41,681 nt of DNA, from NCBI GenBank assembly GCA_029260055.1, contig JAJDDX010000021.1, positions 1 through 41,681 on the forward strand, given 5' to 3'. The stretch comes from Phycisphaerae bacterium (GTDB lineage Bacteria > Planctomycetota > Phycisphaerae > UBA1845). The notes beneath the pieces were generated by a model. It was given only the letters and a program-made list of their open reading frames with translations. It was not told the DNA's origin and did no database searches. The translations under genes and the position numbers were made by a program. Shown in pieces: positions 1 to 41,681 of this stretch; the first letter of the stretch is position 1, and each line of letters starts with the position of its first letter.

Positions 1-2
1 TC

Positions 3-104
3 ATGCTTCCCGGTAGCCGGTACATCCGCCGGCAGCACAGCTGCAGGGACTGCGGGCTGACCTTCAAGTCCCATCAAAAGCTCCTGAATACCGACCACAA
101 GTAG
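3..104 (+). CDS. Zinc-ribbon protein, C-terminal fragment cut by window edge
   Basis: The plus frame open from base 3 to the TAG at 102-104 reads as the end of a small zinc-ribbon protein: a basic stretch R-Y-I-R-R-Q-H-S, then C-R-D-C-G-L-T-F, then a short charged tail. Basic residues before CxxCG-x-x-F are seen in the second half of NrdR-like and other small phage zinc ribbons, and loosely in Ogr/Delta-type late activators. The first cysteine pair would lie upstream of the window. The ATG at 3 may be internal, so the true start cannot be seen. The gene ends three bases before the first palindromic site and just ahead of the head operon. A regulatory role is therefore possible, but it rests on position only. 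Confidence 0.45.
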   Translation: MLPGSRYIRRQHSCRDCGLTFKSHQKLLNTDHK

Positions 105-106
105 TA

Positions 107-129
107 TCGATTCCAGAATCTGGAATCGA
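107..129. promoter_or_regulatory. Palindromic operator/promoter element, copy 1 (head operon)
   Basis: A perfect palindrome with 11-bp arms (TCGATTCCAGA) around one central base. Near-identical copies lie at 16228-16250 and 23596-23618. Copy 1 and copy 2 also share AAAATCTAGA starting 10 bp after the palindrome (139-148 and 16260-16269) and AGGA-Y-TGTGG with TGTGG starting 42 bp after it (171 and 16292). In copy 1 the AGGA also serves as a plausible ribosome-binding site for the gene at 180. Position and spacing suggest a binding site for a late-gene regulator that drives the head operon. Confidence 0.7.
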
Positions 130-179
130 CAAGCCGTAAAAATCTAGATCGACGAGCCTCTAAGCAGGATTGTGGCCGT

Positions 180-395
180 ATGGCTACGGCAGCGGAGAGA
201 CTTGTGGAGGTCCAGGATGCGATAAGCGCGATTGTGGGCGGTGCCCAAGAATACACGGTCAACGGTGAGACCGTACGCAAGGCCGACCTTGGAGATCTCC
301 AACGACTCGAGGCCGCCTTACGGCGTCAGGTAGCTGCGACCGCGGCGCCGAAAGGGGCCGGGGGTTTCTCGGTCGCAACGTTTGGTTCTGATTGA
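180..395 (+). CDS. gpW-like head-tail joining protein
   Basis: A 71-residue protein with the size and layout of lambda gpW: an N-terminal helix (about residues 3-20), a short beta hairpin around Y25-V33, a second helix (about 37-52) and a flexible Gly/Ala-rich tail ending G-G-F-S-V. gpW plugs the filled head and forms the surface to which the tail connector binds. It lies directly before the portal gene, as W precedes B in lambda. The ATG at 180 follows AGGA at 166-169 and is the first gene after the palindromic element. The stop TGA (393-395) shares one base with the portal ATG. Confidence 0.75.
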   Translation: MATAAERLVEVQDAISAIVGGAQEYTVNGETVRKADLGDLQRLEAALRRQVAATAAPKGAGGFSVATFGSD

Positions 396-2017
396 TGGCG
401 AACCGACTAGATAAGCTGATCGGGTACATTTCCCCAGCCCGCGGCGCCCGCCGCGCCTCCGCACGCCTTGCGATGAATCATCTGGGCGGGATGCAGTCTC
501 AGGTGAGCTCGCACAGGGCGGCACGCCGCAACCGCTTAACGGACGACTGGCTGACTTCGCGGGGCTCGGCCGACGCCGACATCCTGAACGATCTGCCCAA
601 TATCCGAATGCGATCCCGGGAAGTCGTTAAGAACACCGGTCTCGGTGAGGGCTTAATTGGCAGCCTGGCCGACACGCTGGTCGGAACCGGTATACGCCCC
701 CAGTCAACGATCGACCACCAAGAGCTCGGCATAAGCGAAGAAGACGCCCGAAGCATTGGGAGTTCGATGGAGAGGGCATTCCGTCGTTGGGTGCCATTCG
801 CTGACGCGCACGGACGTTGCCTGAGTTTTTGGGCTCTGGAAAAGCTCATTACGAGGTCGTGGCTGGAGTCTGGGGACGTCTTCTTGCATCCGACCTTCCT
901 CGATCGCGAAGGGAAAGGCTCGCGACCTCGGACCTATTCGTTCGCGCTGGAGGCGATCGAAGCCGACCGTGTTTGTACTCCCCACGGTCGGGCAGGTAAC
1001 GACGATACCGGAAACGAGATCCGCGACGGTGTGGAAATCGATTCGAGGGGAACTCCCGTCGCTTACTGGGTTCGTGCATCGCATCCCGGCGACATAATGA
1101 TCAGCGGTCTCGCGAAGCACGACCGTGGAACGTTTAAACGCGTTCCGGCGTGGACCGAATCCGGCCGCCCGGGGATGATTCACATCTTCGAGCCTCTCCG
1201 TGTCGGGCAGACCCGGGGAATCCCCCTTCTCGCGCCAATCCTCGTCGACATACACCAACTCGACGAATACCTGATGAACGAGCTCACCGTGAAGCGGGTT
1301 CTTTCGTGCATCGGTTTGATCGTCGAGAATCCCGAGCTCGCAGACGGGAGCGTGATCGGAACATACGAGTCCGAGGATGGCTCGGAGACAGGCCCCGGAT
1401 CGCGCAACACGAAGTTTAAGCCGGGGATGGTGTTCGAGGGGCAGCGGGGACAGAAGCTCAGCGCGTTCAACCCTGCAAGAGACGATCAAACCTTCGACCC
1501 GTTCGTAATGGTAATGCTCCGCCGGATCGCGTGCGGCGCAAAGACCACCTACGAATTCCTGACCAAGGACTTCTCGAAGTCCAACTTCGCGAACGGGAAG
1601 CTGTCGGAAACCCATCTTTGGAAAACTCTCAGTAGCGATCAGCGTTTCCTCGGGGGCTCGATGGTCACCCCGAGCTATATGTTCGTAGCTGAAGAGTCCT
1701 ATCTGCGGAACGAGTATGCGCTTCCCGAGCAACTCACGCCGCTATCCTCGCTCGACTGGTTCGCGGCGACGACTCATGCCCCCGGACGCAGCTACATGCA
1801 GCCGGAGAAAGAGATCCCCGCGATTGGCGACGCGATCGAGATCGGGGTTAGCAACCGAGCGATCGCGTGTGGCGAACGCGGACTTGATTGGGAGACCGTC
1901 GCACGCCAACAGGCCCGTGAGCAAGCTCTGGACAAATCTCTGGGGATTCAGCGCGGCCCAATACCCGTCCGAGCAACAAACGATCGCGACGATGACGAAG
2001 CCCGGGGGGTTGCGTGA
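395..2017 (+). CDS. Phage portal protein, lambda gpB family
   Basis: A 540-residue protein of the lambda-type portal family (lambda B is 533 residues). It has a basic N-terminus, the segment with W-L-E-S-G-D-V-F typical of this family around residues 150-157, and a mixed alpha/beta core with an N-G-K-L-S-E stretch late in the chain. Portals form the dodecameric ring at the capsid vertex through which DNA is packaged and ejected, and they dock terminase and the connector. The ATG at 395 is preferred over TTG 392 because it overlaps the gpW stop (TGATG). Its own stop overlaps the protease GTG by 4 bp, so translation is likely coupled. Confidence 0.9.
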   Translation: MANRLDKLIGYISPARGARRASARLAMNHLGGMQSQVSSHRAARRNRLTDDWLTSRGSADADILNDLPNIRMRSREVVKNTGLGEGLIGSLADTLVGTGIRPQSTIDHQELGISEEDARSIGSSMERAFRRWVPFADAHGRCLSFWALEKLITRSWLESGDVFLHPTFLDREGKGSRPRTYSFALEAIEADRVCTPHGRAGNDDTGNEIRDGVEIDSRGTPVAYWVRASHPGDIMISGLAKHDRGTFKRVPAWTESGRPGMIHIFEPLRVGQTRGIPLLAPILVDIHQLDEYLMNELTVKRVLSCIGLIVENPELADGSVIGTYESEDGSETGPGSRNTKFKPGMVFEGQRGQKLSAFNPARDDQTFDPFVMVMLRRIACGAKTTYEFLTKDFSKSNFANGKLSETHLWKTLSSDQRFLGGSMVTPSYMFVAEESYLRNEYALPEQLTPLSSLDWFAATTHAPGRSYMQPEKEIPAIGDAIEIGVSNRAIACGERGLDWETVARQQAREQALDKSLGIQRGPIPVRATNDRDDDEARGVA

Positions 2018-3444
2018 ACCTGATCGAACTACTCGCGGAGCCGTGGGCGCTATCGGCGCCGGTGTTCCAGAAGATGACTGAGCTCTTCATCCGCCACGCG
2101 CAAGGGTCGCGCTTGAGCGATGCGGAGATCGACGCCGCGATCGAGGCGCAGGGCTCGAAGAGCGTAGTCAGCACGGACCGGCGCGAGATGGTTGTGGATA
2201 ACGGGGTCGCGATCGTCCCCGTTCACGGGATCATCGCGAAGCACAGCTCGATGGTGAACCGGATCAGTCAGCCGCAAGGGAGTTCGACCGACGGGATCCG
2301 GGAGCATCTTCGGTTTGCACTGGCCGACCCCGACGTGCGAGCCATTCTATTCGATATCGATTCCCCAGGCGGAACCGTGGGCGGTGTCGACGAGCTCGCC
2401 GCGGAGATCTTTGACGCTCGTGGCAGAAAACCAATGGACGCCATGGCCGATCAGATGGCGTCGGCGGCTTACTGGATAGGGTCCGCGGCGGACAGGATTC
2501 TCGCCACTCGCACGAGCTCGGTCGGTTCGATCGGCGTCTATTCCGCATTGGTCGATCTGGACCGAGCGCTCAAGAACCAGGGCATCAACGTTGAGCTAGT
2601 TAGCGCCGGTGAAGGCAAGACCGACGGACACCCTTGGGAAGCGCTTACGAAGCGCGCCGTTACCGACGTTCGAGAGCAGGTAGATGAGATCTACGGGATG
2701 TTCATCGGAGCCGTGAGTTCTCACAGGAAACTCTCAGCAGAAAAGATCACCGGAGAGATCAAAGCGAAGAGCTACAGCGGTCGCGAGGCCCTAAGCCGCG
2801 GTTTGGTCGATCAGGTGGTATCGGGCCGCGAAGCGGCGATCAACCTCGCGATAGCGCGAGCAGGCGGCTCGACAAGAGCAATGGTTGGAGGAGCAACGAA
2901 CATGAGCAGCGAAACGAAAACAGACACGAGTGAACCTACGGCAGGTGTGGCAACGCCGGCAACGCCGACGGCACCGGCAGCAACAACGGCAGCGGCACTT
3001 CCCGCCGCCAAGCCTGCGCTTAGGCTCGTCAGTGACGGCCACGAAGAGGCACGCACGGAAGAGCGCCAGCGGTGCCAGCAGATCGACAAACTTGCGGTGA
3101 ACTTTCCCGATCACTCGGAGCTGCTGGCATCGCTCAAGGACGAAGGCGTCTCGATCGAGGAAGTGAACCGACAACTTCTCGCCGCCGAAGGCGGAAGAAA
3201 GGCCGCCGAGCTCAAGGTGATGGGGAACCATCACGCGACCACGCTCGGCGCAGCGGAGACTCAGATTACCGAGTTCGCTGGCGATCCTAAGAGCGAAGAG
3301 TACTGGGTGAAGCGCTACGAGACCGACAAGGTATTGCAAGAAGACTTCGGCGACGCGAAGCGCTGCGCGACGTACATGACCGAGGTTGCTCCGAAACTCG
3401 GCTATCCGAAGAAACTCGCGGGGGTTGAGTTCCCCACCGGCTGA
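2014..3444 (+). CDS. S49-family prohead protease fused to scaffold domain (gpC-like)
   Basis: A 476-residue protein. Residues 60-290 form a SppA/S49 serine protease domain: the D-S-P-G-G motif at 116-120, a nucleophile-type serine at S150 in M-A-S-A-A-Y-W, and a candidate catalytic lysine at K202 in G-E-G-K-T-D-G. After about residue 297 the chain changes to an Ala/Thr/Pro-rich linker and then a charged helical region of scaffold character. This is the lambda C/Nu3 arrangement, in which the protease matures the prohead and the C-terminal part acts as scaffold. The GTG at 2014 overlaps the portal stop (GTGA). An internal start at 2902 is annotated separately. Confidence 0.88.
   Translation: MNLIELLAEPWALSAPVFQKMTELFIRHAQGSRLSDAEIDAAIEAQGSKSVVSTDRREMVVDNGVAIVPVHGIIAKHSSMVNRISQPQGSSTDGIREHLRFALADPDVRAILFDIDSPGGTVGGVDELAAEIFDARGRKPMDAMADQMASAAYWIGSAADRILATRTSSVGSIGVYSALVDLDRALKNQGINVELVSAGEGKTDGHPWEALTKRAVTDVREQVDEIYGMFIGAVSSHRKLSAEKITGEIKAKSYSGREALSRGLVDQVVSGREAAINLAIARAGGSTRAMVGGATNMSSETKTDTSEPTAGVATPATPTAPAATTAAALPAAKPALRLVSDGHEEARTEERQRCQQIDKLAVNFPDHSELLASLKDEGVSIEEVNRQLLAAEGGRKAAELKVMGNHHATTLGAAETQITEFAGDPKSEEYWVKRYETDKVLQEDFGDAKRCATYMTEVAPKLGYPKKLAGVEFPTG
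2902..3444 (+). CDS. Nested in-frame capsid scaffold protein (Nu3-like)
   Basis: An ATG at 2902, in frame with the protease gene (its residue 297), is preceded by a strong ribosome-binding site GGAGGAG at 2887-2893. Translation from it would give a 180-residue protein: a low-complexity Ala/Pro/Thr N-terminus, then charged helices with a probable coiled coil. Lambda makes its scaffold Nu3 from exactly such an internal start within gene C. The scaffold guides capsid assembly and is degraded by the protease whose C-terminus it shares. The site is seen directly; separate expression is inferred. Confidence 0.7.
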   Translation: MSSETKTDTSEPTAGVATPATPTAPAATTAAALPAAKPALRLVSDGHEEARTEERQRCQQIDKLAVNFPDHSELLASLKDEGVSIEEVNRQLLAAEGGRKAAELKVMGNHHATTLGAAETQITEFAGDPKSEEYWVKRYETDKVLQEDFGDAKRCATYMTEVAPKLGYPKKLAGVEFPTG

Positions 3445-3505
3445 GACGGTCAGGAACGATCAATAGGAATTCGGCCGCATTGGTTCGGCACGCAAGGAGA
3501 AGACG

Positions 3506-3925
3506 ATGGCACTAGCGATTAACAAGCAACTGAAATGGTACGAAGGCGACAAGGACCACCACCCCGTAAAGGCAGGTGTGCACATCTTCCGATCGGCGGC
3601 GACAAGTCTCGACGCTAACGGGATGCTGCGGCCGCTTCTAGTCGCGGACGCCAACTTCGCCGGGATGGCGGTCGAAGAGTACATCAACGACGCTGCCGGA
3701 GCCGTGGACGGTGGAGTTCCGGACGCAGAGGTTGTGCACAGCAAGGACATGCTGCTGAAGGTCACTGGCTTGGCCGCTGGTTCATTCGGTTCGGCTGTCT
3801 ACGCGCATGACGATGACTCGTTCGATCTTGTGGCCGCGGCAGGCGTTCGTATCGGAACCGTTGCCCGCGTCCATGATGTCGCCAAAGAACTCGCTCGGGT
3901 GACCATTCAAAGAACCCAGGCGTAA
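3506..3925 (+). CDS. Capsid decoration/cement protein (gpD-like position)
   Basis: A 139-residue protein between the scaffold and the major capsid gene, where lambda keeps decoration protein D. The sequence is beta-rich with Gly turns, including F-A-G-M-A-V, an L-K-V-T-G-L segment, and V-Y-A-H-D-D followed by I-G-T-V. This pattern resembles small capsid cement proteins that bind the outside of the expanded shell and stabilise it. The family call rests on position, size and this pattern rather than a diagnostic motif. The start has a good ribosome-binding site (AAGGAGAAG, about 5 bp before the ATG). It is separated from the protease gene by 61 bp. Confidence 0.65.
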   Translation: MALAINKQLKWYEGDKDHHPVKAGVHIFRSAATSLDANGMLRPLLVADANFAGMAVEEYINDAAGAVDGGVPDAEVVHSKDMLLKVTGLAAGSFGSAVYAHDDDSFDLVAAAGVRIGTVARVHDVAKELARVTIQRTQA

Positions 3926-3983
3926 GCACAAATCAGGTTCAGAGAATCAACGACGCGGAAGCGTAGCAGGAGGATGAGGAACA

Positions 3984-4946
3984 ATGGCTGACGGAACAAA
4001 GGGTTCTCTTAGAACCAACTCAACAAGGGACGTTATCAGCTACATGCTGACGGCGTTTAAAGATGTCGTGGCGGCATCGTGGTTCTCCGGGATCACCGGG
4101 CCCGTCATTGGAACCGACCAAGAGAAAGAGCAGTTCAGGGCGATCGGCGCGGCGCCGGCGCTTCGGTTGCTCAAAGGTGGATTGCAACCGGTGCAACCCC
4201 GCTCGGAAGCCCTCGATGTTGTGATCGATATGTTCGAGGCTTCGATCGGCATCCCGAAAGACTGGTGGCGTCGAGAGAAGACGGGTCAAATCCAGATGAT
4301 GATCGACCAGCTTGCGAACTCGAGAGAGGTCGAGCACTGGGCGAAATTTGTTTCGGAACTGATTGCGGTTGGCGACGCGGCCACGTCGTTGTGTTTCGAC
4401 GGGAAACCATTCTACTCGACGACGCATGAGTCCGGAGATTCCGGTGTTCAATCGAACCTCGACACCATTGATGTCGTCAGTCCGGCTGCTGTAACCCGAG
4501 ACGAGATGTCTGAGGCAATCCTCGACATGGCGACGAACTTCCTGGTTCTGAAGGACGATGCCGGAGAGCCGATCAACGCGAGCGCGGGTGAGTTTTTGGT
4601 TCACGTCCCGATCGCGTTGTCGAAGGTGACCACTCTGGCACTGAATCAGGTGTTTACCAATCAGGGCGAGTCCAACATCGTCAAGGCTTCGCAGTTCAAG
4701 TTCCGGCAGGTGACCGATCCTCGTCTGACCATCGCTGGGTGGACGAACCGGTTCGCGATGCACGTTGAGAACAGCATCACGAAGCCGATCGTGCTGATGC
4801 AGGAGACTGACAGCATGGACTACATCGAGTTAGGTCTCGACTCCGAGCACTGCAAGAAGCACCGCGAGCTCGTGGTGGGTATCGAGGTCGGTCGCGGTCG
4901 TACCTACGGCGACTGGCGCAAGAGTCGTCTCGGGCTGTTCGTCTAA
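3984..4946 (+). CDS. Major capsid protein, Mu gpT-like HK97 fold
   Basis: A 320-residue protein with features of the Mu gpT-type major head subunit family. It has a helical N-terminus with an exposed acidic/glutamine stretch (E-K-E-Q-F-R), and a central F-D-G-K-P-F-Y-S-T-T-H segment followed by a V-Q-S-N-L-D run, typical of the gpT core where substrate-like D-G-x-x-F-F and H residues recur. It would build the icosahedral shell. The gene has the strongest ribosome-binding site in the head operon (AGGAGGATGAGGA before ATG 3984), fitting high expression. A G+C-rich hairpin follows it at 4978-5005. A lambda-type gene order with a Mu-type capsid is a common mosaic. Confidence 0.82.
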   Translation: MADGTKGSLRTNSTRDVISYMLTAFKDVVAASWFSGITGPVIGTDQEKEQFRAIGAAPALRLLKGGLQPVQPRSEALDVVIDMFEASIGIPKDWWRREKTGQIQMMIDQLANSREVEHWAKFVSELIAVGDAATSLCFDGKPFYSTTHESGDSGVQSNLDTIDVVSPAAVTRDEMSEAILDMATNFLVLKDDAGEPINASAGEFLVHVPIALSKVTTLALNQVFTNQGESNIVKASQFKFRQVTDPRLTIAGWTNRFAMHVENSITKPIVLMQETDSMDYIELGLDSEHCKKHRELVVGIEVGRGRTYGDWRKSRLGLFV

Positions 4947-4977
4947 ACAGACGTTCGACACTAGGCACACCAAAGCA

Positions 4978-5005
4978 GGGCGGCGTCGATGATGCGGCGC
5001 CGCCC
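4978..5005 (+). other. GC-rich hairpin after the major capsid gene
   Basis: GGGCGGCG (4978-4985) pairs perfectly with CGCCGCCC (4998-5005) around a 12-base loop. There is no following T-run, so it is unlikely to be a classic terminator. It may protect the 3' end of capsid mRNA or weaken downstream transcription. The next gene starts 17 bp later. Confidence 0.5.
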
Positions 5006-5022
5006 ATAGACAGGAGCGAACC

Positions 5023-5346
5023 ATGGCACGAACCAAGATTGCAATTCAGCTTAAGAACCCGAGAACTCTCGGCAGGAACCTACTCGAAGCGGGGAGTCCG
5101 ATCCTCGTCGGTGAGATACCGGCTGGCATTAAACCCGAAGAGATCCTCGCCGCGATTCGTCAGGGCGCGTGTGAGCTGCGACCTCCGTCAGTGGACCCCG
5201 CAGCTGCCAGGGCTGCTGCCGAGAAGGCCGAGGCCGAGAAAGCCGCTGGGGACAAAGCGGCAGCCGAGGCAGCTGAGGCGGAGATGGCCGCAGCCGAGAA
5301 AGCCGAGGCCGACAAGGCGGCAGCCGAGAAGGCCACCAAGAAGTGA
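5023..5346 (+). CDS. Small head protein with Ala/Glu/Lys coiled-coil tail
   Basis: A 107-residue protein of unknown family. Residues 1-60 look like a compact domain with a K-N-P-R-T-L-G motif. Residues 61-107 are almost only A, E, K and D in A-E-K-A-E-A-type repeats, which would form one long charged helix. It occupies the slot of lambda FI, an accessory packaging factor, but shares no clear motif with FI. A short peripheral capsid or packaging protein is likely. ATG 5023 follows AGGAGCG. The stop overlaps the GTG of the next gene by 4 bp, so it belongs to the same operon. Confidence 0.6.
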   Translation: MARTKIAIQLKNPRTLGRNLLEAGSPILVGEIPAGIKPEEILAAIRQGACELRPPSVDPAAARAAAEKAEAEKAAGDKAAAEAAEAEMAAAEKAEADKAAAEKATKK

Positions 5347-5675
5347 CCCTCGCCGAACAGATGGCCGCCGATGGAGTGGCGATCTCTCGTACCAGCGACC
5401 TGGGCGAGACGATCCAGTACCACTCCGGCGGCCAGGTTCGGCCTGTTCAAGCAGTCGTTAAGCGTAAGTCGGCGGATTTTGACGGACGGATTCAGATCGA
5501 CGTGTTCATACCCAACGATCCGGTGGCCGGCGTGACCGTGATCGACCGTCACGAGGATAGAATCGAGCTTCCTATCAACATCGGGGGCTCTGCAACGAAG
5601 CTGCGGATAGGTGAGATCGTCGATCAGTCCAAGCTTGGGTTCACCGTCAGAGCGACCGCAAAACAGGTGAAGTAG
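5343..5675 (+). CDS. Head-tail connector (gpFII-like)
   Basis: A 110-residue, mostly beta-strand protein in the lambda FII slot. FII-type proteins bind under gpW and the portal and give the surface for tail joining. The pattern of a short N-terminal helix, a central D-G-R-I-Q-I-D-V-F strand, an acidic turn and a late L-R-I-G-E-I-V strand agrees with this small beta-barrel fold, but no diagnostic residue is visible. The GTG start at 5343 overlaps the previous stop (GTGA), and the stop TAG shares one base with the next GTG. Start and function are supported mainly by coupling and gene order. Confidence 0.55.
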   Translation: MTLAEQMAADGVAISRTSDLGETIQYHSGGQVRPVQAVVKRKSADFDGRIQIDVFIPNDPVAGVTVIDRHEDRIELPINIGGSATKLRIGEIVDQSKLGFTVRATAKQVK

Positions 5676-6337
5676 TGCAGGTCGTCGCAGAGATCGAGGG
5701 TGTGGAGCGGGTAGTCGAGTTGTTACGCAGGTACCCCAGGCATGCGCACGCCGCGGTTGCTGCGTATCTGCTGCCGCTGAACGAGGAGTTCAAGGATGCG
5801 ATCTCCCGGACCTTTCGCGGTCGCAGATCGTCCAAGACCCTGAGGGGTCGAAAGTGGCTCTACAAGAAAGGAAACCCGCGAGGAAGCCGTCTACGGAGCA
5901 CGGTGCACGGTGAAACACTTGATACGCTGCAGGCAAACGTCTTCACCCGCGCTACGTCTGTGAGAGGCCAAGTCGAGCCGACGACGATTCTACCGCGCAA
6001 GTCGGGGTTCCTCGCGCTTCCCGACGAATCGATCCTGACCGCCAAGGGTAATGTAAAGCGGCGCTATATCAGAGGACCCGGATCGATACCGAACACCCGT
6101 AGCCGTCGGCGCGGCAATCACATCCAGATTTTGGAGCAGCGCGGCGCCAAGGAGCAAGTGATCTTCCACCTCGTTCGCAAAATCGTAACCCGCGGCGGAA
6201 GGCTCGACAGCTTCGTCGATGTGATCGAGCGGAAATCCTTCCGCGTGCGGACCGCACTCTCTGAAGCACTCGGGGTTGCGCTCAAGCGATCCGAGCAGAA
6301 CCTCGACCCGGTGATACCTCGTGCCCTCAAGCGTTAG
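5675..6337 (+). CDS. Minor tail protein gpZ-like (tail completion)
   Basis: A 220-residue, very basic protein in the lambda Z position, between the FII-like connector and the gpU-like terminator. gpZ-family proteins (related to HK97 gp10) sit at the head-proximal end of the tail and are needed for correct head-tail joining. The R/K-rich middle (F-R-G-R-R-S-S-K and K-R-R-Y-I-R-G) suits a nucleic-acid-contacting connector. The predicted N-terminal helix pair and the late helix rich in S-E-A-L-G-V-A-L-K fit the family. The GTG at 5675 is chosen by the one-base overlap with the upstream stop. Confidence 0.6.
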   Translation: MQVVAEIEGVERVVELLRRYPRHAHAAVAAYLLPLNEEFKDAISRTFRGRRSSKTLRGRKWLYKKGNPRGSRLRSTVHGETLDTLQANVFTRATSVRGQVEPTTILPRKSGFLALPDESILTAKGNVKRRYIRGPGSIPNTRSRRRGNHIQILEQRGAKEQVIFHLVRKIVTRGGRLDSFVDVIERKSFRVRTALSEALGVALKRSEQNLDPVIPRALKR

Positions 6338-6797
6338 AGAACGGATCCTTGATGCAGTCGTGGCGGGATACGCGACGATCTCGAAGGCGACTGGATACGG
6401 GATAGATCCCGCGACTGTTGAACTCTGGGATAAGCGAGATGTTGGGGACAGTGAGTATCCGCAGATCATCGTGATCGGTAGCGATGAGAGTGAAATCAGG
6501 TCTGCGAGCAACACCGGACGTCTCCTCCATATGGAAATGGAGGTCCACGTTGACCTTTACAACACCTACAACCGGACCGATTTCCCGAACTCGATGACGC
6601 AGGCGATCGAGAGTCACATCGCCGATATGAAGAAGGTCGCCTACGCAGATCCGCAATGGGGCGGAGACGCGATCAACACGACATCGCTTTCGATAAGCCC
6701 GGATGACGAGCTGGAACCACTGGCCGAGATCTTCATTCGTTTAACCATGACCATCCAATACCGGCAGAACCGGTCGGACCCGACATTGCGCGTATGA
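6321..6797 (+). CDS. Tail terminator, gpU-like
   Basis: A 158-residue protein beginning with a GTG inside the end of the gpZ-like gene (17-bp overlap). It has an N-terminal helix (R-E-R-I-L-D-A-V-V-A-G), a strand with Y-P-Q-I-I-V-I, a paired strand M-E-M-E-V-H-V-D-L-Y and a final strand R-L-T-M-T-I-Q-Y. This alpha-beta-beta order matches gpU, whose hexameric ring caps the tail tube and stops polymerisation when the tape-measure length is reached. It lies just upstream of the tail-tube gene, apart from one small gene, as in lambda. Confidence 0.65.
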   Translation: MPSSVRERILDAVVAGYATISKATGYGIDPATVELWDKRDVGDSEYPQIIVIGSDESEIRSASNTGRLLHMEMEVHVDLYNTYNRTDFPNSMTQAIESHIADMKKVAYADPQWGGDAINTTSLSISPDDELEPLAEIFIRLTMTIQYRQNRSDPTLRV

Positions 6798-7123
6798 CTC
6801 CGATGCTCAACATCGCCCCAGACTATCCGCTGGGCGTAGTCCCGAACTACGATCATGTGGAGGTCAGCGGGGGCCCCGTTTATCTCAGGACTGGCCACCA
6901 TGAACGCGGCGTGTCTGTGTTCACGCTGAGTTTTCCGCTGATGGATCAGGCCGAGGCGAGCGATTTCAAGGCGACCATCGCGGCGGCCCGTGGCGGTCGC
7001 TTCATGTGGACTCCACCCGGAGCCGTAGAACCTCGGACCTACGAGATCGTCGACCCCAATGTCCAGTTTACATACGACGGACCGCATACGGCCGCGTCAT
7101 TGACCGTCCGAGAGGACTTGTAG
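6794..7123 (+). CDS. gpM-like minor tail protein
   Basis: A 109-residue protein, the same length as lambda gpM. It has the F-M-W-T-P-P motif at residues 69-74, which in gpM-family proteins (Phage_min_tail) reads F-x-W-T-P-P, followed by alternating strands that end in a V-R-E-D-L tail. In lambda, gpM lies after the tape measure and helps close the distal end of the tail tube. Here it lies before the tail-tube gene. A second gpM-like segment (F-E-W-I-P-N and V-P-I-R-C) occurs at the C-terminus of the protein at 16379. This copy may therefore serve as a tube-associated or head-proximal protein. The start overlaps the previous stop by 4 bp (ATGA). Confidence 0.6.
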   Translation: MTPMLNIAPDYPLGVVPNYDHVEVSGGPVYLRTGHHERGVSVFTLSFPLMDQAEASDFKATIAAARGGRFMWTPPGAVEPRTYEIVDPNVQFTYDGPHTAASLTVREDL

Positions 7124-7132
7124 GAGGCCACC

Positions 7133-8293
7133 ATGCCCAGCGATCCGAGTTTGACCATAGACACCCAGCTCCTTTTCGGTATCGAGGCCGTCGAAGGAAC
7201 CGAGGAAGCTCTCGTGGCCGCTGATGCGCTTCTCGTGCGCAATGTGCAAACCGTAATCCGTGCGCCGGCACACGAGCAAGGAAACGTCCCAGGTTCGCTA
7301 ACCGATCGCGGATTCATTCCCGGAGCCGCTCAGGTGGAAACCAGCTTCGAAATGGACTTGCGCGGCTCGGGTGCCGTGGGCACTGCCCCTGACTGGTTCA
7401 AGCCTGCTAGAACGTGCGGGTACCGGCAAGCTACGATACTTCAGGCACTGATCGGACCAGTAGCCGGCGGCCCGTTCACACATCTGGAGCAAGTCACCAA
7501 CGGCAGCGGCGCCTCGGCGACGGTTTTGTTCCCTACCCCTGATGGATCATCGCGGATCCTGTTTATCGATCAGGCGGGTGGAACCTTCCTGAACCTCGAG
7601 ACGTTGACCGGACAAGACTCAGGAGCCACGGCCACACTATCGGCTGACCAGTCCGCCGCCGGCCATGTATTGAAGCCTCTTAAGCGGTGCGAGAGCGGGA
7701 CGCTCTGGTCGCTCGAGGATCCTGTAAAGAAGAGCGGCCGCGGTACACGGGGATCGATGGTGATCGATCTCGAAGACGGTTCGCCCGGCAAGGTAAAGTT
7801 CACAATGAGCTCCGTCCAGACGGCGGCGCCCGTCATAGATGCTCCGCAGCTGACAGACGTGTCTTATACGGATCTGAATCCCCCGTTGTTCTACGAGACC
7901 GGCGCTGCTTTCTCCGGTTACGTTCCGTTGCTCTCGAAGGTCAGCCTGAACATGCAGAACACGGTGAAGATCCGAAAGGACGCTGCACTCGCCGAGCGAG
8001 GCCAGATCTCCTACCTGATCACGAAGCGTGGATGGACCGGTTCGGCCGATATCGAGATGGTTTCGGTTGCCGAGTTCGACGGTTACGGCAAATGGCTCGC
8101 TGGGCAACCGGAAACCCTCGCCTTTGCGATCAACAGCACCCCGGGGAATGTGATTCGCGTCCATCTCCCCCGGATCCCGTTCAAAGAACCCAGCAACACA
8201 GACGATGAAGGGCAACGCATGCTTACGCTTCCCTTCCCGCTAACCGGCAAGCTTAACAGCGTCGATAATGAGGTCGTCATCGCAGCACTATGA
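7133..8293 (+). CDS. Major tail tube protein (gpV-like)
   Basis: A 386-residue protein in the gpV slot, larger than lambda V (246). The outer parts look like a tail-tube beta-barrel. Residues of about 105-185 form an inserted module containing G-S-G-A-S-A-T-V and, 45 residues later, D-S-G-A-T-A-T-L. The same kind of doubled S-G-A-T-A module recurs near the C-terminus of the tail-tip protein at 19799, so it is probably a surface decoration. ATG 7133 is preceded by AGGAGG at 7122-7127, and the stop overlaps the chaperone ATG by 4 bp. Confidence 0.68.
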   Translation: MPSDPSLTIDTQLLFGIEAVEGTEEALVAADALLVRNVQTVIRAPAHEQGNVPGSLTDRGFIPGAAQVETSFEMDLRGSGAVGTAPDWFKPARTCGYRQATILQALIGPVAGGPFTHLEQVTNGSGASATVLFPTPDGSSRILFIDQAGGTFLNLETLTGQDSGATATLSADQSAAGHVLKPLKRCESGTLWSLEDPVKKSGRGTRGSMVIDLEDGSPGKVKFTMSSVQTAAPVIDAPQLTDVSYTDLNPPLFYETGAAFSGYVPLLSKVSLNMQNTVKIRKDAALAERGQISYLITKRGWTGSADIEMVSVAEFDGYGKWLAGQPETLAFAINSTPGNVIRVHLPRIPFKEPSNTDDEGQRMLTLPFPLTGKLNSVDNEVVIAAL

Positions 8294-8688
8294 TAGTTGC
8301 CAACTCAAAAGGATTCGTGGAGTTCGTCCCGAGCTCAGAACGCAAACTTTCGAAAGCCAAGCAGGCAGTCCTCCTGCTCAGGATGCCGACGATCGAAGAC
8401 CTCGAGGAAGCGCGGGACACCTTCCGGCGTGTGGGCAAGAAGAAGGCCCGCGGAACCGGGAAGATCAAGGCCTACACAATCGATGAGGCGCTCGATCGCG
8501 CTTTTTCAATCTTCTGCGGTGGCGTCGAAAACATGGAGTTGAGCGGAGAGGCGGTCAAGTTCCAAAAGCGTAGCAACGGCCGGGCGTCGCCGCAGTTCTG
8601 CCGACGGTTCTCCGTTGCCGTGAAACAAGAGGCAGTGAACTTCATCATGGAGCTCGGATCTCCAACGGTTGACGACGTAAAAAACTGA
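8290..8688 (+). CDS. Tail assembly chaperone G-like protein
   Basis: A 132-residue protein between the tail tube and the tape measure, the fixed position of tail assembly chaperones. It is highly charged and helical, as expected for gpG. The last codons are GTA AAA AAC TGA, so the stop directly follows an A-AAA-AAC slippery heptamer. A fraction of ribosomes would shift -1 and add the T-like domain (next entries). G coats the tape measure before tube polymerisation. The ATG at 8290 overlaps the tail-tube stop. Confidence 0.8.
   Translation: MIVANSKGFVEFVPSSERKLSKAKQAVLLLRMPTIEDLEEARDTFRRVGKKKARGTGKIKAYTIDEALDRAFSIFCGGVENMELSGEAVKFQKRSNGRASPQFCRRFSVAVKQEAVNFIMELGSPTVDDVKN
8679..8685 (+). promoter_or_regulatory. 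Programmed -1 frameshift site (A AAA AAC)
   Basis: A canonical slippery heptamer, in phase with gene G, directly before its TGA stop. A -1 slip opens a frame that runs without a stop from 8685 to 9089, overlapping the tape-measure start. Lambda G/GT uses the same mechanism at the same place. No downstream pseudoknot was modelled. Confidence 0.8.
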
Positions 8689-9089
8689 CGCTGGCTGCGG
8701 TTCTATTCGAGGACGCGTGGCCTGATCATGAACAAGGTTGCCCAAGAGAAAGAGGACTTAGACGAAAGCATGGTTGTGATGGTAAAGAACCTTCGCGCCG
8801 CATCTGGCTTAGCTGTCCCTTGGACTGCGACCCGTATGCGGGGGAAAAGAAGTGCCCGATCTGCAAGGGCCTCGGACGCTTCCAGATCGACCGCTGTCCG
8901 CAAACCTACCTTACCCGGGATATCTCTGAGTTCGTCTCAGCTTACAACCTCATCCAGTTCGGTATCCTCCCCCGGAGAGGCGCAAGGAATCAGCAGCTCG
9001 CGGCGTTCATGTCCGCGGTGGAAATCTTCTCCAGGCAGTGTGCGAGGATCCGCAAGGCGAAGGCCCCGGTAGATGGGAGCAAAGGCTAA
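8685..9089 (+). CDS. T domain of the G-T frameshift chaperone (zinc-binding)
   Basis: This frame is the -1 continuation of gene G from 8685 to TAA 9087-9089. It adds 134 residues to make a G-T fusion of about 266. It has no good start of its own. A cysteine cluster lies in the middle: C-P-L-D-C, then C-P-I-C-K-G, then a later C-P-Q-T-Y-L, forming a likely zinc site. It ends with a helical stretch (R-Q-C-A-R-I-R-K). In lambda, the T domain of GT recruits the tail-tube protein to the tape-measure complex. The next gene begins 17 bp before this stop. A competing frame (8728-9072) lacks the cysteine cluster and is treated as a shadow. Confidence 0.75.
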   Translation: MTLAAVLFEDAWPDHEQGCPRERGLRRKHGCDGKEPSRRIWLSCPLDCDPYAGEKKCPICKGLGRFQIDRCPQTYLTRDISEFVSAYNLIQFGILPRRGARNQQLAAFMSAVEIFSRQCARIRKAKAPVDGSKG

Positions 9090-11235
9090 AGAAATAGATG
9101 TTGCGGTCCGGCTTGAAGACCAGATCACGCGTCAACTGAATTTCGTCGAGCGCAGTATCCAGAAGTTTGCGACCGGGACGAAGGCGTCATTCGGATTGGT
9201 CGCCGGCGCTTCTAAGTTGGCTGGAATTGGTATTGGCGCGGCGGTGCTTCTGAAGTCCAAAGACATCCTAGAGACGATCGACGGCGTCGAGGATATACGG
9301 TCTCGGATCAACCAGCTCGTCGAGGACTCCGAAGCTGCGAGTCGCGTCACGAAAAAGCTTGTTGAGGCTGCGGCTCAATCGCAGTTTGACTCTGACGATC
9401 TTACCTCTGCGTTCGAAGCATTTCGGAACGCGGGTCTCGACGATGCAGATCGTCTTGCGCTCCTCTCCGCACGAGTGGCCGACACCGTCCAGAGGGATGC
9501 CGAGTCAGTAGCCCGCGCCGTGACAAACCTCGAGGTCGTAACGCTCCGAGAGATGGGCGTTTTGCTTGAGCGATCTAAGGACACGGCGACGGTTAGCTAT
9601 AAAGGCATCACCACCACCGTCAAGAACGAGAACGCCGAGATTCAGAACGCCATTGCGCAGTTGTTCGAGCGGGAATTCCCGGGTTCGTTTCAAGTCGGAG
9701 CGACGGAAGTATCCGAAAAGCTCAAGAGGCTCGCGTCGCAGACACAAGACATACTACAGCGCACCCTCGCGATCATGGGTCCAAGGCTTGGCGAGCAGAT
9801 CGACCGGATCACCAAGTTCGTCGACAAGCATCGCGAGACGATCATCGCTGTTGGCCAGGAGGCCATTCGCGAAGTCGGACGGTTCTCTGACTTCTTCACA
9901 GAACGGATTCTCGCGGGGGTAGATCTTTCAAAAGACTTGGTGGAAGTAACGCTCGCGGCGTTGGGCATTCAGATCAGTGGGTACGAGGCCGCAAGGGAAC
10001 GCATCGAGAAGACGAGCACGAGTACGCTTGAGCGAATCAAACAGATAGCTATAGACGGAGCGAACTTCTTGGTGTCGCTTGGACCGGCTGCCTTCAATCT
10101 TGGCGAGCTGATCCTTCGCGTTTTGCTGCGCACTCTTGAGAACGGGGCTAGGTTCGCTTTCGATCTTGTGGCCGCTGGGTTCCGTGTGTTCGGCGCGGCC
10201 GTCGGTGGCGGAATCGAATCTGGACTGAATCTCGCGATCCCGACGATCAACCGATTCATCGAACGGCTGAACAAGATGCTCGCCCGATTCGGCGTGGACA
10301 TACCGCTGATCTCGAAGTTTGAGGGTATATCTAAGCGGTTGGAGAATGCCGCAGCTGATAGCGCCGAGCAATTCGACCGCACGCTACGGAAGATCAATGA
10401 GAACGTGAAGGCTAACGCGGCCGACTACGAAAAGTTTACTTCAAAACTTCCTCAGCAGATCGATGACATCAGGGACAGCCTTGACAAGTTCTCAGAGGTC
10501 ACCGGCGTCAGATCGGTTCTCAACGAGCTCGCGGCTCTCGGGGAGCGTATTCACACGACGACGGAGCGGCTCAAGAGTGCGCGGGCGGCGCTGAATGAGC
10601 GGACGCCGCTACCGGGAGTACCGAGTGGGGCTCGTGGAGGTAAGAAAGAAGGTGATCTGGGTCCGGACTCGATCGCCGCTGCAATCGTTTCGGGGATTCA
10701 GGAAGGCTTAGAGGCATGGAAGGATGGTCTCAAAAAGCTCGAGGAATCCGCAAAAAACACCGTCGCCAATATCCGCACGACTTTTGTCGATGGGCTTGCC
10801 GATGGGCTGACCGGATCAATTGATAACATCAACAGCCTCGGAGAAGCGTTCGACAACATTGTCGATTCAATCCTGCTTTCGATACAAAGGCTGGCGATCG
10901 AAGCGGCGTCTTCCGCGCTATTCGATCTCCTCTTAAGCCCGATCATATCCGGCATTGTCGGCGGCATTCCTGGCCTAGGTGGTTCGAATACGCCAAGCGC
11001 GGGAGGAAGCCTGCCCTCGACCGATCTCACGCTCCGCAATCCGCTAAACACTCAGTTTGGCGGACCCCGAGCTACGTCGATCCGTCAAGGGGACACGATC
11101 ATCAACATGAACGTGAACGCACGGGACGCGAAGAGCTTTGACCAGGACCTGATCGAACGCAGGAACCTAATCGTCGGGATCGTCGCCGATGCGAGAGCTA
11201 GCTCCCCTGCCGTTCGGCAGGAGCTTGCCGCTTAA
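9073..11235 (+). CDS. Tail tape measure protein
   Basis: A 720-residue, mostly alpha-helical protein with hydrophobic stretches (near residues 35-55, 345-385 and 590-660) and long charged coiled-coil regions, directly after the chaperone. The tape measure sets tail length. At about 0.15 nm per residue it predicts a tail of roughly 110 nm, so a long non-contractile tail like lambda. The C-terminal part ends with an N-M-N-V-N-A-R-D strand region and a short helix, as in lambda H family proteins. ATG 9073 overlaps the G-T stop. Confidence 0.9.
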   Translation: MGAKAKEIDVAVRLEDQITRQLNFVERSIQKFATGTKASFGLVAGASKLAGIGIGAAVLLKSKDILETIDGVEDIRSRINQLVEDSEAASRVTKKLVEAAAQSQFDSDDLTSAFEAFRNAGLDDADRLALLSARVADTVQRDAESVARAVTNLEVVTLREMGVLLERSKDTATVSYKGITTTVKNENAEIQNAIAQLFEREFPGSFQVGATEVSEKLKRLASQTQDILQRTLAIMGPRLGEQIDRITKFVDKHRETIIAVGQEAIREVGRFSDFFTERILAGVDLSKDLVEVTLAALGIQISGYEAARERIEKTSTSTLERIKQIAIDGANFLVSLGPAAFNLGELILRVLLRTLENGARFAFDLVAAGFRVFGAAVGGGIESGLNLAIPTINRFIERLNKMLARFGVDIPLISKFEGISKRLENAAADSAEQFDRTLRKINENVKANAADYEKFTSKLPQQIDDIRDSLDKFSEVTGVRSVLNELAALGERIHTTTERLKSARAALNERTPLPGVPSGARGGKKEGDLGPDSIAAAIVSGIQEGLEAWKDGLKKLEESAKNTVANIRTTFVDGLADGLTGSIDNINSLGEAFDNIVDSILLSIQRLAIEAASSALFDLLLSPIISGIVGGIPGLGGSNTPSAGGSLPSTDLTLRNPLNTQFGGPRATSIRQGDTIINMNVNARDAKSFDQDLIERRNLIVGIVADARASSPAVRQELAA

Positions 11236-11302
11236 GCAGGTGGTTTTCGGCTGGCCCTTGCGATAGCTGCCGAAAGGCTCTATCCGGAACTAAGGCTGGC
11301 GA

Positions 11303-12031
11303 ATGCGGAGTTCCGAAAAAACCGACGTAGTTGTAACTGCGAGGAACTCAACCTCTTTCACGCTGGGGCTGTTTTCGCTCATTCTTGGTACCGTAGGGTT
11401 GCTCCTTTCTTGGATACCCTATCTCGGACTGTTTGCGCTACCTGTTGCCGGTGTAGGAATACTTTTGGCTGGCATTGGGATGGTTATCGCGGTCTTCAAG
11501 CGGTTCAGCGGGTTTGGATTCCCGATAGTTGGGGCTGCGATTTGTGCGCTGGCGATCGGAGTCGCTATCGTAACCACGACGACAACTGTAGAGGTCATCA
11601 ATGAGGCAATGGACGCTCATGCGGATGACGAGAGCGCGTCTGATGATACCCCGGAGCAGGAGAGGGCTAAGGGCGAGTACATCAAGGAACAACTGGAACT
11701 CTACGAAGTCTCGGGGACCTACAGGGAGTCCCTCCTTGACGGTCGCGTACCCGGCGTAACTTTTAAGCTCCGCAATAAGGGTACCCGTCAACTCGACAAG
11801 GTAAAGGTCACGGTGTTTTTCAAGGACAGTGCCGGATCGATCATTTACGAGGAAGACTACAACCCGGTCTCAGTATCGGCTTGGACGCTCACTGGCGACA
11901 ACAAGCCGCTAAAGCCGGGCTACGTCTGGCAGATCGAGCGTGGCAAATTCTTCTCGGCAAAGTCAGTGCCAAGCGAGTGGAAAGAGGGGAGCATCGCAGC
12001 TGAGGTGACTGAAATCGAGTTCTCGAAGTAG
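11303..12031 (+). CDS. Membrane protein with exported Ig-like domain (accessory gene)
   Basis: A 242-residue protein that is not a tail protein. It has three hydrophobic segments (about residues 18-37, 40-65 and 71-92) with a Gly-rich DUF4190-like look, then a charged linker (E/D-rich, about 100-130). A soluble beta-rich domain follows (about 135-242) with the V-K-V-T-V-F-F-K-D-S-A-G strand-turn pattern of FxLYD-type Ig-like domains. It is the first gene of the accessory block that splits the tail operon. A role in altering the lysogen's envelope or in superinfection exclusion is possible. The start codon has only a weak ribosome-binding site. Confidence 0.65.
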   Translation: MRSSEKTDVVVTARNSTSFTLGLFSLILGTVGLLLSWIPYLGLFALPVAGVGILLAGIGMVIAVFKRFSGFGFPIVGAAICALAIGVAIVTTTTTVEVINEAMDAHADDESASDDTPEQERAKGEYIKEQLELYEVSGTYRESLLDGRVPGVTFKLRNKGTRQLDKVKVTVFFKDSAGSIIYEEDYNPVSVSAWTLTGDNKPLKPGYVWQIERGKFFSAKSVPSEWKEGSIAAEVTEIEFSK

Positions 12032-12091
12032 CGACACCCGTATATCGCGAACTCCGTGTTCGAACCCGAAGAGTTCCTTCAAGATTGACAC

Positions 12092-12592
12092 TCAGCGCGT
12101 ACCAGGAGCAGCTCGCGTGAAGCGCAGGTCACGTTCCTCGTATAGAGTCCCGGCCTCCCACGCGTCGCACAACGGACGGCTATTCTGCAGGCACCGGTAC
12201 CCAACTTCGATCGTTCCTACTGCGACAGCATCCATCACTGCCTGGGTCACCGGGCCGCCGAACGCGTTCAACCCTTGGATCTTTTCTGGGCGCAAGTAAC
12301 CGAGCATCGATCCCCGTCCGCCTTCTAAAATGACGTCAGTCTCGGCGGGATAAACCACGTGAAAGTAACTGGAGTGCTGGCCGTCGACTCCGCTCACATG
12401 GAGGGTGAAGGTTGTCCACCCATCGCTCGTGCTGGCATTGATAACGTCGCCACGAAGCGCCACCGGATAAGATGTCCATGCGGCGGGGTTCGCAGACATT
12501 TTTGCTGCGTCAATCGAACCCAAGGTGCTCCTATGGCCCAAAGAGCAGGCACCCACTGAGAGCGCGAGGAGGATAGGTAGGATCGCTTTCAT
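12092..12592 (-). CDS. Predicted lipoprotein (accessory gene)
   Basis: A 166-residue protein on the minus strand with a clear lipoprotein signal: M-K-A-I-L-P-I-L-L-A-L-S-V-G-A-C, lipobox V-G-A-C with the modified cysteine at C16. The mature part is beta-rich (V-A-L-R-G-D-V and T-T-F-T-L-H-V strands), perhaps an OB-like barrel, with two further cysteine sites late in the chain. No known family is recognised. A surface lipoprotein made by the lysogen could exclude related phages or mask a receptor. It converges with the gene ending at 12031 and has its own start (GTAGGA upstream), so it is probably expressed separately. Confidence 0.7.
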   Translation of the reverse strand: MKAILPILLALSVGACSLGHRSTLGSIDAAKMSANPAAWTSYPVALRGDVINASTSDGWTTFTLHVSGVDGQHSSYFHVVYPAETDVILEGGRGSMLGYLRPEKIQGLNAFGGPVTQAVMDAVAVGTIEVGYRCLQNSRPLCDAWEAGTLYEERDLRFTRAAPGTR

Positions 12593-12635
12593 TCCTACAA
12601 TCTAAGCACAGTAAAGGGGTAGGACAAGACGCGGT

Positions 12636-12643
12636 GCGTTGCG
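12636..12643. repeat. Left copy of 8-bp imperfect target duplication
   Basis: GCGTTGCG abuts the left inverted repeat. The right flank at 13702-13709 reads GTGTTGCG, a 7 of 8 match, as expected for an older target-site duplication. Confidence 0.6.
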
Positions 12644-12667
12644 GGTAGTGTCTCAGTTTGAAATCTG
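12644..12667 (+). repeat. Left terminal inverted repeat
   Basis: It begins GGTAGTGTCTCAG and is the exact reverse complement of 13678-13701. The inverted-repeat family was not assigned. Confidence 0.85.
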
Positions 12668-12672
12668 CGGAC

Positions 12673-12984
12673 CTAGTCAGCGTTAGTCTTGTCGAAGAGC
12701 GTCAGCACCCGGTCGATGAACAACTGAGCGTATTCAACTCCAAGCCGTTCACCGAGCCCCAACAGTAGAAGCACTTCAAGGGATAATATAGAGAACGGCG
12801 CACTCCAGGTGTCGAACCCACGGAACAGCCAAGCGTCAAACAGAATGACACCGACCAGTGCCATGAAGAACCAGTCCTCGCGCCGTTTGTCACGCTCGGA
12901 CTCTAGCTGACGCTCTAGTTCGGCAACGGCATCGTTGACCGGATTGCCAACATCCCCCGACGGGATATCGTCAAGTTCAGGCAC
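12673..12984 (-). CDS. Two-helix membrane protein, candidate PanT-type toxin
   Basis: A 103-residue protein. It has an acidic, coiled-coil-prone N-terminus (about residues 15-36, rich in E/R), a first hydrophobic segment (about 38-54, starting W-F-F-M-A-L-V) and a second (about 62-80, L-E-V-L-L-L-L-G-L), then a short helical tail. Its GTG start overlaps the end of the Panacea-domain gene by 8 bp, so the two are translationally coupled. Panacea antitoxins are known to neutralise very diverse toxins, including small membrane proteins that depolarise the cell. A membrane-toxin role is inferred from this pairing. The order, antitoxin first, also fits. Confidence 0.6.
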   Translation of the reverse strand: MPELDDIPSGDVGNPVNDAVAELERQLESERDKRREDWFFMALVGVILFDAWLFRGFDTWSAPFSILSLEVLLLLGLGERLGVEYAQLFIDRVLTLFDKTNAD

Positions 12985-13441
12985 AGAGTAAGTCGAAGTA
13001 TTCTTCGCGAATATCTTCGTTAGGGATTTTGATGTGAGGTATGCCGGGCTGATAATGCTTGGCCCACGCGCCCTCGCTCCGATGAGTGATCGCCACCAGT
13101 TCCCCTGGAGTTTTGAGCTTTAGTTTCTCGTACATCTCGGTCAGCGCCTTCAATGCTGATCCTGGGGGAGTTCGGGGTATAGCGTGGAACACGTTCTTGA
13201 TCGGGTCACGACCGAAAGCCTTGACGCGGTGGTACAGACTAGAGAGTACGGGTCCGTAGGACCAAGCTTCGAAACGCTCTTGACGAATAAGCGGGTCTCC
13301 ATTTTCACGGCCAAGGTGCGCCATGTGAGCAACATAAAGAATCTTTTGAAGTCGAAGGTTTGTAAGCGTCCAGTCGGAAAGTTCGCAAAGTGTTTTCGCG
13401 GCAGACGCAGCAGTAACCGACTGTCCTTGATTGCCCATCAT
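12977..13441 (-). CDS. Panacea (DUF4065/SocA-like) antitoxin
   Basis: A 154-residue protein with Panacea-domain features: the T-N-L-R-L-Q-K-I-L-Y-V-A-H segment near residues 27-39, then E-A-W-S-Y-G-P-V around 59-66, and a later helix with S-E-G-A-W. The family includes SocA and the antitoxins of PanAT systems. The longer frame begins at GTG 13471, but ATG 13441 is preferred because AGGAAGG lies 5 bp before it. A second ATG follows at 13438. It is the first gene of a two-gene operon whose second gene encodes a membrane protein, all inside an inverted-repeat element. Confidence 0.8.
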   Translation of the reverse strand: MMGNQGQSVTAASAAKTLCELSDWTLTNLRLQKILYVAHMAHLGRENGDPLIRQERFEAWSYGPVLSSLYHRVKAFGRDPIKNVFHAIPRTPPGSALKALTEMYEKLKLKTPGELVAITHRSEGAWAKHYQPGIPHIKIPNEDIREEYFDLLCA

Positions 13442-13483
13442 CGTATCCTTCCTGGTGCCAATTGTAGTCACTTTACGCTCAGG

Positions 13484-13512
13484 TTGGTACTCACTTTGAC
13501 GCCCTCTGTCAA
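13484..13512 (-). promoter_or_regulatory. Candidate promoter of the Panacea operon
   Basis: On the minus strand, TTGACA (13512-13507), a 17-bp spacer and TACCAA (13489-13484) lie inside the element, about 40 bp before the likely ATG. A second -10-like TACAAT lies at 13466-13461. The element therefore seems to carry its own promoter. The -35 is a consensus match and the -10 is weak. Confidence 0.4.
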
Positions 13513-13677
13513 TAAAGATTCCGTGCGGTGCTGATGAAAACCCCTGCGATTACATGGCTCTCATTAAAGCCATGCCGTGTTGACCGCCGCTCCTACAACG
13601 TCAGCGGGACGCTCCTCGCCTCTTGGTCCTCTCGGCATAACTCCATGGTAACTCAGGTATGCTCGTAGGCAACCCCC

Positions 13678-13701
13678 CAGATTTCAAACTGAGACACTAC
13701 C
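13678..13701 (-). repeat. Right terminal inverted repeat
   Basis: The exact reverse complement of 12644-12667, ending CTGAGACACTACC. It is followed directly by the right copy of the imperfect target duplication. Confidence 0.85.
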
Positions 13702-13709
13702 GTGTTGCG
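13702..13709. repeat. Right copy of 8-bp imperfect target duplication
   Basis: GTGTTGCG, next to the right inverted repeat, matching 12636-12643 in 7 of 8 positions. Confidence 0.6.
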
Positions 13710-13797
13710 GGTATTGAGAGATCGCTATTGCCGAGATGCTGACCGGAATCACTGGGCGGGTGTCGTAGCTGGAGAAATAGGGCAGGGTCTCCGGGAT

Positions 13798-15000
13798 ATG
13801 AGTTCTGTCGTGACACGTGTTCTCGAGATGATTCGCTCAGGGTTCGTGCGCCTGCGATGGCGCCTCGTTTGGCTGTTCGACTTCTCGGGAATGCGGGTGG
13901 TCTGGCTGAAGTTCTTTCCCAGGCATGACTGTATCGAGTTAGAGGAGAAGGGGTGGAAGCCCAGAACCGGAGTGCTTTGGGCGGTGAGTATCTATTCTGC
14001 GACCTTCGGCATCGCGTCAAATCGATATGAGAATGCTTTGGATCGTATCGAGCACCGCCAAGATAGTATCTACGCCCAGCTTGGTACGGAGCAATGGAAG
14101 GCAGCGCTAGCGCGCATCCCCGGTGCGCAAAAGATGACACGCCCTAAGGATTTGGAGTTCTTCTGGCCGTCTACGGTTTTTGTTTCAATGTTCGGTACTT
14201 TCGAGACGGACCGGGAGAACATAGAAACACTAAAAGACATCGCCGTATCTTTCAAAAAATCCCTTCGCGACGTGTATTTCTATGGTGCCGACCTCAGCGG
14301 TGCCGACCTCACCGGCGCGGATTTCACCGGCGCGCAGCTTTCCTGGGCGCATCTTAGCGGAACGCGACTGTGGCGTGCTAACTTCACCGGCGCGTTCCTT
14401 ACTGGCGCGTACCTCGTCAAAGCGGACCCCATCGGTGCGAACTTCACCAACGCCCACCTCGCCCACTCGAAGCTCACCAACGCGAACTTCAAGGATGCGA
14501 TCCTCGCTGGCGCGGACCTAGGGCGTGCCACCCTCGTCAAGGCCGACCTCACTGGCGCCGACCTGACCGGCGCGGATCTCACCGGCGCGTACCTCACCAG
14601 GGCTGACCTCACTGGCGCCGACCTCACCGGAGCAGACCTCACCGACGCGGACCTCACTAACGCGGGTCTCATCGGCACAGTCCTAATCGGCGCGGACCTC
14701 ACGGGCGCGGACCTCACCAACGCGTACCTCACGGATGCGATCCTAACCGGTGCGGACCTCACGGCAACCGATTTGACTGGGGTGAAAGCGCTGTCATGCG
14801 AACAACTCTCCGAGAGCGAGAATTTTGAGTTCGCATACCGTGACGAATCTCTCGCTTGCGGACACGCTATTCGGGATGACCTCAGGGGTGAAGAACTCGT
14901 AGCGGCGTATGATTGGAGGCGTGTAACAGTGACGGATATCGGCGGCAGAAAAAACGGATATGTTCCTCCTGCTGTGTACTCCTCCCGCGCCCCGGAGTAA
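13798..15000 (+). CDS. Pentapeptide-repeat protein with N-terminal helical domain
   Basis: A 400-residue protein. Residues of about 163-355 are continuous pentapeptide repeats of the A-D-L-T-G type, which fold into a square right-handed beta-helix. At the DNA level the units are near-identical runs of the CTCACCGGCGCGGA kind. The N-terminal 160 residues are basic at first (R-S-G-F-V-R-L-R-W-R), then hydrophobic around 58-72, perhaps membrane-associating. The tail after the helix has three cysteines. The frame is open from GTG 13702, inside the target duplication; ATG 13798 is a more likely start. Pentapeptide proteins include DNA mimics and scaffolds. No specific role can be read here. Confidence 0.75.
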   Translation: MSSVVTRVLEMIRSGFVRLRWRLVWLFDFSGMRVVWLKFFPRHDCIELEEKGWKPRTGVLWAVSIYSATFGIASNRYENALDRIEHRQDSIYAQLGTEQWKAALARIPGAQKMTRPKDLEFFWPSTVFVSMFGTFETDRENIETLKDIAVSFKKSLRDVYFYGADLSGADLTGADFTGAQLSWAHLSGTRLWRANFTGAFLTGAYLVKADPIGANFTNAHLAHSKLTNANFKDAILAGADLGRATLVKADLTGADLTGADLTGAYLTRADLTGADLTGADLTDADLTNAGLIGTVLIGADLTGADLTNAYLTDAILTGADLTATDLTGVKALSCEQLSESENFEFAYRDESLACGHAIRDDLRGEELVAAYDWRRVTVTDIGGRKNGYVPPAVYSSRAPE

Positions 15001-15098
15001 GGAAGCTCGCGATGAAGAAGACCACGGACGCATTGTAGAGAGCCAAGATTCTGATGATGCCCTCGCCTGTGGACGTCCCATCCCTCAGCGCTGAAGAT

Positions 15099-16010
15099 CT
15101 ACATATTGGGTTGAGTGTGGATATCATCGAGCGGCACTCTGATCGCAAAAAGATAGAAGGTAAAGGGATCAAGTTCATCATCATGGTCATCGCCATGGCC
15201 TTCATCAGCGTTCCCAAATGCCTCGTGAATGCTCTTAACGTACTGCCTGGCGCTGCCATCCAGAAGCTTGCCGGAGGTGCATCGCATCAGGCCCTCTGCA
15301 ATAACGCCCCAACGTGTAGCATTAGGGTGGTCGATCAGCTTGGAGTCAGGGGACTTAGGGGCGGCTGCGTTGGCGTACCAAATGCTTCCATGTGACGCGG
15401 AGGTTGGCCTCCAGAATATGCAGTGATGTAGGCACTGATGGCGCCAGTCGCGATGGGCGAATGTCGGAAGGCAGTACACGATTTCAGGGGTGTGGTACAC
15501 GCCCTTCACCTGCCCAGGCGGTTGGTCCAGACGCCAACTGAGCTTCGAGAATGCTGGCGCAGATACATGCGGCCTCTTAAACTGAAGCCCTAACAGTTTC
15601 GTGCCTTTCTTAAGTGCGTGATCGGCCGGCCATGTCTTCTCATCGCGAGGAGAGACCGCCCACGTATCGACGGAACAACCAAGGCCAGCGAAGTACAGCT
15701 CTATCTCTTCTACGATCCATGCCTCGTACTCGCGCTCGAGGGGAAGCCCTAAACGCGTTGCAAGAGGGTGGGCCCCTTGCGGATTCCGACTAGTGCGGAT
15801 CGCTATGGTGCTCAAGGAGCGCTGGGGCTCGTCCAGGTCGAGCCAAAGTATGGCTATCATGGCCGCCGCACCCATACCCGCTAATAGGAGAGCAGCGAGC
15901 ATTGTCGGCACTGGGATGTTAACTATTCTGATTGTAGCCAACAGCACCAGGCCTTGGATCCAAATGGCGATGGCGGTTGCAATAAAAAGTCTGATTCTTC
16001 GCTGGGACAT
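15099..16010 (-). CDS. Membrane-anchored PD-(D/E)XK-like nuclease candidate
   Basis: A 303-residue protein with two N-terminal membrane helices (about residues 7-29 and 33-56), then a cytoplasmic alpha/beta domain. Within it an acidic helix (E93, E95, E101, E102) precedes D130 in P-A-D-H, and the strand L-L-G-L-Q-F-K-R-P supplies Q143 and K145. The spacing D-x12-Q-x-K fits the Q-x-K variant of the PD-(D/E)XK nuclease core, as in Mrr-type enzymes. Histidine and cysteine residues near 180-200 may bind metal. The start has a good ribosome-binding site (AAGGGGG). A phage accessory nuclease fixed to the inner membrane could cut incoming DNA. The fold is inferred from motif spacing only. Confidence 0.5.
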   Translation of the reverse strand: MSQRRIRLFIATAIAIWIQGLVLLATIRIVNIPVPTMLAALLLAGMGAAAMIAILWLDLDEPQRSLSTIAIRTSRNPQGAHPLATRLGLPLEREYEAWIVEEIELYFAGLGCSVDTWAVSPRDEKTWPADHALKKGTKLLGLQFKRPHVSAPAFSKLSWRLDQPPGQVKGVYHTPEIVYCLPTFAHRDWRHQCLHHCIFWRPTSASHGSIWYANAAAPKSPDSKLIDHPNATRWGVIAEGLMRCTSGKLLDGSARQYVKSIHEAFGNADEGHGDDHDDELDPFTFYLFAIRVPLDDIHTQPNM

Positions 16011-16227
16011 TAGTTCCCCCTTCCAACGCCGGGCCTGAGTTCCCCTCGCAGGCGCAAGCCATGGTACTACTTCGGCGTGAGTGTAAAGTCTGCCACGAGG
16101 GCGGGCGAACTCAGCGAGCTTTCCGTCAGCCCGCAGAACTGTGCAATAGCGCGGCGATTAAACCGCAACGCCAACGCGGACACTCCCTCCTCGCAGGATC
16201 CGCCTGCTGAATGACATAGCTCCGTCC

Positions 16228-16250
16228 TCGATTCCAGAATCTGGAACCGA
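16228..16250. promoter_or_regulatory. Palindromic operator/promoter element, copy 2 (distal tail operon)
   Basis: The same 23-bp palindrome as at 107-129 with one change (C at 16247). AAAATCTAGA begins 10 bp after it and TGTGG 42 bp after it, exactly as in copy 1. It lies directly downstream of the accessory block and upstream of the distal-tail genes, so it would restart late transcription there. Confidence 0.7.
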
Positions 16251-16378
16251 GAAGTCCCGAAAATCTAGACCCAGATGGGTGCGAAAAGGACTGTGGTGCT
16301 TACACGCCTCAGGTCGTAGCGCGGTAACTAGTGGGGCGAACCCGCGACCGCACTACGACGCTGGGGCAAGTTTTAAGC

Positions 16379-18778
16379 ATGACGCTGCCCCGTCAGGATC
16401 CGTTCACCGAAATGGCGCCCGGACTGCCTCCGGACGGTCGGGGCTGGGTTCAGGGCGATCACCGCACGCTAGATAAATCCGATGACCTCTGGGGTCGGCT
16501 CCACTCCTACGGACCAAGCGACACCGGCCTACTCGAAGACAACCCGAACGACTCTGTCCTATCGTGGTTTGCTTGGCGCTTCGCGGCGCCGGCGAATACC
16601 AGGGTAAAGACGCAGGCTTTCTGGAGGCCTGAGACCGGTGATCCGCTACCGGTGAAGTTGGGTCTGATGACCCGTCTCCAATCGATCTCAGGCTCTCAGA
16701 CTGCATCAGGTGTCCCCCGCTGGTTCGACGCTGACGCGTACACGATGGAGATAGCCGTAGGGCCCACGGTCACGTTAGAGATCGCCCGAATCAATCAGGG
16801 GCTTCGGACCCTCCTCGTAACAACTCCCGTCCCCGAGTTTCTAGAGGGTCGGCTATACGAGGTTGAGTTCGAGGCTGTCGACGAGGGCGCGAACGTCCGG
16901 CTGCGAGCTCTGATCGATGGTGTTGAAATCGCCAACCATGTTGACGTCACTCCGATTGTCGGCGGTGGCTTCTACGGCTGGCTCGGTAACGCGGAGATCT
17001 CCGGGACGGCGAAGACGCGCACTGGTATGCGTTATTTCGAAGCGTACGACGGCGCGCTGATTCATCGCGAGGATTTCGACCGCCCGAACCTGTTCTCGCC
17101 TGATGCTCGCTATGGTCTTTGGCACTCCTCACTGTTGGCCCGACCCGTTGCCGGCGCACTCTCAGCGTCACCCACAGAAGATGTTCACGCTGTAGACCTG
17201 TTTCAAGTACTCCCAAACTCTCAGGACCTTTCAGCGGCGATCGACTACACGGCGCGGGCGGATCTGAGCAGCTTCGGAGTACTCGTCCGTGCAAGCAAAG
17301 CCGACGCGCTCGAGGACCTCGCTGGGCTGACCGGCTACGCGGTAGTTGCGATGTCGGGCCAGGTGGAGATCCGTAAGTACATTTCCGGGGATCTGATCGA
17401 CAGCGTCGCTCAGTCGTTCGTGTTCACGCCGGGGATTTCCTACCGGGTCGAGGCGGCGGTCAGTGGTGATGCGTCCGTGTTGGTGCAGGCGCGCATAGAT
17501 ACGGTCGACGTCGTCGCGTTCACGGATTCGACGTCGAGCCGGATCCGTCAGGGTTTGACTGGGCTGATCGGCTACCGAGATTCCCTGGGTCCGCTGGAGG
17601 CCGACAACTGGGATCTCCAGGACGGGCCCGACACGACCGTTCCGCCGACAGTTGTAGTACCGGCCGCGTCTGACGCATCGATCGAGGATCTCCCTTACGC
17701 GTTTGGTGCGCTTCCGGTGGGTGCGCGGGATGGCAAGAGGTGGTTCACGCTTCCGTTCGTCGCGAACTCTGAGGATGAGGTTCTTTGCTTGGTCGAGGGT
17801 ATGTCGTGGCGTCGCCGGCCTTATCCCTCAACGCTTCTACCCGGTGAGTATCAGGTGGACGTCGCCGGCGGGCGTATCGGATTCCAGCGAGCTATCCCGG
17901 ATGACTGGGATGTCAGGATCGACGGGAACAAGCTCGGTCAAAGTGCACTGACGTTCGTCACGCTGACGGGCGCAATCGACGGCGTGAACAAGACTTTCAC
18001 TACGTCGATCCCCGCGATCGCCACGCCGAGCCGAGCGAGGGTCTACGGCGACGGGCTGCGGAAAGGCCACACTGTGGGCACACCGCCGACTGGTCGGTTC
18101 CGATGGGTAGGTACTACGTTGACGATGGGTGACGCGCCGTGGGAGCGCGTTGATATGGTCGTGCCGACCGATGATCTACGTCCCGAACTAAAATGGGGGA
18201 TCGAGCCAACGCCAGACCCAGCCGGGACGGTGTTGGATTTGGGTTTCCGACCGAACTCTCTCGGCCAAGTCTATCCGGCGATGGACGGGGTCAAGCTATT
18301 GCCGGCGGTTGGTGTGCTCGGTGCTGATCGCTTCTCTTCGTATGAGTCGAAGCTCATTCTTGGCGACGCGAAACTCTCGACAGAGATATTGGTTGTTGAC
18401 GCATTGGAGTGCGGCGCGTACCTCGAACGTCTCCCTGTGGATCCATCCGATCCGTCTTCGGAGATATGGGAGTTTTACCGCGAGCGCCTTCCCTCACCAG
18501 ACGGATACGTTCAGAGCTTCCCAGTTACCACGGGCCATGACGTGATCTTTCCGCTCGCGTGGAACTCACTACCGGGGATTCAGTACCGAGATCTTATCGA
18601 CTTTCTCGCCCGCCATAACGGGCCGGAGCATGAGTTTGAGTGGATACCCAACGGTCAGACGGTCCCGATCCGGTGCGCGCTGAAAAGCTTCGACGACGGA
18701 AAGGCCATCGATATCGGTAGGTACCTGGGCCAAGAGACGACGATTCACAACGTCAGGGCGACGCTAAGGGCGGTATGA
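16379..18778 (+). CDS. Large distal tail protein with two lectin-like domains and gpM-like C-terminus
   Basis: A 799-residue protein from ATG 16379 (the frame is open from GTG 16331, but neither start has a clear ribosome-binding site). Residues of about 60-245 and 250-430 look like two related beta-sandwiches, each ending in an aromatic/acidic strand (R-Y-F-E-A-Y-D-G; D-N-W-D-L-Q-D-G), in the manner of concanavalin-like domains. Residues of about 620-799 contain tail-protein strands and finish with F-E-W-I-P-N and V-P-I-R-C, similar to gpM. It precedes the L, K and I/J genes, so it probably forms the tail-tip ring just below the tube. The lectin-like domains may help bind host glycans. Confidence 0.6.
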   Translation: MTLPRQDPFTEMAPGLPPDGRGWVQGDHRTLDKSDDLWGRLHSYGPSDTGLLEDNPNDSVLSWFAWRFAAPANTRVKTQAFWRPETGDPLPVKLGLMTRLQSISGSQTASGVPRWFDADAYTMEIAVGPTVTLEIARINQGLRTLLVTTPVPEFLEGRLYEVEFEAVDEGANVRLRALIDGVEIANHVDVTPIVGGGFYGWLGNAEISGTAKTRTGMRYFEAYDGALIHREDFDRPNLFSPDARYGLWHSSLLARPVAGALSASPTEDVHAVDLFQVLPNSQDLSAAIDYTARADLSSFGVLVRASKADALEDLAGLTGYAVVAMSGQVEIRKYISGDLIDSVAQSFVFTPGISYRVEAAVSGDASVLVQARIDTVDVVAFTDSTSSRIRQGLTGLIGYRDSLGPLEADNWDLQDGPDTTVPPTVVVPAASDASIEDLPYAFGALPVGARDGKRWFTLPFVANSEDEVLCLVEGMSWRRRPYPSTLLPGEYQVDVAGGRIGFQRAIPDDWDVRIDGNKLGQSALTFVTLTGAIDGVNKTFTTSIPAIATPSRARVYGDGLRKGHTVGTPPTGRFRWVGTTLTMGDAPWERVDMVVPTDDLRPELKWGIEPTPDPAGTVLDLGFRPNSLGQVYPAMDGVKLLPAVGVLGADRFSSYESKLILGDAKLSTEILVVDALECGAYLERLPVDPSDPSSEIWEFYRERLPSPDGYVQSFPVTTGHDVIFPLAWNSLPGIQYRDLIDFLARHNGPEHEFEWIPNGQTVPIRCALKSFDDGKAIDIGRYLGQETTIHNVRATLRAV

Positions 18779-19410
18779 AGACGAGCACCCCGCAAATCAG
18801 AGAGAAGACGGCGGAGCTCGCCAGCTCCGGTGCATGGCTCATGCTCTTCGAGATATTTTCACTGAACGAGGTGTTTTACCTCGTGCGCAACCAGACGCCC
18901 ATCGTGTTTGATGGAAAAACCTTCGAGCCGTTCCCGATCGAGATCGGGCCAACGACTTCGGACACGAAAGGCACCGAGCAGAGATCGACGCTGAATATTA
19001 GCGGTGTCGATCGCAACATCCGAAACAAGATCGAAGAGCACGACGGTTTCCGCGGAGCGCTGGTGACGGTGACACTTATCCACGAGGACTTTTTAAATGA
19101 CCCTCTCGCGGCCGACACTGAGATCTTTCGAGTCAGGGAGACCGGCAAGAAAGGAAATCAGTTCGTTCTCCAGATTGGGCAACACCGCAGACACCTACAG
19201 CTAATCGGCCGAAGGTTCTCGAAGCTCAAATGCAACGTCCCGTATAAGAGCGCGCAATGTGGATACCAGGGGCCGATCGTTGACTGTGACAAAACGAAAG
19301 ACGGTCCCAACGGCTGCACCGTACACGGAGACGATGAGGTCGCTCGGGCTCTGCCGAGACTTCACCCGCGGATGTTCGGGGCGCAGCCGGGAATTCTACG
19401 ATCGCGATGA
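18775..19410 (+). CDS. Minor tail protein gpL-like, probable Fe-S binding
   Basis: A 211-residue protein. After an N-terminal beta domain it carries a cysteine cluster: K-C-N-V-P-Y-K-S-A-Q-C-G-Y, then V-D-C-D, then N-G-C-T-V, followed by a C-terminal H-P-R-M-F-G-A-Q-P-G segment. Lambda gpL has the same C-G-Y-R-G-P type motif and holds an iron-sulfur cluster at the tail tip. The four cysteines here would supply it. The protein links the distal tube protein to the K and J proteins. ATG 18775 overlaps the upstream stop (ATGA) and the stop overlaps the next ATG (ATGA), so the three genes are coupled. Confidence 0.8.
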   Translation: MKTSTPQIREKTAELASSGAWLMLFEIFSLNEVFYLVRNQTPIVFDGKTFEPFPIEIGPTTSDTKGTEQRSTLNISGVDRNIRNKIEEHDGFRGALVTVTLIHEDFLNDPLAADTEIFRVRETGKKGNQFVLQIGQHRRHLQLIGRRFSKLKCNVPYKSAQCGYQGPIVDCDKTKDGPNGCTVHGDDEVARALPRLHPRMFGAQPGILRSR

Positions 19411-19802
19411 ACTTCGACGAACTCATAGGGATCCCCTACGTCTTTCGAGGGAGAGATCCCGAAGTAGGCCTGGACTGTCTCGGGTTAGTCGTAGAGGCGT
19501 TTAAATGCGCTGGCGCGAGTTTTCCTGACCCCATCGAGTATCAGGAGAATTGGGTCGAATACGGTAATGATCACTTACGGGAGAACCGGCCCGAGAGTTG
19601 GCGTCCGGTGGAGGAACCCTACGAACCGCTGGACGTGATCTTCCTGCGGATGAACCGAGAGAAAGTCCCGTCACATATCGGGCTGCACGTTGGCGACGGT
19701 CGCGTGCTCCACATGCCCACAGGGGGCAAGTCGTGCCTGATACGTCTGCGTGGAGTTCGGCGTTTCATCGAGAGTGCTTGGCGTCTTCCGGAGTTCACAT
19801 GA
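19407..19802 (+). CDS. NlpC/P60 tail-tip peptidase (gpK-like)
   Basis: A 131-residue NlpC/P60 cysteine peptidase. The catalytic cysteine is C24 in G-L-D-C-L-G-L. The histidine is H90 in S-H-I-G-L-H-V-G-D-G, and H102 is the third polar residue in V-L-H-M. In phage tails such domains (lambda K C-terminus) are carried at the tip and cleave peptidoglycan stem peptides during DNA entry. The protein lacks the JAB/MPN-like N-terminal domain of full-length lambda K, so it is a short version. Both ends overlap neighbours by ATGA. Its start is fixed by the overlap with gpL. Confidence 0.85.
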   Translation: MNFDELIGIPYVFRGRDPEVGLDCLGLVVEAFKCAGASFPDPIEYQENWVEYGNDHLRENRPESWRPVEEPYEPLDVIFLRMNREKVPSHIGLHVGDGRVLHMPTGGKSCLIRLRGVRRFIESAWRLPEFT

Positions 19803-22800
19803 TCACCACCAAGGTTGTTCCTTCGCCCCTCCATGGCGTCACTGATTCTTGGCTCGAACCGTACGGTTCAGGTCGTACCGTCGGTGACTATGTCCCCGAA
19901 CAGATGGGGGAAGACTTCTATGCGAAGCGGAACGGTGAAGTCGCGGACTTGGATACGTTGGTTGCCGACCATGACGAGCTCACCTTTGTTGCTGTGCAGG
20001 GTTTCGAGAGTTTGGCCATCGCGATCGCAGAGTTCTCGTTCGCTGAGTTCATTGTAACGTTCTTCGTAGCGAGCGCGGTTTCGTATGGTCTGCAGATGCT
20101 CATCGGAGGCCCGGGCAGTCCGCAGGAAGACGATCCCAACCACACGTTTGGGGCCTTAGAGAACACCACTCTTCCGGGTACGACGATTCCGATTCCTTAC
20201 GGTGATGTTCGCATCGCGGGCCACTTCATCAATCTATTCACACGTGTAAACGAACAGGGCGATACCGTTGTTCATGCTCTGATCTGCGTGGGGGAGGGTA
20301 GGATAGAGGCTCTGGGCGACAACACCGGGGGCATACTCGGTGAGTTCGACCGTTTGCCACACGACGATCCTTCTATCGCTGGGATCGAAATTAACGGAAA
20401 CGGAATCTCCAATTACCCGGGCGTGATGGTGTCGTTTCGCTCTGGTGAGATTAACCAGTCGCCGATCAAGGGCTTCAACGAAATCGTTTCGCAGTTCGCC
20501 GTGCTCTTAGATCTCGCCGAACCGGTCGATCCGCTGGCCGGTGACTCTCCGAGTGGTGCTGGGCCGTGGCTCACGAGACAAACGCAAGCCCCCGTCGACG
20601 CGTTCATCGTAACGATCGCATTTCCTGAGGGGTTGCTCTGGATCACTGACAAAGGAAAGCGAACCACTCGGGAGGCTCACTACCAATGCCGGTTTCGCGA
20701 ACTCCCGGCGGGTGATTGGGTATGGATCGATTACGACCCAGAGAAGAACACCTACACGCTCAAGCCGGATGCAGAGGTCACGTATCAGGATGACGACCAG
20801 CAACCGGACTATGCTTCAAACAACGGAAGAAATGACGCACGTCCGGTGCACATTGCGAAACGGACGAGCTCGACGTTTGAGTCCGAACTCCGTGTCGAGG
20901 TCGACTCGATCCAGGTCGAGGTGCAGATCCGACGGCTAAACCTTCGCTATCAATTCTCGTTCATCGAGCAAACCGCTCTTTACTTCAACTTTGCGGGGAA
21001 CGATCACAGACCGCCGAAAGGGATGAATGCGATGGTTTGGAGTACGTTCTCCGAGGTCGTTGACGAGCAACTGAGCTACCCCGGTCTTGCGTTGGTTGGG
21101 GTCGAGGCTGTTGCCCGGGACGGGCTGCAGGGGCGCAGGCCTAACTTCACGTTCCCGATCAAGGGACTAAGGTGCCCGGTATGGGACGGTTCGAATCCTA
21201 GAGCTCCGGTGTTTGCGCGTAAGTACACGCAAAACCCTGCGTGGCATAAGCTCGACCTTCTTACGAACGAGATCTACGGGTTAGGTCGCGCCACGACCAC
21301 CGATGACATTGGCCTAGATACTCTCTTGGAATCCTCCCAATGGCACGATGAGTTGGTCGATGACGGCCGCGGAGGGACAGAGGCCCGTCACCAACACGAT
21401 CGGGTAATTCTTCGGCAGACTTCCGGATGGGATGCGCTTTTGGAGATATGTATAAGCTGCGGCACTGGTCTTATTCAGCGGGCTCGGAGGATCGAGACAT
21501 ACATGGAGAAGGCGAGGCCCGTCGCCGCCAGATTCAGCCGGTCAGAAACGTTACGCGGGACCGATGATAAAAGCTGGCTAGCGCTTCAACAGCCCAATCA
21601 GCTTGTCCTTCAGTATCTCGATCGAGATCTCGGTTTCGCTCAGGAGACTGTCGTTGCGGAGACCGCCGGGCTTCAACGAGGCGAGGAGGATTTGGTCAGT
21701 CAAAGTCGTTCGATCCACGGCGTGACCAGGCAGTCGCAAGCCGGGCGCGTGGCACTCGCAGCCTTAGGGTTGGTGAATGGATCCAACAAAACATCGACGC
21801 GAACTTTAAACAGAAGAGCGGCCAATCTGTCCGCTGGGGACAGGATCCAGTTAGAGGATGATACCACCGTCAACACGGTATCTGGCCGGTTGGCTGCTGA
21901 TTCGGCAGACTCGAGCGTCCACCTAGACAAAACCGTCACGCTGGAAGCCGGCAAGACCTATTCCGTAGAGATCACGCACAGGGACGGGACGACAGAAGAG
22001 CGAACGATAACCAGCCCCGCAGGGAAGTATAAACCTCCCGCGGCGCTTAGCGTCGATTCGCCGTGGATAACGAAGCCCAAGAAGCTGTGGCCGTACGGGT
22101 TCGGAGAACAGGGCTCGGTGTGGCGTGACTGGCTCATCGTCTCGGCTACGCGCACGAAGGAACTCGCCCGGGCCGTTTCGCTCGTTGAATACGACGATGC
22201 GAATTACGTGGACGACGGGGTTGTGATTGTCGACCAGGGTTCGAATGACGATCCGGATCCCGAACTGCTTCCCCCTGACGTCACTAATCTTACGGTCAGA
22301 GAGCGTACATCGGTCGAGTCGGACGGATCCCTGACATTGGTCGTCGAGGTTTCATGGAACTACGCCGGCAACCTCCAACCGCGAGCGACGGTGTTTTACC
22401 GTGAGGTGACCGAATTACACTGGACCAAGGCGGGCACGACGAGTCTGGATGAGTTTTTGGTGTCCGGTGATCTCGAAGTCGGAGTACGCATCACTGTTGC
22501 TGTCTGTGCGGCGACCATAGAGGGAGCGCACCGCCCGCCTGAGCTGTGCCCCTCGGCAGAGGTTCTTGTGACAGGTCTTCCGTCCCCGCCGATCGCTCCG
22601 GAAGATCTGACGATGAACCGGAACAAAGACGTGCTCATTCTGGGCTGGTCGGTCCCAGATGATGACTTAGAAGACGCCATTACGCCGATCCCGAACCTTC
22701 TGCACTTCCGAGCTTTTCGCGGTTCCGATTTTAGAGCCGCGCCCGTGGTTGGTGTGTCCTCCCACTCTTCCGCGCCTGTGATCGATTGGTACCCAGGGCG

Positions 22801-23599
22801 CGAGTGCTACCTAGTCAAGACAGTCGACAGTACGAACCAGTTCTCGAACGGAACGGCTTATGGTTGCGTAGACCTTGAGCCTCCCGCTGGGGGCGTAAAG
22901 CTGTTGGAGCGAAACGAGCTAGATCTCGGATGGCCGGGGTCGAAGTTCAACGTGACCCAGCCGGGCGCGTTCCTACTACTCCAGCAAGGCGAGGATAGCG
23001 GCGCATATTCAACGCCGAACATCGATCTTGGATCCGTCAAAGAGATCATCCTGGTTGCCTCGGCAGCGATTGCTCAGAGAGAGCTGACCCCGTATTTCAC
23101 CATGCAGGCATCCCGCGTGTCGACGGTGTCCGGCGAGATCCCCTATGGGGCGACGATCACCGGCCAAACCTCGGGCGCTACGGCGAAGGTTTTGAGCCCG
23201 GTTTCGGCTGCGTCCACTGATCTTGTCTTTGAGCAGCTCACGGGAAGTTTCCAGGTTGGGGAGACAGTAAGCGACAGCCAGGCTACGGCCGTCGTAGCCC
23301 TCGCTCCTCGCGAGCTCGCGATGAATGATCCGGCACGGGCCGACCGCGACTTCGGCGGACGAATCAAGGACAACCTGCTGAAAAGGACCGATCCTCTCGG
23401 GAACACTGTCGCCAAGACCCGCCTTACTCTAGGCACGACAGAGGACGTTCAGACGGGGTTCCGCAGTTATCCGGATATTTGGTCGCTGAGAGCTCGGGCT
23501 CGGTTCGTACGCTGCGACATCGATCTGGAGTGTGACGATCCGGTCAACTTTGGGGTGGGACTGTACGGCTTGCGGCTGGCGGTGTTTGAAGTGTCTTGA
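19799..23599 (+). CDS. Tail tip attachment protein, I-J fusion type
   Basis: A 1266-residue protein from ATG 19799, chosen over the longer open frame because it overlaps the K stop (ATGA). Residues of about 1-110 look like gpI: a ubiquitin-like start, then a hydrophobic segment A-S-A-V-S-Y-G-L-Q-M-L. Then comes the J-type body with P-I-P-Y-G-D-V-R-I-A-G and R-L-N-L-R-Y-Q-F segments. FN3-like beta-sandwiches lie near residues 820-1050. A doubled S-G-A-T-A module is near 1110-1175, before a C-terminal beta domain that should contact the receptor. J-type proteins determine host range. The stop codon lies within the third palindromic element. Confidence 0.85.
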   Translation: MITTKVVPSPLHGVTDSWLEPYGSGRTVGDYVPEQMGEDFYAKRNGEVADLDTLVADHDELTFVAVQGFESLAIAIAEFSFAEFIVTFFVASAVSYGLQMLIGGPGSPQEDDPNHTFGALENTTLPGTTIPIPYGDVRIAGHFINLFTRVNEQGDTVVHALICVGEGRIEALGDNTGGILGEFDRLPHDDPSIAGIEINGNGISNYPGVMVSFRSGEINQSPIKGFNEIVSQFAVLLDLAEPVDPLAGDSPSGAGPWLTRQTQAPVDAFIVTIAFPEGLLWITDKGKRTTREAHYQCRFRELPAGDWVWIDYDPEKNTYTLKPDAEVTYQDDDQQPDYASNNGRNDARPVHIAKRTSSTFESELRVEVDSIQVEVQIRRLNLRYQFSFIEQTALYFNFAGNDHRPPKGMNAMVWSTFSEVVDEQLSYPGLALVGVEAVARDGLQGRRPNFTFPIKGLRCPVWDGSNPRAPVFARKYTQNPAWHKLDLLTNEIYGLGRATTTDDIGLDTLLESSQWHDELVDDGRGGTEARHQHDRVILRQTSGWDALLEICISCGTGLIQRARRIETYMEKARPVAARFSRSETLRGTDDKSWLALQQPNQLVLQYLDRDLGFAQETVVAETAGLQRGEEDLVSQSRSIHGVTRQSQAGRVALAALGLVNGSNKTSTRTLNRRAANLSAGDRIQLEDDTTVNTVSGRLAADSADSSVHLDKTVTLEAGKTYSVEITHRDGTTEERTITSPAGKYKPPAALSVDSPWITKPKKLWPYGFGEQGSVWRDWLIVSATRTKELARAVSLVEYDDANYVDDGVVIVDQGSNDDPDPELLPPDVTNLTVRERTSVESDGSLTLVVEVSWNYAGNLQPRATVFYREVTELHWTKAGTTSLDEFLVSGDLEVGVRITVAVCAATIEGAHRPPELCPSAEVLVTGLPSPPIAPEDLTMNRNKDVLILGWSVPDDDLEDAITPIPNLLHFRAFRGSDFRAAPVVGVSSHSSAPVIDWYPGRECYLVKTVDSTNQFSNGTAYGCVDLEPPAGGVKLLERNELDLGWPGSKFNVTQPGAFLLLQQGEDSGAYSTPNIDLGSVKEIILVASAAIAQRELTPYFTMQASRVSTVSGEIPYGATITGQTSGATAKVLSPVSAASTDLVFEQLTGSFQVGETVSDSQATAVVALAPRELAMNDPARADRDFGGRIKDNLLKRTDPLGNTVAKTRLTLGTTEDVQTGFRSYPDIWSLRARARFVRCDIDLECDDPVNFGVGLYGLRLAVFEVS

Positions 23600-23618
23600 T
23601 TCCAGAATCTGGAATCGA
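23596..23618. promoter_or_regulatory. Palindromic operator/promoter element, copy 3 (fibre operon)
   Basis: The same 23-bp palindrome with one change (T at 23597). It overlaps the stop codon of the tail-tip gene and precedes the first fibre gene by 50 bp. Here a TGTGG lies 30 bp after the palindrome rather than 42, and the AAAATCTAGA block is missing. Confidence 0.65.
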
Positions 23619-23668
23619 CAGAGGCTGATTTCCTGGATCGATAACGTTGTGGCTAGCAGCCTTTACGG

Positions 23669-26600
23669 GTGCGGAAGCTTCTAGCAACGGCGGTCTTCGC
23701 GTGGGTAGGTCTTGCCTCCTTCGCCGCGGAGGCCGCCTGTCCAGCTGACATGGGTTGTGCGGGCCGATCGCTCGCAGCCGATCCCCATATGGTCCTTGTC
23801 GGTAGCGGGAACACAGGGCCGGGCGGCAAACCGGAGTACATCGAATCGAAGCTTCCGGAGGGCTGCCTATCGGCTCTCTCATACGACTCAACGACCAAGG
23901 TGTTCGGCTGCGTTACCGGTGGTATCGTCGCCGACGGCAACGCCCAGACGCTTTGCGCGGACGGCGAGCTCCTTTTCGGAGACGCCGGCGCTCCCCGGTG
24001 TGTGGCCGTTCCAACCTGTAACATCCCCGGTAACGAGGTCCTGACCTACAACGGGACGGCGTTCTCGTGTGTCGTTGTCAGCGGCGGCGGGGTGACGGTC
24101 CACGCGAACCTCACGGGACTGGGTGCGGACGATCATCTGCAATATGTCCGGACTGACGGGACCAGGGCGATCACCGGGAACCAGACCTTTGAGGCCGGCG
24201 CAACTTTCAACTGCGATCGCGTCACTGAGAACTGCCACCCGCAGTTTATACAAGACGACACCACGACAACCCCGGTCACCGCCGGTGTGTGCACACTCGG
24301 ACCTCGAACGAACGGTTGGCTCTACCTGGACTGCAACGGCGCTTTGCAGGCGTATCGACTCCTAGACGAGAGAGACGTGGTTGTGGGCGCGACTGATCAC
24401 GGAGCCCTTACGGGTCTCACCCCCGATGATGATCATCCGCAGTATGCAAAGACCGACGGCAGCCGAGATATCACGGGGACGCAAACCTACCTCGCAGGTG
24501 CGACTTATGTCTGTGACCCAGCAACGCAGGAATGCTGGCCGGAATATACGCAAGACGACACAATCACCGCTCCGGTCACTGCAGGGGTGTGCAAGTTCGG
24601 GTTTGAGACCGACAAGAAAGCCTATCTGTACTGCAACGCCGGCACGAAGACGCAGATCCTCGATACCGCCGACGTCGGAACGGCGCCGGGAACTGTTGCT
24701 GCAGGAGATCACGGTCACGGTGCTCGTGCGTGGCACGACGTAAGGGATTTCGGTGCGGGGACCGGGGAAACCGGGGCGACAAATACAGCGTCCATTCAGG
24801 CCGCGATTGATGCAGCCGCGACGGACAAAGGGGTGGTCTACTGCACCGGCGGCACCTACGTAGTCGACGCGCTCGACGGCGGAATCGGCGCCGACAATCA
24901 CAAGTACAGCCTTTTGATCCAAGACGTGAGCGATATTGCGTTCGTCGGGGATTGCACCATCCAGTCTAGTTTTGCCGGGACGGCGGTCGGCCCGGTAGCG
25001 GGTGCGGCCAACGGGCACGCGATGATCTTCCGGCTCCACGGCACGGTGGACAACATCACTTTTGAGGGGATCACGCTTCAGGGACTCAATTCGAATTCCC
25101 CGAGCCCTGTCCCGCCGACCAACTGGATTCGCGGCGTCTGGAACACGTCGGGAAATACGATCAGCCGCATCCATGTCCGCAACGTGACTTTCGAACACCT
25201 GATTTCAGGCATGAGCTTCAACGCCAACTTAGGTGGCAGCTTCACCGATTCGAGCGTGGAGAACAGTGTGTTCATCAATATGGCTGCTGAGTACGACAAC
25301 GGCGGCTCGGGCTACGGCGTCGATGATGAGGGCACTAACAACCGCATCGTACACAACCGCTTCGACAAGAGCGGGCGGCACGATATCTACATCGCTAATG
25401 CCAAAAACGCATTCGTGGCCGACAACCACAGCACCAACCACCGGCAAGACCAACGCGCCGCAGGGTCACCGCTAAACCGTTCGGCGATTAATATTACGCG
25501 CTCGGTCAACACCACGGTGGTCGGTAATACCATCGAGGACTTCTGGGACGGCGCATTTTTTATCGGCGCGGAGACCTCGACCAGCGAGCCGAGCGATGGC
25601 ACGACGTTTGTTAGTAACCACATCATACAGCCGAAGAACGGCGCGGCGTGGTTCCAGGTCGGAGAGACGAAGGATACCACCGTCGGCGAGCGGACATCCA
25701 ACGTCCTCATCTCGAAGAATACGTTCAAGGGCAGTGAGACCGGCGTCGAGTCGGGTGAGACGTTCGCGATGGTCGGCCGCCTGAACAACGGATTCAACAT
25801 CCAGCTCACCAACAACGTCGTATTCTTGTCGGATTTGACGCTGGCATCGTCATACGACGTGATCCAACTCGGAACCGTCGCCCCTACCACCGTTGGCTAC
25901 ACGATTTGCAACACCACGACTGACTGTAATAGCGGCGGCTGGCTGGCCGCAGGCAACTCACTTGAGGTTCTGGACTCCACGTCCCTGTGCGTAGGCGGAG
26001 GCGATGACGGTCTTCTGTGCGATCCATTGGTGGGTGGTACGTGCGTATCACTCGGCGGTACTTGCACGGCTGCGCCGGTCAACTTCTTCAAGGTCAACGA
26101 ACTCGCTGCAATCCCGACCACCGACTTTTCGATCAAGGTATCGAACAACCAGTACACGTCTGATGGTTCGCCTGGCTTTATCCGGCACTTGATTATCGGA
26201 GGTCCAGGCGGCGACCAGGACTTCAACGATCTGCTGGTCGAGGAGAACACGGAGCGTAATTGGGGCCAGTGTCAGTTTACCGACGGCGACGCCACGCCGA
26301 ACGTGCAGGGGGTCAAGGTATGTAGGACCAATAACACTGGCGGCGCTACTACGATTACGAATCTAGACGAGGGCATCCCCGGCCAAGACGTGCTGATTGT
26401 GGTTCAGGATGCGAACACGACCTTCGACTTTAGCGTCAGCAGTTTGACCGGGCACGGCGGTGTGGACTTTGCTGCTGCCAGCGGCGATTGGGTCTACTGC
26501 ACTTACTGGCGCAAGGGGCCGCAGTGGGCGTGCTCGACTTCGGACGGCGGCGCGGCTGGCGCACCGACGACTGCGGACTATCTGACTGGGACAGCGCAGG

Positions 26601-27805
26601 CCGGGCTGTCTGCCGAGATCGTAGTCGGTGCTACACCGGGTGGTGAACTCGGTGGTACCTGGGCCGCTCCGACCGTCGACGCTACGCACAGCGGCAGCGC
26701 GCACCATACAAAGTACACGGACGGCGAAGCTGTCACGGCGATGGGAGTGAAGGGCGACGCAAACCCGCTCAATCACGACAAGGCTGTGAACGCGGTTTCG
26801 AGCGTGTTCGGTCGAACTGCTGCAGTGGTGGCTGCGCCTGGAGATTATACCGCCGCACAGGTGACCAATGTTCCCGCCGGCACGATCGCCGCGATCGAAG
26901 TTCAGGCAGCGATCAACGAGTTGGACGCGGACAACACCGCTTCACACCACACAAAATATCTCGACAGCGAAGCTGTAGCCGCGATGGGCGTGCTCGGCGA
27001 CGCCAACCCGCTGAACCACGACAGGGCGGTAGACACGACCTGCGCTTCTCCAACCAACTGCGACCTCGGTGCATCGAGCACGGTGGAAAGTTCGCTGATC
27101 TGTCGCGCTGATGGGACGAATTGCCCAGCCGGCGGGGCCGCGTTCTGGCGGCTCGGCGATACGGATTATGGCCAGTTCAGCGTCGTTGAACTCGGAACCG
27201 ATCTCTCGCTTCAGCCTGTTGATGCGTGTGTAGGTGGAACAAATCCGCGTGACGATTGCACATTGCCGGGCGGAGTCGAGTGCCTTGGCGGTGGCGTGTG
27301 TACTGCAAATGCGAAACTCCGAATGGCCTCCGACGTTGTGAATTATAAGCAGGGGCGCCCCGTTCTCGCGAGCGATGCTCCGGATTCCTGCACAACCAGA
27401 TTCTTCACTGCCCTGAACATCGGCACCGCCCCGGTTTATTGCACTCCCTCGGGTCAGTGTTCTTCAACCGTCAACGAGGGAATGGTTCCGGCTCCGAACG
27501 GAGCACGCGTCTCGGACCTGACTGTGCGTTTCACCAACGGCACGACCGGAGCGACGGGCGCAGCGGTCACAACCGCGCCAGCGTCAACCTGTTCGGCGGG
27601 TTCGTTCAACTGCTCGGGAAGTGCCGACTCGGGCACAGTTGTCTGTACCAGTACCGGGGCAAATAGCATGTGCACGACTCCCGGAGTGAGTCACACGGTC
27701 ACCGCCGGGGATTACTTCGCAATAAAGCTCGATGGAAACCTAGCCGCGCAAGATGCGGCGGTCTCGGTTGTTGTATGTCTACCAGACGCATTCTTTACGC
27801 CTTAG
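23669..27805 (+). CDS. Tail fibre/spike with pectate-lyase-like beta-helix and signal peptide
   Basis: A 1378-residue protein. The first 23 residues are a Sec-type signal (M-R-K-L-L-A-T-A-V-F-A-W... ending A-E-A-A before C-P-A-D). Two copies of a fibre unit follow (about 148-235 and 243-330), each with a G-L-x-x-D-D-H-x-Q-Y-x-x-T-D-G motif. A pectate-lyase-3-like beta-helix starts near residue 355 (V-R-D-F-G-A). The last third has S-S-V-F-G-R-T-A-A-V-V and two H-H-T-K-Y segments, typical of phage fibres. Cysteines occur throughout. It binds or degrades host surface sugars by inference. The GTG start has no clear ribosome-binding site. A signal peptide on a virion fibre is unusual. Confidence 0.8.
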   Translation: MRKLLATAVFAWVGLASFAAEAACPADMGCAGRSLAADPHMVLVGSGNTGPGGKPEYIESKLPEGCLSALSYDSTTKVFGCVTGGIVADGNAQTLCADGELLFGDAGAPRCVAVPTCNIPGNEVLTYNGTAFSCVVVSGGGVTVHANLTGLGADDHLQYVRTDGTRAITGNQTFEAGATFNCDRVTENCHPQFIQDDTTTTPVTAGVCTLGPRTNGWLYLDCNGALQAYRLLDERDVVVGATDHGALTGLTPDDDHPQYAKTDGSRDITGTQTYLAGATYVCDPATQECWPEYTQDDTITAPVTAGVCKFGFETDKKAYLYCNAGTKTQILDTADVGTAPGTVAAGDHGHGARAWHDVRDFGAGTGETGATNTASIQAAIDAAATDKGVVYCTGGTYVVDALDGGIGADNHKYSLLIQDVSDIAFVGDCTIQSSFAGTAVGPVAGAANGHAMIFRLHGTVDNITFEGITLQGLNSNSPSPVPPTNWIRGVWNTSGNTISRIHVRNVTFEHLISGMSFNANLGGSFTDSSVENSVFINMAAEYDNGGSGYGVDDEGTNNRIVHNRFDKSGRHDIYIANAKNAFVADNHSTNHRQDQRAAGSPLNRSAINITRSVNTTVVGNTIEDFWDGAFFIGAETSTSEPSDGTTFVSNHIIQPKNGAAWFQVGETKDTTVGERTSNVLISKNTFKGSETGVESGETFAMVGRLNNGFNIQLTNNVVFLSDLTLASSYDVIQLGTVAPTTVGYTICNTTTDCNSGGWLAAGNSLEVLDSTSLCVGGGDDGLLCDPLVGGTCVSLGGTCTAAPVNFFKVNELAAIPTTDFSIKVSNNQYTSDGSPGFIRHLIIGGPGGDQDFNDLLVEENTERNWGQCQFTDGDATPNVQGVKVCRTNNTGGATTITNLDEGIPGQDVLIVVQDANTTFDFSVSSLTGHGGVDFAAASGDWVYCTYWRKGPQWACSTSDGGAAGAPTTADYLTGTAQAGLSAEIVVGATPGGELGGTWAAPTVDATHSGSAHHTKYTDGEAVTAMGVKGDANPLNHDKAVNAVSSVFGRTAAVVAAPGDYTAAQVTNVPAGTIAAIEVQAAINELDADNTASHHTKYLDSEAVAAMGVLGDANPLNHDRAVDTTCASPTNCDLGASSTVESSLICRADGTNCPAGGAAFWRLGDTDYGQFSVVELGTDLSLQPVDACVGGTNPRDDCTLPGGVECLGGGVCTANAKLRMASDVVNYKQGRPVLASDAPDSCTTRFFTALNIGTAPVYCTPSGQCSSTVNEGMVPAPNGARVSDLTVRFTNGTTGATGAAVTTAPASTCSAGSFNCSGSADSGTVVCTSTGANSMCTTPGVSHTVTAGDYFAIKLDGNLAAQDAAVSVVVCLPDAFFTP

Positions 27806-30800
27806 CCGCCGTCTTATGGGCGGCGCCGGTTTATGCCGGACGGCCCTTTCAGACGACATTCGACTCGAAGGCTGCGTCGTGGAACCCGGCGAAGTTCTCA
27901 CCACCTGGAAACGGTGAATATGTTTTCGACAACTATTTGGGATCGAAGCCTAACATCAACACGTCGGGCACTACGTTAAGGACCGCCGTGTGTGCTCACG
28001 GGACGGTGAATGCTGGGATGCCGTGCGTGTTTGACGCTCAGTGCGGTATTGATTCGGTCGGGTTTCGCGAGTGTCGGTCTGGGGCGAGCGTTTACCCCAA
28101 CAGGGCCAACGCTTTTTTCGCAGGCGATTCCACCTTGGCGGACAAGGGCGTAGATTTTATCAAGTTCTACAACGCCGCCGGGACCATCCTTTGCAGCGCG
28201 AGGTTGTTCCGCACGATACCGTCAGCGACGGCATCGCCGGAAATAGACCAGATCTCCGTATCGTCGCAGTACGGCGCCGGCGCAAACAATTTTATTTGCG
28301 ACGGCGGAATCAACGACGGCACGCCTTGTGATGCTGGCTGCTTGAGTGACGCTGACTGCACGGGGATCGGGACCGAGGTCTGTCCGCGCCCAGGCGCCGG
28401 CGGTGTATGCCAGGGGGTTTCGTGTGCGGCAAACGATCCCGGGGAACTCGATTGTATCCCTGGACAATCTGCAGGGTTCGGCGGCTTGCTTGTGCAGCGA
28501 CACAACGAGATCTCCTTGGTTCAAGATGTAACGGGCGCAGGAACACTAAGTTGTGATCTTGTGGTCAACGGGGAAGTCTTCCGCGGCTCGAGCATCCAGA
28601 CTGGCGTCTGTTCAATCACTGGCTGGGCTTGCGGTCAGGATACGGACTGCGGGTTTGAGGGTAACACTAAGCGTTGCTCGGGATGGACTGCAGCCGGCGA
28701 TCCTAACGGTGATGATGTCTGTAACACCGGCGCCGATTGCCCAGGCGTGGAGACGTGCGTCACACAAACCTGTGCGCTCATCCCTGACCTTAAAGTCACG
28801 CGGATGGTCGTCGGGCCGGAGAATGGGGCGGCATCGACCGCCGTCGAGATCGGCGCGAATTATATCGCCGCACCCGGCGACGATACGATCGCTCTCCACG
28901 GCATTTTCTATGCTCAGTCCTCTACAACCTGGGCGATGTATGTCGACGACCTGTTCGTTGATGACGCTCCGGACAGTGTGGGCGACTACGAAGATCTAAA
29001 GGCCGTTGTCATGGAGACGCTTGCGCCTACCGGCGACATTCTCACTGAGCTGTCGCGAACTGGCTGCTCGGGGGCCGGGAATTTTAATCTGTGCGTGAAT
29101 GATCTCGCGCTCACCGGGACGGCAGATGCTAGCGATTATCTGAGTCAATCGGCTACTAACCTCAAGGCCGCGATCTTCACTCTTTCGGACATGGCGACGG
29201 CGCATCCTGATTCAACTGGTGGCGAGGGTTACGTCTCGGCTGTCGTCATTGCGAAAGACCCGGGGACTACGGCGACGAACTGGGGGAATCAGAACGTCCG
29301 GCTATGCCTGGGGGATGCCGGGTGTTCCACGCAGGCCGGGTGCATCGCGGACGTTGACACGGCGTGCTCGCCGATCGTCGATATTGCTAACGAGGATGCG
29401 ACGAATGGTGTCGTGGTCGCTGGCGTTTCAAAGGACTTCGGCACGAGAACGAATGTCAACGCGGCGAGGATTTACATCGACATCGACACGACGAGTTGCG
29501 CGAGCAGTTGCCCTACTCGCGTGTCGGATCTGCTCGTTTCGGCATCCTATAACGTCTCGATGAAGCCGCCGCCCGGGGTTGTGACGGATGACAATGGTGA
29601 TGGGACGATTCGTATTACCGAGGCGGGCGACTCGGTATTCAACACACTGGACCTTAGGCGTGGCTTAATTCTGAAGGTTGGGGATCTCGAATCTCTTGTC
29701 GTCTACACACAGGGTGGGCGCACGACCGGCGACCTCAAGCTGGCTACTCCGTATATCGTTGACGGTATCGCCGGCGGACCTCTCAACGGTCGGAGCGAAG
29801 TCGGTGGCATTGGTAAGCCCGACAAGGTGATCACCATGTTCGGCGCGAACGATCTCCCCTCCGGTAGCATAAAGCAGAGCTATTGTTCTGCGGGTGCATC
29901 GGTCGGGGAGCTTTGCGAAAGCGATGCGGACTGCGGGAGTCCGAACCTTTGCGAAGAATATGATGGGTATTGCTGGGGCGGTCCGAATCACGGGACGCCG
30001 GCGCCGTGCAGCCAAAACAGCAGTTGGGCGAACTCCGCATCTATTCATTATTGTCTCAACCACGCGGACGGGAAATGGCTCACGGAGAACACCGGACCTG
30101 AATGCTCACGGTGCGTGGATGACGCGGATTGCGAGTCTTACATCGCATGTACGGTAGACGCCGACTGCACGCGGCTCAACGGAGCGTCGATATTACCGTC
30201 AACGTGTGATGTCGCCGCTGGGTTTTGCATAGGTCAATGCCAGTTCTCGCTCTTTGAACCGTGCGACACGATCGGGAACCCCGACCACACAAATGGGCAG
30301 GGGGTGAGTCAGTGCTCGTGTAGTAGCTCGCTAGGCGTCGCCGCGTGGCAGAACTACGAGCTCCCAGTTCCTCCGGTCGCGCCGGACTGGTCGAAACCTG
30401 GATGTAAAGACGTGCCGGGATGCTCTCCGGGCATCGTGCTTGCCTATAACTCGTGGGCGTCGATCGAGAGAAACCTCGATGTATTCCGGCGCGAATACGA
30501 GGCGCGGAACTCGGATGTGCCGACAACAAACGATTTCAAATGGATTCTGGCAACGGAGGCTGTGCCGCTCGGGAACCATCCTCAAGCAAACGGCTTCTGG
30601 GCAGGGTTCGCAGCGCACGCTCCGACGCTTTCCGGCCTCGCATCGCTTCAACGCGACTATGCGAACCGACACCGGACGCAGAACAATATGTGGTTCGTTG
30701 ATGTCGCTGGATTCACGCACGACTACTGCCGCGATTTCGGTGGTGGGGTGTTCTCGTGCTGGGGCGATCCTGTGCACCCTAGCAAAAAAGGTGACGACAT

Positions 30801-31005
30801 CGTCGTCAGTGCGGTCGGCACCGACGTACAAACAGAGATTCTGGCGGCTTGCCTGAATCAGAAATTCCCATTCTCGGCGGAAGCCGCCGGCACTAGGACG
30901 CACGACGGCACCTGTTCCACCGAGGTCTGTACGACCGGCAGGATTGGCAACCCGTGTTCTAGCGATTGGGATTGTTCCTATTTCTGGTGCGAGGACACTT
31001 TCTGA
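27775..31005 (+). CDS. Cysteine-rich tail-associated SGNH/GDSL esterase with signal peptide
   Basis: A 1076-residue protein. ATG 27775 is internal to a longer frame and overlaps the upstream gene by 31 bp. It gives a clean signal peptide (R-R-I-L-Y-A-L-A-A-V-L-W-A, cleavage near V-Y-A-G). The N-terminal 550 residues hold many C-x-x-D-x-D-C type modules between beta domains. An SGNH hydrolase domain follows: block I G-D-S with S620, a Gly pair G-G-R-T near 650, block III G-A-N-D at 690-693, and block V D-P-V-H with D998 and H1001. Such domains remove acyl groups from polysaccharides. In a phage fibre cluster this suggests deacetylation of capsule or O-antigen. A short cysteine-rich tail ends the chain. 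Confidence 0.75.
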   Translation: MSTRRILYALAAVLWAAPVYAGRPFQTTFDSKAASWNPAKFSPPGNGEYVFDNYLGSKPNINTSGTTLRTAVCAHGTVNAGMPCVFDAQCGIDSVGFRECRSGASVYPNRANAFFAGDSTLADKGVDFIKFYNAAGTILCSARLFRTIPSATASPEIDQISVSSQYGAGANNFICDGGINDGTPCDAGCLSDADCTGIGTEVCPRPGAGGVCQGVSCAANDPGELDCIPGQSAGFGGLLVQRHNEISLVQDVTGAGTLSCDLVVNGEVFRGSSIQTGVCSITGWACGQDTDCGFEGNTKRCSGWTAAGDPNGDDVCNTGADCPGVETCVTQTCALIPDLKVTRMVVGPENGAASTAVEIGANYIAAPGDDTIALHGIFYAQSSTTWAMYVDDLFVDDAPDSVGDYEDLKAVVMETLAPTGDILTELSRTGCSGAGNFNLCVNDLALTGTADASDYLSQSATNLKAAIFTLSDMATAHPDSTGGEGYVSAVVIAKDPGTTATNWGNQNVRLCLGDAGCSTQAGCIADVDTACSPIVDIANEDATNGVVVAGVSKDFGTRTNVNAARIYIDIDTTSCASSCPTRVSDLLVSASYNVSMKPPPGVVTDDNGDGTIRITEAGDSVFNTLDLRRGLILKVGDLESLVVYTQGGRTTGDLKLATPYIVDGIAGGPLNGRSEVGGIGKPDKVITMFGANDLPSGSIKQSYCSAGASVGELCESDADCGSPNLCEEYDGYCWGGPNHGTPAPCSQNSSWANSASIHYCLNHADGKWLTENTGPECSRCVDDADCESYIACTVDADCTRLNGASILPSTCDVAAGFCIGQCQFSLFEPCDTIGNPDHTNGQGVSQCSCSSSLGVAAWQNYELPVPPVAPDWSKPGCKDVPGCSPGIVLAYNSWASIERNLDVFRREYEARNSDVPTTNDFKWILATEAVPLGNHPQANGFWAGFAAHAPTLSGLASLQRDYANRHRTQNNMWFVDVAGFTHDYCRDFGGGVFSCWGDPVHPSKKGDDIVVSAVGTDVQTEILAACLNQKFPFSAEAAGTRTHDGTCSTEVCTTGRIGNPCSSDWDCSYFWCEDTF

Positions 31006-32858
31006 TGAAGATCAAAACCGCTCTGTTCGCTCTGTCGGTGTGGATGGCGATCCCAGTCGCAGCGCAGGCGGCGACGTATTACCTAGACGACGACGGCGTG
31101 AATTCGCTCATATGCGATGCGGCGGTCTCGTGTGGCGTGACGGCGTGTCGCAACTGGGATTACTTGGTCGAGCAATCCGGCGCGACACTCACGGCCGGTG
31201 ACACGATCATCCTGTGTAACACCGAGGGTGCGTGGGTGTCATTGGGATCTACGGCAACGGTTGATTGCGGAATCGACTTGAACGGCGTCGATAACATCAC
31301 GTTTCAGGGCGAGACCGGCGTTGCCTCAGACGTGAAGCTGCTCATGGGCGACAACCAGACCGCGTGCCGCGCCTTTACGGCCGGTGGATCTGACCCTCGA
31401 TCTGCGTTCCGCATTATGAACTCGACCGGCTCGACCGTCCGCGACGTGACGATCAACGCGACGATTGCTGCCAGTAGCGCCAGCGGTATCTTGTACCGCG
31501 ACACCACCGGCGGCTTGATTCAGAACGTCGTCATTGAGTCCGCTGAGCGCGAGGGTATCGAGTGCGGAAATGGCGGCGTGGGCACAGGCGGTGCAAACCC
31601 CGCGACATCGCTCGTCATTCGGGATGTTGTAGTCAAGCAGGCAACCACGGTTAGCGGTGCAGGGGGAATCGGTGCGTTTAAATGCCCGTTGCTCGAAGTC
31701 CACGACACTGTGTTGGACGGCAGCACATCACCAGCGATCGGAGACCGTGACGGCATCCACATCACAAACTCGCACGGTTACTTGATCGACGGCTTGATCT
31801 CGCACGGCTGGTCAGAAGAAGGTTTTGATGGCAGCCGAACAGGCAGTAGCGACAACCTATGCGAATCATGGAACGCCGGCGGCTGTGTTGGCGGTAGCGA
31901 AGTGGGTACTGCGTGCGCCGCAGACGCAGACTGCGCGGGCGGCGGGACGTGTAGACGCTGGGTGATCGCGAACTCGAAGATATACGACAACCAAACGAGC
32001 GGCACGGGCAGTGCGTTGGCGGTGAAGTCCTGCAACTACCACGGACTGATTTACAACAACTTCCTCAAGGACTCAGGTGATGCGATTCGACTGAATAAGT
32101 GCGCGCACGCTCTACAAATTTTCAATAACACCATGTTTGGTGGGTTCCAGGTTTGGCAGAACCACTACGATCTCGATGTTCGCAATAACATCATGGTGCG
32201 CAGCGGAGCCATCATGCAGGTCGGCAAAACGTCAGTCGGTCTCGAAGTCGGCGACGAAAACGTGTTCGACTATAACCTCGTTTACACCCGCGCTGGCGGT
32301 GATGTCATTTCAGGCATCGCAGGTGGGTCCGTGGCATTGCCTCCAGAATCCCAACAGTGCGGCGGTCCCGGTGACGTGGGCGCAGGGACTATTTGCTGCG
32401 ACACACAGGCCGGATTGCCGAGCGCGTCTAGTTACAGCAACACCCAAGGCGCTTTGTTCGCCAGCGATAACGAATTCGGTGGTGTCGGCGCGAACAACGT
32501 TTTCAACACCGACATTTCTTGGGTGAATCAGGCCGCGACGCCCCCGGACCTGCACATTTCGGCAGGGTCTCCTGCGTTGGATATTGGCGTGACGCTGACG
32601 AGTTTCGCCATCGACATTGATGCAGACGCAAGACCTCAAGGCGCGTCGTGGGATCTCGGAGCCGACGAACTCGCAGGCACGCTCCCGGCTTGCGGGTTGG
32701 CGACGGCTCCGACGTGTGCCGGCACGTGTGCACCCCTGCTTGTCTGTCAAGACGTCCTCGGGGTTTGCGAATGCCACGAAGAGGGCTTTCCGGGAGGAGA
32801 GGGCGGAGTCTCTGCAATCTGGAACGGAATCAGCGGGAAGGGGTACAGCCTACCATGA
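31005..32858 (+). CDS. Secreted-type right-handed beta-helix protein of the fibre cluster
   Basis: A 617-residue protein from ATG 31005 (one-base overlap with the previous stop). The signal peptide is M-K-I-K-T-A-L-F-A-L-S-V-W-M, cleavage near A-Q-A-A. The body has repeated short strands with Asn ladders and N-x-x-x-x-N-N turns (such as L-I-Y-N-N-F-L-K and D-V-R-N-N-I-M-V), typical of parallel beta-helix proteins that bind or cut polysaccharide. A C-x-A-D-x-D-C module interrupts the helix near residue 305. The C-terminus has a cluster of cysteines (C-A-G-T-C and C-E-C-H-E). No catalytic residues are identified. Confidence 0.7.
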   Translation: MKIKTALFALSVWMAIPVAAQAATYYLDDDGVNSLICDAAVSCGVTACRNWDYLVEQSGATLTAGDTIILCNTEGAWVSLGSTATVDCGIDLNGVDNITFQGETGVASDVKLLMGDNQTACRAFTAGGSDPRSAFRIMNSTGSTVRDVTINATIAASSASGILYRDTTGGLIQNVVIESAEREGIECGNGGVGTGGANPATSLVIRDVVVKQATTVSGAGGIGAFKCPLLEVHDTVLDGSTSPAIGDRDGIHITNSHGYLIDGLISHGWSEEGFDGSRTGSSDNLCESWNAGGCVGGSEVGTACAADADCAGGGTCRRWVIANSKIYDNQTSGTGSALAVKSCNYHGLIYNNFLKDSGDAIRLNKCAHALQIFNNTMFGGFQVWQNHYDLDVRNNIMVRSGAIMQVGKTSVGLEVGDENVFDYNLVYTRAGGDVISGIAGGSVALPPESQQCGGPGDVGAGTICCDTQAGLPSASSYSNTQGALFASDNEFGGVGANNVFNTDISWVNQAATPPDLHISAGSPALDIGVTLTSFAIDIDADARPQGASWDLGADELAGTLPACGLATAPTCAGTCAPLLVCQDVLGVCECHEEGFPGGEGGVSAIWNGISGKGYSLP

Positions 32859-33460
32859 GCCAGAGCTTTCCAATCCCCGTCGCCGCTTCGAGCGCCGGGA
32901 CCGACGCGATCGCGGCGATCAACGCAGCCCTAGAGGCCCTGCGCACGGTTCACAGTGGCACTGCAGAGCCGTCTTCAACCATCGCCCACATGCTGTGGGC
33001 GGACACCACGGCGGGTGTTCTAAAGCAGCGGAACGCCGCGGACACCGACTGGATCGTGCTCTTTACCTTGGCGCAGGGTCCTTTCGGATCCGAGTTCGCA
33101 TGGGCAACGCCGGCGGCTCTGAATCCCTCGATCGTGACCGTGGTCGGTCCGCACATCGTGACAGCGGTCAACCTGGATCCGCACATCCTTTTCGACTCTG
33201 GCACGGGGGCGATCATCAAGGCCGGTCACACCGACGTCGATGGAACTATGCTTTCGGTTGAGGTGAGTGTTGCCGGCGGCGGCGTAACAACCCCCCGGAG
33301 AATCACCGTCGAGACACCAACACTCCCCGGCGCCGAGCTCGGGAAGTATCAGGCGGCAACGCAGACCTACACGGCAACTGTTACCGAGGCCGGCACTCCT
33401 GCAACCGTTGGAAGAGTGCTGATCGGTATCGAATACATGAGGGTTCCGGTGCTCCCATGA
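32855..33460 (+). CDS. Fibre-associated phage protein
   Basis: A 201-residue protein from ATG 32855, overlapping the preceding stop (ATGA). Residues of about 45-75 show a fragment common in phage fibres (M-L-W-A-D-T-T-A-G-V-L-K-Q-R-N), followed by W-I-V-L-F. The rest is beta-rich and ends in V-L-I-G-I-E-Y-M. This protein lacks a signal peptide, unlike the three before it. It probably sits at the distal tail or chaperones fibre folding. It overlaps the next ATG by 4 bp, tying the fibre cluster to the lysis genes. Confidence 0.6.
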   Translation: MSQSFPIPVAASSAGTDAIAAINAALEALRTVHSGTAEPSSTIAHMLWADTTAGVLKQRNAADTDWIVLFTLAQGPFGSEFAWATPAALNPSIVTVVGPHIVTAVNLDPHILFDSGTGAIIKAGHTDVDGTMLSVEVSVAGGGVTTPRRITVETPTLPGAELGKYQAATQTYTATVTEAGTPATVGRVLIGIEYMRVPVLP

Positions 33461-33924
33461 TCGAGATCGTCCGCCTGCAGTTGTTACGTATCCGGAGCGG
33501 TAAGTTCGGGACGTTCGGCCAGATGCTTTGGCGGGACTGGGTATACGGGCCAGTTCTCCTGGCGCACACGCTCGAGCCGGAGTGGAAAGATAACAAGCCG
33601 TTCATCTCGTGCATCCCTGACGGGATCTACACTCTCGTGTGGGATTGGTCGCCGAGTTTTGGGTGGTGTTATCGGGTGTGCGGAGTTGAGGATCGTACAG
33701 ATTCACTCGTGCACGCCGGCAACTGGGCGGGCGATAAGTCGCAAGGGCTACGCTCGAACACAGGTGGCTGCATTCTGACCGGCGATGAGATCCGCGAAAT
33801 CGATGGGCAACTCGGGGTGACCAACTCCCGCAAGACCCTGCGATCGTTTAACGCGTGGATGAGAAAGCGAGTTGGCGAGCTCGAGGTGACCACCGCCCTC
33901 TTACCTAAGCCAACGCCGGTATGA
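33457..33924 (+). CDS. DUF5675-like protein, possible lysis enzyme
   Basis: A 155-residue protein matching the DUF5675 pattern: H-T-L-E followed by D-N-K-P, then C-I-P-D-G-I-Y, a Y-R-V strand, L-V-H-A-G-N and G-G-C-I near residues 87-105. The conserved H and C residues in the second half give a possible active site like that of L,D-transpeptidase-fold enzymes, but no activity is proven for the family. It stands immediately before membrane proteins of a lysis type, so it may act on peptidoglycan. It starts with an ATGA overlap. Confidence 0.65.
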   Translation: MIEIVRLQLLRIRSGKFGTFGQMLWRDWVYGPVLLAHTLEPEWKDNKPFISCIPDGIYTLVWDWSPSFGWCYRVCGVEDRTDSLVHAGNWAGDKSQGLRSNTGGCILTGDEIREIDGQLGVTNSRKTLRSFNAWMRKRVGELEVTTALLPKPTPV

Positions 33925-33940
33925 GAACGGAGGGGAAGTG

Positions 33941-34219
33941 ATGGAGCAGCACGGGATTGAGCCGGTGGTCGGATGGTTGGCGGGGATAGCCTCGGCGGCC
34001 TTTGTGGCGGTGTTCGGGTTTGCGTGGAAGCGACGCGAAGGTCACCGAACTCTGCTGATCCGTATTGATGAGCGCACCGGCAACATGGCGAAGCACCTCG
34101 AGGGAGTGTCCAAGCGCGGAAACGAGACGCGAGAGCTACTCGACGCGCACCTGCGTTCGTCTCGCCCGCACCCGTTTTGCGCGCAATGCAATGAGAGGCC
34201 GGAGAACACACCAAACTGA
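33941..34219 (+). CDS. Single-pass membrane protein, possible holin or spanin component
   Basis: A 92-residue protein. A hydrophobic segment lies near residues 10-28 (G-W-L-A-G-I-A-S-A-A-F-V-A-V-F-G-F-A), followed by a long, highly charged helical tail with a C-x-x-C pair near the end. ATG 33941 follows GGAGGGG by a normal spacing. GTG 33938 is too close. Its size, topology and place after the DUF5675 gene suggest a lysis role: an N-in holin-like protein or an inner-membrane spanin with a helical stalk. The two cannot be told apart. Confidence 0.55.
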   Translation: MEQHGIEPVVGWLAGIASAAFVAVFGFAWKRREGHRTLLIRIDERTGNMAKHLEGVSKRGNETRELLDAHLRSSRPHPFCAQCNERPENTPN

Positions 34220-34257
34220 AAACGAGCCGCGGGACTGCGGAGGTGGAGGAAAAGCAC

Positions 34258-34884
34258 ATGAAGTTTATGGACGGACGGAAGACTTACACGGGAGTGTTGG
34301 TCGCGATGGGCGCAGCAATTTTTTTGGGCGTTACCGGTTCCGAGCCCACAGAGGAGCAGCTAGGAAAGATCATGGAGTTCGGAGCTCGAATCATTGAGTT
34401 CCTCGGACTGCTCTTCGCTGCCTATGGGCGGAAGGTAGCGAGGACGCCGGCGACCACGGCAGGAGCTCCCAGGGCAATGGCACTTCTGATGGCGCTCGGG
34501 TTGGGTGCGAGCACGCTCGGTTGCGGGACTATATTTGCCCCGACAGTGAAGCCTGCACCGGTTCCGGTTCCGACCTCTACGCAAGAAGCATGGAACGCAG
34601 CCCTGATCTCCTACAACGACGGGCTCCGGCTTGTGGTGACGTTTGCGGAGACTGCGTGTCCGGAGACCGACGAGTTCGGCGTTCACCGCTGCGATCCTGC
34701 GACCTCAACAGAAGGAGAGCGGGCGTTCATCCGGTGGGCACAAGAGAAGCGGCTCGAGGCGGAGAAGGTGATCGAGGCTGCGAGCCTACTCACGGGACCG
34801 GAGCGCGGCGCACAAGCGGTGCTTCTCGACGCAATCGCCCGTGAAATCGTAAGACGGCAAGCCGCAGCAAGGGGAGGACGGTAG
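34258..34884 (+). CDS. Holin-like protein fused to lipoprotein-like domain
   Basis: A 208-residue protein from ATG 34258 (GGAGG 8 bp before; GTG 34243 is less likely). Residues 1-63 resemble small phage holins with G-R-K-T-Y at the start and two hydrophobic stretches (about 12-28 and 42-57). From residue 74 a second signal-like segment appears (M-A-L-L-M-A-L-G-L-G-A-S-T-L-G-C). After C89 it continues into a Pro/Thr linker and a helical domain. One protein with three membrane segments is possible. So is a nested start at 34477 giving a separate lipoprotein. Confidence 0.55.
   Translation: MKFMDGRKTYTGVLVAMGAAIFLGVTGSEPTEEQLGKIMEFGARIIEFLGLLFAAYGRKVARTPATTAGAPRAMALLMALGLGASTLGCGTIFAPTVKPAPVPVPTSTQEAWNAALISYNDGLRLVVTFAETACPETDEFGVHRCDPATSTEGERAFIRWAQEKRLEAEKVIEAASLLTGPERGAQAVLLDAIAREIVRRQAAARGGR
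34477..34884 (+). CDS. Nested o-spanin-like lipoprotein candidate
   Basis: An in-frame ATG at 34477 lies 11 bp after AGGAG (461-465 in this stretch). It would make a 135-residue protein with its own signal, M-A-L-L-M-A-L-G-L-G-A-S-T-L-G-C. The lipobox T-L-G-C is not ideal. A Pro-rich spacer (P-V-P-V-P-T) and a helix follow, as in outer-membrane spanins. Expression from this start is not shown. Confidence 0.4.
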   Translation: MALLMALGLGASTLGCGTIFAPTVKPAPVPVPTSTQEAWNAALISYNDGLRLVVTFAETACPETDEFGVHRCDPATSTEGERAFIRWAQEKRLEAEKVIEAASLLTGPERGAQAVLLDAIAREIVRRQAAARGGR

Positions 34885-34885
34885 C

Positions 34886-35107
34886 ATGGAGAAAGCACTC
34901 GAAGTGGCGTTGCTGATCGGCGCTCGTTACATGCAGATGCTCGCAGACGGTACGCTTGACGAAGCGATCGTCAGGCACAACGCGGACGTCGGCGCATACA
35001 TCCTTGCACGCCAGAGGGGCCCTGAGGCGATCGAGGCGTTACGCGTACACCTGACCAACGAGGCGAAGGACCTCGGCGCAAAGCTCGGCGCGGTCGACGC
35101 TGGCTAA
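34886..35107 (+). CDS. Small helical phage protein, unknown function
   Basis: A 73-residue protein, one predicted helix after another (A-L-E-V-A-L-L-I-G-A-R-Y and L-T-N-E-A-K-D-L-G-A-K). ATG 34886 follows GGGGAGG and begins two bases after the previous stop. No motif is recognised. It belongs to the end of the late operon. Confidence 0.6.
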   Translation: MEKALEVALLIGARYMQMLADGTLDEAIVRHNADVGAYILARQRGPEAIEALRVHLTNEAKDLGAKLGAVDAG

Positions 35108-35116
35108 GGTGATCGT

Positions 35117-35227
35117 GTGTGTACCGCACTCAGGATCGCGGCGGCGGCTATCGCGGCCGTTGTGATCGGTGCGATCGGGATCATAGGGCTAGGGTTCTGG
35201 GCGTTCAGCGGTCCGGATGGTGGGTAG
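35117..35227 (+). CDS. 36-residue single-helix membrane peptide candidate
   Basis: A GTG at 35117 opens a short frame to TAG 35225-35227. It starts M-C-T-A-L-R-I and continues with 20-plus hydrophobic residues (A-A-A-A-I-A-A-V-V-I-G-A-I-G-I-I-G-L), then F-W-A-F-S. It is the last frame of the late operon. The transmembrane helix is clear, but the upstream AAGG is weak and coding status is uncertain. Confidence 0.35.
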   Translation: MCTALRIAAAAIAAVVIGAIGIIGLGFWAFSGPDGG

Positions 35228-35372
35228 GGCCGAAGATCGACGACTGAACCCCCGTACTTGTCCGCCCTCTGGGTCTATATGGTGGGGAGTATCTTGTAGG
35301 ATTTGGCACGCGACCTGGCCGCATCGTCCGACCACACATGGCGGTGAGTGACAGCTTCGCCAACTCCGTGCG

Positions 35373-36320
35373 CTATAGTTGCCTCTCGTCCACAAGTCTC
35401 CAGTATTGAAAGCCCAACGCAGTCAGGCGGCACGCCCTCGACTTCATCGCGGCGAAGTACATGTGTTCTTCGCCGACCGGAACCACGAGGCCCACCCCCT
35501 CCATCTTCTGAAGGTCTTTAAAGATTGCCACCTTTGCCGGATCGTGTCCGATTTCAGTGTACTCGTAGCTGGGGTCAAGAGCGTGCTCGTCCTGCGGATT
35601 GGGGAAGTAATCGACGAGCTTCCGGAGCGTCTCAAGCGGAACGGGAGGCGTCACCTCACGTAGTGAGGTGAACGAGGTGACGTTTGTTTTGAAAATCGGC
35701 CGCTGGTTCCATGCGCCGAGTGCCTGATCTACGTACGCGTAGATGGAGCCAGGCGTTATGTGCCCGCGAAGATCTCCAGCTCCCCCTTGGAGCCCGTCGA
35801 CGACGAGGTCGGTGAACACTCCCGCTCCACCCTTCTCCATCGCCGGCTCCGAGTGCCGGCTTGCGGTAAGCACGGTGAGCCCCTCAGAGAGTTGTGCGAT
35901 GCCGCCTTCAGCGATCGTAGGGGTACCCATGTTCCCTGAGTAACAGCAGTCCAGGATCACAACCTTGTTCTTAACCGGAGATCGGTTAGCCATGCCGAGG
36001 ATCTCCGTCATCGAGATCCCCTCATCATACGTTTTGAAGTCGCTTGTGACGATGTAACCATCGGTGCTGCGGACGAATCCGTGCCCCGAGAAGTAAAGCA
36101 ACCCAATGTCGCACTCCGTAGCGAAGAGCTTCTCGATGGCCTCACGCAATCCACCCCTTGAGATGTTGTCGCTCGGCGAGGTCATCAGACGCACGTCGAA
36201 GTTTGGTGATCCATTGCCGTGGGTCTCAAGGACCCCCGCCATGGCATTCGCGTCGTTGACGCACCCCTGAAGCGCGGCTCCAGTGTAGTCGTCGACCCCG
36301 ACAATCAGAGCACGTCGCAC
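35373..36320 (-). CDS. Caspase-like (C14) protease effector
   Basis: A 315-residue protein. Residues 1-220 are a caspase-family domain: an N-terminal strand A-L-I-V-G-V-D-D-Y, a helix with C-V-N-D-A, catalytic H80 in Y-F-S-G-H-G and catalytic C126 in L-D-C-C-Y-S-G (D-x-C-x-S-G as in metacaspases). Residues 225-315 are a separate helical domain, possibly the sensor. It starts at GTG 36320, 12 bp after the stop of the TIR-like gene, with AGGGGAG as ribosome-binding site, so the two form an operon. TIR-plus-caspase pairs have been reported as a Thoeris variant in which a TIR-made nucleotide activates the protease. That role is inferred here. Confidence 0.85.
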   Translation of the reverse strand: MRRALIVGVDDYTGAALQGCVNDANAMAGVLETHGNGSPNFDVRLMTSPSDNISRGGLREAIEKLFATECDIGLLYFSGHGFVRSTDGYIVTSDFKTYDEGISMTEILGMANRSPVKNKVVILDCCYSGNMGTPTIAEGGIAQLSEGLTVLTASRHSEPAMEKGGAGVFTDLVVDGLQGGAGDLRGHITPGSIYAYVDQALGAWNQRPIFKTNVTSFTSLREVTPPVPLETLRKLVDYFPNPQDEHALDPSYEYTEIGHDPAKVAIFKDLQKMEGVGLVVPVGEEHMYFAAMKSRACRLTALGFQYWRLVDERQL

Positions 36321-36332
36321 CGTCGCTCCCCT

Positions 36333-36743
36333 CTACTTGTTCTTGCCTTCGCCCATCATCTGGTCGACGGCCTTGGCAATGTTATTCCAGTCCCAGGCGA
36401 TCGTTCGATTGCGCACGAGCCCTTTCGGGAGTGTGCTACTCGTCCCCGCGCCGTCTACGTAAACGCCAAAGAATGGCACGTTCTGATCCTGGGCAAAGCC
36501 AATCTCTTTCGCAACACCGGACGCGCTGCCCATCGATCTTCCGACGAGTACGATCATTAGATGGCACCCGTTGATCTTTGTCTTGAGCTTCTTTTCCCAC
36601 TCCGCCTGCGGAAGGTCCTCTTTCGAAGACCAATCCTGAACTGAGAACGGGGTCTTGGAGTTCTTGATCTGGCCGCAGAAGAGTATCTTCTGCGTCTCAT
36701 TGTGATCGAAATCGAAGCTGATGAAAGCTCTGGGGTCTGCCAT
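36333..36743 (-). CDS. TIR-like ThsB-type signalling protein
   Basis: A 136-residue, single-domain TIR-like protein of the ThsB/MTH538 (PF08937) type: R-A-F-I-S-F-D-F-D-H near residues 5-14, F-S-V-Q-D-W-S at 33-39, a strand L-M-I-V-L-V-G-R-S-M at 62-71, and G-V-A-K-E-I-G-F-A with the candidate catalytic E80. ATG 36743 is chosen because GGAGGAAAAGC precedes it; the longer frame upstream is not TIR-like. In Thoeris systems such proteins sense infection and turn NAD into a cyclic signal. It is the first gene of the operon and the caspase-like gene follows. Confidence 0.8.
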   Translation of the reverse strand: MADPRAFISFDFDHNETQKILFCGQIKNSKTPFSVQDWSSKEDLPQAEWEKKLKTKINGCHLMIVLVGRSMGSASGVAKEIGFAQDQNVPFFGVYVDGAGTSSTLPKGLVRNRTIAWDWNNIAKAVDQMMGEGKNK

Positions 36744-36811
36744 GCTTTTCCTCCAACCAAATCTACCGCCTAACCTCCAGGGGCTTGCGTGCCCACCAAT
36801 CGGCGATGGTG

Positions 36812-36840
36812 TGCGTCCGCACAGCAGCCGTGCGGACGCA
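36812..36840. promoter_or_regulatory. Perfect 11-bp inverted repeat upstream of TIR gene
   Basis: TGCGTCCGCAC (812-822 of this stretch) pairs with GTGCGGACGCA (830-840) around 7 bases. It lies 69-97 bp before the TIR ATG. It may be an operator or a leader hairpin. Confidence 0.5.
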
Positions 36841-36873
36841 TCTCCCAAACCTAGTCACGATCACTCGATTGGC

Positions 36874-36895
36874 AAGCCGACCCTCGGCTTTTTTT
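36874..36895 (+). terminator. Rho-independent terminator (plus strand)
   Basis: AAGCCGA, loop CCC, TCGGCTT, then a run of T. The hairpin stops plus-strand transcription, perhaps read-through from the late operon into the defence genes, since no plus-strand gene ends nearby. Confidence 0.6.
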
Positions 36896-37047
36896 CCTAG
36901 AGCCAGCGGCCAATGAGATAGGCGGCACAACAGAATTCACCTCCACCGACTCACGAGCGACATCCGGTCGTGGTGACTCAAGAATGGAGTTGTCGTAATC
37001 TTTGGACGATGAGCGAGTTGTTTACAGCCGCTATGTCTGGATCGCCA

Positions 37048-37647
37048 TCAAGCGGCTAGACCCCAGGTCTGCGCATGCTTGAGGTTCCGAACAATGGTCA
37101 ACTCGATCGAGAACGGTTCATCCGGACGTATCTTCACAGAGCGGATCTTCATCCAGGCGTACTCATCGGTATGGACATCGTTCGCAATTACCGGGCTATT
37201 TTCGCGCAGAGACGGCGACGATAGCACCAGTATCCTTAGCAATTTCTCGCACTGAGGCGAGATTGGGCTACTGTCGTTCTCCCAACGCGAAATTTGCTCA
37301 GCGCGAACCTCAAGAGCTGACGCCAACTCGACGGCCGTCTTCGCTAGTGCTTCACGAAGGAACCGAATCTCATGCCCATTCAGCTTTGCTGGCACCGTAG
37401 CCCGGACGAGGGCGACGGTGGCTATAAGACCCGGCAGATTCGGAATGAGCAATCCACCCCTATAGCCGCACTGAATACAGTTACGCTTCTCAACAGCGTG
37501 GATCAACGTAACCCCGGCCATCCCGACTATTTCGGTCTCTGTGTAGCGGTCCACCGAATCGCAAGCGATGTTCCCGCCGCAGGCTGGACACGCATGCTCA
37601 ATAATCTTCGGATTCCGTACTTGGCTTTTGTCGTTTGTAGTATTCAT
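37048..37647 (-). CDS. MqsA-like antitoxin with zinc finger and HTH
   Basis: A 199-residue protein. An N-terminal YgiT/MqsA-type zinc finger has C20, C23, C57 and C60 (A-C-P-A-C-G-G and N-C-I-Q-C-G-Y). An XRE-like helix-turn-helix follows at about 92-140, with E-Q-I-S-R-W-E-N as recognition helix. The C-terminal 60 residues are of unknown fold. In MqsA the zinc domain binds the toxin and the HTH represses the operon. It lies 27 bp downstream of a small DUF4258-like protein, the toxin-first order of MqsRA and HigBA. It is likely autoregulated. Confidence 0.75.
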   Translation of the reverse strand: MNTTNDKSQVRNPKIIEHACPACGGNIACDSVDRYTETEIVGMAGVTLIHAVEKRNCIQCGYRGGLLIPNLPGLIATVALVRATVPAKLNGHEIRFLREALAKTAVELASALEVRAEQISRWENDSSPISPQCEKLLRILVLSSPSLRENSPVIANDVHTDEYAWMKIRSVKIRPDEPFSIELTIVRNLKHAQTWGLAA

Positions 37648-37674
37648 ATTTTGAACAGAGCAGGTGTGGGCGCG

Positions 37675-38025
37675 TCAGTCCCGTACGACCGCTGCCACAA
37701 TGACCTCGTTATCGAGAGTGCCTGGCTCGACAGCAATGCGCAGCGAACCTCCGAGATCTACAAGCGCCGAAAATCTCCACGCGCCCGATTCGTCCGCCCA
37801 GGTGACAAACTCCGCCCTCTTGAGCGCAAATAGTAGAGTGACACTAGTGATCCCAGTGTTTCTCATTTGGTCCTCAGCTCCAGGGCTCAATATGAAGTGG
37901 CCGCCCGACCGAGCGAGGCTGCGGATGTATTCCGGGACCTCCTCTCGCGACAGACGCCCCCATACGTACTGCCCACCTGTTGCCGTATCCCTCCTACCCA
38001 TGGGGTGGATATTGTCCTGATCCAT
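37675..38025 (-). CDS. DUF4258-like toxin candidate
   Basis: A 116-residue protein with a DUF4258-type pattern: H-F-I-L-S-P-G-A-E-D-Q-M (the usual S-x-H-A-x-x-R-M zone, here with P-G in place of H), then I-T-S-V-T-L-L-F-A-L, a W-A-D strand, and a final V-I-V-A-A-V-V strand. This resembles RelE/MqsR-like mRNA-cutting toxins. The pairing with an MqsA-like gene supports this. The first ATG at 38025 overlaps a TTGACT/AATAT promoter-like sequence, so the second methionine may be the real start. The missing histidine leaves activity uncertain. Confidence 0.6.
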   Translation of the reverse strand: MDQDNIHPMGRRDTATGGQYVWGRLSREEVPEYIRSLARSGGHFILSPGAEDQMRNTGITSVTLLFALKRAEFVTWADESGAWRFSALVDLGGSLRIAVEPGTLDNEVIVAAVVRD

Positions 38026-38184
38026 GCGCTAAAGTCAAGTCCTTTCACGCCAGTCCTCATGGTGCTACTTTTAACATAGCAATTTAGAAGGGCTTTTGCC
38101 ACTCTTTAGCAACTCCCCATTTGGGGGTGCCTGCGTATGGCGCAAGGTGCCGGAATTAGGACACTACCCCGCGTTACGAGCCGA

Positions 38185-38214
38185 TTGACAAACTCTCGCC
38201 ACGGCACCTAATAT
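38185..38214 (+). promoter_or_regulatory. Consensus sigma70 promoter of the Fic operon
   Basis: TTGACA (38185-38190), 18-bp spacer, TAATAT (38209-38214). Both hexamers are near-consensus, unlike the rest of the window. Transcription would start near 38221, just before a strong ribosome-binding site at 38229-38236. Confidence 0.75.
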
Positions 38215-38242
38215 CGTGCTGTTCGGACGGAGGAGGCACACT

Positions 38243-38311
38243 ATGGCGGTTATTTTTTGCCCCGGTTTTCCGGCAACCAGGGGCGATATCACTGTATTAT
38301 CAAGGAAGTAG
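38243..38311 (+). CDS. 22-residue leader peptide candidate
   Basis: ATG 38243 stands 6 bp after GGAGGAGG and about 22 bp after the predicted transcription start. It encodes 22 residues beginning M-A-V-I-F-C-P-G-F-P, then stops. The ribosome-binding site is one of the best in the window. It may be a regulatory upstream peptide for the Fic pair or a tiny protein on its own. The gap to the next gene is 63 bp. Confidence 0.45.
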   Translation: MAVIFCPGFPATRGDITVLSRK

Positions 38312-38374
38312 GGCAAGGGTCGGATTCGGACCCGTGTCAGGGCTGTCTATGGATTTCGTCAGAGCGGTAATAAA

Positions 38375-38563
38375 ATGAGTAGAGAAGAATTAGAAAGACT
38401 GGTTCGAGATTCCAAGAACCGCAAAGCCACGGCTGTAGAGAAAGAGGCCCAGCGACGGAGCTTTGCGTACGGCAACACTCATTTTGAGAATGAGCGAATA
38501 ACGAAACGCACGGTGGCCGCCGCCGCTGAGTCGCTGAAGCTCGGCGGTAATGAGAAAAACTGA
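38375..38563 (+). CDS. Fic-associated antitoxin-like small protein
   Basis: A 62-residue charged helical protein. The segment S-F-A-Y-G-N-T-H-F-E-N followed by E-R-I-T-K-R-T-V resembles small proteins found just before Fic genes. In VbhA-type antitoxins an S/T-x-x-x-E-G/N helix blocks the ATP site. Here N-T-H-F-E-N supplies E-N but has N in place of S/T. Its end overlaps the Fic start by 14 bp, so the two are coupled. Confidence 0.55.
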   Translation: MSREELERLVRDSKNRKATAVEKEAQRRSFAYGNTHFENERITKRTVAAAAESLKLGGNEKN

Positions 38564-39215
38564 GGTAAAGAGAGACAGCCGCCCCGCCTCCCACGAGTTG
38601 TTTCCGGATGCAGCTCAAAAGGCCCGACTTGAATCGCGAAACGGCTTGCTCCAGTTCGACTATGTTTTGGAGCAGGTCGATCGCTCGATCAAAACCGGCC
38701 CCTTTAATCTTCGCACTTCCACGCTCCAGGCGCTCCAACGCATAGCCATAAAAGACATCTACACCTGTGCCGGAAACTTTCGCACTGGCCCTGTCGCTAT
38801 AGTGAACTCGCAGCATCAACCCCCACCTGCGGAAGCTATTCCGGAGTTAGTCGAGGACCTCTGTAACTACGTGAACACCAACTGGGGGAGTTCAGCGATT
38901 CATCTGGCGGCCTATGTGATGTGGCGAGTCAATTGGGTCCACCCATTCATGGGCGGCAACGGGCGTACATCGCGAGCGGCATCTTATCTGGTTCTCTGTG
39001 CACGCTTGGGCTACAGATTGCCTGGAGTGCGGACAATTCCAGAGCAAATTGTTGAGCAACGAGGCCCATACTACGAAGCGCTGGATGAGGCAGATGCAGT
39101 CAATCATACAGGACAGATCGACGTGTCGAGTATGGAGGATTTGCTCACTTCAATGCTGGGGGCGCAACTCTTATCGGTCCACGAGGATGCGCTTGCGGGT
39201 AGTGCATCGGTTTGA
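38550..39215 (+). CDS. Fic-family protein with altered catalytic motif
   Basis: A 221-residue Fic-fold protein. The catalytic loop is H131-P-F-M-G-G-N-G-R-T-S-R142. The usual motif is H-P-F-x-D/E-G-N-G-R-x-x-R, so the metal-holding acidic residue is glycine (G135) here. An upstream flap and N-terminal helices fit the family (I-Y-T-C-A-G-N-F-R-T near 70-79). Fic proteins usually AMPylate targets; loss of the acidic residue may weaken this, change the nucleotide, or mean use of another acid. Coupled to the antitoxin-like gene and driven by the promoter at 38185. Its C-terminal codons overlap a sequence resembling the PanAT element end. Confidence 0.8.
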   Translation: MRKTEVKRDSRPASHELFPDAAQKARLESRNGLLQFDYVLEQVDRSIKTGPFNLRTSTLQALQRIAIKDIYTCAGNFRTGPVAIVNSQHQPPPAEAIPELVEDLCNYVNTNWGSSAIHLAAYVMWRVNWVHPFMGGNGRTSRAASYLVLCARLGYRLPGVRTIPEQIVEQRGPYYEALDEADAVNHTGQIDVSSMEDLLTSMLGAQLLSVHEDALAGSASV

Positions 39216-39545
39216 GAACCGCAGCCGCGCTGCCCAGCCCCTTATAGCGCCGGCCCTTACGTACAATTTGGTAGACTGGTAGAACGGGTCCCCATAGAGA
39301 AGGGTCCCGCAAACGTGTCGCATAATTGCGAGCGCGACGGGGAGCAAAGGGTTTGACGCCTAGCGACGGTTCACGACAAGCCGCAGTTCCGGTCGTGACG
39401 ATGTTGGCAGAATAGGTTTCTCGCCGCGGTTTCCTGAGTGTGGAAACCTAGCACGGGAATCACACTCTCATCACAGCGCGGCCTTCACTGGGCGTTGTCT
39501 TACCGTTGCTTCAATTGGGGCTGCAGCATATATGTCCGATTTACC
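39216..39545. other. Intergenic region with a small perfect hairpin
   Basis: No convincing gene in these 330 bp. A perfect 7-bp hairpin (GGTTTCC and GGAAACC around 7 bases) lies at 39428-39448, about 100 bp before the next gene, and may be an operator. No clear promoter consensus is visible. Confidence 0.5.
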
Positions 39546-40394
39546 ATGACGGAGCAGGAAAAAGGCAGACTGCCAACCTGTGGGTTGGTGATGCCGATTA
39601 CGCTGATAGACGGATGCGGTGCGGATCATTGGGCGGATGTCAGGAAGATCCTCGACGCGGCGATTGTTAGCGCCGGATTCTCACCCCATCTGGTTAGCGA
39701 CGCGAACGAGAGTGGGGTGATTCAGAAGAGGATCATCCAAAATCTTTACTCAGACCCAATCGTGGTTTGCGATGTGAGCGGCAAGAACCCGAATGTGATG
39801 TTTGAATTGGGACTCCGCCTAGCCTTCGACAAGCCAACTATCATAGTGAAGGATGATGTTACGGATTATGTCTTCGACACAGCTGTGATCGAGCACGTTG
39901 GATATCCGCGAACATTAAGGTACGCAGAGGTGCTCTCGTTCAGGAAAGAGCTTGGCGAGAAACTGACGAACACACACAAGGCGGCGAGTAATGGCCACGG
40001 GTACTCCACGTTTCTTCAAAACTTCGGTTCATACCATGTGGCTAGAATCGAGGAGACCGAGGTCAGCCAGGCGGAAATTATAATTGAACAAATGGCGGAG
40101 ATCAGGAATGAAATTCTAGACCTCGGCCGTTCGCCGAACCGTATCGTCCGCCTCCCGCCTGAGCTGCGCGATACCTATACTGACAATGGCATTGCGCGAC
40201 AGCTTATTAGGAAGTGGCTCCAGAAGCGCGCCGCTGAGACCAGTTTGGACCTTGAAAACGTTACCGAGCCCTTATTCAAGCAATTGCGTCGCGAGTTGGA
40301 AGATGTCCACAAGATACGCGCCGCTTGTCGCACCAGCGAGAACCTCACTAGTTTGCTGGCCAACGAACTCTTTTTCGACAACACTCGCGTCTAA
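39546..40394 (+). CDS. Nucleoside deoxyribosyltransferase-like domain protein, defence candidate
   Basis: A 282-residue protein from ATG 39546; the frame is open 36 codons earlier. Residues 10-125 look like a nucleoside 2-deoxyribosyltransferase/TIR-like Rossmann fold: L-V-M-P-I-T start, D-V-R-K-I-L helix, I-V-V-C-D-V-S-G-K-N-P-N-V-M-F-E-L-G with E87, and K-P-T-I-I-V-K-D-D. Related domains appear in bacterial defence proteins acting on nucleotides. The C-terminal 120 residues are charged helices (perhaps an oligomerisation domain). It sits between Fic and integrase and overlaps the integrase end by 4 bp in convergent orientation. Confidence 0.65.
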   Translation: MTEQEKGRLPTCGLVMPITLIDGCGADHWADVRKILDAAIVSAGFSPHLVSDANESGVIQKRIIQNLYSDPIVVCDVSGKNPNVMFELGLRLAFDKPTIIVKDDVTDYVFDTAVIEHVGYPRTLRYAEVLSFRKELGEKLTNTHKAASNGHGYSTFLQNFGSYHVARIEETEVSQAEIIIEQMAEIRNEILDLGRSPNRIVRLPPELRDTYTDNGIARQLIRKWLQKRAAETSLDLENVTEPLFKQLRRELEDVHKIRAACRTSENLTSLLANELFFDNTRV

Positions 40395-41527
40395 CGTCGG
40401 CTATATACAAGGCGCAAAGCCTGGGGGTGCATTGGCATTGCAGTGGGTAGTCCGCCATTGAGTCCGGCGTCCAGTTGTTCGGGTGAGATCGGAACGCCAC
40501 CAACGCGTCGGATATACTTCGCTTCGGCTGTAGCTGGATCGTCCCCGAGATAGATTGCCACCGCTTTGACCGACCACCCGGCAGCGTCCAGACGTGAAGC
40601 GCAGGCGTGACGCAGGTTCTTAAACTTGAAGTAGGGAACGCCGGCGAGCTCGAAGGCGGGTTTCCAATGGCGTTTGCGGAAGTTGTTCAGGTTGATCGGC
40701 CGACCGAATCCGTTGACGAACACAAGGTCCTTGCCGGTGCCTGGTGGGTAGAGATCCAGGACGGCGATCGCGGCGCGGCCAATCGGGATCGTTCGCCGCG
40801 ATCGCTCTGTCTTTGCATTGGTGATGACGGTCCCGTCACGACCTTGAGCAATCGTCACGCGTGAGTTCTTGCGATCGATATCGCAGTGGCGAAGGCCGAG
40901 GACTTCGGTCGGTCGCATTCCGGTCTCTACTCGCCAACGCGCAAAGCCGTAGACCCAAGGCGGTGCGTTGTGCTCGAGGTAGTCGAGAATAGTTTGCAAG
41001 TGCTTTTCATCGGGAGCGCGATCGGCGTCGGTCTTTTCTTCGCGGAGTTTGCGGACTCGTCGGAAGTTTAACTGAACGGCGGGATCGCATTGACCGACGA
41101 GCACCGCGTCACGGATCATGGCGGCAAACGCGTGGTGTACAACCCGGTTGGCGGTTGAGTTTTTACGACCATCCCTGATCACCAGGCGTTGCAGGCGCAG
41201 CAGATGGGGGGCTGTCAGTTCGCAGAGTTCGATCCCGCCGAGCTCGGCTTTGTGGATCCACTTGTTTAGGACGACGCCGCGGTTTTTCGTCCAACCCTCG
41301 CCGACGATCAACCCGCTCTCTCCTGTCGCCCAGACAGAAAGGAACTCCGTGACGGTCACGATACCCCTACCGAACCAGTGGCGCACCGGCAGGTGCAATG
41401 ACTTCAGCGGATTTTTTTTATGAAACGCGAAAGACCGACCCTGTTTCGGATTTCCAACAGCGTCGCGCACTTTCAAAGCACACGGCAAGCCATGGGTTAG
41501 GCGCTGTGCGCTATGCGGTGCGCACAT
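40391..41527 (-). CDS. Tyrosine recombinase (phage integrase)
   Basis: A tyrosine-recombinase catalytic domain in the C-terminal 200 residues: arginine in E-T-G-M-R-P-T-E, a lysine in the T-K-A-E-R-S-R-R-T-I-P-like hairpin, R in F-K-N-L-R-H-A-C-A-S, then L-G-D-D and the tyrosine nucleophile in A-E-A-K-Y-I-R-R. The usual first histidine of H-x-x-R is lysine and the L-G-H histidine is aspartate (L-G-D). The N-terminal part has a core-binding domain with an L-H-L-P-V stretch. The frame is open to a TTG at 41623; ATG 41527 (378 residues) or GTG 41359 (322, better ribosome-binding site) are likelier starts. It abuts the tRNA-Val attachment site. Confidence 0.85.
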   Translation of the reverse strand: MCAPHSAQRLTHGLPCALKVRDAVGNPKQGRSFAFHKKNPLKSLHLPVRHWFGRGIVTVTEFLSVWATGESGLIVGEGWTKNRGVVLNKWIHKAELGGIELCELTAPHLLRLQRLVIRDGRKNSTANRVVHHAFAAMIRDAVLVGQCDPAVQLNFRRVRKLREEKTDADRAPDEKHLQTILDYLEHNAPPWVYGFARWRVETGMRPTEVLGLRHCDIDRKNSRVTIAQGRDGTVITNAKTERSRRTIPIGRAAIAVLDLYPPGTGKDLVFVNGFGRPINLNNFRKRHWKPAFELAGVPYFKFKNLRHACASRLDAAGWSVKAVAIYLGDDPATAEAKYIRRVGGVPISPEQLDAGLNGGLPTAMPMHPQALRLVYSRR

Positions 41528-41623
41528 GGGTGAGAAAATAGTTGACGGGGGAGTGTGGTCGGGGCTATACCGATATCCACACACCGAGCAGAACACCCCC
41601 GTTCGGCCCAACTCTTGTAACAA

Positions 41624-41679
41624 AGAGCACTAGCCTCACATGCTAGGGGTCCCTGGTTCGAGTCCAGGTGCGATCACCA
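41624..41679 (+). other. Attachment site: 3' part of tRNA-Val(CAC)
   Basis: The last 56 bases fold as the 3' part of a tRNA: GAGC of the D-stem, anticodon stem CTAGC/GCTAG with loop CTCACAT (anticodon CAC at 41637-41639), a 5-base variable loop, T-stem CCTGG/CCAGG around TTCGAGT, acceptor strand TGCGATC, then A and CCA. The 5' half is missing: bases before 41624 do not pair with the acceptor strand. This fits the phage-host junction left by integration into a tRNA-Val gene (attR, or attP if the molecule is circular). Confidence 0.8.
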
Positions 41680-41681
41680 TC

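Follow-up and report, generated by a model that had tools for sequence, protein, structure and literature searches.

Tailed phages are known to assemble their fibres in the cytoplasm, and this locus raises the question of what three consecutive proteins with apparent export signals do behind the tail-tip gene of such a phage. Judged from its genes, the window (the whole stretch of 41,681 nucleotides that was analysed) is a temperate tailed phage of an uncultured bacterium, probably a planctomycete, with an integrase gene, in which three large Cys-rich proteins with predicted export signals are encoded directly 3′ of the tail-tip gene. ORF1, ORF2 and ORF3 are successive, overlap and all lie on one strand:

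19796..23599, + strand, J-like (lambda) tail-tip protein, directly 5′ of ORF1, without signal peptide, 0.9% Cys
23669..27805, + strand, ORF1, 1378 aa, predicted signal peptide, tail-fibre-type repeats, weak right-handed β-helix, loose Cys pairs
27775..31005, + strand, ORF2, 1076 aa, predicted signal peptide, N-terminal half with Cys modules, C-terminal predicted SGNH hydrolase
31005..32858, + strand, ORF3, 617 aa, predicted signal peptide, right-handed β-helix, one Cys module, choice-of-anchor-Q match

Contamination by host genes was rejected, since J lies on one side of ORF1-3 and more phage-like genes on the other; the location of ORF2 relatives within phage structural modules also counters it. 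By exact peptide patterns, no close relatives of J, the portal protein or ORF1-3 were found among viral contigs, and J had no relatives among the genome contigs searched. Cys-rich exported proteins were encoded behind J in none of 20 J loci of prophages from the same phylum, so that this is no general trait of the phylum.

Export signals and cysteines of ORF1-3

The original prediction placed a signal peptide at the start of each of the three proteins, and this was borne out with a home-made rule-based detector that scores a positive n-region, an h-region and a site of the A-x-A type (cut-off 5). ORF1, ORF2 and ORF3 each scored >5, with a tripartite signal and a signal-peptidase I site, and none of 1480 trials with shuffled N-termini reached 5:

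23669..23734, + strand, predicted Sec signal peptide of ORF1, 22 aa, start GTG at 23669, N-terminus MRKLLATAVFAWVGLASFAAEA, cut between AEA and AC
27775..27837, + strand, predicted signal peptide of ORF2, 21 aa, start ATG at 27775, N-terminus MSTRRILYALAAVLWAAPVYA, cut between VYA and GR
31005..31070, + strand, predicted signal peptide of ORF3, 22 aa, start ATG at 31005, N-terminus MKIKTALFALSVWMAIPVAAQA, cut between AQA and AT

Of 35 ORFs of ≥200 aa from the lambda, T7 and HK97 morphogenesis regions, the same detector called one, namely lambda Lom. Lom is a genuine outer-membrane protein. Earlier starts that lack the signal would have undermined the prediction, and such mis-assignment was judged unlikely: ORF1 has no in-frame start 5′ of 23669, the start codon of ORF2 coincides with those of its homologues in the alignment, and GAGGA precedes the ATG of ORF3. 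ORF1-3 showed no recognisable outer-membrane anchor or secretion signal. Export of the three proteins via the host Sec pathway is predicted, and we regard it as very likely.

All three proteins had also been described as rich in cysteines of the C-x-x-D-x-D-C type. The Cys content is high in all of them (3.2, 5.5 and 3.8% in ORF1, ORF2 and ORF3, vs 0-1.9% in the other structural ORFs of the window), with 44, 58 and 24 Cys in the respective mature parts, but the strict motif is missing from ORF1, and occurs six times in ORF2 and once in ORF3. The full Cys module C..G...G..C..D.DC was observed twice, vs 0 expected from shuffles:

28339..30975, + strand, six C-x-x-D-x-D-C motifs of ORF2, starting at 28339, 28630, 29914, 30112, 30148 and 30955
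29884-29934, + strand, full Cys module in ORF2, exact second copy (pattern match)
31884..31934, + strand, full Cys module in ORF3 (pattern match)

An even number of mature Cys was found in 19 of 22 exported Cys-rich proteins vs 25 of 46 non-exported ones, in a parity test that was devised post hoc. Export of ORF1-3 and the proposed extracellular disulfides are supported by these even counts and by the signal peptides of every homologue, which diverge and yet are retained. In the same MAG, 185 pattern matches to the Cys module were counted vs 7 in the reversed control, and the module is also abundant in Planctomycetota, Deltaproteobacteria and Binatia. The suggestion that these proteins borrowed host secreted domains thus fits the Cys module, but not the ORF2 enzyme, which was found in phages alone.

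Domain architecture of the three proteins

The label of fibre or spike, which had been given to all three proteins, suits ORF1 alone; ORF2 is a predicted SGNH hydrolase and ORF3 a β-helix protein. ORF1 looks like a fibre/spike and carries repeats of the phage tail-fibre type (DDHxQY, FGRTAAV), together with a weak Beta_helix match (E 0.0096) and short tblastn matches to phage proteins; no PHROG matched, and a PDB sequence search gave no match. The tail-fibre modules of ORF1 suit a virion role equally well.

In ORF3 the right-handed β-helix is accompanied by a choice-of-anchor-Q match in the C-terminal part, and the protein resembles secreted bacterial β-helix proteins that carry this domain; a PDB sequence search gave no match. 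ORF3 also has the C..D.DC pattern of the secreted Cys-repeat proteins of myxobacterial type (TIGR04201, DUF7107) and matches both families weakly, but, unlike their members, it scores below the curated cut-offs (10.8 bits for TIGR04201, cut-off 25), and ORF2 matches neither family.

The C-terminal half of ORF2 retains the catalytic residues of the SGNH hydrolases: Ser620, Asn692, Asp998 and His1001 (blocks I, III and V, the latter as Asp-x-x-His) are invariant across 8 sequences. Large Cys-rich inserts lie between the catalytic blocks:

29551..31002, + strand, predicted SGNH domain of ORF2 (conserved catalytic residues, model comparison)
29632-29634, + strand, Ser620 in GDS, invariant
29848-29850, + strand, Asn692 in GAND, invariant
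30766-30777, + strand, Asp998 and His1001 in DPVH, invariant

A structural model of this half, of moderate confidence (mean pLDDT 47.6, core 60-75), has a flavodoxin-like α/β fold, and its best structural matches were carbohydrate/GDSL esterases, with Z up to 13.1 vs about 8 for unrelated folds; Foldseek alone gave weak E-values. Against PF13472, ORF2 scored 17.4 bits, under the gathering cut-off of 32.9, which is a convenience threshold and no defining property of the SGNH/GDSL superfamily, and 3 of 5 family members gave weak matches; by this score, ORF2 would be at most a distant member. A PDB sequence search with the C-terminal part gave no match, and the sole PDB match of the ORF2-family profile, a nucleoside diphosphate kinase (E 0.001), was taken as chance. 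From the motifs and the model, the C-terminal half is a predicted SGNH/GDSL hydrolase that is structurally nearest to carbohydrate acetyl-esterases. It shares catalytic motifs and model fold with Axe2 (4oao), AlAXEase (7ddy) and Ape1 (8gld) (Z 10.5-13.1), but, unlike them, has extensive Cys-rich insertions that separate its catalytic blocks, and an extra N-terminal half, for which no usable fold was obtained (model pLDDT 31.7). As a phage enzyme predicted to cut surface-glycan esters, ORF2 resembles the O-polysaccharide deacetylases of tailspikes and tail fibres, such as gp55 of Pectobacterium phage PP99 (PMC6989608). The latter is part of a virion spike, and the term 'signal peptide' is absent from its description (PMC6989608), whereas ORF2 is a predicted exported separate chain with 58 Cys.

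The ORF2 family in environmental phages

Homologues of ORF2 were found in seven IMG/VR contigs (G765, G768, G775, G764, L336, L337 and L338). There was no second copy of the enzyme in the same MAG, no full-length relative in 293 other genomes searched within the phylum, and no meaningful match in cultured phages, where two partner proteins were also without match. Among the data searched, the family is phage-only by sequence and spans at least four divergent lineages (lambda-like, HK97-type and T7-like among them). The signals persist in the related phages, as the original prediction asked: all family members have a signal peptide at the N-terminus, those of L337 and L338, which score 4.54 and thus below the cut-off, being judged from the alignment. 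Where annotated, all relatives lie in structural regions, with portal, protease, major capsid, tail, internal virion protein or J genes, the setting of L336 and L337 being assigned via collinearity with L338. The cassette is found after J, after the capsid gene, or between the connector and the capsid gene, and several relatives adjoin the major capsid gene. Each family gene is directly behind the gene of a second fibre-like protein, which usually has its own signal peptide; in L336-L338 the partner has a hydrophobic N-terminus that fails the signal-peptide rule. In G764 the gene order is that of the window, i.e., tape measure, J, two exported fibre-like proteins (one of 3031 aa, behind J) and the exported SGNH enzyme.

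The signals are kept through replacement. The mature enzymes of L336 and L338 are 95% identical over 1218 aa and their signal peptides 33%, with both remaining signal peptides, and the end of the swapped block coincides with the cleavage site. Likewise, the N-terminal 220-260 aa of the G765 and G768 partners are unrelated, and both start with a signal peptide. The idea that the partner proteins share a C-terminal domain was dropped, the alignment being too weak. As exported ORF2 relatives recur in the structural blocks of unrelated phages, these phages seem to export fibre-like proteins and not only to assemble them inside. A signal peptide that recurs and is selected for, both on fibre-like proteins and on an esterase, would break the rule of cytoplasmic assembly, and the two genes form a defined pair for testing; literature searches gave no account of such a Sec-exported pair of fibre and SGNH protein from structural modules of phages.

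Timing of expression and possible roles

A 42-nt repeat bears on the time at which ORF1-3 are made:

107..148, no strand assigned, repeat copy 1, 5′ of the gpW-like ORF and portal operon
16228..16269, no strand assigned, repeat copy 2, 5′ of an 815-aa tail-region ORF at 16331
23596..23637, no strand assigned, repeat copy 3, palindrome GATTCCAGAATCTGGAATC, about 60 bp 5′ of ORF1

The palindrome core occurs 3 times in the 7.6-Mb assembly, always on this contig, and copy 3 is a probable regulatory site of the cassette. Because the palindrome is common to the gpW-portal operon, the tail-region gene and ORF1, the cassette is probably expressed late. The palindrome also matched two unrelated IMG/VR contigs, there where a lysozyme-like gene begins; both matches were taken as chance.

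The best explanation, which in our judgement has about an even chance of being right, is a late-expressed phage cassette of Sec-exported proteins that act outside the cytoplasm and not in the virion. It draws on the predicted signal peptides, the many, even-numbered Cys, the intact SGNH catalytic set, the place behind J and the occurrence of the ORF2 family in structural modules. ORF1-3 are most likely exported, disulfide-bonded late proteins, predicted to bind and de-esterify glycans. Late in infection they would reach the periplasm, where the signal peptides would be removed and disulfides formed; ORF1, through its fibre/spike modules, and ORF3, through its β-helix, may then bind envelope or extracellular glycans, from which ORF2 would remove acyl, probably acetyl, groups. 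The likeliest gain would be that glycans of receptors or of the capsule are stripped or altered around the dying cell, so that the progeny is released and spreads and is not re-adsorbed.

A rather unlikely alternative is that the proteins are exported virion fibres, matured by disulfide formation in the periplasm and attached, once the cell has lysed, to the tail tip or the capsid. The tail-fibre motifs, tailspike-type β-helix and lambda-like side-tail-fibre position of ORF1 point this way, as do the 3031-aa protein behind J in G764, the ORF2 homologues next to major capsid genes, and the exchange of end domains among partner proteins, as in tail fibres. In the tailed virus HFTV1, a capsid turret protein joins a deacetylase-like domain to a carbohydrate-binding domain and is a solved virion component (PMC12494034); the likeness to the capsid-adjoining ORF2 relatives is one of description, and the terms 'signal peptide' and 'disulfide' are absent from that paper. 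The variable position of the cassette suits an independently useful unit better than one fixed docking site, and the known assembly of tailed-phage fibres in the cytoplasm also argues against this alternative. It is likewise doubtful that several unrelated tailed-phage lineages build adsorption or decoration parts outside the cytoplasm, by Sec export, periplasmic oxidation and post-lysis attachment. If proteins of this type join virions, tailed phages would have extracytoplasmic assembly; if they are not virion parts, they would define a class of late enzymes which phages send out to remodel the surface or the matrix of the host.

That the lysogen displays ORF1-3 as ordinary lysogenic-conversion (moron) proteins, in the manner of lambda Lom, we consider unlikely. 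The integrase and the likeness of ORF3 to secreted bacterial proteins agree with it, and lambda also has a signal-peptide gene, lom, directly 3′ of J; Lom, however, is a 206-aa outer-membrane protein, unlike the three Cys-rich proteins of 617-1378 aa with fibre, β-helix and SGNH-esterase architecture found here. No membrane anchor or β-barrel was recognised in ORF1-3, their architecture is that of phage fibres and their homologues lie within head modules, and the presence of the same palindrome before the portal operon argues for co-regulation with late genes, which makes the earlier proposal of cell-surface proteins of the lysogen less likely.

Finally, it is highly improbable that the N-termini have been mistaken for signal peptides, or that the starts are wrong, and that ORF1-3 are ordinary cytoplasmic tail fibres: ORF1 and ORF2 have no clear ribosome-binding site, and use of the ATG codons at 28 or 41 of ORF1 would delete its signal, but signals are found on three consecutive proteins and all homologues and are kept through replacement, the Cys counts are even, and a Cys content of 3-7% would be unusual for cytoplasmic proteins.

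Predicted exported cysteine-rich proteins behind the tail-tip gene

The window, one entire contig (C114, 41,681 bp) from a metagenome-assembled genome (MAG) of 7.63 Mb, covers the greater part of a lambda-like temperate siphophage, with genes for a portal, a head protease, a major capsid, a tape measure and minor tail proteins in addition to the features listed here. Gene calls were heuristic and the contigs are incomplete; since no terminase gene was seen upstream of the portal in the window, this is probably also true of the phage contig.

Features of the window
107-148: 42-nt repeat, upstream of the gpW-portal operon
At 180: gpW-like ORF
16228-16269: 42-nt repeat, upstream of an 815-aa tail-region ORF
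19796-23599: J-like tail-tip protein (J)
23596-23637: 42-nt repeat, ~60 bp upstream of ORF1
23669-27805 (+): ORF1, 1378 aa
27775-31005 (+): ORF2, 1076 aa
31005-32858 (+): ORF3, 617 aa
Close to the right end: integrase

ORF1, ORF2 and ORF3 lie head to tail immediately downstream of J, with overlapping ends. The signal peptides claimed for them in the original prediction were recovered in 3/3 N-termini, each with basic residues at the start, then a hydrophobic core, then a cleavage site of A-x-A type. The rule-based detector scored at least 5 in 0/1480 shuffled N-termini, and its sole pick in the lambda, T7 and HK97 morphogenesis regions was Lom, a truly exported protein. Cysteine content was 3.2% (ORF1), 5.5% (ORF2) and 3.8% (ORF3), versus 0-1.9% in the remaining structural ORFs. 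The C-x-x-D-x-D-C motif, proposed for all three, was present in its strict form in ORF2 (6 copies) and ORF3 (1 copy) and absent from ORF1. The mature parts carry 44, 58 and 24 cysteines, respectively, and the ORF2 relatives described below 64, 86, 56 and 86. With related copies entered once, and in a test conceived after the data had been seen, the number was even in 19/22 exported Cys-rich phage proteins versus 25/46 that lack a signal (binomial p 4e-4; Fisher p 0.008); mostly even counts fit with full pairing, as expected outside the cytoplasm. Export and disulfide formation of ORF1-3 are predictions well supported by the sequences.

The 42-nt repeat contains a near-perfect palindrome, GATTCCAGAATCTGGAATC. 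Its core, TTCCAGANTCTGGAA, occurs exactly 3 times in the 7.6-Mb assembly, each time preceding a phage transcription unit, which suggests a putative phage regulatory site that would tie the cassette to the morphogenesis genes.

Domain assignments for ORF1 and ORF3 are weak. No family match above cut-off was found for ORF1. It has phage-fibre-type repeats, a right-handed beta-helix was matched weakly (E 0.0096), and short stretches match phage proteins. One such stretch is shared with a tail-region protein of Halorubrum virus Hardycor2 (L145 5410-7272, QIR31068.1) annotated with a predicted signal peptide; haloarchaeal tailed viruses may also have exported tail-region proteins. ORF3 has a beta-helix and a C-terminal choice-of-anchor-Q match barely over cut-off (25.4 bits vs 25), and is similar to proteins encoded by genomes of the same phylum. 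Among the contigs fetched, the nearest matches of the host's Cys-rich loci were labelled Planctomycetota or Phycisphaera, and by this similarity the phage host is probably a planctomycete.

ORF2 as a predicted SGNH hydrolase

The C-terminal half of ORF2 carries GDS (S620), GAND (N692) and DPVH (D998, H1001) motifs, and these S, N, D and H catalytic residues were unchanged in 8/8 sequences. The Pfam GDSL model matched below cut-off only. An AlphaFold2 model of this part was of moderate quality (core pLDDT 60-75), and modelling of the N-terminal half gave no usable structure. Foldseek E-values were weak; the best structural alignments were with carbohydrate and GDSL esterases (Axe2, Z 13.1; AlAXEase, 12.8; Ape1, 10.5), clearly above unrelated folds (Z near 8). 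Motifs and modelled fold together suggest that ORF2 may cut ester groups off glycans.

Occurrence of the family and retention of the signal

IMG/VR was scanned by DNA pattern for C..G...G..C..D.DC, the signal peptide being no criterion, and the long Cys-rich ORFs of the contigs retrieved began mostly with signal peptides. Among ORFs of at least 300 aa in the contigs examined, a signal was found in 11/16 with the motif vs 7/119 without it (Fisher p 2e-8), an association that holds for contigs picked by the motif and not for phages at large; one of the 16, in L338, scored signal-less solely through start choice. ORF2 relatives over most of the length were found in 4 contigs (23-26% identity, lowest E 5e-30), and 3 more came from a profile search. 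They sit in unrelated phages.

IMG/VR contigs with ORF2 relatives
G765, G768, L338: HK97-type head genes
L336, L337: collinear with L338
G775: T7-like connector, capsid and internal virion protein
G764: tape measure and J

The gene order of G764 is that of the window: tape measure, J, two fibre-like proteins and an SGNH enzyme, the last three with predicted export signals. Every ORF2 relative is directly preceded by another fibre-like or Cys-rich protein, and this partner has its own predicted signal peptide in G765, G768, G775 and G764. A second family copy was not found in the MAG, nor was a full-length member among 293 other genomes of the phylum that were searched, or any member in the cultured phages searched.

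The original prediction proposed a check on whether signals persist in related phages; in L336 and L338, both enzymes start with hydrophobic export signals. The mature enzymes are 95% identical (1218 aa) and the signal peptides 33% (7/21); at the DNA level, the replaced block runs from the C-terminal domain of the partner up to the cleavage site, taking in the signal peptide. The partners themselves (L336 1370-2560, L338 6737-7906) are near-identical in the N-terminal part, with the C-terminal ~130 aa replaced, which resembles the pattern of receptor-binding tips. Similarly, the G765 and G768 partners are unrelated over their N-terminal 220-260 aa, with a signal peptide at the start of both. 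To judge from these sequences, selection keeps the signal peptide.

In the field, absence of a signal peptide has been treated as support for phage origin (PMC6199706); such a cassette was not described in the literature searched. The favoured reading, with about an even chance, is that ORF1-3 would act on glycans of the host or the matrix, outside the cell at release. That they join virions once the cell has lysed is a distinctly weaker candidate, at perhaps one chance in four, and display on the lysogen surface is slightly less probable still.

In two related phages, the major capsid gene is separated from the exported pair by a glycosyltransferase gene (phrog_2170; L338 5256-6329; L313 14316-15371), so that sugar-adding and ester-cutting genes are neighbours there. 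The structural region of G765 also encodes, a few genes past its exported pair, a 331-aa signal-peptide protein that is outer-membrane-protein-like by eye (40276-41271; L311 276-1271, minus strand).

The tail region of the window also contains ~1 kb flanked by 27-nt inverted repeats (12644-13701), a small insertion-like element carrying a toxin-antitoxin-like pair, namely a Panacea/SocA antitoxin-like ORF (12977-13471, minus strand) and its neighbour, followed by a 432-aa pentapeptide-repeat protein (13702-15000). Towards the right end there are a caspase-like Peptidase_C14 protein that also matched phrog_18397, of unknown function (35373-36320, minus strand), and, by the integrase end, a Fic/DOC domain protein (38550-39215).
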